DNA from: a virus | IMG/VR virus record: IMGVR_UViG_3300021338_000067 | Span: 1 to 41,343 of that record | Strand: one strand, 5' to 3' | DNA: 41,343 nucleotides | Shown here: positions 1 to 41,343 of the stretch, piece after piece | How the letters are laid out: every line of letters starts with the position of its first letter | Numbering within the stretch: position 1 is the first letter of the stretch | The notes under the pieces: model-generated | Seen by the model: the letters and a program-made list of their open reading frames with translations, nothing else | The model's database searches: none | Told to the model about the DNA's origin: nothing | Translations under genes and position numbers: made by a program

Positions 1-282
1 ATGAAGACCACCACCATCATCATCGCGGCGATCACGCTCGCTGCGTCCCTCCCCGCCCAGGCCAAGGTCCGCTGCGGCCAGATGCTGGCGAAACCCGGTG
101 ATTCCCGGGGGTTCGTGTTGAAGCACTGCGGCCAGCCCGACTCGAAAGTCCGGCTGGTGAACAAGTTCGGTGCCCAGGTCGGCGAGGAATGGCGGTACTA
201 CACAACCGGCTACAACTCGTCGACGAAGACCATCATCTTCCGCGGCGATGTCGTCTCAAGCGCCAGCGAGCGCCCGGACTAG
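1..282 (+). CDS. Secreted DUF2845-like protein
   Basis: A 93-residue protein with a clear Sec signal peptide (lysine followed by a run of I/A/L residues, then LPAQA before KV, cleavage near residue 22). The mature part has the C-G...PGDS...V...CGQP pattern and a WRY(Y) strand seen in DUF2845 proteins, which are small periplasmic proteins of unknown function in gammaproteobacteria. It starts at base 1 of the window, so its promoter is not visible. It converges with the last tail gene, leaving a single base between the two stop codons. It could be a host gene next to the integration site or a cargo gene of the phage; the near-zero spacing slightly favours phage carriage. Confidence 0.75.
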   Translation: MKTTTIIIAAITLAASLPAQAKVRCGQMLAKPGDSRGFVLKHCGQPDSKVRLVNKFGAQVGEEWRYYTTGYNSSTKTIIFRGDVVSSASERPD

Positions 283-283
283 A

Positions 284-2365
284 TCACGACTCGATCGCCG
301 GCACACGCATCACGAGCGGGTCCTCACCCTCGGCTGGCAGGCCGATGACGTCGATCGCTTCGGTAGATTCGCGAGGCATCGACCAACTGCCATCGGCGGA
401 GCTGCTTGTCGTCTCGCCGATCACGCTGCCGTCCGACGCGAGGTGGGCTCGGAAGGTGCGTTCGACTGGGACACCGGCGGCGAAGGCCGCACCGTCGAGC
501 GTGAGGGCTACCGCAGCTTCGACAATGCCCCGGTAGTGAAGGGCCGACCATTGCGCCGGCGTCAGCGCGTAGTCCCAGAGCGCGGCATGTGCAACGAGCC
601 CGTCCAGGTAGTCGCCCGGCGACGAATCTCTGGCAGCGCCGATCGCGATCCGCGTGTAGTCGCTGGTCCCGTCAACGCTGACAGTGTTCAGCTCGCCCAT
701 CTGACCGTTCAACACTGACCGGCGCTCGGTGGAGCTAACAAACTGCCCGCCAATCATCTGCGGGATGCCGTACTCGAAGCCATAGGAGAACGAGACCGCA
801 CCGCTGGTCTGCGAAGAACTACGAGGGTACGCGAACGCGCTGCCATCGTCCTTGGCGACGATGTAGCTCATGTCATAGACGCTGCCTGACTCCCCGATCC
901 ATAGCGCGCAGTTGTTTCCGGATACCAGCGGCGATAGCTCGACCCACGCCGCAAGCGAGTGCGGAAAGCTGGTCACGGGAGCCGCGTCAAGCTGAAAAGC
1001 CTGGTCGGCGCCATTCAACTCAACAGAGTAGTCCTCACCCTCGACAATGCCCGCCGCTCGATACGTCGGGCCGCTCAGTGCAGAGAGGTGATATTCGTTG
1101 CCGCTGATGTCCAGGGCGCCAAGGTCGGCATCGTCCAATGGCCAGTAGCCAATCGGCTTGGTCTGCAGCACCGTGTCACGATAGGTCCGCTGGACAACCC
1201 GCTCGGCCAAAGCGAATGCGTCGGCGGCGGTCAGGGCACGATCGAAGAATGCGAAATCATCGACTGCAATTTCGTTCGGACGATCGCTTGCGGGGCGGTC
1301 TGCGATGAACAGATTTCGGGTTGATGCGGCATACGCCGGCGCCGACTTTGTATCCACAATCTCGCCGTCGATCACGAGATTCATGTCGGTTCCGTCGCTA
1401 ACAAGTAGCAGCGAAAAGTTGCGCGCCTTCAGATCCCGCCCGGCATTGAAATCGACGTTGATGCCGCCGCCCTGATTGCTCCGGAAGCGTAGCGTGCTGG
1501 CATCGACCCAATACAGGCCGGCACCGCCGTCTCCTGTCACGGGTTCCTCGTTGGACCAGAATCGGCCGAACGATCCAGCGTCAGCGGACCCGGCGTCGCA
1601 AAGCATGAATACCGCGAACGCTGCGCCAAAACTGACCGTCATCCCGGTATCGATGTTGCCCGTGAGTCCGTCGAACGTCGCCGCGTTGCTGCCGGCATCG
1701 CTCCATGCAAGCGGGTCGGCCCCGAGCGTGACGCCGCCCGAAATCGTGCCGTGATTGTCGTTACCGCTGCTGTCGGTTGCGGTGGTCCCCTCGGTGTCGT
1801 CGAGCTTGTAGTGCGCTGCAGGCCCCAATTCTGCGAGGCGGTCGGCGAGTACGTCTGTCACCCACGCCATTGCCGCCTCCGGCTTCTGCGTCATCTGAGA
1901 TTCGCTGAAGCGGAATGTGAACGCGGCATCAAGCTGTGTCGCAGCAATGGGAAAGTAGGTGTCGGCCACGACACTGGTCGGGCTTGCGACTGACACGCCG
2001 TCCACGAAGAACTCGACCGTCGATGCGTCCGAGTCGTAGAGGACACCGATGACGGCGCCGACAGGGATGGCCGCTTGATCCGCCGTGATGCTGGCCCCGT
2101 TCTGGCGCACCTTTCTCAGCCGGTTCCAGAGGCTGGTGGCATTGCCGCTGTCGGCTGTCGTCGCGAGACTCGCCCCATCATCCCCGATACCGACCATGCC
2201 GTAGTCGGCCAGGTGGTTGACGGCCTCGAAATAGTGTAATCCGGTGTCGGGTGCCTTTGCGAGCGCCCCGCGAATACCGCGCCAGCTTGCCGTCGCGTTG
2301 GTGCAGTAGCGGAAGTTGTCGCTGACCTCCACATCCGCGTGCTTGTCGTCGGTGTTCAGATACAT
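284..2365 (-). CDS. Tail adhesin with SPRY-like and LamG domains
   Basis: A 693-residue protein, the last gene of the tail operon. The start at 2365 is preceded by GGAGG and lies 2 nt after the stop of the previous gene; a longer frame to 2482 only overlaps that gene. The N-terminus (about 1-165) looks like a SPRY/concanavalin-like domain (YFEAVNH, then GVLYDSDASTVEFFVDG). Two LamG-like jelly rolls follow (AAHYKLDD...DSSGNDNHG and IGYWPLDD...DISGNEYHL), then a C-terminal Ig-like segment with GVPVERTFRAH. LamG and SPRY folds bind carbohydrate or protein, so a receptor-binding tail tip or fibre role is inferred. It shares architecture with its upstream neighbour. Confidence 0.82.
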   Translation of the reverse strand: MYLNTDDKHADVEVSDNFRYCTNATASWRGIRGALAKAPDTGLHYFEAVNHLADYGMVGIGDDGASLATTADSGNATSLWNRLRKVRQNGASITADQAAIPVGAVIGVLYDSDASTVEFFVDGVSVASPTSVVADTYFPIAATQLDAAFTFRFSESQMTQKPEAAMAWVTDVLADRLAELGPAAHYKLDDTEGTTATDSSGNDNHGTISGGVTLGADPLAWSDAGSNAATFDGLTGNIDTGMTVSFGAAFAVFMLCDAGSADAGSFGRFWSNEEPVTGDGGAGLYWVDASTLRFRSNQGGGINVDFNAGRDLKARNFSLLLVSDGTDMNLVIDGEIVDTKSAPAYAASTRNLFIADRPASDRPNEIAVDDFAFFDRALTAADAFALAERVVQRTYRDTVLQTKPIGYWPLDDADLGALDISGNEYHLSALSGPTYRAAGIVEGEDYSVELNGADQAFQLDAAPVTSFPHSLAAWVELSPLVSGNNCALWIGESGSVYDMSYIVAKDDGSAFAYPRSSSQTSGAVSFSYGFEYGIPQMIGGQFVSSTERRSVLNGQMGELNTVSVDGTSDYTRIAIGAARDSSPGDYLDGLVAHAALWDYALTPAQWSALHYRGIVEAAVALTLDGAAFAAGVPVERTFRAHLASDGSVIGETTSSSADGSWSMPRESTEAIDVIGLPAEGEDPLVMRVPAIES

Positions 2366-2367
2366 GG

Positions 2368-3408
2368 CTAGGCCTCCACCGGAACCGGAATGAACGGCCC
2401 GCGCGCCTCCGGCTGGCGCATCGTGCCCATGTCGCGCCAGGTCACGGTTCCATCGGTGACGGTGCCGCCGTTCGTGGGCCATGTCGGCGGGCTGGCGCCG
2501 CTGGTCCCACCGCCGCCGGATTCGACCTGGTACCAGTGTTCGTTCGGCGTCGCCGGAAACACGTTGTCGCCTACGCTGTAGGCCGTCTCCGTGGCGTGCT
2601 GGGCGCCGTAGTCGTCGAAGGCAAGGACCATGACCGCATCGCCCGCGCTCAACGCGATTTCGAAGGTGCCATCCCCGGCGTCGCTGACGGCCTCGCCGAG
2701 CGGTTCGCCGTCGCTGTATCGGGTGGCTCGAACCGTGCGGCTCACCGCCACGCCGTCAACATAGGTGGCGCCGGGCACCCTGTGCGTCGCCGGAAAATCG
2801 CCGTAGGGCATGAAGCCGTCAGGGGCGCTGTATTCTTGCGTCGCCGATGACGTGTGGATGCGCACACTGCCGTCTTCACCGGAACGCTCCCTCAGACTGC
2901 AAGCCACCCGCATGACGTCGGGCAGGCCGCTGTATTGCGCCCCGGTTCCGGCAGCAGGATCACCGCCTGAGACCCACGTGCCGTTGACGCCCCACCAGAT
3001 CAGGCCGGCCGTCTCATCCACGGCAATCATCACGATATCGCCGGCATCGAAGAGCGTGCCGGTGGCAGTATTGGTGCTGTCGTGGCGGGTGTCGCCTGTC
3101 GCGATGTACCCCCAGGTGTCGTCCACCGATCCCAGAAACGCACCGCCGCTCGTGAGGCTCGCATCAGCCGGGATTGCCGTGACCCCGATATTGACGGTGC
3201 TGTCGCTGCCGCCGATGTGCCCCCCGGTCACGACTTCCACCTCGGCGTACCACTTTGGGCCGGCGGTGCCGGCTTCCGCTGCGAGCGAATACCACGTCGT
3301 ATCGCTACCGTTCGCCGTGGCTCGCTGCCCAGATTCCGTCAATGCGACATTGGAACTGGAATTCTCGACGTCCCAGACCGGCGGTTCAGGGTTGACCAGA
3401 TAGTTCAT
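2368..3408 (-). CDS. Tail protein with SPRY-like domain
   Basis: A 346-residue tail protein. Residues from about 25 to 200 form a SPRY-like domain (PKWYAEVEVV, then GDIVMIAVDETAGLIWWGVNG). The C-terminal part carries the same GVAVSRTVRATRYSDGEPLG-type Ig-like segment as the next gene, plus a Gly/Ser-rich stretch. The start at 3408 follows the previous stop by 1 nt with GAGG upstream. Repetition of the module in two consecutive distal-tail genes points to host recognition, possibly two alternative or cooperating adhesins. No enzymatic motif is visible. Confidence 0.78.
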   Translation of the reverse strand: MNYLVNPEPPVWDVENSSSNVALTESGQRATANGSDTTWYSLAAEAGTAGPKWYAEVEVVTGGHIGGSDSTVNIGVTAIPADASLTSGGAFLGSVDDTWGYIATGDTRHDSTNTATGTLFDAGDIVMIAVDETAGLIWWGVNGTWVSGGDPAAGTGAQYSGLPDVMRVACSLRERSGEDGSVRIHTSSATQEYSAPDGFMPYGDFPATHRVPGATYVDGVAVSRTVRATRYSDGEPLGEAVSDAGDGTFEIALSAGDAVMVLAFDDYGAQHATETAYSVGDNVFPATPNEHWYQVESGGGGTSGASPPTWPTNGGTVTDGTVTWRDMGTMRQPEARGPFIPVPVEA

Positions 3409-3409
3409 C

Positions 3410-4660
3410 TCAGATCCTCACGATGCGCGGCGCCACGCCGGCGGCTGATTCGATCGTCAGCGCCTGGCTGAGCGATGTCGGTTCCGCCTCAGCCGTGACA
3501 ACAGGGAACGTCCCGGCGAGCGGGACAAGCGGATGATCGATCGACACCCCCTCCCCGGCGCGGGTCCGGCCCGGCATGGCCGCGGTGACCTGCCAGACCG
3601 GCCGCGCGTAGTAGCTCAGCCAGCGGATACCGATCGCTTCCGCCTGGCGCTCAGAGCGGGTCCAAGGCAACGACAGGGTGCGTTCCACCGTGCCGAACCG
3701 CCGGACCGCCATCGGTGCCCGCAGCGACAACGACTGACGCGGCTGGCGATCGACGGATTCGTCGAACTCGACATGCAGCACCGTCACCGGGTCACCGATG
3801 GTCTGCGACGTCACGGAATCCGCTGTTGCAGGCGTCAGCTCGGCGACTGCGGTCGGTGTCACCAGCGGTGGCCAGCTCGTCGCGAATGCCGGTGCGGCGC
3901 CGGACCAGGCGGCCCCCGCGGAACCGAGAATCGTGTCCAGCGCCGCCCGGATGGTCTGCACCGACGTCAGGGCGCCGGCGAGCGAGATCCCCGAGGCCTG
4001 CTGGCGGTATGTCGCGAGACGTGCCGCGAGCAACGGATATCCGCAGACCTCACGGAGGAAGTCGGTGACGATGTCGGCGGGGTTGCTCAGGGCGGCGCCG
4101 CTGCGGGCGCCGAGCCGGCCGATGACGTCAGCCTCGATATCGCCGGACTGGGGTTCGGTGAAGTCGATGAAGCACACCGGCCGGCCGGCTGCATCGACAC
4201 CGTTGCGGTGCGTCCAGCCGTCAACGGGCACGCCGTCGATCCGCACCGCGGCGACAGCGGCGCAGGCATGCCCGGCGACCACCCAGGTCCGGTCGGTGAG
4301 GTAGCGCACCGCCTTCACGGTGACGGCGTCACGGCCGTACACAGCCGGAAGTACCGCGAGATCGGCATCGGTGCCCCAGGGGCCAGTCGATAGCAACGGT
4401 ATGGGGTCCGACAGCCGCGGAGGCGAGATGCCGGCGTAGACGCCGAATGGGTCCGGGGTCTCCGGTTCTTCCGGTTCGGGCTCCGGGTCTGGGGGGTCAG
4501 GCACATCCGGGGGTGTCCCGAAGACGACTTCCCCGACCGGCATCGAGTAGGGGTCATCGCTGCCATTGATGAAGAGCCCCCGCCCCCACTCAAACCGGAT
4601 GTTCTGGGGGTCGACGACATAGGGCGCCGGGACGAACTCGAACTCGATCGGATCGCTCAC
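3410..4660 (-). CDS. Tail hub/baseplate-like protein
   Basis: A 416-residue protein starting with GTG that overlaps the upstream stop (GTGA). Residues about 50-72 are an acidic Pro/Glu/Asp linker (PDVPDPPDPEPEPEEPETPD). The following segment (VLPAVYGRDAVTVKAVRYL, later VRIDGVPVDGWTHRNGVD) resembles structural tail-tip proteins of siphophages. It sits distal to the tape measure and before the adhesins, where hub and tip proteins are encoded. I do not recognise a defined Pfam family, so the role is assigned from gene order. Confidence 0.65.
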   Translation of the reverse strand: MSDPIEFEFVPAPYVVDPQNIRFEWGRGLFINGSDDPYSMPVGEVVFGTPPDVPDPPDPEPEPEEPETPDPFGVYAGISPPRLSDPIPLLSTGPWGTDADLAVLPAVYGRDAVTVKAVRYLTDRTWVVAGHACAAVAAVRIDGVPVDGWTHRNGVDAAGRPVCFIDFTEPQSGDIEADVIGRLGARSGAALSNPADIVTDFLREVCGYPLLAARLATYRQQASGISLAGALTSVQTIRAALDTILGSAGAAWSGAAPAFATSWPPLVTPTAVAELTPATADSVTSQTIGDPVTVLHVEFDESVDRQPRQSLSLRAPMAVRRFGTVERTLSLPWTRSERQAEAIGIRWLSYYARPVWQVTAAMPGRTRAGEGVSIDHPLVPLAGTFPVVTAEAEPTSLSQALTIESAAGVAPRIVRI

Positions 4661-4971
4661 GACTCCAGCTCCAGTTCGATATCGGAACCCGCCCGCACCC
4701 GCATCAGCTGGCCGGCGAAATAGGTCTCGCCGTCGACATCGACGATGACCCGTCTCCGCAACGGAGGATCCGCGAACCGTGCGGTGTGCTCGCCGCGGTC
4801 ATTGCTGATGACGACCGACAGCGAGGCATTTTCCTGTCCGACACCCAGTGACGACACCACCCTGCCGACGGATTGCAGGCCCGGGATCTCGAACCCGACG
4901 CCGGCGCCGTCACCGGCGTTCTTCACGATCTCGAGCCGTGGCGTCGAATCGATCCAGACCCGGGTCGTCAC
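4657..4971 (-). CDS. Small tail protein of unknown function
   Basis: A 104-residue, beta-rich protein (VWIDSTPRLEIV, then RRVIVDVDGETYFAGQLMRV). It starts with GTG at 4971 in a GTGA overlap with the 1481-residue gene and ends in another GTGA overlap with the hub-like gene, so it is translated in the chain of distal tail genes. No family recognised. The size and position fit a small tail-tip adaptor, but this is inference. Confidence 0.7.
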   Translation of the reverse strand: MTTRVWIDSTPRLEIVKNAGDGAGVGFEIPGLQSVGRVVSSLGVGQENASLSVVISNDRGEHTARFADPPLRRRVIVDVDGETYFAGQLMRVRAGSDIELELES

Positions 4972-7900
4972 AGCAGGACCCCGGCGAGAGAGACCGTGAC
5001 GTCACGCAACACGGGGTCGTCATCCGTCCAGGCGTAGAGATCGGGCAGCGCGAGGTCATCAGCGGCGAACCGGACGAGCCGCAGCTTGGGTTGATCCGAC
5101 GCCAGGCTCGGCACATACGCCAGCGGCTGATCCCCCGCTGATTTCGAGTGATCGAAGATCGCGGCGAGGTGTTCGGCTTCCTCCGCGGTGAGGTAGTCCC
5201 AGCGCAGTTCGGCATTGTCCTGCCGGCCGCGGGCGACTGCACCGTTCAGGCCGCTGCGGATCATGGCCCAAGACGGCTGCATCGAGACGTCGGCGTCACC
5301 GCCGATCCCCGGTGGATCACCGGCGAAGATCCAGCCGATCGAGCCGCCCTCCGCCGAGGGCGAGACCTGCAAGGCATCGATCGTCGCGGTGTCATCCAGC
5401 ACCAGCACGAGACCTCCAGCGCCAACGGTCAGGGTCTCGCTGAACTGTTCCTCGGCTGATGCGGAACCGGCGACGGTTACGGTGGAACCCCCCGGCAGGC
5501 TGTGCCGGGCGATCAGCACCACGGCGACATCCACCGCGGTCCCCCAGGTCGCTGTCCAGACGGCTGAAGCGGCGGAAAAGGTCCACACCGCATCGAAGGA
5601 ATCAGCGGCGTGCGATGGCGCGGCGGGCTGTTCGATCGCCCAGCGGTATTGATCCCCGGCGACAAAGCTGGGCGCCGATCCGGCGACGAATCGCGCGCTC
5701 AAGCCGTTGGCGAGTTCGGTCGCGGCATCCGGGAATCCGGTGGCATCGGTCCAGTCGTCGTCATCGAATCGCCAGCGCCAGGCGCCGCCCTCGACGCTGA
5801 AGGTGAAACGATCCCCGGCCGAGAACGGGATCTGGCCCCGGTAGATCGTGAACTCGAGTCCGTTGTCGTCATATGCGGTTTCGCTGCCATCCTCGACGGC
5901 GTAGGTACCCAGCGCGCCGCTCGATGAGCCCCTGACATCCCAGGTCAGCGTGTTGTCGCCATCAACACCGCCAAAGAACTGGCCGGAGGCACCGGCGACG
6001 AGGTCGACTTCCCAGCGGTCGCCGGTGACATACGCCGAATCGCCGGTATCGAGGTTCAGGATGATCTGATCGCCTTCCTGCAGCTTGTTCGTGCACTCCA
6101 CCTTGATGACGAACGCGAACTCCTGCGTGCTGTAGGGGAAGCCGCCGTTATTCCGCGTCGCGCTGTGGTAGACGACGTTCGTGAACGCCGGCAGGTAGTT
6201 GATCAGATCAGCTCCGCTGTCCTGGGTGAAGACCCACCAGAAATCGGCGCCGGTGTCTTCCCAGGCGACACCGAAGTTGGCCCGCTCCGCTTCAAAGGCG
6301 AGGATCGCGTCGACGTATCGGTCCCGGATCGCCGGGTCACGGCCATCAATGGTCTCGGCGATGACGTCATCCTTGTCATCCAGCGCCGGTGTCCAGGCCG
6401 CCAGGAACTCGTCCTCGAGATCCGGGACGCGGACGACATCATCGAGAAAGGCGTAGATCTCGCCCAGCGCCGCGATGTAGTCATCGAACGGGTCGTAGGC
6501 GGCCTTGTAATCCACGACCGGCTCCGCGCGGTCGTAGTCATCGGTCCGTCCGGTCTCCTGAATCAGGGTATCGGCTAGCGCGGTGATCGCGGCTTCGGCA
6601 TCCGCCTCGGTGTCGTAGAGGTAGGGTCGCAACGTGCCGGCGTCGTCATAGCCGAGGTAATACGGCGAACTGGTGGTCAAGCCGATGTCGGTGGGGTCGA
6701 GATCGTCGGCGTAGGTGCTGGTCAGGTTGATCCGCGCCCGCCACTTGTCGCCATCCGCTTCCGCGGTACCAAGCGCGCGTAAGGCATCGCGCCAGTCACC
6801 GGCCGCCGTTTCATCAGTGAATTCGGCGACCCAGCCGCGTTCGAACGTTGTCCCCGATGACTCCGCACGGCCGAACAGCGCCAGTAATGGCCCCACGGTC
6901 GCGACGTCGAGCTGCTGGACCTGGGAATACTCGGAGCCGCTGTCGTCGAAGACCAGGATCCTGCCCGAATTAGCGCCGCCGGCGCCGTCGTAACTGTGCT
7001 CGCCGGCCACGAATGTTCCATCGGCTCCGCCGCGGAAGTCTCGCCACGTCGCGAAAGCGGACACCGTAAAGCTGTCGTAGGTCGCGAACGCCGAACCGTT
7101 GTCATCCAGCACGGTGACGACTTCAGGATCACCCGGTGTCACGTTGGGGTCGATCGTGATGAGACGCCCGCCATCGGCCGAGACCTGTACGGAGTCCGAG
7201 TGCGGCGAGAACGGTAACGTGTAGTAGTCCGCCCATGTCGTTCCGGTCCGCTTCAGCACCACGCCACGGGCGTAACACCAGAACACGGCGCCTGAGTCGT
7301 CGAACTCGCCCAGTGCTCCGGTGTTATCCACCGTCGCGGTGTGCTCGGCGGTGTAGCTGGTCCCGCTCCGGGAATAGATCCGGACCTCGTCGGTGCCGGC
7401 GTCATCCCGGAGAATGGACGCGAACCGGGTGGCGTCGCCACTCATGGTGATCGGAATCGTCTGGGTGACGCCGTCATCTGGGAGCGTGCTGTGGATCGTG
7501 CCGTCCGTACCGCTGCGGATGTTGCGGGACTGAGTCGCCAGAATGAGGGTGCCATCGGCGGATACCGCCCCGATGCCCTCGCCGGTCGTCGTGTTGTTCC
7601 AGAGGTCGGTTTTCGACCATCCCGAGGAATCCTCGAACCTCGCCTGCCAGTGCTCTCCCGTGGCATCCAGCGTCACACGCGCGAAGACCACCGGACTGCC
7701 ACCGACGTTCAGGATCCGGGACGACAGCACATCACCGGTGAGATCAGCGAAATCATCTGACTTGATCTCCCCGAATAGTGACCAAGTCCCGCCGGTGCGC
7801 TGCCAGACCTGGATCCAGAGGCCGATCTCCAAATTGCCGACACGCGTCATCAGGAACTGAGTGGATGACGCGACCCGAGTCAACTGGGCACCGGTGCCGA

Positions 7901-9413
7901 AGTTGTAATCCTCCGCGACCGCCTCGGTTCCGACATCGGTGACGGCCTTGTGGGTCACGGTGTAGACCGTCGAGCCAGGCGTCGCGGCGGAGAGGTCATC
8001 CAGTGCGGCTTGATACGCGGTGTCATAGGAGGACCGGTCGAATGTGGTCTCCCCGCCACCCGTAGTCCCGCTCTCGCCGAGATCGGCGAGCCCCAGCAGG
8101 GAAGCATCGACCGAACCGGTGAAATCGGTTGAGTCGCAATCACAGCCGGCCCCGGGCCGCTTTTCGTAGGTCAGTGTCAGCGTGCGGCTTCTGGCCTTGG
8201 CGCCGGTGAACATCTGATCCAGGCAGATCGGGGCGCGATCATCGACGTCCTCGGCGACATACCGCGTCGCGACGTGATCGAAGCGCAACCCTTCCCCACC
8301 GATTGGGACCTTCTTCGGGATCGTGAAGTCGAGGACATCGCTGGTGAACTCGGAACCTGTCGTAGCGGCACCGATATCGCCGTCCGCCGTGCCGACGACG
8401 GCCCACCGCTCCTTCCCGACGGAATCCGCTGCCGTGCATTCGATGGCGACGGTCTGGCTCCTGGCCGCGGGCGCCGGCGCGAGGCCGACCAGATCGGTGA
8501 CGTAGCGTGTGCCAACGGGCTCGACGCGGGTCACCCTCGCGCGGGTGACGAGGCCGAGTTCCCGGGACGCCATGCCACCGGGGGTCCGGTCGTTGCTCGC
8601 GGTGCCATCGATGACGGCGAGATCAGATCCAGCCTGAATCTGGCCCAGCAGGTCCCATGCCGTGACGACACCGGTGTAGACCTCGTCGTCGGTGCCATCG
8701 GTGAGCGTGACGACGCGGGATCCGGTGACGACGTAGATCTGAGCGCCCTTGGGGACGTCATTCTCCAGTGCAGGCGTCAGCCGGTAGATCCAGCGGCCAT
8801 CCCGACGCTCCCGATACGGCCGATAGATCGTCGGATCATCACCGAACGCGACCCGTGGCGTCGCCGGATCCAGACGGCCGGCGATCAACGGGAAGCCGCC
8901 GAGCGACCAGGCGTCGGACGCGAAGGTGTCCGATCCCGCGTCAGCAGAGTCGACCGTGGTCGCGCCGGTTGAGGTGTAGGTCAGCGCGCCGGCGTCGACC
9001 TGCAGCTCCAGCAGATTGCCGACGACTCCCGCGGTCGCGGCCACCAGCTTGACGCCCTCGATCGGAAACTCGGCGGCCTCGGTATCCGTGCCGGTATCGA
9101 TCAGGCTCACGGTATAGGACTGCGCCGCCGCCCCGCTGGCCGTCAGCCCCTCGAGGCTGCCGTTTCCGACTCCAACGAACTCCGGTTCGGTGGTCCGGCG
9201 GTCGCTACCGGCGGTGTCGGATGTGACCTCGATCTCGAGTGTCGCGTCCTCTGCCCCGGTGTAGGCGCCGGAGATCTCTACATCACCGAGGCCGTCGCGC
9301 TCCAGCGGCTCCGGAAAGGCGGCGTGTTCCGCGGGTGCGACGTCATCGGCGGTGATGTCGGCGTCGACGACCCGGTTGTCCAGATTGGAGATCAACCGCT
9401 GCATGCTGGTCAT
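4968..9413 (-). CDS. Giant tail-tip protein with probable beta-propeller
   Basis: A 1481-residue protein directly after the tape measure (ATGA overlap). The N-terminal 500 residues contain several beta-sandwich-like segments. Residues about 510-850 contain repeated units of the type (V/Y)xR(T/S)Gx(T/S)(W/Y): WQRTGGTWSLF, YSRSGTSYTAE, LKRTGTTWADY, LDDNGSAFATY, FDDSGSEYSQV. This is the pattern of an FG-GAP/integrin-like beta-propeller. The C-terminus (LRWDYLTAEEAEHLAAIFDHS and a run to the end) resembles structural domains of distal tail proteins. A central tip or fibre-like role is inferred. Length and position are comparable to lambda gpJ, but sequence similarity to gpJ is not evident. Confidence 0.8.
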   Translation of the reverse strand: MTSMQRLISNLDNRVVDADITADDVAPAEHAAFPEPLERDGLGDVEISGAYTGAEDATLEIEVTSDTAGSDRRTTEPEFVGVGNGSLEGLTASGAAAQSYTVSLIDTGTDTEAAEFPIEGVKLVAATAGVVGNLLELQVDAGALTYTSTGATTVDSADAGSDTFASDAWSLGGFPLIAGRLDPATPRVAFGDDPTIYRPYRERRDGRWIYRLTPALENDVPKGAQIYVVTGSRVVTLTDGTDDEVYTGVVTAWDLLGQIQAGSDLAVIDGTASNDRTPGGMASRELGLVTRARVTRVEPVGTRYVTDLVGLAPAPAARSQTVAIECTAADSVGKERWAVVGTADGDIGAATTGSEFTSDVLDFTIPKKVPIGGEGLRFDHVATRYVAEDVDDRAPICLDQMFTGAKARSRTLTLTYEKRPGAGCDCDSTDFTGSVDASLLGLADLGESGTTGGGETTFDRSSYDTAYQAALDDLSAATPGSTVYTVTHKAVTDVGTEAVAEDYNFGTGAQLTRVASSTQFLMTRVGNLEIGLWIQVWQRTGGTWSLFGEIKSDDFADLTGDVLSSRILNVGGSPVVFARVTLDATGEHWQARFEDSSGWSKTDLWNNTTTGEGIGAVSADGTLILATQSRNIRSGTDGTIHSTLPDDGVTQTIPITMSGDATRFASILRDDAGTDEVRIYSRSGTSYTAEHTATVDNTGALGEFDDSGAVFWCYARGVVLKRTGTTWADYYTLPFSPHSDSVQVSADGGRLITIDPNVTPGDPEVVTVLDDNGSAFATYDSFTVSAFATWRDFRGGADGTFVAGEHSYDGAGGANSGRILVFDDSGSEYSQVQQLDVATVGPLLALFGRAESSGTTFERGWVAEFTDETAAGDWRDALRALGTAEADGDKWRARINLTSTYADDLDPTDIGLTTSSPYYLGYDDAGTLRPYLYDTEADAEAAITALADTLIQETGRTDDYDRAEPVVDYKAAYDPFDDYIAALGEIYAFLDDVVRVPDLEDEFLAAWTPALDDKDDVIAETIDGRDPAIRDRYVDAILAFEAERANFGVAWEDTGADFWWVFTQDSGADLINYLPAFTNVVYHSATRNNGGFPYSTQEFAFVIKVECTNKLQEGDQIILNLDTGDSAYVTGDRWEVDLVAGASGQFFGGVDGDNTLTWDVRGSSSGALGTYAVEDGSETAYDDNGLEFTIYRGQIPFSAGDRFTFSVEGGAWRWRFDDDDWTDATGFPDAATELANGLSARFVAGSAPSFVAGDQYRWAIEQPAAPSHAADSFDAVWTFSAASAVWTATWGTAVDVAVVLIARHSLPGGSTVTVAGSASAEEQFSETLTVGAGGLVLVLDDTATIDALQVSPSAEGGSIGWIFAGDPPGIGGDADVSMQPSWAMIRSGLNGAVARGRQDNAELRWDYLTAEEAEHLAAIFDHSKSAGDQPLAYVPSLASDQPKLRLVRFAADDLALPDLYAWTDDDPVLRDVTVSLAGVLL

Positions 9414-12343
9414 GAGCTACGTCTCCGGATGTCCTCGAGGTGGGGATAGATCTCGCGCGCGATCTCGCGGCCGTCGAGATTGACGACGAGTTCGAGCCTG
9501 CCGCCGAGCCCGCCGGACAGTCCGCTCAGTGATCGGGAAAGCTGCTGGACAACGGCATCCAGTTGCTGGCTGGTCGCGACCTGCGACTCCACGGCACGCT
9601 CCAGCGACGCGGAACTCGTCGAGGACGTCTGTCCGCCGCCGAGCGATCCGCCGCTGGACGAGCTGTCCGACGCGATCTCGTTCTGGCGCTCCCGCTCCGC
9701 GGTGATGCGTTCCTCGCGTTCCGCCTGTTCCTGCAGCTGGGCGTTGAGTCTCGCCAGTTCCCGGTTCGCGAGATTGGTAGCGGTGCTGACGCTCTGGCCG
9801 TAGGTGTAGCTGCGCTCGATGATGGCGTCGAAGGTGTCGGCGGCCTCGGCGCCGAACTCCGCGTAGTAGGCCCGGAGCTGGGAGATCGAACTCCCGAGCG
9901 ATGCCGCGAAGCCGCCGACATCCTTGCCCGCGGAATCCGCCTTGTCGCCGACGGACTTGATGGCATCACCAATGGCTTCGACATCGGGCTTCGAGAGGCG
10001 CGCGGCTTCTGCTGCGCCCTTCTGCCATTCGATCTGTCGGGCCAGCGCACCAGACAAGCCGTCCTCGGACTGGGCCTGGTTCTCGGTCGCCGTGGTCAGG
10101 TCCGCTCTGGCCTGGCGCAACGCTTCCGTGATGGCGCGGGCACTCTCGGCGGAAATCGCGCCGCGCTCGACGGCTGAAGCCAGGACCTGCTCCGCGGCTT
10201 CGACTTCTTCGACGGTGTCCGCCATGCCGGCGACCTTCTCGATCGCCGCGGCGGCGACATCACCGGTGGCGCCAAGAGGGCCCAGCAGTGTGGCCACCGA
10301 CTCGCTGGCGTCGCGGAAATCCTTGGACAGCCCTGTGGCCAACTCTTCGGCATCGATGCCCAGGCGACGGAGGCCTTCTACTCGGAGGTCATCGACGACC
10401 GTCCTCGCGGATTCGGCTTCGGCGCTGACCCGCTGAAAGGCGTCGCTGCTCTGTCTCGCCATCTCCGCGAAGCGAGGTTCGAGATCCGAGAATTCGCCGT
10501 TGAGCTGGTCCAGTTGGTCGGTCGCGGCGTTGAACGCGGTCTGCGCCTGCGTCGCGAGTGCGGAGAGGTCTTCAGCGCTGAGTTCCGACAGCTTGCCGCC
10601 GAGCGCCTCGACATCGGTGAGCAACTTGGAGACGCCGTTCTCGCCGAGACCAACGGCGGCTTCGGCTGATGTCAGACGTTCGGTCTCGGTCGTGACGGCT
10701 TCGAGTCGCTCCCGAAGTGCCGACAGATTCTCGGTTTGGTCGTAGCCCTGCTGCTGCCGGACCTCCGCTAACTCGATTTCCGCTGAGATCGCCTCTCGGG
10801 TCTTGTCGAGCTGCTGTTGGTAGGCGGCCCGCTGATCCGTCGTCAGCTGCTTGAGGTCTTCGCCGACGCGGAGTGCGACACGGCCGTAGTCGGAGTATCG
10901 ACCCGCTGCGCGCAGGGCCGCATCCTCGGCTTCCAGCAGGGCCGCCGCAGGATCTGGCGCCCGCTCGATGGCGTCACCGAGCATGTCGAGACTGCGGGAG
11001 ATGTTGTCGATCGCGTAGGCGACGACACCAGATGCGTCGGTGACGTCGTCGAACTTGTCGACGAAGGTCAGGAAGGAATTCCCGACCTTGCGGGCGGAGT
11101 CGGCTATGGTCTGTTCGGTCGCCGCGAAATCAGCCTCAATTGACGCCCGCTGACTGGCGATCGCGTTGATCACGGTCTCGGTCGTCAGCTTGCCCTGCTT
11201 CGCGTACTCCCGAAGCTCGCCGATGGTGAGGCCGAGACCATCCGCGATGGCCTCAGCCAGGCGCGGTGTCTGCTCCGCGACAGAATTGAATTCCTCGCCG
11301 CGCAGGACACCGCTGGCCAGGCCCTGATTCAGCTGCGTCACCGCGGCAGCCGCGGATTCGTTGCTGGCGCCGGATGCCTTCAGTGCCTTGTTGACGAGTT
11401 CGGTGACGCCAAGCAGTTCTTCGTCAGAGGCGACCTGTTCGTCTGTGTTCCTCCGCAACCGCGCATAGAGTTCGGTTGTCGCCTGAAACTCGCCGCGAGT
11501 CTCCTGAGCGATCTCGAAGAGCTGTTGCTTCCGCTGGGTGAGCTCGGCCTCGGTGTCGGTGACCTGACGGAGTTGGCCGTCCATCTCCTTGGCCGTATCA
11601 GCGGTTTCTCGCAGTTCGTTGATGAGCCCGCCGGCAACCCGTGCGGCGAAGACACCTTTGATGAGGTTGCCTGCACCACGCAGCTGTTCCGAGATCGATT
11701 GGACACCGGCGCGGGTCTTCGAGAAACCCTTGTTCGCTTGTGCCGAGGCGCGCTGCGCCGTGGAGCCGAAGGATTTCAGTTCCGAAGTCGCGACTCGCGT
11801 GTTCTTCGCCGAGAACTCCAGACGGTCGGCCTGGCGCTTCAGGCTGACGTTCAGGGCATCCACCCTGCCATGCGTCGCCTTCGCCTGCGTCGCGTTCTTC
11901 CGCTGGGCGCCGGAGAGATTCGTGGTATCGACCCCAGTGGCCTGGAGCGACTTCCGTGTCGTCGACAGCGAACCGCGTAGCGAATCGAGGCGCTGCTTCT
12001 TCTGCTGGACCGCGGCCCGGGCTTTGTTGAAGCGCTCCGTCAGTCTCGCGGTCGGTGCCTCGGTCTGAGCAAGTTCACGGCCCAGCGCCTGCGCCTTGGT
12101 CTGCGCCCGATCGAGCTCGTCGCCGGCGCCTTGCGTCTGTCGCTTCAGCTTCGTGAAGTCGTCGATCAGCTTGTTCTGGGACTTGAGTTCCGACAGCGAA
12201 CGATCGAGTTCCTCGACCTCGCGACTGGTTTCGTCCGCCTCCCCGCCCAGGGCCTGGATCCGGGTCTCGCTCTTCCGGATCTCGTCCAACCCCTCCATGA
12301 GGTGGCGGATGACGATCTCGGCTTCTTCGCGTGTCGTCGCCAT
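9410..12343 (-). CDS. Tail tape measure protein
   Basis: A 977-residue, largely helical protein. The first 200 residues are coiled coil (heptads rich in E, K, Q and R). A tape-measure N-terminal domain (TIGR02675 type) spans about 230-420, with motifs such as RLRRNTDEQ, GLASGVLRGEEFNSV and GLTIGELREYAKQGKLTTE. Long coiled-coil stretches follow, then a Ser/Gly-rich low-complexity region near residue 905. The protein sets tail length and is ejected with DNA. It lies between the tail tube/assembly genes and the tip genes, as expected for lambda gpH-type proteins. Confidence 0.93.
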   Translation of the reverse strand: MATTREEAEIVIRHLMEGLDEIRKSETRIQALGGEADETSREVEELDRSLSELKSQNKLIDDFTKLKRQTQGAGDELDRAQTKAQALGRELAQTEAPTARLTERFNKARAAVQQKKQRLDSLRGSLSTTRKSLQATGVDTTNLSGAQRKNATQAKATHGRVDALNVSLKRQADRLEFSAKNTRVATSELKSFGSTAQRASAQANKGFSKTRAGVQSISEQLRGAGNLIKGVFAARVAGGLINELRETADTAKEMDGQLRQVTDTEAELTQRKQQLFEIAQETRGEFQATTELYARLRRNTDEQVASDEELLGVTELVNKALKASGASNESAAAAVTQLNQGLASGVLRGEEFNSVAEQTPRLAEAIADGLGLTIGELREYAKQGKLTTETVINAIASQRASIEADFAATEQTIADSARKVGNSFLTFVDKFDDVTDASGVVAYAIDNISRSLDMLGDAIERAPDPAAALLEAEDAALRAAGRYSDYGRVALRVGEDLKQLTTDQRAAYQQQLDKTREAISAEIELAEVRQQQGYDQTENLSALRERLEAVTTETERLTSAEAAVGLGENGVSKLLTDVEALGGKLSELSAEDLSALATQAQTAFNAATDQLDQLNGEFSDLEPRFAEMARQSSDAFQRVSAEAESARTVVDDLRVEGLRRLGIDAEELATGLSKDFRDASESVATLLGPLGATGDVAAAAIEKVAGMADTVEEVEAAEQVLASAVERGAISAESARAITEALRQARADLTTATENQAQSEDGLSGALARQIEWQKGAAEAARLSKPDVEAIGDAIKSVGDKADSAGKDVGGFAASLGSSISQLRAYYAEFGAEAADTFDAIIERSYTYGQSVSTATNLANRELARLNAQLQEQAEREERITAERERQNEIASDSSSSGGSLGGGQTSSTSSASLERAVESQVATSQQLDAVVQQLSRSLSGLSGGLGGRLELVVNLDGREIAREIYPHLEDIRRRSS

Positions 12344-12345
12344 CG

Positions 12346-12957
12346 TCAGTTCCCCAGCAGACGCCGGAGCTGGTTCCGATGTGCCGCTCTGAACTCGATC
12401 CCGAGACGGTCGTCGACGACATCACGAAGCTGCGGCATCAGCCGTTCCCGCAGGAATCGATTCGGGAAGGTGTAGTACCGCAGGGAGGTCAGCTTGCCGC
12501 GTGAGGAACCGGCGCGGCGGCGAATGGTGTCCCCAGCCGCAAGCCTTCCTGAGTAGCGCTGCCGCAGCGGGAACGCCGGCCGGATGTACCTAGCCGACCC
12601 GCCCCTGAAGATGCGAAGCCTGACGGTGGGAAGCCGACGATTGACGCGTCGGCCCAGGGAATCGGTGAAGCGGAAGGTCTGCATCCGCACCCGGGGGGAG
12701 AATTCAGTGAGGGGTACAGCACGGATGTGGAGCGTGACGGTCGCGGTGTCGTCACCCTGCGAGGCGCCCTTGATGGAGATCGCCTCACGCAACGTCTTCT
12801 GGCGAAGGTTGTAGACTGCAGAGGTCCGTTTCGCGGCTTGGCTGCGTACGGTGTTGGCGACGCGATTCACGGACTGCCGGCCGGCTGTTCTGGATGCCCG
12901 CTCCACGGCTGAATACACCCGTGCGGCTTTGGCCATGCGTTGACGGTTCGTCGTCAT
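12346..12957 (-). CDS. Minor tail protein Z-like
   Basis: A 203-residue basic protein. The N-terminal helix (ARVYSAVERASRTAGRQSVNRVANTVRSQAAKRTS) followed by strands with RYIRPAFPLRQRYSGRL matches the layout of the prophage minor tail protein Z family (lambda gpZ, 192 residues), which acts in tail completion. The start at 12957 has GGAG upstream and overlaps the previous stop (ATGA). In lambda, Z lies upstream of the tail tube gene; here it lies downstream of it, so the order is changed. Identification rests on overall pattern and is moderate. Confidence 0.7.
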   Translation of the reverse strand: MTTNRQRMAKAARVYSAVERASRTAGRQSVNRVANTVRSQAAKRTSAVYNLRQKTLREAISIKGASQGDDTATVTLHIRAVPLTEFSPRVRMQTFRFTDSLGRRVNRRLPTVRLRIFRGGSARYIRPAFPLRQRYSGRLAAGDTIRRRAGSSRGKLTSLRYYTFPNRFLRERLMPQLRDVVDDRLGIEFRAAHRNQLRRLLGN

Positions 12958-13475
12958 GGCATACTCCGGGCATGGACGTGATCCGCCGCTTCAGCCTCGC
13001 CACCATCCGCCGGCCCTTGGGCTGGCTGGTCGCGCTCGGCTTCGTCGCCTGGCTGCTGTCCGGGGACTGGACGCTGTGGTGGGCCTACTTCGGCGTCGCC
13101 GGTCTGGTCTGGATCGCGTTGCACGTCCAGGTCTGGACCGCCGGCCTCCTCGCCGCCGGGATCGACGCCACCTTCGATTGAACCGGACGGGTCGCCCCGC
13201 CCGGTCGTAGACGCGGGGTCGTCGTCACCTCCACCGTCGCCATCATCCGGCTTGGTATCACCCGCATCGGGTTGCGCAGGCGCAACACTCGGCTCGGAGC
13301 TCGCTTCGGATTCCGGCGGTTTCGTGCCGAGATAACCAGCACCGGCAGCGACCATCAGATCAGCCGCGGCACGCGACGTCTGGATCGGAGACCCGACCCG
13401 AACCGGTTTACCGCCATGGGTGTGGCTGGAACTGGTGACGGTCACAGTCACCAGCCCGCTGTTACGACGGCCCAT
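12954..13475 (-). CDS. Small tail-region protein, DUF7210-like N-terminus
   Basis: A 173-residue frame. Only the first 55 residues look conserved (VTVTVTSSSHTHGGKPVRVG, then AADLMVAAGAGYLG), like the short DUF7210-type proteins found near tail tube genes, in the place of lambda G/GT. From about residue 56 it is an Asp/Gly/Pro/Glu-rich low-complexity tail. The last 65 codons lie opposite a plus-strand membrane-protein frame with very strong GC3 bias, so part of the C-terminus may be spurious or a true antisense overlap. It starts 1 nt after the tail tube stop. Confidence 0.6.
   Translation of the reverse strand: MGRRNSGLVTVTVTSSSHTHGGKPVRVGSPIQTSRAAADLMVAAGAGYLGTKPPESEASSEPSVAPAQPDAGDTKPDDGDGGGDDDPASTTGRGDPSGSIEGGVDPGGEEAGGPDLDVQRDPDQTGDAEVGPPQRPVPGQQPGDEAERDQPAQGPADGGEAEAADHVHARSMP
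12972..13181 (+). CDS. Possible antisense two-helix membrane protein
   Basis: A 69-residue plus-strand frame inside the leftward tail operon. It reads as a basic N-terminus (MDVIRRFSLATIRR), two hydrophobic helices (WLVALGFVAWLLSG and WWAYFGVAGLVWIALHVQVW) and a short tail. Nearly every codon ends in G or C, as in real genes of this genome, and the hydrophobic pattern is coherent. It has no strong Shine-Dalgarno sequence and lies wholly antisense to the C-terminal part of the minus-strand gene. It could be a superinfection-exclusion type moron or a chance antisense frame of an acidic, proline-rich tail. Confidence 0.35.
   Translation: MDVIRRFSLATIRRPLGWLVALGFVAWLLSGDWTLWWAYFGVAGLVWIALHVQVWTAGLLAAGIDATFD
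13272..13285. repeat. Dispersed palindrome TTGCGCAGGCGCAA
   Basis: A copy of TTGCGCnnGCGCAA, flanked by G and C, inside the small tail-region gene, where it encodes VAPAQ. Confidence 0.65.
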
Positions 13476-13476
13476 G

Positions 13477-14229
13477 TCAGGCCTCGATCACGTCGACGGT
13501 GTATGGCGCCGTGTTTCCGTCCAGCAGTCGCATCGAGCCCGTCAGGCTGAGTGCTGAGAACTCCGCTGACAGGAAGTCGATGGCGCCATCGGGCGTGATC
13601 GTGGCTTCATCTACGGTGACGAACACGGACTCCCCGGTGGCGAGGTTCTTGCCGTCAAGGAACAGTTTCGCCTTGGTCTGCGGCTTCACGCCACCAGAGA
13701 TCCGGGAGCCGGAGACAGCTCCATTGCTGCCGCTGACCTTGATGGTGTCACCTTCGGAGATCGCACCCCCATCCACGGGGATGATGTCGCCGAGACGGAA
13801 ATCGATGGTGTAGTCGTCATCGACATCGTAGGTCGTATCCCCGGCTTCGTTCGTCACCACCGGTGCCGGATCATCAAGGATGTTTCGATAACCGATGTGG
13901 CTGCGCTTGCCGAGATGCGCGGTGACCTCGACATCGCTGAAGGTCCCCGCGGCGACAGCGATCGCGGCGGTATCACCGAGCAGCGCCATCGCGAGATTCA
14001 CCTTGTCGATCTCGTCCAGCGTGATGCCCAGCGTGCCGGGCTGCTTGATCGCGACCTCGTCGAGGACCTGGCCGTAGTTGGACCGGCCGCGACCGGTGCG
14101 TTGAACCCGGGTCGCGGATTCCGTGATCTCGAAGCGTGTCGCGTTACCGACCGGCAGCATGCCGGTGCTGGCGCCCGCTTCGGTGAGGCGATCGATGAAG
14201 AGATCGCCGGCGCAGAGCAGTCCACTCAT
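13477..14229 (-). CDS. Major tail tube protein
   Basis: A 250-residue protein with a mainly beta sequence (GNATRFEITESATRVQRTGRG, GTLGITLDEIDKVNLAMALLGD, AKLFLDGKNLATGESVFVTVDEATITPDGAIDF). Size, composition and the pattern 'gdv.rFeit...rv..t.g' are typical of siphophage tail tube proteins of the lambda gpV functional class. It lies between the tail terminator-like gene and the tape measure module. Its ATG overlaps the upstream stop. Confidence 0.82.
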   Translation of the reverse strand: MSGLLCAGDLFIDRLTEAGASTGMLPVGNATRFEITESATRVQRTGRGRSNYGQVLDEVAIKQPGTLGITLDEIDKVNLAMALLGDTAAIAVAAGTFSDVEVTAHLGKRSHIGYRNILDDPAPVVTNEAGDTTYDVDDDYTIDFRLGDIIPVDGGAISEGDTIKVSGSNGAVSGSRISGGVKPQTKAKLFLDGKNLATGESVFVTVDEATITPDGAIDFLSAEFSALSLTGSMRLLDGNTAPYTVDVIEA

Positions 14230-14684
14230 GATGATGACTCCTTGTGTCGTTCCTGGATGGTGACCGCGATGTCGAGTTCGCCCTCAAGAAAAGAGGAACC
14301 GTCATCACGGGGGTTGATGCGCCGGCCGCCGATCTCGAGCTTCGTGATGCCAGCCGGGAAGTTGTGTTGATCCGCGTCCGCGAGCGCCTGCCGGCAGTCG
14401 GCGAGGACGCGGCGGATCGTCAGACGTGCTGATGGGAACTCAATTGGCACCGTGACCCGAGCGACTACATTGAGCACCGCAGTCCGTTTCACGCAGCTCT
14501 GATAGTTGGCCCGTTCCTCGGGGTCGACGACCTCCAGCAGGGTGGCATCCGCCGGAATCGTTCCGAGCTTCTCCTCGGTCAGTACCTCAGCGCCGACATC
14601 GGTCAGAAACCCGTTGTCGGTATTGATCCGGCCGAGCAGGCGCGCGATCTCCAGCACAGCGAGATGGTCGAGGGGTTCAGTCAT
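14226..14684 (-). CDS. Tail terminator-like minor tail protein (gpU-like)
   Basis: A 152-residue protein. The start at 14684 (MTEPLDHLAVLEIARLLGRI) overlaps the upstream stop by 4 nt; the longer frame to 14756 lies in the upstream gene. The order connector, this gene, tail tube fits a tail terminator (lambda U-like). The alternating helix/strand sequence and length are compatible. Assignment is mainly by gene order. Confidence 0.68.
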   Translation of the reverse strand: MTEPLDHLAVLEIARLLGRINTDNGFLTDVGAEVLTEEKLGTIPADATLLEVVDPEERANYQSCVKRTAVLNVVARVTVPIEFPSARLTIRRVLADCRQALADADQHNFPAGITKLEIGGRRINPRDDGSSFLEGELDIAVTIQERHKESSS

Positions 14685-14992
14685 GACACCGCCATCAGCC
14701 AGTGATGTGCCCGCGCGGATGGCCCGCCATGCTTCACCGGACGACCCAGCTCCCATACACGCCCCAACAATTCCAGCCTCCCCTGTGGATCCAAGCCGAC
14801 GATCGCCACCGGCAACTCCGCGCTAGCACGTGGGTCGACGAGAACACCGAGTTCGCCGATGACCGCCGTCTGCTCGTGAAAAATCACACTCACATCCACC
14901 GGCTCGCCACCATCAGGCGTGAAGACCGCCACATCGCCGAATGCCGTCAGTTGGGCATCGGCCACTGCTTGCCTAACATCCGCCCAGCTCAT
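14681..14992 (-). CDS. Head-tail attachment protein (FII-like)
   Basis: A 103-residue protein containing AFGDVAVFTPDGGEPVDVSV, IFHEQTAVIGE and GRVWELGRP, a pattern like the Phage_attach family (lambda gpFII, about 117 residues). FII-type proteins join the filled head to the tail. It is the first connector gene after the lysis cassette and overlaps its neighbours on both sides by 4 nt. Confidence 0.7.
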   Translation of the reverse strand: MSWADVRQAVADAQLTAFGDVAVFTPDGGEPVDVSVIFHEQTAVIGELGVLVDPRASAELPVAIVGLDPQGRLELLGRVWELGRPVKHGGPSARAHHWLMAVS

Positions 14993-15354
14993 TCGTCAGC
15001 CTCCCGCTCGGTGCGGTCGAACCGAGCCTCGAATCGATCGAGCCGACGCTCGTGCTCCTTCAGAGTGATCAGGACGCGCTCGTGTGCCTCGGCGTTCTGC
15101 CGGGCGACTGCGCGGACCTGATCCAGCTCCCGATCGCTGATCAAACTGCGTTCTGTGATCACCGCCAGTGAGGTCGTGTTCACCTGCACGGATTCCAGCT
15201 TCTGCTCGATCCGATTGACCTTTTCGTTGCCCAGGTAGGCGATCAAGGCGATCAGTATTGGCAGCAGCGCACCGTGAAGCTCGACGCGCGCGGCCTGCAT
15301 CGCACGAGCGATGAGCGACTGATCCGTCGCACGACGACCAGTCGGGTTACTCAT
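14989..15354 (-). CDS. Membrane-anchored coiled-coil protein, holin-like
   Basis: A 121-residue protein. The start at 15354 is chosen because the upstream frame lies in Rz1. One hydrophobic helix (ELHGALLPILIALIAYLG, about 26-43) precedes a long charged coiled coil (NRIEQKLESVQVNTTSL... ERRLDRFEARFDRTERE). It overlaps the end of Rz1 by 8 nt, so it belongs to the lysis cassette. A holin, antiholin or other lysis accessory is possible; a single-TM coiled-coil protein of this kind is not diagnostic. Confidence 0.65.
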   Translation of the reverse strand: MSNPTGRRATDQSLIARAMQAARVELHGALLPILIALIAYLGNEKVNRIEQKLESVQVNTTSLAVITERSLISDRELDQVRAVARQNAEAHERVLITLKEHERRLDRFEARFDRTEREADE

Positions 15355-15682
15355 CGGACTGCTGCTCCCGCGCCCATCGTCTGAGCGCGGCCTTGTCGGC
15401 CTCGCATGCGAGCGCGGTCTCTGCGGATTGCGCGGCCCATGCTGCAATGTCGGCCCAGGTGTCACCGCGCAACGGCGGCACAGCCTGCCCCTGCAGCCAC
15501 TCTGCCGGCGGAAGGAGATAGATCGTCCGAGTCTGCACCGGCTCCGGAGTATTGACACAACCCACGCAATACAGCGGCAGGCACAGGCTGATGACTACAC
15601 GCAGACGTGTCCGCCCGGACGACGCGAACAACCTCGCGGACACGTTGTTCACCGACTTGGCGCCGAGCTTCTCGCACGGCAT
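15347..15682 (-). CDS. Rz1-like outer membrane spanin lipoprotein
   Basis: A protein of about 111 residues encoded in a different frame largely inside Rz. A signal peptide (RTRLRVVISLCLPLYCVG) leads to a Cys near residue 42, followed by VNTPEPVQTRTIYLLPPAEWLQ. Short, Pro-containing lipoproteins nested in an Rz gene are the hallmark of Rz1 o-spanins, which fuse the outer and inner membranes in the last step of Gram-negative lysis. The lipobox (CVGC) is atypical at position -3. The start is uncertain: ATG at 15682 or 15691. Confidence 0.78.
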   Translation of the reverse strand: MPCEKLGAKSVNNVSARLFASSGRTRLRVVISLCLPLYCVGCVNTPEPVQTRTIYLLPPAEWLQGQAVPPLRGDTWADIAAWAAQSAETALACEADKAALRRWAREQQSDE

Positions 15683-15890
15683 TGATCCCATCGCGTAATC
15701 GCCGCTCCGCCACCAATCGGTCAATGCTCTCTTGTGCTGCGACGTTGGCACTCCGCAACGTTGCATTACGCTCGACAGCCTGATCGAGTTGCAATGCGAG
15801 ATAACGTTGGCGCTGGTGCTGAAATGCCACACCAATCGAAGCCACCGCGAGTAGAGCGAGGACATACTTGGCTGCCGCGGGCGCGAGCAC
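15462..15890 (-). CDS. Rz-like inner membrane spanin
   Basis: A type II membrane protein: TM helix (AAAKYVLALLAVASIGVAF), periplasmic coiled coil (QRQRYLALQLDQAVERNATLRSA..., ERRLRDGINAVREARRQ), and a C-terminal region with CSHQPVPAAVLRGLCQ, the signature of i-spanins. The GTG at 15890 is taken as start; an alternative GTG at 15962 would overlap the transglycosylase by 71 nt. It embeds Rz1 in another frame. It acts with Rz1 in outer membrane disruption. Confidence 0.8.
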   Translation of the reverse strand: MLAPAAAKYVLALLAVASIGVAFQHQRQRYLALQLDQAVERNATLRSANVAAQESIDRLVAERRLRDGINAVREARRQVGEQRVREVVRVVRADTSACSHQPVPAAVLRGLCQYSGAGADSDDLSPSAGRVAAGAGCAAVAR

Positions 15891-15891
15891 G

Positions 15892-16737
15892 CTAAAGCGC
15901 GCCAAGCCGCATTTGCAGATGGAACTGCCAGATTGACCGGACGTAGGTTGAGGTTTCTGCACTATGACGGCCGGTTACCTGGGGCAGGCATGCCACGATA
16001 GCGGCGTATCCCCGAGCGTCGCCGCAAACCTGCTGTGCGGCGAGCAAATGCCCGAAGCCGGCGTTGTAGCTGGCGAGCGCAAGACTGTGCCGGTCCCACT
16101 CCGGGCGCGGAGCAGACCAACCGCCGCGCAGCTGCGCCATGTATGCCGCTCCAGCCTCAATCGCCGGCCCCGCGATGTGAGGCGAAATGGCACCGAACTG
16201 CATCCGGCGACTTATCTCGGCCCATGTGGCGGGCATGAACTGGGCAATTCCGGCCGCACCCACCGGAGACACGGCTGCAGGGTCGAGCCGGCTTTCCTGC
16301 CAGTACTGCGCCTTGAGAATCTCCCAGCCGTGGGCTTCAGACGCATCAGGCAACCACAACTCGGCGGCCCCGCGTATCTCATTGTCATACGTCGTCGGCG
16401 CCGGCTGCGCCATCACCTGACCAGCGAAGAGAAACAGCCCGATGATCCATGCACCGAAATAGATCGCCCCGCCGACAGGTTCGGTTAGCACATGACTCAA
16501 CAGATCACGAAAGTCCAGGTGCAGGACCACGTCGCGTAACCGCAACAGCAGGTAGACCAGGACGACACCGAGCCCGAATCGGATCAAGTCGATCGTCAGG
16601 CCGATACCGAACAGGGATTGGCTGCTGCCGCGGCCCAGATCCTCCGGCAACACCAGCAGCCCACCAAGCGCGCCACCGATCACGAACACCACGAACAGCA
16701 GCAACCAATGTCGTTGAAGAGCTTGAAACCGTGACAT
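15892..16737 (-). CDS. Transmembrane lytic transglycosylase (endolysin-holin fusion)
   Basis: A 281-residue protein with a strong start at 16737 (GGAGG 6 nt upstream). The N-terminal 115 residues hold three hydrophobic segments (WLLLFVVFVIGGALGGLLVL, LIRFGLGVVLVYLLLRL, GGAIYFGAWIIGLFLFAGQVMAQ). The C-terminal half is an SLT/lysozyme-fold lytic transglycosylase: catalytic Glu in YWQESRLDP, then SPVGAAGIAQFMPATW and LASYNAGFG. It cleaves peptidoglycan. The membrane part suggests a fused holin-like or tethered signal-arrest-release endolysin. Its position between the capsid and connector genes is unusual. Confidence 0.88.
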   Translation of the reverse strand: MSRFQALQRHWLLLFVVFVIGGALGGLLVLPEDLGRGSSQSLFGIGLTIDLIRFGLGVVLVYLLLRLRDVVLHLDFRDLLSHVLTEPVGGAIYFGAWIIGLFLFAGQVMAQPAPTTYDNEIRGAAELWLPDASEAHGWEILKAQYWQESRLDPAAVSPVGAAGIAQFMPATWAEISRRMQFGAISPHIAGPAIEAGAAYMAQLRGGWSAPRPEWDRHSLALASYNAGFGHLLAAQQVCGDARGYAAIVACLPQVTGRHSAETSTYVRSIWQFHLQMRLGAL

Positions 16738-16816
16738 CGTGCCTCCGATATCTGATGGAGTGGATGCCGCCGGATGACGACCCATCATCCGGCGACCTGA
16801 CCTTCAGCCGCCGGGC

Positions 16817-17839
16817 CTACCCGGAAGACTTCACGCCGCGTTGCAGCACGCGAGGGGTATTGCAGATGACGAGCGGGTTCGCCTGCGCGTCGATATCGAC
16901 CCAGCGGTCCTTCGGATCCATCGTCGGCTTGGCATAGCGGGGCAACCCGATCGTGTTGACCGCAGACATGTAGTTCGCAGGCGCGTAGATCTCATCGAAC
17001 AGATCGGGAACGCCGACCGGCACGAAACGCACCTCATTCGCCGGAATGAACCGCTTGCTACCAACCTTGCCGCGATATTCCTCAAACAGGATTCCGCCGT
17101 ACCAGAACGAGCGGCGCGCGGTCCGGCCGCGGAGAAACTCGCTATCCCGATACCGGCGGTACGCTTCCCGTACTTCGGGCTCGATCACCAGCGCATCGAA
17201 GAACTCGGGGGAGCATGGCGCGTGAACGTACTCGATCGGGACGTTGCCGAGCTCGTCCTCAATGGTCCGGATCACGTCGGTACACTTCTGGTGCACCGCG
17301 CCCTCCACCGGATCAGCCGCGCCGAGATCGAAGTTGATCGCGGTGGGCTGCGTCACACCGAAGGTCTTGAAGATGTCGAGCAGGACGGTCGTCCCGTCCG
17401 CGTCAAGCACCTTGCCCGTGATGGCACCCATGCGGTGATACTCCACCGTGGCGTCCAGGCTCCGGGCCATCGTACCCAGCTTTTCGTTGACGGCTTCCTG
17501 CACGCCCTGCAGCTGACTGCCAGTACCGAATTGCCGCACGCCTTGCAGCTCGTCGGCGTTCAGTCGGTCTTCGACAGGCAGGTGCTGGCACTTGACCGGA
17601 ATGGCATCGCGTAACTCGGCCTGGTTCTTCTGCGCCGGCGCACCGCGCTCAACCGCATTGACGAGATACAGCTTTTGCCGCTTGACCTCGATCCACGCGT
17701 GCGTGGTCGCGATCCCGCGCGCCCGGAAGATGCCGAGCTGGCCGAGGCGACCGGGCACAAATGGCGCCCGATTGATGGCCGCCGTCATGCTGGTGAGCGT
17801 GAACGCTCCCCGGTTGGCGTCAAAAACGTTGGGTTCCAT
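16817..17839 (-). CDS. Major capsid protein (gpE family)
   Basis: A 340-residue protein (lambda gpE is 341). It has the family features: N-terminal arm with FTLTSMTAAINRAPFVPGRLG, the HAPCSPEFFDAL segment, EEYRG and the ending region PRYAKPTMDPKDRWVDIDAQANPLVICNTPRVLQRG. It forms the capsid shell together with the adjacent decoration protein. GGGGGA precedes the ATG. Confidence 0.95.
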   Translation of the reverse strand: MEPNVFDANRGAFTLTSMTAAINRAPFVPGRLGQLGIFRARGIATTHAWIEVKRQKLYLVNAVERGAPAQKNQAELRDAIPVKCQHLPVEDRLNADELQGVRQFGTGSQLQGVQEAVNEKLGTMARSLDATVEYHRMGAITGKVLDADGTTVLLDIFKTFGVTQPTAINFDLGAADPVEGAVHQKCTDVIRTIEDELGNVPIEYVHAPCSPEFFDALVIEPEVREAYRRYRDSEFLRGRTARRSFWYGGILFEEYRGKVGSKRFIPANEVRFVPVGVPDLFDEIYAPANYMSAVNTIGLPRYAKPTMDPKDRWVDIDAQANPLVICNTPRVLQRGVKSSG

Positions 17840-17847
17840 GATTCCCC

Positions 17848-18486
17848 CTAAAGTGCGGTGATGCCAGCGGCTTCCAGCTGCGCAAGCGCAGTGGCCTTCT
17901 GCTGGTCAGTGATGTCGTCGGGAAACACGAGCCGGTCGGTGACGACCTCCGCGACCCGATGCAGAACCACGCATTCGGCGTCCTCGTCCGTGGCATCCGT
18001 ATCGTCGTAGAGCACGGCGGTGGCGATCTGGGAGCCGTCTTCGGCATCCAAATCGAGCGGCACGTACTTCTCACTACCGGTCTCGACCGTGATTACGAAA
18101 CGGTCGCCAGCTGCAAAATCGGCCACGCCGTCGGCAACGGTGAACGTCAGACCGCCCCCGGTGAACTCGGTCCCGACAACACCGGAGCCGACGTTCCGGC
18201 CCGCAGGGTCCTCGACGGTGAAGGTGCCAGCATCGGATGCCGGCTCGACAAACGTCAGCACGTAGTCGCCGGACTGCGCATCGGCGCCGACTGTGATGGC
18301 GCCGATCGTGCCGTTACCGGTGTTGCTCGCGCTTGCGAGCGCGGATGCCGTAGACAGCAGTATCTGCCCGAGCACTTGGTTGGCGATGCCGGTGTGGCCG
18401 GACGCCATCACACCGACGCGACGCGACCAGGTGCCGTTCGCCTCGCTGGCGATACAAGCACCCGGCCCCAGGGTTTCCGTTTCCAT
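17848..18486 (-). CDS. Head decoration protein (gpD-like) with inserted beta domain
   Basis: A 212-residue protein. The N-terminal (ANGTWSRRVGVMASG) and C-terminal (VLHRVAEVVTDRLVFPDD) segments fit the HDPD/gpD family, which is normally about 110-130 residues. Residues about 50-130 form an inserted beta domain (ITVGADAQSGDYVLTFVEP..., GLTFTVADGVADFAAGDRF). Similar inserts occur in decoration proteins of other phages. The protein stabilises the expanded capsid; the extra domain is probably surface exposed. It lies directly upstream of the capsid gene. Confidence 0.87.
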   Translation of the reverse strand: METETLGPGACIASEANGTWSRRVGVMASGHTGIANQVLGQILLSTASALASASNTGNGTIGAITVGADAQSGDYVLTFVEPASDAGTFTVEDPAGRNVGSGVVGTEFTGGGLTFTVADGVADFAAGDRFVITVETGSEKYVPLDLDAEDGSQIATAVLYDDTDATDEDAECVVLHRVAEVVTDRLVFPDDITDQQKATALAQLEAAGITAL

Positions 18487-18532
18487 GTCTGTTGCCTCTC
18501 AGATCAGGGTTGAATGAAGCCGCGCGGTCCGC

Positions 18533-18961
18533 CTAGTGGCGGGTGGACTCGGCGGGCTGCAGGGCGCTGTTCAGGCGGCCATAGATCGCCGTGGCATCCA
18601 GATCCTTGGCGATCGCCGCGGCCTGCGTGCCCTCGTCCCCGTCTGCATCCGGTCGGACGCCGGTGCCGCCAACCGCATCCATCGCGGTCGACAACGGTGA
18701 CTGCGTCGAGGCGGCTGCCTTCGGGCTCGTCTCCAGCAGCGCGACAGCCTCCGGCGCCTGCATGGGTGTCGAGAACGCCAAGTGTTGGGCCATCTCGGTC
18801 CGGCCCTCCGCCGCATCGGCAGTTAGGATCGCCTTGATCCGTTCACGCTCCGCATCGGCGCCAGCCTTCAGTCCCTCGGAATGTCCATCGGCGCGTGCGC
18901 GCGTCTGGGCCTCGGCGGACGGAGCCTGCCCCGTCGCCTTGTCGTCGTTGTCACCAGTCAT
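18533..18961 (-). CDS. Nested Nu3-like capsid scaffold
   Basis: An in-frame internal start in the protease gene: ATG at 18961 preceded by AAGGAGG with a 5-nt spacer, the strongest ribosome site in the head module. It would give a 142-residue acidic, Ala-rich, helical protein (MTGDNDDKATGQAPSAEAQ...) without the catalytic domain. This mirrors lambda C/Nu3, where the scaffold is the C-terminal part of the protease translated separately. The scaffold directs capsid assembly and is removed by the protease. Confidence 0.8.
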   Translation of the reverse strand: MTGDNDDKATGQAPSAEAQTRARADGHSEGLKAGADAERERIKAILTADAAEGRTEMAQHLAFSTPMQAPEAVALLETSPKAAASTQSPLSTAMDAVGGTGVRPDADGDEGTQAAAIAKDLDATAIYGRLNSALQPAESTRH

Positions 18962-19903
18962 GGAAACCTCCTTGGCTATGGTGATGAGCCGCGACGGGGC
19001 GGCACTCGCCCGGATGGCGAGGTTCGAAAGTTCGTTGGAGAAGGAGTTGACGCGATCGGCCAGCCCGGCATTCACGCCGGCCCGGCCGAGAAACACACCG
19101 GCTTCGGTGGCACGCACGGCGTCGACAGACACGTCGCGGAAACGGGCAACCGTGTCGCAGAACAGCGCGTACAGCGTGTCGATTTCAGCTTGCTTGTCTT
19201 CGCGTGCGGACTCCTTGAGTGGCTGGTAGCGATTGCCGTCAATCTTCTTGTCACCGGCATAGACAAACGTGATGGCGACACCCGCCTTGCCCAGCGCCTG
19301 GCTGTAGTCCATATGTGCGGTGACGACGCCAACGGAGCCGGTGTAACCGGTTCGGGCCACGGCCATTTCGCCGGCAGCACTGGCAAGCAGATACCCGGCG
19401 CTGGCAGCCAGCTCCGATGCGCAGCTGAAAATGGGCTTGTCGCCCCGCGCCGCGAAGATCTCCTCGGCACAATCGAAAGCGCCAGCCACTTCACCGCCGG
19501 GGGAATCGACCTCCAGCAGAATGAAGTCAACGCGGGAGTCCGCCAGCGCCGCCGACAGCATCCGTGAGATCGCCGCGTAACTCGTCAGGCCAGAGCTGTT
19601 CACATAGCTGCCCCGCTGCACCAGGGTGCCGATGATCGGGATGACCGCGATCCTGCCGATGAGCCAGTAGCCTTCGTCCGTGCGTTCACTCCGGCCCGTC
19701 AGCTGTTTCGCATGCGCAACCGGTGGGCGGGCGGCGGAAAGCAGCGGTGAGACACTGACCTGCTCGGCGACGCCCTCGGGCAATAGAAAGCCTTCCCGTT
19801 GGGCGAAGAACTGCAGGATGGCATTCGCCTTCGTCTGCTCGATCAGCAAGGGTGTATCGAATACACGGCTCGCAATCAGCGGGTACTGCAATGCCTCAGT
19901 CAT
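18533..19903 (-). CDS. S49-type prohead protease (gpC-like)
   Basis: A 456-residue protein. The SppA/ClpP fold spans about 80-300: IPIIGTLVQRGS, VDSPGGEVAG (133-142), the catalytic-serine motif AASAGY with Ser168, and a Lys pair at 219-220 in AGDKK. The C-terminal part from about 315 is an Ala/Glu/Asp-rich helical scaffold region. An internal start within the gene can give a separate scaffold. It matures the prohead. The ATG overlaps the portal stop. Confidence 0.92.
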   Translation of the reverse strand: MTEALQYPLIASRVFDTPLLIEQTKANAILQFFAQREGFLLPEGVAEQVSVSPLLSAARPPVAHAKQLTGRSERTDEGYWLIGRIAVIPIIGTLVQRGSYVNSSGLTSYAAISRMLSAALADSRVDFILLEVDSPGGEVAGAFDCAEEIFAARGDKPIFSCASELAASAGYLLASAAGEMAVARTGYTGSVGVVTAHMDYSQALGKAGVAITFVYAGDKKIDGNRYQPLKESAREDKQAEIDTLYALFCDTVARFRDVSVDAVRATEAGVFLGRAGVNAGLADRVNSFSNELSNLAIRASAAPSRLITIAKEVSMTGDNDDKATGQAPSAEAQTRARADGHSEGLKAGADAERERIKAILTADAAEGRTEMAQHLAFSTPMQAPEAVALLETSPKAAASTQSPLSTAMDAVGGTGVRPDADGDEGTQAAAIAKDLDATAIYGRLNSALQPAESTRH

Positions 19904-21546
19904 GCAGCACCCCCAAGAGCCTCGTTAGGAGCACCAGCGCCACCGTCATCCGGGTCAATCTTCGGACCCGAACTCGCGGCACGGCGCCCGACTTCCAGCG
20001 GCTGCGCCGGGTCGAGCTCCAGCTCCCGCATGCGCTTGAGTTCGTATGCGCGCTGCTCCAGGACTTCTTCCCAATCGTCGCCCTGCTCTGCGCACAATCG
20101 CTTCAGCGACGTGGTGTACATTCCGTACGCCAACCCGCCCGCCTGACGTTCCTTGAGCTCGTCGACGTGACCCTTCGGCGCACCAATCCACTCGCAGCCA
20201 CACCAGGCGGTCTTGGCTTCGATGAACCCCGGCGCGCCCGCCGGCATTTCGACGTCAGCGCGATCAAACGCCTCCTCCAGCCAGGCAGCATAGATCTGGG
20301 TCGCGTACTTGTTTGCGATGTGATGCCGACGACCGGCAAAGAAGCGCCACGCCTGATTCATGGCGACGCGCGCCGCGCTCATGTTCGTCTTCGAGTAGTC
20401 GCGTGAGACCTCCTCGTAGCTCATGTTGAATCCGGCCGCGAGATGGCGCAGCGACGCGGCTTCGAACTCGGCATAACTGGCGGTCGGATGCTCGGCAGCG
20501 AGCAGGCGGAATTTCTCGCCCGGCACCAAGTGAGGTACCCGCAAGCCATTCAGCGTGGCGTACCCGTTTTCCTGGTTGAAGGCGTTTTTTGCCTTCAGGT
20601 AGTCCTTCATCGGGCTCGTGGAGCCCCCAAGCGCGGCCGCGACGTCCTCCGTTGGCATCTCCGACTCGATGACCGCGGCGTACATTGCATTCGCGATCGC
20701 GGCCTCCAGGGCTGCGCGCTTGAACCGGCTGAGCACGCGCATCTCCGCCAGCACGGACACAAACCCGGGCTTTCCACGCGTCTGGCCCGGCTGTTCCTGC
20801 TCAAACACGTGGATCACGCGCCGGCGGCCCCACGGGGTGAATGCCGGGACGCGCTGCCAGCTGTACGCGTTCCGGCTGCCCATCAGCCCGACCTCGCTCG
20901 GGTGCGCCTGACGGATGTGATAGGCCTGCGCCACACCGTATTCGGCGAGCTCTACACCGCGACGCAACCGGTCGGTATCCGCGATGTCCCAGGGATTGCT
21001 CAACCGGTCCGGCTGAATCATCTGAATCGCAGTTGCGTACTTGTCCGGCCGGCGAGGCAACCACTCAATCGTCGCCAAAATCTCAGAGGACGACAGCATG
21101 TAGCTACGGTAGGCCTGCGCGAGTAGCCCCGCGAAATCCAGCCGGCGGGAAGCATCGCAGTAGTTGTCGATGTCGTTGGCATACAACCGCCAGCGCGCCT
21201 CAACGTGACGGCTCCACTCCTCCGCCCACTCGCGCGACAGACCCAGTGCCTTGTAGTCGGGCTTGCAGACCAGGCGCAGGCCCGTGCCGATGACGCGGTC
21301 GATCGCCGTCTGCACGGCGCCGGACGCAACACCGTTGTTGCGGACCTGCTCGCGTGTGCGGGCCGTGAGAGTCTCCCACTCCGGCAGAATTTCCATGTCA
21401 GGGCTGGATAGCCCCGGATTCCAGCTCGCCAGGTCGGGGTCCCGTCGATCAGCCGCGGCGTGGACGGAGCGTTCCAGCACCATGCGAGCAGGCTGCCCGT
21501 TCGGATGCAGGATCGGTAGCGAGTCCCGAACAGCTGGCAGGCTCAC
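19900..21546 (-). CDS. Portal protein (lambda gpB family)
   Basis: A 548-residue lambda-type portal (gpB is 533). It has the typical early segment (TARTREQVRNNGVASGAVQTAIDRVIGTGL), RVIHVFEQEQPGQTRG, and AGFNMSYEEVSRDYSKTNMSAAR, the last being highly characteristic of the family. It forms the dodecameric ring at the packaging vertex. The start codon is GTG in a GTGA overlap with gpW. Confidence 0.95.
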   Translation of the reverse strand: MSLPAVRDSLPILHPNGQPARMVLERSVHAAADRRDPDLASWNPGLSSPDMEILPEWETLTARTREQVRNNGVASGAVQTAIDRVIGTGLRLVCKPDYKALGLSREWAEEWSRHVEARWRLYANDIDNYCDASRRLDFAGLLAQAYRSYMLSSSEILATIEWLPRRPDKYATAIQMIQPDRLSNPWDIADTDRLRRGVELAEYGVAQAYHIRQAHPSEVGLMGSRNAYSWQRVPAFTPWGRRRVIHVFEQEQPGQTRGKPGFVSVLAEMRVLSRFKRAALEAAIANAMYAAVIESEMPTEDVAAALGGSTSPMKDYLKAKNAFNQENGYATLNGLRVPHLVPGEKFRLLAAEHPTASYAEFEAASLRHLAAGFNMSYEEVSRDYSKTNMSAARVAMNQAWRFFAGRRHHIANKYATQIYAAWLEEAFDRADVEMPAGAPGFIEAKTAWCGCEWIGAPKGHVDELKERQAGGLAYGMYTTSLKRLCAEQGDDWEEVLEQRAYELKRMRELELDPAQPLEVGRRAASSGPKIDPDDGGAGAPNEALGGAA

Positions 21547-21740
21547 AGCGGTACCCCGATCGGCCGCCGCCGACAGATCGCTGCGCCCACCTTGCGCTCC
21601 AGCCGCTCGATCTGCCGAGCGATGAATGCCAGGTCCGCCCGATCCAGCGTGCTGCCGTCTTCAAGCGTGACACGCTGCCCCTGCAGCACCTGTTGTTCAG
21701 CCAGGCGGTAGGCGGCAAGGCGTTCGGCGTCGGTACTCAT
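21543..21740 (-). CDS. Head-tail joining protein gpW
   Basis: A 65-residue protein (lambda gpW is 68). MSTDAERLAAYRLAEQQVLQGQRVTLEDGSTLDRADL fits the gpW fold (helix, short hairpin with dG.tl..adl, helix ending in QIERLERKV). It plugs the portal after packaging. In lambda the W gene follows terminase A directly; here 2.4 kb of cargo separates them, so gpW is now the first gene of the W-portal-tail block and needs its own promoter or readthrough. No good Shine-Dalgarno is seen at 21740; a TTG at 21752 is an alternative. Confidence 0.85.
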   Translation of the reverse strand: MSTDAERLAAYRLAEQQVLQGQRVTLEDGSTLDRADLAFIARQIERLERKVGAAICRRRPIGVPL

Positions 21741-21763
21741 GCCGCGCAGCAAAGCACGGCACT

Positions 21764-21793
21764 CGCGACATGCTTTACCGAAAACGTGTCGCG
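21764..21793. promoter_or_regulatory. Inverted repeat upstream of gpW
   Basis: CGCGACA (21764-21770) and TGTCGCG (21787-21793) are a perfect 7-bp inverted repeat with a 16-nt loop, 24 nt upstream of the gpW start. It lies in the 190-nt divergent gap between gpW and the plus-strand cargo gene. The dyad is a candidate activator site, for example for the Mor-like protein encoded just upstream, but nothing in the sequence links the two directly. Confidence 0.4.
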
Positions 21794-21930
21794 GCTGCCC
21801 TGAACCTACCGGTGGGCGGGTCTGGACCGCGACGCCGCCAAAATTTCATCTGACTTTCGGCCCGACTGGCGGCGCTTCCCTCCAGGCGAGATGCGCGGCC
21901 CTCTGATAAGAGGGGAAGGGTGAGTTAAAC

Positions 21931-22338
21931 ATGAGCGAACCAACCGCAGTTGCACTTGCGCTAATTGCTTTTTGCGCGCTGCTCGCGATGTCCGCCATAT
22001 GGCGCTTCAGCACTGTTGAAGATGTCATGAAAGTGCTCAGCGGCGTATCGGGGCTGATGGGCATCGTCGTAGGCGCAATCATCACGTACTACTTCACGAA
22101 CGAGAAAGTGGAGCAGGCTGAGAAGCGTGCAGCGACGCTGGAAACGTCGTTGACTTCCGCACAGACACAGCTGACCGCGCTAGCGGATGAACGGCAGGAA
22201 ATGAACAGGTTGGCAGCACTCGTCTCCAGTCAGGTCGCCGCGAATATTAACTGCGAGAATGCTTCCGACCCGCGATGCCATCTGCCCAACGAGATCATCA
22301 TCGCCCCGATTCATGCGGACGACGAGGACCCGGAATGA
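21931..22338 (+). CDS. Cargo membrane protein: two TM helices and coiled coil
   Basis: A 135-residue protein on the plus strand, against the head operon. Two hydrophobic helices (VALALIAFCALLAMSAIW and VLSGVSGLMGIVVGAIITYYF) are followed by a coiled coil (NEKVEQAEKRAATLETSLTS, then LTALADERQEMNRL) and a short C-terminus containing two Cys (NCENASDPRC). GGGAAGGG lies upstream of the ATG, and a small hairpin (CCCTCT/AGAGGG, 21899-21914) sits in the leader. Base composition is visibly less GC-rich than the structural genes. No family recognised; its stop overlaps the next start, so the two are translationally coupled. Confidence 0.78.
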   Translation: MSEPTAVALALIAFCALLAMSAIWRFSTVEDVMKVLSGVSGLMGIVVGAIITYYFTNEKVEQAEKRAATLETSLTSAQTQLTALADERQEMNRLAALVSSQVAANINCENASDPRCHLPNEIIIAPIHADDEDPE

Positions 22339-22562
22339 CAGTGGCGAAAAAGAAGACCAAGTATCAGTTCATCGGAACGGGCGCACTGGTCCAACTCATT
22401 GGCCTGATTCTGCTGTTTATCTTTCCGATCGGCACAATCGCAGGGGTGATACTTCTTGTGGTCGGCTCGCGTATGTCGCGCCGATTGCTGTGCGGGAACT
22501 GCGGCAACGGAGTCACCAAAGATTCAAAGATATGTCCGCACTGCAGCGCGCGCTTCGCATGA
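22335..22562 (+). CDS. Cargo membrane protein with C-terminal zinc ribbon
   Basis: A 75-residue protein in an ATGA overlap with the preceding cargo gene. A basic N-terminus (MTVAKKKTKYQF) leads to two closely spaced hydrophobic segments (GALVQLIGLILLFIF, GTIAGVILLVVGS), then a zinc ribbon CGNC...CPHC (C-x2-C-x11-C-x2-C). Such small membrane zinc-ribbon proteins occur in many genomes with no assigned function. Its coupling with a TM-coiled-coil protein suggests a membrane complex, possibly superinfection exclusion; this is inference. Confidence 0.75.
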   Translation: MTVAKKKTKYQFIGTGALVQLIGLILLFIFPIGTIAGVILLVVGSRMSRRLLCGNCGNGVTKDSKICPHCSARFA

Positions 22563-22574
22563 GCATATCGAGAA

Positions 22575-22622
22575 GGCCGCGAGCACCAGGCCGGCAGGAA
22601 AACCCGATTCGTGCACGCGGCC
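22575..22622. repeat. Inverted repeat between convergent cargo genes
   Basis: GGCCGCG (22575-22581) and CGCGGCC (22616-22622) form an inverted repeat with a 34-nt loop, in the 69-nt gap between the convergent cargo genes. No T-run follows on either strand, so terminator function is doubtful. Confidence 0.25.
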
Positions 22623-22631
22623 TGCCCTATC

Positions 22632-23447
22632 TCAAAATCCCAACGCTGCAGTAATCATGATTGCCCACCCATCGACGTTGTCGCGAGTCGTATAGTCTTC
22701 GGAGAGCAATCCCTCAGGCGGTACCGATCCTTCCTTCACGTCGTCAGCAAGGACCAACTGGTCGTTGTGTCGCATCCAACCGACACCGACATTGAGCGCG
22801 ACTTTGTTGTTGAAATTTTCGTCGCCGCGCCATCCACCGAAAAGCAATCCGACGATGTACCCCTTGATTCCGTCATCGATGTCGAAGAACCCGAGGAACG
22901 GTGAGCAGGTGATACCCCACGAACTGGTGTAGACAGCCGTCTCCGTGGTCGGCCCCCAACCAACCTTACTAGGCGTTCGCCAGCAATAAAAGTTGTAATG
23001 AACCTCAAATCCGAGAGCGGTTGTGGTCTCCGTACCATAGGCTTCCAGCGTGTCATCGGATCGAATGCGCGTGTCCTTGGAATCCTCAAGGACTTCCTCG
23101 TCATAGGTGAGCACAAAGAGCGCTGGCGCAAAATGGAATCCCTTCAGTGATTCCCCAGTGTCTGGGGTGTCGACTGACTGCGTGCCGATCTTCGGCTTTG
23201 GGGCGCCGGGCGGTTGCGTCGATGCCTCTCCAGTTGCTGCGACCGTCGTGTCTTCGGCCGTCGTTTCGGCGGGCGCCTCCTCGGCATTCGTTGCAGTGGT
23301 TGTCCCATCGTCTGTCGTTGCGGCCACAGGCGCAGCGTCCGTCATTGGAGGATCAGCAATCTCCTCTTCTGCGGCTGCGACAAACGACATCGAAGCCACC
23401 AGCATGACGACTGTGGGCCGCAAGCGGCCCCATCGTGAATTGAGCAT
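22632..23447 (-). CDS. Cargo outer-membrane-like beta-barrel protein
   Basis: A 271-residue protein starting at 23447. A signal peptide (RPTVVMLVASMSFVAAAEE) is followed by an Ala/Thr/Glu-rich linker (about 30-95) and a C-terminal half of alternating aromatic strands (FHFAPALFVLTYDEE, GFEVHYNFYCW, GYIVGLLFGGW, KVALNVGVGWM) ending in Phe, as outer-membrane barrels do. Two Cys may form a disulfide. No family recognised. Lower GC than the phage genes and its position inside the head operon mark it as cargo; it may alter the lysogen surface. Confidence 0.75.
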   Translation of the reverse strand: MLNSRWGRLRPTVVMLVASMSFVAAAEEEIADPPMTDAAPVAATTDDGTTTATNAEEAPAETTAEDTTVAATGEASTQPPGAPKPKIGTQSVDTPDTGESLKGFHFAPALFVLTYDEEVLEDSKDTRIRSDDTLEAYGTETTTALGFEVHYNFYCWRTPSKVGWGPTTETAVYTSSWGITCSPFLGFFDIDDGIKGYIVGLLFGGWRGDENFNNKVALNVGVGWMRHNDQLVLADDVKEGSVPPEGLLSEDYTTRDNVDGWAIMITAALGF

Positions 23448-23728
23448 TTCCCCACTCCCTGGAAAAAGTCGCCCATCGCGACACTTCACCATACGAAGTT
23501 TTCGGGAAAAACCGGACATCTAGCCCGCCCGGCGTGCGGATATGCATTCATGTTCCGGCAGCGTGTTCCACTGATTCGCCATGCGGCATGCCCAAGGAGT
23601 GGCTGAAGTTCCGGAATCCGCGGGTTCAACCAATTGAGGTTGATGCATTCAGTAATTTCGTTCTGCAGGCCCCTATCGGGCTGCCGGGCACCTGTGCCCG
23701 CCATGTGATCCAACTCAAGGAGTGCGAT

Positions 23729-24010
23729 ATGAATGTCATAGCAACGAAGGGCAAGGCCCTACCGCAGTACACGCTGTACTACGACGCAGACAAAAACCTC
23801 GCCGACCTTCCGCTTTCGGTGCAGCAATGTCTCGAAGCGATGGGAGAAGTGACGTTTCAGCGGACGCGAGACCTTACCGGGTGCATGGACACCCATAGCC
23901 GAACAGTTGTGGAGGCCATCCGAACTAAGGGCGCCTACCTGGAAAAGACTAGCGTGGACATCACCGTGTCGATCGTGCCAGTTGGGGGCGATCCCGGCCA
24001 GCAGCGTTAG
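23729..24010 (+). CDS. Small cargo protein of unknown function
   Basis: A 93-residue protein starting at 23729 with AAGGAG 7 nt upstream; the frame extends further 5' but without a comparable start. The sequence (MNVIATKGKALPQYTLYYDAD, LPLSVQQCLEAMGEVTFQR, then AYLEKTSVDITVSIVPVGGD) is mixed alpha/beta with two Cys. No family recognised. It forms a single-gene unit with a strong terminator downstream, the usual form of a moron. Confidence 0.7.
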   Translation: MNVIATKGKALPQYTLYYDADKNLADLPLSVQQCLEAMGEVTFQRTRDLTGCMDTHSRTVVEAIRTKGAYLEKTSVDITVSIVPVGGDPGQQR

Positions 24011-24089
24011 CGTATCTACCTCGGCAACTTCGGTTTGCCACCGCTGACCTCGGACGCCGTTCAAGGTCATGGTGTTCGCTGGGCACGAC

Positions 24090-24120
24090 CCCGCCGGCGC
24101 CATCGCCGGCGGGGTTCTTG
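24090..24120 (+). terminator. Intrinsic terminator of the cargo gene
   Basis: A perfect 11-bp stem, CCCCGCCGGCG / CGCCGGCGGGG (24090-24100 and 24105-24115), with loop CCAT and followed by TTCTT on the plus strand. It lies 80 nt downstream of the small cargo gene. The minus-strand side has no T-run, so it should not stop leftward late transcription. Confidence 0.8.
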
Positions 24121-24175
24121 ACGCTACCGCCAATCCACGACCGATACGCTCGCAACACAACGCTCGCCGGCGTGA

Positions 24176-24307
24176 TCAATCAGCGCGCCCACGGTTTCCG
24201 CCAGATGCATCGATCACGCTGGCGCCGATCAGCGCCAGCACGGACTCCCGATGCACGCCACCAATGACTCGGTCGCCAACGCGCACAACATTTGCACTTT
24301 CCGTCAC
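24176..24307 (-). CDS. Tiny ORF coupled to the Mor-like gene
   Basis: A 43-residue frame beginning with a GTG that overlaps the stop of the Mor-like gene (GTGA), the coupling used throughout this operon. The sequence (VTESANVVRVGDRVIGGVHRESVLALIGASVID) has a short beta pattern resembling an SH3-like strand pair. It ends before the cargo island. Family unknown; the coupling is the main support. Confidence 0.42.
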   Translation of the reverse strand: MTESANVVRVGDRVIGGVHRESVLALIGASVIDASGGNRGRAD

Positions 24308-24615
24308 GACTCACGCCGCTGACGAACGATCCGCTGAATTTGCCGGGCTGACAGACCGGTGCGTAGACGAATCACGCGCATGGCCACGGCGTGACCGTGC
24401 TGGCGCGACACGTCGGTGTACTCGGCTAGCAGGCGCGCATTGCGCTGCTGCGTGGAGCGCGTACAGCCAATATAGAGTCGGTCGCCCCCACACTCGTTGC
24501 TCAACTCCGCGTAGATCTGCTGGGCTACGCGGTCCGCGTCTTCGAGGGAGGCCCGCAAGGTCTTCATGACCACACGCCGCGTCAAGCGCCGGATGATGTC
24601 CTCCGACTCGGTCAC
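24304..24615 (-). CDS. Mor-like transcription activator
   Basis: A 103-residue protein. ECGGDRLYIGCTRSTQQRNARLLAEY followed by a C-terminal helix-turn-helix (LRTGLSARQIQRIVRQRR) fits the Mor/C activator family of Mu-like phages (typically a GG..lYiP segment, then HTH). Here the usual Pro of YIP is Gly. It starts with GTG overlapping the terminase stop. Mor proteins activate middle or late promoters, so it may switch on the downstream W-portal-tail block. The residues around the Tyr-Ile strand and HTH support the call. Confidence 0.68.
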   Translation of the reverse strand: MTESEDIIRRLTRRVVMKTLRASLEDADRVAQQIYAELSNECGGDRLYIGCTRSTQQRNARLLAEYTDVSRQHGHAVAMRVIRLRTGLSARQIQRIVRQRRES

Positions 24616-26609
24616 ACCTTCGCCCAGGATGTGTCTGCATCTTCCTTCGTGACCGTGGCGCGATCGCGCTCCAGCAGGCTGCGCTGCCGCAGGTTGCGTT
24701 CCCGCTCGGCCCAGGCCTCCTCACGCCACAAATGCAGCCGCAGATGCCGGGCAGCGTGGATCTGGTAGGCCTCGCAGTCCCAGCCCTCATTGGCGCGGCC
24801 GGCCTTCTTGGTCCAGACCTCCACGCCCCGCCCCTTGGGCATGCGGATTTCGCTGGTGAGCTGCTGCAGGTAGGCATCGCTAACGCCCTCGTACCAATGC
24901 AGCACGCCGGGACCCTTGCGCTTGTCGCGGCGGAACTTCATGCGGTTGGCGAGCACATCCTTGGCACGCTGCGTGCCGACGATGTAGATCTGCAGGCCGT
25001 ACCGGTTGTGCTTGCCCCTTGCATTGACGTCAACGGGCTTGGGCTTGGTGTAGATCTCGCGCGTAGTCTGGCGGGCCGTCTGGAGCCGTTCGGCGTCGCC
25101 CTTGATGGCGATGACGGGCCGACCCGCGCCGCGACGATCCCTCACGTAGCTGTAGACGGCGTCGGATGTCTGGCCGTCTGATGCGTCGATGGTGAGCAGT
25201 TCGGTGGAGAGTGCGCCGCCGAGGCGGTGGCGATAGTCAGCCCACACGACGCGGTCCAGCTCATCCCACACGGGGCCGAGCCGTACTTCGCCGGTGGCGC
25301 TATCGATCACGGTTTCGGTGGGGTTGCCGGCGAGTTCCTCGTGGAACACCAACCAGCTTTCCTGACCGCGGCCGTGCGCGCGTACGACGACGGCCAGGCG
25401 GTCATGCTGCACATCGCAGGTGGCGATGAGCACCAGGCCGCCGGCGGGCACGGTGCCGGCGGGGTAAGTATCGCCAAGCTGGCGCAGCAGCTCGATTTCC
25501 GGGATGCCGGATTTGGGCTCGTAGGCCTCGCCCAGGCTGGAGTTGTAGAAGACGATCATTTCGCCCTGATCGCCTGCCTTGAGCTGTTCGTTGGCCTTGA
25601 GGAATGTTTCCGCCAGGCCGGCAAGGCTGCTTGCGGACAGCGTGGACATCAGTTCGTTGAGATACCAGCCGCGGGCGCGACCGGCGGGTGCCGTGGCCTC
25701 CCAGTGACCGCGCAGCACGTTGGCAATGCGCTCGTCATTGGTCCAGGGCTGTTCGCAATGCGGGCATTCGTAGTACGCGGATTCGGGGTGGTGCCGCCCG
25801 AAGCGCGGATGCGGGTTCTCCGCGTCCTTCGCCCATTTGACCTGATCGAACCGCAGGTAGTCGGCCACGCCGCAGTGATGGCACGGCACCATCCAGCGGC
25901 GCTTGTCGGTGTGCTCCATCTCCTCGACGATCGTCGAGTGACCCGCGATGCTGGGCTTGCCGCCGATGAACTTGCGGGCGTTGCGGTAGGCCTTGGCCCG
26001 CTCTTTGATCAGCTCGACGGAATCACCGCCCTTGCCCGCCCCACCAATTGCGCGCGCGCAACTGTCTGGTTCCTCGACGAAGATGAACGGCGCGGATTCC
26101 TGGGTCACGTCGCTGTCGGAGTTTGACCCGACGAGCATGAGCCAGCCGCCCGGGAATTCCTTCCAGGTGGCTGTGTTGTCACCGCGACGCGAGCGCGTTT
26201 CCACCAGCGGCCGAAGATCGGGCGAGGCTTCGATGGTCGGCCGGAACTTGGAGCGATTGAATTTGGCGGCGTCACCGGCGACCGGGAACATGGCGATCAT
26301 GCGGCCGAGGCCGTGCGCAATCACGTAGATCATCACGTTAAGCAGCACGCCGATCGTGTAGCCCACCTGCTGGCTTTTCTGGCAGACGCCCGTGTCCAGG
26401 CCGCAGTCATCGGAGAAGAAGTCGCAGATCTCGCGCAGGTACGGCGTGCGCTCGAACCGGAACGGCCCTGGGATGGGGTCGCCCGGCGGGCGCACGTGCA
26501 GGCGCTCGGCACACTCGGAGACGGTTTCGTCCGGCGCCGGCCGGAACGCCGCCCCCCACGTCCGATTGAACGCGGTCGCAGTGCTGGCGCTGCACTCAAT
26601 CTGCGGCAT
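24612..26609 (-). CDS. Terminase large subunit (gpA family)
   Basis: A 665-residue gpA-type terminase (lambda gpA is 641). The start at 26609 (MPQIECSAS) overlaps the small subunit by 14 nt. The ATPase has KSQQVGYT (78-85) as adenine/Walker A-like motif and FIFVEEPD (Walker B acidic residues about 179-180). A zinc-binding pair CHHC...CPHC lies mid-protein. The nuclease domain begins at LIATCDVQHDRL, with TIDASD further on. It cuts cos ends and drives DNA packaging. Confidence 0.95.
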   Translation of the reverse strand: MPQIECSASTATAFNRTWGAAFRPAPDETVSECAERLHVRPPGDPIPGPFRFERTPYLREICDFFSDDCGLDTGVCQKSQQVGYTIGVLLNVMIYVIAHGLGRMIAMFPVAGDAAKFNRSKFRPTIEASPDLRPLVETRSRRGDNTATWKEFPGGWLMLVGSNSDSDVTQESAPFIFVEEPDSCARAIGGAGKGGDSVELIKERAKAYRNARKFIGGKPSIAGHSTIVEEMEHTDKRRWMVPCHHCGVADYLRFDQVKWAKDAENPHPRFGRHHPESAYYECPHCEQPWTNDERIANVLRGHWEATAPAGRARGWYLNELMSTLSASSLAGLAETFLKANEQLKAGDQGEMIVFYNSSLGEAYEPKSGIPEIELLRQLGDTYPAGTVPAGGLVLIATCDVQHDRLAVVVRAHGRGQESWLVFHEELAGNPTETVIDSATGEVRLGPVWDELDRVVWADYRHRLGGALSTELLTIDASDGQTSDAVYSYVRDRRGAGRPVIAIKGDAERLQTARQTTREIYTKPKPVDVNARGKHNRYGLQIYIVGTQRAKDVLANRMKFRRDKRKGPGVLHWYEGVSDAYLQQLTSEIRMPKGRGVEVWTKKAGRANEGWDCEAYQIHAARHLRLHLWREEAWAERERNLRQRSLLERDRATVTKEDADTSWAKV
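26048..26061. repeat. Dispersed palindrome TTGCGCGCGCGCAA
   Basis: A perfect palindromic copy of TTGCGCnnGCGCAA inside the terminase large subunit gene, in the region encoding the DSCARAIGG segment. Confidence 0.6.
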
Positions 26610-27339
26610 GGTCCGCCACCGGCAGCGAGATTTGCGACAGGCGTTCGATGAGTCCGCGGGCGAGCTGCGAGCAAATGCGGCCCAGCGCCTCATCCAGCGC
26701 CGCACGCGACGCGTGATCGGCAAAGGCCTCGGGCGACAGCTCGATGACCGCCCGTGCCGCCCGCGTGGGCGCATCGCCCTCCCAGGCGTCGATCTCCGAC
26801 CGCGCCGCCAGCGTGGCGGCACTCCACACAGGCTCGATCTCGGCCGCGGGGATCAGCGCGCCCGTGCGCTCCAGCCGCCGGGCGCGGCGGTCGAGGGCAT
26901 CTTCAAGTTGGCTCAGGTATTTCGGGTCACGCTTCGGGTTCGCGCGCAGGTCCTCGTAGATCGCCGAAAGCTCCCTGTCGATGGCGCGAGCCTGATCACG
27001 CGGCGCCTCGCGCCCCCCGCCCCCATCGGCTGGGGCGGCCTGCGGCGCGGCGTGGGCACCTGGTGACGTCCAACCCTTCAGCCGATCCTTGCCGGCCCGT
27101 TCCAGGAGCCAGTTCACGACATCCAGCAGGCGGTAGCGGTGCCCCTGCCCCTGCTGCCGCGCCGGCTGGGCGATCGGACACGGCGGCGTCTCGCGAATCC
27201 ACTGCCGTACGGCGTCGGCCGACCACTCGCCCAGGTCCGCCTCGCGCAGCGCGTCCACCAACTGGCGGCCGGACAGCATCTGCTCCGAATTCTTGGCCAG
27301 GACTGGCAGCAGTTTTGGATAGTTGCTCACACCGTTCAC
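26596..27339 (-). CDS. Terminase small subunit-like (Nu1/DUF1441)
   Basis: A 247-residue protein. The N-terminus holds a winged-helix-like DNA-binding region (SGRQLVDALREADLGEWSADAVRQWIRE, then GHRYRLLDVVNWLLER), followed by a coiled-coil and helical C-terminus (AIDRELSAIYEDLRANPKRDPKYLSQLEDALDRRARRLE). This fits small terminase subunits of the Nu1/DUF1441 type. It directly precedes gpA and would bind cos. The start is GTG at 27339, with another GTG three codons later as alternative. Confidence 0.78.
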   Translation of the reverse strand: MNGVSNYPKLLPVLAKNSEQMLSGRQLVDALREADLGEWSADAVRQWIRETPPCPIAQPARQQGQGHRYRLLDVVNWLLERAGKDRLKGWTSPGAHAAPQAAPADGGGGREAPRDQARAIDRELSAIYEDLRANPKRDPKYLSQLEDALDRRARRLERTGALIPAAEIEPVWSAATLAARSEIDAWEGDAPTRAARAVIELSPEAFADHASRAALDEALGRICSQLARGLIERLSQISLPVADHAAD

Positions 27340-27357
27340 GCCAGATCACCTACAGCA

Positions 27358-27385
27358 TTCACGGCAATCGAGCCAAAGCCGTGAA
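27358..27385. promoter_or_regulatory. Inverted repeat upstream of the terminase operon
   Basis: TTCACGGC (27358-27365) and GCCGTGAA (27378-27385) are a perfect 8-bp inverted repeat with a 12-nt loop, 19 nt upstream of the small terminase start. A third half-site TTCACGCC overlaps the start region (27335-27342). It may be an operator of the packaging operon or part of the cos region. Confidence 0.4.
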
Positions 27386-27457
27386 CCCATACGGAAACTG
27401 CTGCAGCTAGCGAAATTCCGCGCCCGTGCTTACCCGCGTGCATTGGCAGGGCCGGAA

Positions 27458-27745
27458 GGACCCGCTGATTTCGGGTCCGGCCTGGGTCCGACTGAATCGG
27501 CATTGGGTCCGGGTGTACCTGGACCCACTTTTTCCCGTCGTTGCGGGCTAAACGGCACTGGGTCCGGGTAGTCCGGGTAACAACTCGCACATAGGGGGGG
27601 TGCGATGGTGAGGGGTGTTCGGCTCGCGTGCGCGCGCGGGCGGGCGTACGCGCACGAGGGAGGCCGGCCCCTTGGACCCAGCCCGTCACGACGGCATTTG
27701 ATACCCGGACCCAAGGTGGACCCAACCCGGACCCAACCCGGACCC
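27458..27745. repeat. 11-bp-spaced GGACCC/GGGTCC iteron array
   Basis: The non-coding stretch 27340-27816 carries at least eleven copies of GGACCC or its complement. GGACCC occurs at 27707, 27718, 27729 and 27740 with exactly 11-bp spacing (unit about CCCGGACCCAA), and also at 27458, 27521 and 27674. GGGTCC occurs at 27473 and 27484 (11 bp apart), 27505 and 27560. The two clusters face each other as a large inverted arrangement. Helically phased repeats suggest cooperative protein binding: replication origin, partition site or terminase site. The stretch has no convincing gene. Confidence 0.7.
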
Positions 27746-27800
27746 AACGCCGCGAATCGCGCGCCGGCCGCTGGCCCACCACCAGCGAGACCGCCACGCG

Positions 27801-27814
27801 TTGCGCATGCGCAA
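27801..27814. repeat. Palindrome TTGCGCATGCGCAA, intergenic copy
   Basis: A perfect 14-bp palindrome just after the primase stop. The pattern TTGCGCnnGCGCAA also occurs at 13272, 26048, 36491 and 38829, with a one-mismatch copy at 19706. This is the only copy outside a gene. Confidence 0.75.
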
Positions 27815-27816
27815 AC

Positions 27817-30087
27817 CTAGAAGACATCGTCGACCTCCACCGCCGAGGCCGGGGCTGGCGCTTCGGCCGGCCGCTCGTACACGCGTGGCCGGCTGGGGTC
27901 TTCCTGCTTGCCGAGCCGTCGCTGTGCCCAGGCAAGCCGCGTCATGATCCGACCCATGCGGCCGGATTCCTGCTGCGTATGCCGGCCGAAGTCCACATGC
28001 ACGGCCCACCGCAGCAGGTCGGAGACGCTCGCCCGCTGGATGCGTCGGCCGGGGCCCTCCACATACCGCAGGGTGATCGACTTGCTCTGCGGCGGGTACT
28101 GCTCGTCGCCGCCCTTCCCGGCCAGCCACTGGGCCACCGGCACCGCCCAGGGATCGTCCTGGTAGCGGGCGTCCTGCTCTTCCTTGGCCGACTCGGGCAC
28201 ATGCCACCAGTGCACGCCCGCTTCGCAGGCCTCGCGGTAGCGAACGCTGGCTTCGGCCCACAACTGATCCCGACGCTGGCGCAAGCCTGAGAGATCGACG
28301 AACCCGGCCCGCACGGGCAGGAAGCGGCGGGCGCCGGTGTGATCCCGCAGGTACTCGCTTTCGTTGGTCGTGCCGACGAACACGCACTGCCGGGGATAGT
28401 CCCGCGCCACGCGGCCATAGCTCGGCCGGTACGTGTCCTTCTGGGCCGACAGCCCGGCCTTGACCTTGTTCACGTCCGGCTTGGACAGCGCAGCGATCTC
28501 CGCCAGCTCGATGACCCACTTGCCGCCCAACGCCTGGTAGAAATCCTTGTCGCCAAACGGCTGACTGGTGTCCATGAACCACTCCGGGCCCACCAGCTCG
28601 CGGATGCCCGAGCTTTTGCCCAGGCCCTGCGAACCCTCCAGCACGACCATCGTGTCCACCTTGCAGCCCGGGTGGCGCACACGGGCCACGCAACTGAGCA
28701 TGAACAGCCGGCTGACCGCCAGCGTGTAGTCGTCGTCGGCGGCGCCAAAATACGCCGTGAACAGGCCATCGAGGCGCGGCACACCGTCCCACTCCAGCGA
28801 GTCGAGGTACTCGCACACTGGGTGGAAGGCATAGCGGGTAGCCACCATCGTGACCGTCTCCGCCGCCAGCGACTGGGAGACGCTGATGTCGTAGCTGTAC
28901 GGGTGCCCGAACCAGGCCGCCACCTCGCTCAGCTCCGCGTCCGTCACCTCCCGGCGAACCCCGCCGAACGGTGGCTCGCGCGTCATGACGATTCGGTTCG
29001 CGAAGGCGTCCAGGCGCAGCAGCCCCGTCCATTCCGGGTCCCGCTCCAGGATCAGCGCAATGTTGTGCTGATTGGCCTTGAACCCGCCCGACCGCTTGGA
29101 GTACGTGAGCTGCTGGCGCCACTTGCCGCCGCGCGCACGCTTGGCGGCGCCGACCACAATCTCCCCCACCGCATCGAGCCCCTGCTCGGCGTGCATGTCG
29201 TTGAAGTCGGTCCGATCCGCGCGGTTCTTGAAGTTCGGCCAGCACCAGGCGCCCTTCACTGCTTTCGCGGCATCGATGCCCTTGCGCTTGCCCGGATTGC
29301 CACGCGTGCCGTGGTCGTCATCGCAGCACACCACCATCCGGTGGTGGCGGTACTGCTCGCGCCAGGCCTCGGCCACGGCCTGCAGGTTGCCGGCGTCAAA
29401 GCACACGATCACCGGCCAGCCCGTTGCCATGCATACGCTGACCGCCGTCGCATACCCCTCGGCCAGGCAGACGATGACATCGTCGCCGTCGACGTCCAGC
29501 TCGCCGACGATCGAGAAGGCGCCCTGCTTCGGCGTGCCGGTGAGAAAGCGCTTTTCGCCGTCCGCCTGGATGAACTGCAAGCCGACCAGCTTGCGCTCGA
29601 TCGAATACAGCGGCACCACCAGCGACTCGCGCATGACACGCGCGCCGGCCAGGTTGATGCCCTTGCGGTCCAAATATGGCGTCCGTCCATGCTCGCGCGC
29701 ACGCGACCAAAGTCTGCGGGCCCGTTCGGCGCAGTCCTCCGCGGCTTCCTTGGCGTCCTTCGCGCGCTGCGCGTCCATCGCCTTGCGATGCTTCGCGATC
29801 TCCTCAAGCTGCGATTTGTCCAGCTTGCTGTCCGGCGGCTCGAACTTGCCCCAGGTATCGGCCCAGTAGTTTTTCCACCAGCCGATGACCATCGAGCCGC
29901 CATCGCGCAGCGTGATCAGCTTCGCGTAATAGCGGCCCGTGTCCTTCTTTGGCTGCTTGCCCACCACCTCGCGGGACACCGGGCAATACGTGCGCTTGTC
30001 CAGCTCCAGGGACTCGACAATGAGGCCTTCGGCCGCCAGTTGATCGATCGCATGCGCGATCGCTTCATTCGTGCTGGTCACGGTCAC
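27817..30087 (-). CDS. Toprim-VirE primase/helicase
   Basis: A 756-residue replication protein. The N-terminal part (about 40-110) is a primase-like region. A Toprim domain follows, with VIVCLAEGYATAVSV (Glu210), IVCFDAGN and the acidic MVVCCDDD (256-258). The C-terminal half is a VirE-type helicase domain with Walker A EGSQGLGKSS (484-493) and CVFVGTTNESEYLRD. It primes and unwinds phage DNA. Its GTG start overlaps the upstream stop. The iteron array lies beyond its 3' end. Confidence 0.9.
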   Translation of the reverse strand: MTVTSTNEAIAHAIDQLAAEGLIVESLELDKRTYCPVSREVVGKQPKKDTGRYYAKLITLRDGGSMVIGWWKNYWADTWGKFEPPDSKLDKSQLEEIAKHRKAMDAQRAKDAKEAAEDCAERARRLWSRAREHGRTPYLDRKGINLAGARVMRESLVVPLYSIERKLVGLQFIQADGEKRFLTGTPKQGAFSIVGELDVDGDDVIVCLAEGYATAVSVCMATGWPVIVCFDAGNLQAVAEAWREQYRHHRMVVCCDDDHGTRGNPGKRKGIDAAKAVKGAWCWPNFKNRADRTDFNDMHAEQGLDAVGEIVVGAAKRARGGKWRQQLTYSKRSGGFKANQHNIALILERDPEWTGLLRLDAFANRIVMTREPPFGGVRREVTDAELSEVAAWFGHPYSYDISVSQSLAAETVTMVATRYAFHPVCEYLDSLEWDGVPRLDGLFTAYFGAADDDYTLAVSRLFMLSCVARVRHPGCKVDTMVVLEGSQGLGKSSGIRELVGPEWFMDTSQPFGDKDFYQALGGKWVIELAEIAALSKPDVNKVKAGLSAQKDTYRPSYGRVARDYPRQCVFVGTTNESEYLRDHTGARRFLPVRAGFVDLSGLRQRRDQLWAEASVRYREACEAGVHWWHVPESAKEEQDARYQDDPWAVPVAQWLAGKGGDEQYPPQSKSITLRYVEGPGRRIQRASVSDLLRWAVHVDFGRHTQQESGRMGRIMTRLAWAQRRLGKQEDPSRPRVYERPAEAPAPASAVEVDDVF

Positions 30088-30374
30088 GTGCCCGGCTCCG
30101 CCAGCTCTGATAGCACCATCAAAGCCACCGTGGCGGCCGGCTCCAGCTCAAGGCGGCACGTGCGCACGCTGACCCACTCGCCCGCAAGGCGCACATACAC
30201 CGGGTAGTTCTGCCCGGCCGAGCCCGGCAGCGGGCTGGACCGATAGATCCGCACACGCCCGCAGGGGCTTTGCAGATAGCTCGTGCCCTTCACCCGCTGC
30301 CAGCCCGGCATCAGGTCTTTCATCGCCGCTTGTGGAGTCGGCGACTCCGGCGCGGAATCGAACAAGTCGGTCAC
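30084..30374 (-). CDS. Small early protein of unknown function
   Basis: A 96-residue protein in the leftward early chain, with GTGA overlaps at both ends. It contains GWQRVKGTSYLQSPCGRVRIYRS and YPVYVRLAGEWVSVRTCRLE, an all-beta pattern with two Cys. It sits directly before the primase gene. No family recognised. Confidence 0.7.
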   Translation of the reverse strand: MTDLFDSAPESPTPQAAMKDLMPGWQRVKGTSYLQSPCGRVRIYRSSPLPGSAGQNYPVYVRLAGEWVSVRTCRLELEPAATVALMVLSELAEPGT

Positions 30375-30559
30375 GGCGCCTCCGCCTGGATCTGACGATC
30401 CATGAAGCAGTCGGAGCAGATCGCATACTCCGGCCGGTCGTTGCGGCCGTGGCAGTCAGCGCACAGCGGCGAATACTCCGACTTCGGCCGGCGGTTCGTC
30501 AGCGCCTGTTGCAGATGCAGATCCTCCAGCACCTGCGCGCGGTCGGCCACATCAGCCAC
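30371..30559 (-). CDS. TraR/DksA-type zinc finger protein
   Basis: About 62 residues from GTG at 30559 (GGAGGGG 6 nt upstream), overlapping the previous gene by 8 nt. A helix (VADVADRAQVLEDLHLQQAL) is followed by a four-Cys finger CADC...CSDC (C-x2-C-x13-C-x2-C). This is the layout of TraR and phage DksA-like proteins, which bind the RNA polymerase secondary channel. The longer frame to 30709 lies in another frame of the upstream gene. It may modulate host transcription early in infection. Confidence 0.75.
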   Translation of the reverse strand: MADVADRAQVLEDLHLQQALTNRRPKSEYSPLCADCHGRNDRPEYAICSDCFMDRQIQAEAP

Positions 30560-31187
30560 GGTCCGCCCCTCCAATCTGCGCCACCGTCGATGTGCCGGCC
30601 TGCACCGCCAACACCCGCGCCTCCACGCTGGCCAGCGCGGCCTGCGCGTCGCGAATTTCCTTGAGCAGATGCGGCAGGCGGCGCAGGTCGTCGGCATCGA
30701 TCCGGCCATCCGCCAGGGCCTGCGACAGCACGCTGAGGCACTCGCCCGTTTCCGTCATCACCCGGCCAACCGCCTCGCCGTCGGTGCAGGGCGCCGCCTC
30801 CGGCGACATCGCGCCCAGAAAGCCATAGCGCCGCGCCAACGCTGCCCGGCAATCGCCGGCGTAAGGCTCCGGCAGCGCCGACACCCACGCCTCCTCCAGC
30901 ACCACGGGCAAATGCAGCGAGTCGATCACGTAGCGCTTGACCTGTGTGCGCAGCCGCTCCACCCCCTTCGCATACACCACATGCGAGGCGGACTCATCCG
31001 GCGGCGTCAGCTCAATCGAGCGGGCGTGTTCCGGCACCAGGCGGTGATACGCATGCGCGATCGCGACGGCGAAATCCACCGCCGTGAACCGCGTCTCGCG
31101 GATAGCCCGGTCGCGGTAGAAGATCAGCGCGTCCAGCCGAGTGACGTGGACAGGCCCACAAGTGGACGTAGGCGTCGGGTCGTTCAT
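30552..31187 (-). CDS. Early regulatory-like protein, unknown family
   Basis: A 211-residue protein, first gene of the leftward early block (ATG at 31187, TGAGG upstream). A helical N-terminus (FTAVDFAVAIAHAYHRLVPEHAR) is followed by QVKRYVIDSLHLPVVLEEAWVSALPEPYAGDCRAALARRYGFLGA. Proteins with this 'LEEAWV.ALP.PY...C...LA.RYGFLGA' segment are common in prophages near the regulators. A CII-like role is possible by position, but no HTH is obvious. The C-terminal helices (LRRLPHLLKEIRDAQAALASVEARV) look coiled. Confidence 0.72.
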   Translation of the reverse strand: MNDPTPTSTCGPVHVTRLDALIFYRDRAIRETRFTAVDFAVAIAHAYHRLVPEHARSIELTPPDESASHVVYAKGVERLRTQVKRYVIDSLHLPVVLEEAWVSALPEPYAGDCRAALARRYGFLGAMSPEAAPCTDGEAVGRVMTETGECLSVLSQALADGRIDADDLRRLPHLLKEIRDAQAALASVEARVLAVQAGTSTVAQIGGADRG

Positions 31188-31352
31188 GACTCAACCTCAG
31201 TCGCATGGAAAACCAGGACCGAATCCGCGCACAACGCCGCGCTTGCGCAAATCGAGCGCATGCTAAAGGCGAATCCGATAGGGAAAATGGACACCGGGCG
31301 GCGCCTCATGCAGCGTCCAACGCTCCAAACCCAACAACGGAGCGAACGCAAG

Positions 31353-31508
31353 ATGGACAAACAGGAACTCATCACCCGCGTATGGCTGGCACTGATCGCC
31401 TCGGGCAACATCAGACCCGACATGCCCGGGGAAGCGGTGGCCGCGATCATCAGCCAGCACATGAACCAACATGCGGTGCTCATGCAGGCCCCGCTGCCAG
31501 GCATGTAG
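31353..31508 (+). CDS. Small plus-strand protein of unknown function
   Basis: A 51-residue frame (MDKQELITRVWLALIASGNIRPDMPGEAVAAIISQHMNQH) with GGAG 10 nt upstream of ATG. It lies between the cro terminator and the leftward early genes, on the opposite strand. A longer start at 31260 is possible. The sequence looks protein-like, but no family is recognised. Confidence 0.5.
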   Translation: MDKQELITRVWLALIASGNIRPDMPGEAVAAIISQHMNQHAVLMQAPLPGM

Positions 31509-31580
31509 CGGCACGGCAGACGCAGACGGCCTCCTCGATACACTGGCAAACCCTGTCGCCACCACCCGAGGAGGCCGACC

Positions 31581-31826
31581 ATGCCCACACCAACCGAGTA
31601 CGAATCCGACCTCAACGCCATCATCACCGTTATGGCCGTAACCCTTGGCGCAGTAGCGCATCAATCAGGCACACTCGAGGCCGTGATTCAGGACCTTCAC
31701 ACCGCCCGCCAGAAGTTCGCAGCGAGCCCGGACACCCCGAGCAAAGACCGCTTTCTGCAAGCACTGGACCGCATGATCGCCGTGTTCGACCAAACGCATC
31801 GTCACCCGCTGAATCAGCGCCACTAG
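31581..31826 (+). CDS. Small plus-strand helical protein
   Basis: An 81-residue protein with a strong Shine-Dalgarno (GAGGAGG) upstream of ATG 31581. It is helical throughout (EYESDLNAIITVMAVTLGAVAHQSG, LEAVIQDLHTARQKFAAS, KDRFLQALDRMIAVFDQTHRH). It lies in the same orientation as the preceding small gene and opposite to cro. No family recognised; it may be an immunity-region accessory. Confidence 0.68.
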   Translation: MPTPTEYESDLNAIITVMAVTLGAVAHQSGTLEAVIQDLHTARQKFAASPDTPSKDRFLQALDRMIAVFDQTHRHPLNQRH

Positions 31827-31908
31827 ACTCCAGCCCCGCCAACCAACGCGCGACCGGCGCGGCCCATGGATCGACGGCGGTGCTCATGAGCCCCAATCCA
31901 GCACAAAT

Positions 31909-31941
31909 AGAAAAGCCGACCGGCTGGGGTGACCGGCCGGC
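31909..31941 (-). terminator. Intrinsic terminator downstream of cro
   Basis: On the minus strand, GCCGGCCGG and CCGGTCGGC pair over 9 bp (one G-U) with a 9-nt loop and are followed by TTTTCT. It lies about 50 nt after the cro stop. It would end the short cro transcript unless antitermination occurs, so the leftward early genes beyond it are probably controlled separately or by a lambda-tR1-like mechanism. Confidence 0.78.
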
Positions 31942-31987
31942 AATGGCACAGACGCCGGAGGGCACCCTGGGGAGACTCGGGGGGACA

Positions 31988-32203
31988 TCACGCCGCTTCT
32001 TCCGCAGCAGCTGCGGCGCCTGACGGCGGGTGATCCCGCAGCCACGCCTCCAGCGCATCCAGCTTGGAAGCGCCGGGGTCTGCAATCACACCGCGCCCGA
32101 ACTTGGAGAGCCAGAAGTAACGCAGCCCCGTGTCATCCACAATGGCTTGGTACTCCCCTCGGCGCCCTGTCAGAGCTTGGCGCAAGCGTTCAGTGCGGTT
32201 CAT
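31988..32203 (-). CDS. Cro-like repressor
   Basis: A 71-residue protein transcribed divergently from cI. A helix-turn-helix is visible (TGLRYFWLSKFGRGVIADPGASKLDALEAWL), after a short N-terminal helix (TERLRQALTGRRGEYQAIVDD). The Ala-rich tail is probably disordered. Position and size fit a Cro protein competing with CI at the shared operators. The -10-like element lies so close to the ATG that the transcript may be nearly leaderless. Confidence 0.8.
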   Translation of the reverse strand: MNRTERLRQALTGRRGEYQAIVDDTGLRYFWLSKFGRGVIADPGASKLDALEAWLRDHPPSGAAAAAEEAA

Positions 32204-32285
32204 GGCGAATCATAACGCCACATATGGCTATTTACGTCAAGCCACTTGCGGCGGCACCCATTCGCTAGGGTTAGCCATATGAGGC
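32204..32285. promoter_or_regulatory. cI/cro divergent promoter-operator region
   Basis: Two related operators lie between cro and cI: GCCACATATGGC (32217-32228) and GCCATATGAGGC (32274-32285). The first lies downstream of a minus-strand -35 TTGACG (32235-32240), within the cro promoter. The second overlaps the cI start codon (ATG 32279) and a possible -10 TAGGGT at 32266, so it would allow autoregulation. Both approximate the palindrome GCCATnnATGGC found perfectly at 35341. Confidence 0.68.
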
Positions 32286-32938
32286 AAAACGTTGATTTTC
32301 CGCGCGCCCTGGCGTCTTGGCGAAAACGCCACCAGCTCAGCCAGGAAGCATTGGCCGAGCGGGCAGGCGTCGGCTTCCGCACGATCACGCGACTGGAGAC
32401 CTCCAACTCCAACCCGCGACTCAGCACGCTACTTACGCTCGCGCGCGTGCTACGCATCGATCCCGGCGATTTGTTATACCCCGCCCCGGTGGACGACGAT
32501 GAATCTCCTACGGTCCGGCTCGACCGCCTCGATGTCCAAGCGTCTGCCGGCCCCGGCACCGCACCAACGGACTACCCCGCTGTCGTGGAACGCGTGGAGG
32601 TTCTGGAGGCCTGGGCGCGCCGTGTGCTCGGCAGCGCCGACCCGGACCGCATCAAGATTATCGACGTACGAGGGGACTCCATGGCGCCGCGTCTCAATGA
32701 TGGGGACATCGTGTTTGTGGACGTCTCCGTGCCGACTGTCGACACCGATGGCGTCTACGTGTTCGTGCGCGACGGCGCCCTGCACATCAAGCGCCTGCAA
32801 CGCCTAGGCGAGCGTCTGGCCATCATTAGCGACAATACGGCGTACGAGCGGGACTACATTCAAGCCAGTGACGCCGCCACCGTCCTACACATCTGTGGGC
32901 GCGTCATCGGCCGCTGGGGTTTTGAGCGGGCCGTGTAG
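32279..32938 (+). CDS. CI-type repressor (HTH + S24 peptidase)
   Basis: A 219-residue lysogeny repressor. N-terminal HTH_3 spans 5-65 (LSQEALAERAGVGFRTITRLETSNSNP). A linker contains a possible Ala-Gly cleavage site at 90-91 (ASAGPG). The C-terminal S24/LexA domain has Ser134 in RGDSMAPRL and Lys171 in LHIKRLQ. It maintains lysogeny and is probably inactivated by RecA-stimulated self-cleavage. The ATG at 32279 is chosen over an upstream TTG because it lies at the operator and begins the typical HTH N-terminus. Confidence 0.93.
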   Translation: MRQNVDFPRALASWRKRHQLSQEALAERAGVGFRTITRLETSNSNPRLSTLLTLARVLRIDPGDLLYPAPVDDDESPTVRLDRLDVQASAGPGTAPTDYPAVVERVEVLEAWARRVLGSADPDRIKIIDVRGDSMAPRLNDGDIVFVDVSVPTVDTDGVYVFVRDGALHIKRLQRLGERLAIISDNTAYERDYIQASDAATVLHICGRVIGRWGFERAV

Positions 32939-32996
32939 GCGTAAAACAGCCCTCGCGTAATCCTCATACGCAGGGCGAAACCAAACAGGAGCTCGC

Positions 32997-34403
32997 ATGC
33001 GTTTTCCCAGCATCCAGACTTTCCCGCTCGATGAGCTGCTGCTAGACGAGACCAACCCCCGCTTCGGCGCGGCTGCCGACCAGAGCCACTGCATTGCGCA
33101 GCTCGCCACTGGCGATGGCTTTCGCAGGCTAATGACCAGCGTTGCCGAGGATGACCTGGGCGAGCCGCTGCTAGTCTTACAGACCGCCGAGGGCAACATC
33201 GTCATGGACGGCAACCGCCGCACGGCCGCACTGAAGGTGCTGCAACACCCCGAAGTCAATGCGCCCACGACAGCGGTGAAGAAACAAGCCCAACAACTGA
33301 TGGCCACATCGTCCGTGACGTTTGACGCCATTCAGGCGCAGACATCGGACGACCCCGCACTGATCTCACGCACCATCTACGAGCGCCACAGCGCCGGCGG
33401 CGGCATCAGCCGTATCAATTGGTCAGCCCTGGCCGCCGCCCGATTTGGCTACCAGCACAATGCCGCCGGCGCCAAGGACTGGCGCGCCATGGTCTTGCTA
33501 CATGAGGTGGAATCTACAGATGACACCCGCCTGGCCTTTATCAACAGCGACCTTTACTTCCACGACATCTTCCGCCGCGGCGTGCGCTCCGCGATCAAGC
33601 TCGGCCTGATCAACGAGCGCCTGTTCCGGGATGGTGAACAACGCTTCAGTCAGCGCCCACCATCGGGCAGTAAGGCCAAAGCCATGCTGGTGTCCAAACA
33701 GATTCTGGACTGGATTGCCGACGGCACCCTGACACTCAAGCGCGGCAGCCAGTTCGCTAGCGCCGAGCGCTGCGAATCACTCCTGACCGCAAAGTTTCTA
33801 CCCGCGGGCCCGCAACCGGCACCGCCGCCCGAACCACCCCCAACAGACGCCAGCGCTCCAAATTCGCCCAGCCCCAAACCACCGGCGGGGCCAAGCCCGG
33901 CCCCGGCTCCAGAACCCAGTACCCCGTCGACTCTGGGCTCAACTAGTCCATCACCAAACCCAACGCCCCCGAACCGGCTCCCGCGCAGCACCGCGATCGC
34001 GGACGCGCTGGCGTCGACGCGACTAACCAAGCTGGTCGCGCTCTACAGCCAGCTATGCAACTTGTCGCTCAACACCAATGGCATTCTTCTGTGGCTAGGC
34101 GCCTGGACGCTTTTTGAGACGCTGGGCCGCAATCTCGCGCCCAGAAACGAAGACAGCTTTGGCACATTGAACCAAGCCGTTAAGACCTATTGCCAAACGG
34201 ACCGCAACCGGAGGAAGACCTTGCAGCAGTGCCTGCGGGACCTGCAGAGCAGGGGCGACTGCATCAAGCACGACGGCGACTATTTTCTGACCAATGCCCA
34301 GGACCTGCCAGGGCTATTCGCCAAGCTCGAACCCTTCATGCTGCACGTGCTTGCGCAGCTTTCCGCGTCCACGCAGGCGGCCAACCACTCACCCGGCGAC
34401 TGA
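32997..34403 (+). CDS. ParB/Srx-fold protein with Pro-rich linker and unknown C-terminal domain
   Basis: A 468-residue protein, 58 nt downstream of cI in the same direction, with AGGAG upstream. The N-terminus is a ParB/sulfiredoxin-like domain: LDELLLDETNPRF, then EPLLVLQ...GNIVMDGNRRTAALKVL, the DGNRR nucleotide-binding motif of standalone ParB-like proteins. A helical middle follows (about 150-260). Residues about 275-330 are a Pro/Ser/Ala linker. The C-terminal domain (STAIADALASTRLTKLVALY to the end) is helical and unrecognised. Placement behind cI suggests expression in the lysogen; a defence or superinfection role is possible, not shown. Confidence 0.82.
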   Translation: MRFPSIQTFPLDELLLDETNPRFGAAADQSHCIAQLATGDGFRRLMTSVAEDDLGEPLLVLQTAEGNIVMDGNRRTAALKVLQHPEVNAPTTAVKKQAQQLMATSSVTFDAIQAQTSDDPALISRTIYERHSAGGGISRINWSALAAARFGYQHNAAGAKDWRAMVLLHEVESTDDTRLAFINSDLYFHDIFRRGVRSAIKLGLINERLFRDGEQRFSQRPPSGSKAKAMLVSKQILDWIADGTLTLKRGSQFASAERCESLLTAKFLPAGPQPAPPPEPPPTDASAPNSPSPKPPAGPSPAPAPEPSTPSTLGSTSPSPNPTPPNRLPRSTAIADALASTRLTKLVALYSQLCNLSLNTNGILLWLGAWTLFETLGRNLAPRNEDSFGTLNQAVKTYCQTDRNRRKTLQQCLRDLQSRGDCIKHDGDYFLTNAQDLPGLFAKLEPFMLHVLAQLSASTQAANHSPGD

Positions 34404-35247
34404 GGACCGGCGCCACGGGCATCGCCAGCCCACTATGAAACAGCCGCTCGGTAGCACGCGGCCGATCCAGGTGCATGGAGTAGGTCAGGTCAAACGTGCA
34501 GCCATGCGCGTCGGCATAGAGCGCGGCCACTTCTGGCGCGTTGTCGTAGGTGACGAGCCACGGCGTGGGCACGGCCTGCACGGCGGCGGCGATGGCGGCG
34601 TGATCTTCGGGCGCGTAGGCATTGCGGTACAGTTGCTGACCTTTCACGTAATACGGCGGGTCCAGGTAAAGCAGCGAGCGAGCGCGCAGCTCCAGCGCCG
34701 GACCTTGCAGTAGCGCCAAGGCATCCAGGTTGTACAACGTGATGGACCCGCGCTTGGCGTGAATCCGCAGGATGCGCGCCACCAGGTCATCCACGTTGTA
34801 GCGTGCATCGATATTGTTGGCCGCATTCTGCGCATACCCGCCGATGACCCCGCCGTGCAGGATCCCACTGCGATTGGTGCGGTTCATGAAGAAGCAAGCA
34901 AAGCCTAGGTCCAGCACGCTGGACTGCGCGGTCCCCGCCCGCAGCACTTGGCGCTGAGTGCGCCAAGTCTCAAGCGTACAAGGCGTCGCGCGTATTCGCG
35001 CTACCAGCCGATCACAGTCATGCAGTACGCAATGCCAGAACGCGTGCACGGCCGGATCCACATCATTGATGACGATACGCCGCACGTAGCCGCACATCAG
35101 CAGGAAAATGGCCGCACCCGCCCCGCCGGCGTACGGCTCCATATACGTACCGCCGGATATCCCGTTGTGGCGCATCGTAAATGCCAGCCACGGGCCCAGC
35201 CTTGCCTTGCCGCCTGGATAGCGCAGCGGCGTGTGAAATGACGACAT
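34336..35247 (-). CDS. D12-class adenine-N6 DNA methyltransferase (Dam-like)
   Basis: A 303-residue enzyme. The start at 35247 (MSSFHTPLRYPGGKARLGPWL) gives the typical family N-terminus with motif X (PLRYPGGK). The AdoMet motif I is EPYAGGAG (37-44), and the catalytic DPPY is at 196-199 in LLYLDPPYYVKG. It methylates adenine, probably to protect phage DNA from host restriction or to influence regulation; Dam-like enzymes usually use GATC, but the target cannot be read here. Its 3' end overlaps the convergent ParB-like gene by 68 nt. Confidence 0.9.
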   Translation of the reverse strand: MSSFHTPLRYPGGKARLGPWLAFTMRHNGISGGTYMEPYAGGAGAAIFLLMCGYVRRIVINDVDPAVHAFWHCVLHDCDRLVARIRATPCTLETWRTQRQVLRAGTAQSSVLDLGFACFFMNRTNRSGILHGGVIGGYAQNAANNIDARYNVDDLVARILRIHAKRGSITLYNLDALALLQGPALELRARSLLYLDPPYYVKGQQLYRNAYAPEDHAAIAAAVQAVPTPWLVTYDNAPEVAALYADAHGCTFDLTYSMHLDRPRATERLFHSGLAMPVAPVLSRRVSGWPPAWTRKAAQARAA

Positions 35248-35331
35248 GACGTAAGTGTGCCTCCAACCCGGGTTCCCCGCCACACAGCGGCCCGTCGAAT
35301 AGCTGCTTGGGCAAGGTATCACATTTGGCGC

Positions 35332-35352
35332 TTGACGATCGCCATTTATGGC
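35332..35352 (+). promoter_or_regulatory. Rightward promoter with a perfect CI operator
   Basis: TTGACG at 35332-35337 is followed by the perfect palindrome GCCATTTATGGC (35341-35352). The arrangement mirrors the cro promoter, where TTGACG is also followed by a related operator. A clear -10 is not visible (TAGTAC at 35353 is the closest). It lies 40 nt upstream of the rightward gene chain and is probably the CI-repressed promoter of that chain. Confidence 0.6.
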
Positions 35353-35389
35353 TAGTACCGTCTCGTCCATAGTCACACGCAGATCAGAC

Positions 35390-35851
35390 ATGCTGACCCC
35401 TTTGGCGCTCGCGCCCATCACCCCCTCGCTCGAGGCCCTGATCGGGCATACAGGCTTCGTGCCCGTCACCGTCCACACCGCGGCAACGCAATTGCGCACT
35501 ACGCCCAATTTCGCGCACAAGCCCGAGCTGCTGGATATGGATTTGTCCCCGTGGGTGCCGTGCACGATCACGGGCGCCCGGTTCAAGGCCGGGATTCCCA
35601 CTGAGTACACGGTGGAGCTGGAGGACGGCGACCTGCTCACGCTGGCGCCGGATGGCCTCGTGTTCGTCCAGCGCTCGACCCTCGACGACATCGACCGCCT
35701 ACGCGCCAAGCACGCGGGTGACGACTGGATGTCGATGTCATTCGGCGAGTACCGGCGGGCGTTTCCAAGCCTCGATATCTCCGTCCGCGACTGGCTGTTC
35801 CTCTCCGACTGCCGCTGGCACAAGCAGATGAGGGCCGCACGCCATGGATAA
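35390..35851 (+). CDS. Right-arm protein of unknown function
   Basis: A 153-residue protein, first gene of the rightward chain. The ATG at 35390 is preferred to an earlier ATG at 35348 that lies inside the operator; no strong Shine-Dalgarno is seen. The middle part (WVPCTITGARFKAGIPTEYTVELEDGDLLTLAPDGLVFVQRS) reads as a small beta-barrel, followed by an aromatic C-terminus (DWMSMSFGEYRRAFPSLDISVRDW). No family recognised. It overlaps the next gene by 8 nt. Confidence 0.7.
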   Translation: MLTPLALAPITPSLEALIGHTGFVPVTVHTAATQLRTTPNFAHKPELLDMDLSPWVPCTITGARFKAGIPTEYTVELEDGDLLTLAPDGLVFVQRSTLDDIDRLRAKHAGDDWMSMSFGEYRRAFPSLDISVRDWLFLSDCRWHKQMRAARHG

Positions 35852-36146
35852 CCGCAACGACGTCAACCTGGCCGCCAACATCGACTTCGCACTGCGCAAA
35901 TTGCAGCAGCGGAGCGACAACGCCGATGCTGCCAAAGCCGCCTACGCCCTTGCACTTGCTCAGCGGGAAAAGGCCGAGACCGAACTTTTCAGCGCCTACC
36001 GCGCGCTGGACGCGAGGCTCCAGGAGATCGGGCAGGCGCCACTACCCGCCGAGCCGATCCTGAAACTGCCCAACGGCCGGCTGATTCAGCTTGATCCCGA
36101 TGGCGGAATTTGCGAGATCGGCGCTCTGACGGAGCTGCCGCTGTGA
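35844..36146 (+). CDS. Small coiled-coil protein
   Basis: A 100-residue protein with a long helix rich in Ala, Lys and Glu (FALRKLQQRSDNADAAKAAYALALAQREKAETELFSAYRALDARLQ) and a beta C-terminus (LKLPNGRLIQLDPDGGICEI). It overlaps both neighbours. Function unknown; it belongs to the CI-controlled right-arm chain. Confidence 0.72.
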   Translation: MDNRNDVNLAANIDFALRKLQQRSDNADAAKAAYALALAQREKAETELFSAYRALDARLQEIGQAPLPAEPILKLPNGRLIQLDPDGGICEIGALTELPL

Positions 36147-36448
36147 GCCGCTTCACGATCAAGGTGAATCCGGATCCTGAGGATTCGTGCATCTCCGAAC
36201 TGCGCGTGTATGACCGGGGCATTCTCACGGCCCGTGCAGCGATCAATCACCGAGGTGGCGCGTCATTCGCGCTCGTGACGGACATCCCGGTGGCCGGCCG
36301 GTGCCCTTTTTCCATCTGCGAGCAGGGCGAGGATGCGTTATTCAGCATCGCGACGATGCTGGGCTACGACGTGCTGGGACCCGAATTTGCCGAAGCGCTG
36401 GCGCTGCAAGGCGAGCGCCAGAAACGGTTCAGGGAGACGCTGGCATGA
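36143..36448 (+). CDS. Small right-arm protein
   Basis: A 101-residue protein starting with GTG (GTGA overlap). N-terminal beta sequence (RFTIKVNPDPEDSCISELRVYDRGILTARAAI) and a helical C-terminus (ALFSIATMLGYDVLGPEFAEALALQGERQKRF). No family recognised. Coupled to genes on both sides. Confidence 0.7.
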   Translation: MSRFTIKVNPDPEDSCISELRVYDRGILTARAAINHRGGASFALVTDIPVAGRCPFSICEQGEDALFSIATMLGYDVLGPEFAEALALQGERQKRFRETLA

Positions 36449-36696
36449 CCCGCTACCGCGTCGGCGAACCCCGCTCCGCCCCGGGCGCCGTTGCGCATGC
36501 GCAACACCTGGCCGGCCCGCTTCGCGTGGCCCACACGCGCAACCTGCTCATGGCCAGCGTCGAGAAAGCAGCGATCGAACTCTCCGATTCCGGAGCGGAC
36601 GTGATCGACCGGCGCCACACACAGACCACCGAGCAACGGCTGGTGCAACTGCCGGATGGCCGGCGGCTGAAACTCACCGCAGAGGTCATCCGATGA
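36445..36696 (+). CDS. Small right-arm protein
   Basis: An 83-residue protein in ATGA overlap with its neighbours. It contains the VAHAQ segment encoded by one of the dispersed palindromes, then a helix (NLLMASVEKAAIELSDSGADVIDR) and a basic beta end (RLVQLPDGRRLKLTAEVIR). Function unknown. Confidence 0.65.
   Translation: MTRYRVGEPRSAPGAVAHAQHLAGPLRVAHTRNLLMASVEKAAIELSDSGADVIDRRHTQTTEQRLVQLPDGRRLKLTAEVIR
36491..36504. repeat. Dispersed palindrome TTGCGCATGCGCAA
   Basis: Identical to the intergenic copy at 27801; it lies within a small right-arm gene and encodes VAHAQ. Confidence 0.7.
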
Positions 36697-36971
36697 TCGG
36701 CCAACCCTTGTTCTCGATCGAGCCCCACAGCGCCGGCGCATTCCGCGCCCGCATGGCGCGACGGCTGCTCCAGGCGCAAGGCCTGCACGCAGCAGCAGAC
36801 ACCCTGCGTCGCGCCTACAACAACCGCCGGGCGGAACCGGAACAGCATTTCTGTGTGCTGGTCGACGGTCGCGCCATCAACACCTGCGCTGCGAGCCGCG
36901 CCGAGGCGCAGCTTAGGTTTCCGGGGGCAACGGCCATTGTTCCAGTCAAACAGACGGAGTCTGGCCAATGA
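36693..36971 (+). CDS. Small right-arm protein
   Basis: A 92-residue protein (MIGQPLFSIEPHSAGAFRARMARRLLQAQGLHAAADTLRRAYNN, then HFCVLVDGRAINTCAASRAEAQLRFPGATAIVPV). The C-terminal half looks like a small alpha/beta fold. No family recognised; coupled by ATGA on both sides. Confidence 0.68.
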   Translation: MIGQPLFSIEPHSAGAFRARMARRLLQAQGLHAAADTLRRAYNNRRAEPEQHFCVLVDGRAINTCAASRAEAQLRFPGATAIVPVKQTESGQ

Positions 36972-37165
36972 AACAAGCGGCCCTATTCCCCCTACCCGCC
37001 GGCGCCCCGCCTGCAGCCTGCCTACCTGTGCGCCGCGCCATCGAACAGATCTGCCAAGCCGTCTCGCTCACCGACAGCCGAGATGACCTCGTGACAGTCA
37101 CCCTGCCGCGCTACCAGCTGGAAGCCGTGGCCACCGCTGCCATTGCCGGCGACAACCAGGAGTAA
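36968..37165 (+). CDS. Small right-arm protein
   Basis: A 65-residue protein (MKQAALFPLPAGAPPAACLPVRRAIEQICQAVSLTDSRDDLVTVTLPRYQLEAVATAAI). It is basic-neutral with a Pro-rich N-terminus and is coupled by ATGA to the previous gene. Function unknown. Confidence 0.62.
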   Translation: MKQAALFPLPAGAPPAACLPVRRAIEQICQAVSLTDSRDDLVTVTLPRYQLEAVATAAIAGDNQE

Positions 37166-37167
37166 CC

Positions 37168-37491
37168 ATGCTCAACCCTGACAAGGCCCAACTGCCTGAG
37201 CTGATCGACGCCTGGGTACGCATGCAGCGCCAGGCAACAACAGACGCAGAATACGCCGAGAGCGCCACCCGCCAAGCCCGCCGCAGCGCAGACCAGGCCA
37301 AAACCCTGCACGACGCGATTCGGGGCCGGCTGCGGGATCTGGGCGAGGAAGCCTGCACCCACGGCAACCACGTATACCAGCTGCACTGCGGCCAGCTGCA
37401 CGTCACCCGCGCGGCCGATGCACGGCACCTCGAGCACCCGAACGAGCTGGCGCTGGATGCGGAGCAGCACGAGCCGGGGATCAGGGCATGA
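37168..37491 (+). CDS. Small coiled-coil right-arm protein
   Basis: A 107-residue protein starting 2 nt after the previous stop. A long charged helix (LIDAWVRMQRQATTDAEYAESATRQARRSADQAKTLHDAIRGRLRDLGE) precedes a beta hairpin with THGNHVYQLHCGQLHVTR. The layout resembles the other helix-plus-hairpin protein at 35844. Function unknown. Confidence 0.7.
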   Translation: MLNPDKAQLPELIDAWVRMQRQATTDAEYAESATRQARRSADQAKTLHDAIRGRLRDLGEEACTHGNHVYQLHCGQLHVTRAADARHLEHPNELALDAEQHEPGIRA

Positions 37492-37637
37492 TCGGGCCAA
37501 TCGCCGCAGCTCGGGAGGCCGCCATCCGTCGGCGCGCGATGAAGCGCTGGCTGCGAGCACGTGGGTACACGATCCCGACCGAGGCGATGTACCAGGAAAG
37601 CGCCTTGCGGCGGCTCGTCAAGCGGGCGTCGTCATGA
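37488..37637 (+). CDS. 49-residue basic protein
   Basis: A short gene linked by ATGA overlaps to the gene before and to the ParB gene after. The product (MIGPIAAAREAAIRRRAMKRWLRARGYTIPTEAMYQESALRRLVKRASS) is strongly basic and helical, suggesting nucleic acid binding. Both couplings and the high GC3 support a real gene. Confidence 0.65.
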   Translation: MIGPIAAAREAAIRRRAMKRWLRARGYTIPTEAMYQESALRRLVKRASS

Positions 37638-39085
37638 CCCAGATCGCCCTGGATCACATCCGCCCCGATACCGACCAGCCGCGCCGGCACTTCGACACCG
37701 TCGAAATCGAGGAGCTGGCCGCGACGATCGCCGAGCTGGGCCAGGCGCAACCGATCCTCGTGCGGCTGGACCCACAAGCCCAAGTCAACGGCGAACCACA
37801 CTACCTGCTCGTCGCCGGCGAACGCCGCTGGCGCGCCCACAAGCTGCTGGGCCGCGACACGATCGACGCGCGGATCACCGACGAGACCGACCCTGCGAAG
37901 CTCTACGCGCTCCAGATCGTCGAGAACCTCCAGCGCGCCAACCTCACCACGTCGGAGACCGCGAACGGCGTCACCGCCATGGTCAATCTACCCGGCCCGG
38001 ACGGCACACCGATCGGCGTGAACGCCGCAGCCAAGCGGCTGGGTAAATCACCAACGTGGGTCAGCCGCTTCAACAAAGTCGCCCGCATGGCCGAGCCCGT
38101 CCGCCAGCTCGTGAACGACGGCCTCATCGCCGACGTAGATGCGGCCGATGCGCTCAACACCCTGTACAGCGAATTCCGCGGGCTGGCCGAACACGCCATC
38201 AAGGATCTGCGCGGCGAAGACGTTGAGTACGACTGGCAGGCGCCCCAGACGGTAGACCGTGACGGCATTCGCGAATGCCTGCGTTGCGCCCGGGCGCGCG
38301 CCAAAGCCGTCGAGGAACACAACGCCCGCAAAGCGGCGAGCCCGGACTACGAACTGGTCGGCGGGCAATGGCAGTACAAGCCCAAGCCAGCCAAGAAATC
38401 GAAGGCCGAGCAGGGTTCCGACCGGGCCAGGCGACAGGCCAACGAGCAGCTAAGGCCGTTGCGTGATCGCATGGAGGCGACCACGCGGCAGATCCGCCAG
38501 CTACTCGGCATGCAGACCACCGAGTACGCCCGCGGCGCCCTCAGCACCGGGCAGATCCACAGCACCGACTTTGTCGGCCCCGGCGTGGGCACCAACCCCG
38601 TGCCGCCGTGGGAAGACCTCGCGCGCGAATTTGCTGCCAACGTTGACACCACCGAGCAGCTCGCCCGCCTCATCGGCGCCCTGAACCACGTGGGCGCCAA
38701 ACTCGAAGGCTGGCAGCTCTCCGGCTTCCACGGCGTGCAGCTCACCGGCCAGCAGCTCGACACCATCGTCGAGTGGCTCAAAGCCCACCCCACCGGCCGA
38801 CTCGCCATCGATGATGTGCCTGCGCCCGTTGCGCCCGCGCAACCTGATCCCTGCATGACGCTGGACGAAGCCATCGGCACCTTCATCGCCGAATGCTGCG
38901 AACTCTCGCCGGCTGGCCCCACCCGAATCGCTGACGCCTACGACGCCTGGCTGGACTGGTGCCAGGCCACCGGTAACCGGGCCTGCGACCAAGCGGAGTT
39001 CTCCAGGCAAATTCAGGCCGGCGATGTCACCAAGAAACGACGGGAAGACGCCCACTACTTCATCGGGCTCGGGTTGCGCCAATGA
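37634..39085 (+). CDS. ParB-family protein with primase-C-like C-terminus
   Basis: A 483-residue protein. The N-terminal ParB domain (about 5-115) has IRPDTDQPRRHFD, LGQAQPILVR and the CTP-binding motif GERRWRAHKLL, then IVENLQRANLTTSE. A HTH follows (AAKRLGKSPTWVSRFNKVARM). The middle is charged, and the C-terminal 75 residues (IGTFIAECCELSPAGPTRIADAYDAWLDWCQATG, then EFSRQIQAGDVTKKR) resemble the C-terminal winged helix of P4/D5 primases. No ParA gene is present. It may act in replication, partition or transcription rather than classical segregation. Confidence 0.88.
   Translation: MTQIALDHIRPDTDQPRRHFDTVEIEELAATIAELGQAQPILVRLDPQAQVNGEPHYLLVAGERRWRAHKLLGRDTIDARITDETDPAKLYALQIVENLQRANLTTSETANGVTAMVNLPGPDGTPIGVNAAAKRLGKSPTWVSRFNKVARMAEPVRQLVNDGLIADVDAADALNTLYSEFRGLAEHAIKDLRGEDVEYDWQAPQTVDRDGIRECLRCARARAKAVEEHNARKAASPDYELVGGQWQYKPKPAKKSKAEQGSDRARRQANEQLRPLRDRMEATTRQIRQLLGMQTTEYARGALSTGQIHSTDFVGPGVGTNPVPPWEDLAREFAANVDTTEQLARLIGALNHVGAKLEGWQLSGFHGVQLTGQQLDTIVEWLKAHPTGRLAIDDVPAPVAPAQPDPCMTLDEAIGTFIAECCELSPAGPTRIADAYDAWLDWCQATGNRACDQAEFSRQIQAGDVTKKRREDAHYFIGLGLRQ
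38829..38842. repeat. Dispersed palindrome TTGCGCCCGCGCAA
   Basis: A copy of TTGCGCnnGCGCAA in the linker between the ParB core and the C-terminal domain of the ParB gene, encoding VAPAQ. Confidence 0.65.
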
Positions 39086-39122
39086 ACCCGCTCACATTGA
39101 GTTCGCTGCAGGGGGCGGGCGG

Positions 39123-39587
39123 TCAGGCCAACGCTCGAAGGGTGTCTTTGAATTCCTTAACCATGCCGCCCTTCCCGCCTGACGCGCTGATCACGGAATC
39201 CAGGAGAGCATCGATCACATCGACCGTCTTCTTGAACAGCCCACGGAAACGACGCTTGCGCGGCTCGGCTGCCAGCTCCGTCGAAACAGCGCTGATGGCG
39301 CGAAACTTAAACTTCAATGGCCGCCCTTCCAGCCCGTGCATCCGGATTTGCTCCTGTGCAAGTTGATCCACAGCGCGAAAGAGGTCCAGCAGGCCTCCCT
39401 CCAAGATGTCGTAGCGGTACGTCTCCATCGCGAGTGTCTGCAACTCGGCACGCCCTTCCCACAAGAATCCGAAGCGCTCGTCCTTCGCATAGATCGCAGC
39501 CTCGAGAAATGACCGGACACCGATCACAAACTGGACAAGATCACCGCTGCTCGGCTCTTCGAACTGTTCCAACTGCTCAAACCACAT
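39123..39587 (-). CDS. Minus-strand protein of unknown function next to the integration module
   Basis: A 154-residue helical protein with a strong AGGAGG site upstream of ATG 39587. Segments include DLVQFVIGVRSFLEAAIYAKDERFGFLW, ILEGGLLDLFRAVDQLAQEQIRM and a basic C-terminus (RKRRFRGLFKKTVDVIDALLDSVIS). It converges with the ParB gene (37-nt gap). Orientation opposite to the right arm and closeness to int are typical of lysogenic cargo. No family recognised. Confidence 0.72.
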   Translation of the reverse strand: MWFEQLEQFEEPSSGDLVQFVIGVRSFLEAAIYAKDERFGFLWEGRAELQTLAMETYRYDILEGGLLDLFRAVDQLAQEQIRMHGLEGRPLKFKFRAISAVSTELAAEPRKRRFRGLFKKTVDVIDALLDSVISASGGKGGMVKEFKDTLRALA

Positions 39588-39628
39588 ACGCTCCCCCTCC
39601 TGTTAAGTCACGCGCACAAACCCCGCAA

Positions 39629-39955
39629 TCAATCGACTGGTTGCGCGGCCGGCCAAACAACCGACATCACACCATTGAGAGCGAACCACAAGCGCTGGCC
39701 GCACTCAACGCGCTGCACGCGACACGCGACCATCGGTGTTTCGTCATTGCGTGCGTCGGTAATGTCCTTCACAAGCCCGTAGTAGCGATCTCCATCGATC
39801 TGTTCGATCTCTACATACACACGCTCGCCGTCATCGGTGTGCAGTTCCGTGATGCACCCGACGTCTGGTCGCCTGGCCGTATAGTCGGTGTACCCGTCGA
39901 GATCCATGATCGTGCATCGCCACTGCGCGCCGATTCGTTGAATGAAATCGGGCAT
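39629..39955 (-). CDS. Minus-strand small protein of unknown function
   Basis: A 108-residue, beta-rich protein (QWRCTIMDLDGYTDYTARR, GERVYVEIEQIDGDRYYGLVKDI, ACRVQRVECGQRLWFALNGVMSVVW). GGAGGG precedes the ATG. It lies 41 nt upstream of the other minus-strand cargo gene, likely one transcript. It is divergent from the excisionase. No family recognised. Confidence 0.7.
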   Translation of the reverse strand: MPDFIQRIGAQWRCTIMDLDGYTDYTARRPDVGCITELHTDDGERVYVEIEQIDGDRYYGLVKDITDARNDETPMVACRVQRVECGQRLWFALNGVMSVVWPAAQPVD

Positions 39956-40048
39956 TTTCCGACCCTCCGTGTGTCGCCTATTCCACTAAACGGAAACCAG
40001 CGAACAAACCGGACATGCCAAGAGCGAAAATCGGCAGGCTGACGAGTG

Positions 40049-40264
40049 ATGATTGAATCGCCATCGGTGGACTGGGTGACTCCGCACAAGCTGGAGGAAC
40101 TCACCGGTTTGACCGTTAAGGCCATGCAGCGGAAGCGAGAGCGCGGCATTTGGCGCGCCGGGGAGCAATACCGCTACGATGGAAAGAACGTGCTCTACAG
40201 CATTCGGGGATATAACCGATGGGCAAACTCCCTACCGGCGTCGAGATCCACCGCGGACGCCTGA
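40049..40264 (+). CDS. Excisionase (Xis-like)
   Basis: A 71-residue protein with a MerR-like winged helix: VDWVTPHKLEELTGLTVKAMQRKRERGIWRAGEQYRYDGKNVLYSIRGYNRW. The pattern 'vt..kL.elTG.t..am..KR..G.W..G..y' is typical of excisionases paired with tyrosine integrases. It overlaps the integrase start by 46 nt. ATG at 40049 is chosen over the GTG immediately before it. Confidence 0.82.
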   Translation: MIESPSVDWVTPHKLEELTGLTVKAMQRKRERGIWRAGEQYRYDGKNVLYSIRGYNRWANSLPASRSTADA

Positions 40265-41343
40265 GAATCGTCTTCATGCTCGACGGGCGCCGCCGACGTC
40301 GAAGCCTGGACCTTCCCCCGACCAAAGCGAACATCAATGGCGCTGAGCGACTACGCGCTGAGATCCTTCGCGCGATCGCAGTGGGATCGTTCCGCTGGTC
40401 CACGTTCTTCCCCAAAGGCGGCGACGCAGCGATTGAGGATAAATCCGACCTGTTCGAGAACGTGGCCGAGGATTGGTTCGCGCTACATACACACGTCGCA
40501 AAATCCACGCGCCTCGGCTATCGCCGCTTTCTGGATTACACCTGGTTGCCTGAATTCAAAGACCGACCTGTTCGCGCGATCACCGCGCTGGACATCAAGC
40601 GTGTAATGGCCAAGAAACAGTGGGGCGCCAAACGCGCCTACAACGTCATCAGCTGCCTGCGCCTGATCTTCGATCACGCCATTGAGGCCGAGCTAATTGA
40701 GACCAACCCCTGCGCCAAGCTCAAGCTCAGCAAGCCTCAAAAACCGCTACCCGACCCTTTCAGCCAGGCAGAGGCGACCGCCATGCTGGAGTACCTCGAG
40801 CGACACGAGCCCGGGTGGCACAACTACTTCGACCTGGTGTTTCACTCAGGGCTGCGGCCGAGCGAAGCCATCGCACTCCGGTGGCCACAAGCTGACCTGT
40901 TCAATGACCGAATCCGCATCGAACGGGCGCATGTGGCCCACGAGGACAAGGTCACCAAAACCAATAAGGCCCGCGACGTGCGCCTCAATTCCCGAGCCCG
41001 CGCCGCGCTCGAGCGGCAAAAGTCCGCAACCTACCTCGCCGGGGATCATGTATTCCTGCACCCAGGCACTGGCGAGCCGATTCGAGATGACAAGGCCCCG
41101 CGGAAGGCCTTCACCCGCGCCCTAAAGGCGCTGGGCATCCGACACCGCCCCGCCTACAACGCGCGCCATACCTACGCGACCGTGGGGCTCATGGCTGGCG
41201 CCAACCCCGCCTGGATGGCCAAACAAATGGGCCACTCACTCAAGGTGTTCTTTGAGGTCTACGCGACTTGGATAGAGGGCCAGGATGGAGAGGCTCAGAT
41301 GGGGAAAGTGGAAGCATTTCTCGCCGATGGCAAGCAGTTATGA
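40219..41343 (+). CDS. Tyrosine integrase with DUF3596-type arm domain
   Basis: A 374-residue integrase. The N-terminal arm-binding domain (GVEIHRGRLRIVFMLDGRRRRRSLDL) is of the DUF3596 type; a SAM-like core-binding domain spans about 75-170. Catalytic residues are Arg213 (GLRPSE), a Lys near 247 (VTKTNK), Arg316 in YNARHTYAT, His339 (MGHS) and Tyr348 (EVYATW). The first His of the usual HxxR motif is replaced, as in this subfamily. It ends at the last base of the window; the attachment site probably lies just beyond. Confidence 0.93.
   Translation: MGKLPTGVEIHRGRLRIVFMLDGRRRRRSLDLPPTKANINGAERLRAEILRAIAVGSFRWSTFFPKGGDAAIEDKSDLFENVAEDWFALHTHVAKSTRLGYRRFLDYTWLPEFKDRPVRAITALDIKRVMAKKQWGAKRAYNVISCLRLIFDHAIEAELIETNPCAKLKLSKPQKPLPDPFSQAEATAMLEYLERHEPGWHNYFDLVFHSGLRPSEAIALRWPQADLFNDRIRIERAHVAHEDKVTKTNKARDVRLNSRARAALERQKSATYLAGDHVFLHPGTGEPIRDDKAPRKAFTRALKALGIRHRPAYNARHTYATVGLMAGANPAWMAKQMGHSLKVFFEVYATWIEGQDGEAQMGKVEAFLADGKQL

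Follow-up and report, generated by a model that had tools for sequence, protein, structure and literature searches.

Results

Organization of the Region Between TerL and gpW

The window, i.e., the whole stretch of DNA that was analysed, is the IMG/VR record IMGVR_UViG_3300021338_000067 and comprises 41,343 bases, with an ATG at one end and the stop codon of the integrase gene at the other. Head and tail genes occupy the minus strand between the gene for the terminase small subunit (27339) and approximately base 284, and further genes encode a VapE-type primase and a protein with a ParB domain. The phage is temperate, as is evident from the genes for an integrase, an S24-type repressor, and a CII-like protein. 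The features of importance for this study are the following:

21543..21752, minus strand: gpW head-tail connector, at the downstream end of the gap (head-tail adaptor by PHROG 118, E 3e-12; Pfam gpW sub-threshold)
21753..21930, no strand: divergent intergenic region gpW/O1, 178 bp, defined by position only
21931..22338, plus strand: O1, 135 aa, TM segments 5-23 and 33-51, then a coiled coil; GC at codon positions 1/2/3 of 0.59/0.43/0.68
22338..22562, plus strand: O2, 74 aa, one TM segment, C-terminal CxxC...CxxC zinc-ribbon-like end
22563..22631, no strand: hairpin between the convergent genes O2 and O3, stem AGGCCGCG...CGCGGCCT, predicted -27.6 and -34.2 kcal/mol for the two strands, without a T tract
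22632..23447, minus strand: O3, 271 aa, signal sequence, Ala/Thr/Glu-rich linker, C-terminal beta domain (about 101-271), terminal Phe
23448..23728, no strand: divergent intergenic region O3/O4, 281 bp, defined by position
23729..24010, plus strand: O4, 93 aa, soluble, strong AAGGAG ribosome site; GC at codon positions 1/2/3 of 0.62/0.41/0.70
24088..24115, plus strand: hairpin after O4 with a perfect 12-bp GC stem, fold of -31.2 kcal/mol for 24076-24130 (I7)
24304..24615, minus strand: Mor-family activator-like gene (Pfam Mor 27.5 bits, cut-off 24.9; PHROG late activator, E 1e-4)
24612..26822, minus strand: terminase large subunit (TerL), upstream boundary of the gap (GpA ATPase, E 1.8e-61; nuclease, E 7e-71)
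30552-31187, minus strand: CII-like activator
32246-32938, plus strand: S24-type repressor
40219-41343, plus strand: integrase

TerL probably starts further downstream than at the listed GTG (26822). Read from gpW to TerL, O1 and O2 (plus strand) are followed by a hairpin, O3 (minus strand), a divergent region, O4 (plus strand), a second hairpin, and the Mor-family gene (minus strand). The first-pass annotation had described a cargo island of 2.4 kb with four ORFs. The four ORFs are indeed present, but the gap is 2.86 kb long, and the Mor-family gene at 24304-24615 had been missed.

Positions 20027-34522 of the window (14,496 bases), which include the whole insert and both junctions, recur with 100% identity in a second IMG/VR contig, IMGVR_UViG_3300021341_000048. 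This argues against a chance misassembly, although the two contigs might be derived from one sample or from related samples and are thus not fully independent. Two further observations concern the remainder of the record. At its very start (1-282, plus strand) a DUF2845 protein with a signal peptide is encoded opposite to the tail-gene strand, which is either host flank or another accessory gene. A lysis set (SLT endolysin, Rz, overlapping Rz1, and a TM protein; 14989-16788, minus strand) directly follows the major capsid gene and lies between the head and the tail genes.

The Joint Is Closed in Nearly All Relatives

Four TerL proteins were aligned, and a search with this alignment yielded 80 loci from bacterial genomes and 80 loci from IMG/VR, while a scan of the bacterial genomes with the single TerL sequence had retrieved no match. 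The 144 loci that hold both TerL and the portal gene were used as relatives and were not dereplicated. The distance from the TerL stop to the portal start is 3,066 bp in the window, compared to a median of 268 bp in these relatives. It is at most 300 bp in 102 of them, 301-700 bp in 38, 701-1100 bp in three, and larger than 1100 bp in a single case. A closed joint is also found in the annotated relatives Marinobacter phage PS3, Pseudomonas phage Turba, Rhodobacter phage RcMeacham, and Achromobacter phage Mano, in which a small connector gene and the portal gene come right after TerL. The assumption of the first-pass annotation that terminase and gpW are normally adjacent is therefore correct, and the insertion into the TerL-gpW joint is real.

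In the gaps of 301-700 bp that were inspected as examples, either the connector-like gene is larger (L059) or one more small ORF is present (L044, L170), unlike the cargo described here. In one related phage (L166, 4732-9420) the same slot is occupied by a different cargo of 4.7 kb (gap 4,688 bp), with same-strand ORFs that resemble tail-fibre or lectin-type proteins and gpW after them. Inverted repeats near the edges of the island (I5, 15 bp, 87%) were set aside as chance, because several such repeats are present in the region.

Composition and Coding Potential of the Insert

The insert has a GC content of 0.57, compared to a mean of 0.646 for the record, and it represents the lowest 2.1 kb of the record; the lowest window elsewhere has a value of 0.593. 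The GC content at the third codon position is 0.63-0.70 for O1-O4 and thus 1.6-3.0 standard deviations below the average of 26 phage genes (0.78). The lower GC content compared to the neighboring genes, which had been noted before, could therefore be confirmed. As the low GC content is confined to O1-O4 and the Mor-family gene is phage-like in composition (third-position GC 0.79), the foreign part consists of O1-O4 and extends from approximately 21.9 to 24.1 kb (about 2.1 kb). All four genes are intact ORFs with ribosome sites and exhibit the coding-type order of codon-position GC (third > first > second), and the ends of the insert fall between genes.

The four proteins had been said to belong to no recognised families, and in scans with Pfam, PHROGs, NCBIfam, and PADLOC none of them indeed surpassed a curated cut-off. 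It had also been suggested to search related prophages for the same set of four proteins. In IMG/VR, homologs of O1-O4 were found only in the identical second contig, apart from one additional O2 match (L006), which covers just 21 zinc-ribbon residues in an unrelated phage and was rejected.

O1 and O2, a Coupled Pair of Predicted Membrane Proteins

The stop codon of O1 and the start codon of O2 overlap in ATGA, in agreement with the view of the first-pass annotation that the two genes form a coupled membrane pair. However, O1 contains two TM segments, and not a single one as had been assumed. The two proteins most likely form an inner-membrane pair. The C-terminal end of O2 resembles Pfam Zn_ribbon_3 below the threshold (E 2.6e-4). 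Weak matches of O1 to spanins, holins, RmuC, flagellin, and a 2TM effector are all restricted to the TM or coiled-coil parts and are below the curated cut-offs. No match to O1 was obtained in the phage collection or in plasmids, and a match in one genome (G378, E 8e-4, 28% identity, 74 residues) was regarded as coiled-coil noise.

Judged by its position, the region 21753-21930 should contain the promoter of O1, and possibly also a new promoter for gpW and portal. The hairpin between O2 and O3 might be a two-way terminator.

O3, a Candidate Outer-Membrane Protein With Chromosomal Relatives

The best start of O3 is at 23447 (MLNS...), which is preceded by a GGGAG ribosome site, and not the in-frame upstream start at 23519. 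In the leader of O3 (23448-23530, minus strand) two short hairpins are each followed by five T; the number of such elements in the region is not above chance.

Two homologs of O3 were found in bacterial genomes. The first, in genome G252, is 47% identical (E 1.4e-55), and the C-terminal domain is conserved, including the very end of the protein (...MITAALGF in O3, ...MISASLGF in the homolog). G252 is in the same class as a Rudaea genome and thus gammaproteobacterial. The neighboring genes are a lipoprotein-like gene and genes that we take, from their translations, to be of the ArsR/arsenite-methyltransferase type (arsM/arsR), with hemE and a gltD-type glutamate synthase gene presumably nearby, and the surroundings are those of an ordinary bacterial chromosome. 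The second homolog, in genome G838 (E 3.5e-39), adjoins a gene for a DUF4410 lipoprotein, and its C-terminus is cut by an apparent transposase gene (L183, 961-2202). Phage genes were not seen around either homolog, and O3 had no match in the phage collection or in plasmids. The family was detected in one of the 369 genomes that were sampled for the class, in one of 300 genomes of one order, and in none of 295 genomes of another order, and G838 is its sole carrier among 119 genomes of its taxonomic family. These few carriers among the sampled genomes indicate that the O3 family is rare.

Outer-membrane barrels typically show the pattern seen in O3, namely a phenylalanine as the last residue and hydrophobic residues in alternation. 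The first-pass annotation had proposed a structure prediction for the barrel-like protein. An AlphaFold2 model computed with two sequences contains about eight strands (residues 104-269), but the mean pLDDT is 49.8. Foldseek searches with this low-confidence model were led by Ail (E 0.013) and OmpW, but with E values of at least 0.013 and TM values below 0.3 none of the fold matches was significant. Although small outer-membrane barrels thus head the list, this was not counted as evidence for membership in a family, and scans of Pfam, PHROGs, and NCBIfam revealed no match of O3 to Ail/Lom family models. The signal sequence, the terminal Phe, the predicted beta-meander, and the two chromosomal homologs together suggest that O3 is an acquired barrel gene. 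It is quite likely that the protein is a small outer-membrane barrel, and the gene has probably been taken from a bacterial chromosome.

O4 and Its Hairpin

O4 homologs were detected neither in IMG/VR beyond the second contig nor in G252, and the phage collection contained only an insignificant match. The predicted structure has a pLDDT of 39.9. Residues 7-76 can be aligned with YcgL (PF05166) at 10.4 bits, compared to 7.4 bits for the best of 200 shuffles, but this family was chosen after the fact and the Pfam scan gives no match for O4, so that the resemblance is a lead only. The hairpin downstream of O4 had been described as a perfect terminator. The stem is perfect over 12 bp, but only a weak T tract (TTCTTG) follows, and the terminator scan did not assign a score to it; it is a probable terminator. 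Sites with a sigma-70 consensus were not found between 21500 and 24700 (0 versus 1.0 expected) in a scan that covers one promoter type only.

The Mor-Family Gene

The gene at 24304-24615 scores above the Pfam cut-off for the Mu Mor/late activator family (PF08765). Unlike Mu Mor, it is located between TerL and gpW, and it overlaps TerL by four bases (GTGA), so that the two genes are coupled. A tblastn search of the loci of the relatives gave no match; the relatives have gpW at this position. The gene is probably an addition separate from O1-O4. A short ORF (24176-24307, minus strand) overlaps and follows it.

Discussion

The head operon of this temperate phage is split by a cargo island, as had been proposed in the first-pass annotation, and this view is borne out by the comparison with the 144 relatives, by the composition, and by the chromosomal relatives of O3. 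Morons are extra units located between genes that are neighbors in related phages. They carry a promoter and a terminator, differ in composition, and in some cases act in lysogenic conversion (PMC4378225). The island has both the position and the composition of a moron, and with the morons of lambdoid and Mu-like phages it shares the site between normally adjacent genes, the different base composition, and one or more genes that originate from bacteria. However, morons are usually single genes (PMC4378225), while this island comprises four genes on both strands and has no recognised promoter. The weak T tract, the missing promoter consensus, and the low confidence of the barrel model also count against this reading, and as the cargo is carried by no second phage, its spread and benefit are presumed. 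In addition, O3 has the same direction as the late genes, and its transcription could thus be late. On balance, the island is probably accessory ("moron"-type) cargo in which two or three units have been stacked in one slot, with O3 being host-derived.

In this scenario two or three units (O1-O2; O3; O4 with its hairpin) would have accumulated between TerL/Mor and gpW, and O3 would be derived from a gammaproteobacterial chromosomal gene. Its product would be exported via the signal peptide, and the BAM machinery would most likely insert it as a small barrel into the outer membrane, where it could alter the cell surface, in principle as lambda Lom does. Lom is an example of a phage-borne small outer-membrane protein (PMC4198210). 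The gene for Lom, a member of the Ail/OmpX/PagC family, is carried by a phage, as is O3, and the product of O3 would likewise be a small outer-membrane protein, perhaps with eight strands. O3 differs from Lom/Ail in its sequence, its long Ala/Thr-rich linker, its genomic site, and the absence of a Pfam family match. At most, therefore, O3 works like a Lom-type protein, while by sequence it is outside of the Lom family. The expression of the cargo in the prophage and a benefit for the lysogen are predictions, like the location of O3 in the outer membrane.

The four genes need not belong to one system, because O1 and O2 were sought in both genomes with O3 homologs and are absent, and neither O1 and O2 nor O4 is present near these homologs. 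The economical reading is that two or three separate accessory units share one slot. The first-pass annotation had seen the genes as a single envelope system that would suit a surface alteration in the lysogen or superinfection exclusion. An exclusion system of this kind, expressed in the lysogen, would block superinfecting phages by O3 masking or replacing a receptor and O1-O2 acting on DNA entry at the inner membrane. The proposed span of inner and outer membrane does hold for O1, O2, and O3 as a prediction, and moron-encoded superinfection-exclusion proteins are known, for example HK97 gp15 (cited in PMC11436027). However, the genes are on mixed strands, the O3 homologs occur without O1 or O2, and O4 is a soluble protein for which no relative was found. 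Nothing points specifically to exclusion: the matches to defence families are weak coiled-coil or TM noise; PADLOC yields only a 2TM effector model for O1 (E 1e-3), which is confined to the TM part. A single system with an exclusion function is unlikely.

It is also improbable that the insert is an inert passenger, i.e., a set of recently captured host genes that have no function in the phage and are decaying. The occurrence in one phage only and the disruption of the G838 homolog by an apparent transposase gene would fit, but four intact ORFs with ribosome sites and coding-type codon positions would not be expected. An even more speculative view combines the insert and the Mor-like gene into one rewired unit. 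The opposed cargo genes would uncouple terminase from the head operon, the Mor activator, made together with TerL, would turn on a new late promoter in 21753-21930 for gpW and portal, and the cargo would be a new envelope-exclusion system based on an uncharacterised family of outer-membrane barrels; we consider this very unlikely.

A role of O1-O2 as lysis genes (spanin or holin) that were displaced into the head region could be derived from PHROGs, in which O1 weakly resembles Rz-like spanins (E 4e-4) and holins. However, a separate lysis set of the phage is encoded on the late strand, with an SLT endolysin (15892-16788), Rz (15462-15962, E 1.9e-10), and an overlapping Rz1 (15347-15865, E 8.7e-13). 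O1 contains two TM segments instead of the single N-terminal one of an Rz-type spanin, it is encoded on the strand opposite to the late genes, and its partner O2 is a zinc-ribbon protein and not a lipoprotein, which makes this explanation highly improbable. A false joining of bacterial DNA to the phage contig would explain the foreign composition and the chromosomal homologs of O3, but it can hardly be reconciled with the second contig across both junctions, even if that originates from the same or a related sample, or with intact ORFs and insert ends between genes.

The insert is thus best regarded as an ordinary moron-type insertion of uncharacterised genes, a kind of phenomenon that is well known, so that the surprise is modest. 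It exemplifies that the terminase-gpW joint, which is closed in nearly all relatives, can open to cargo, with L166 as one further case. The phage has probably captured a gene that is rare among bacteria and likely encodes an outer-membrane protein, from a family without an assignment in Pfam, NCBIfam, or PHROGs. If it is expressed, it would represent one more way for a prophage to alter the surface of its host.
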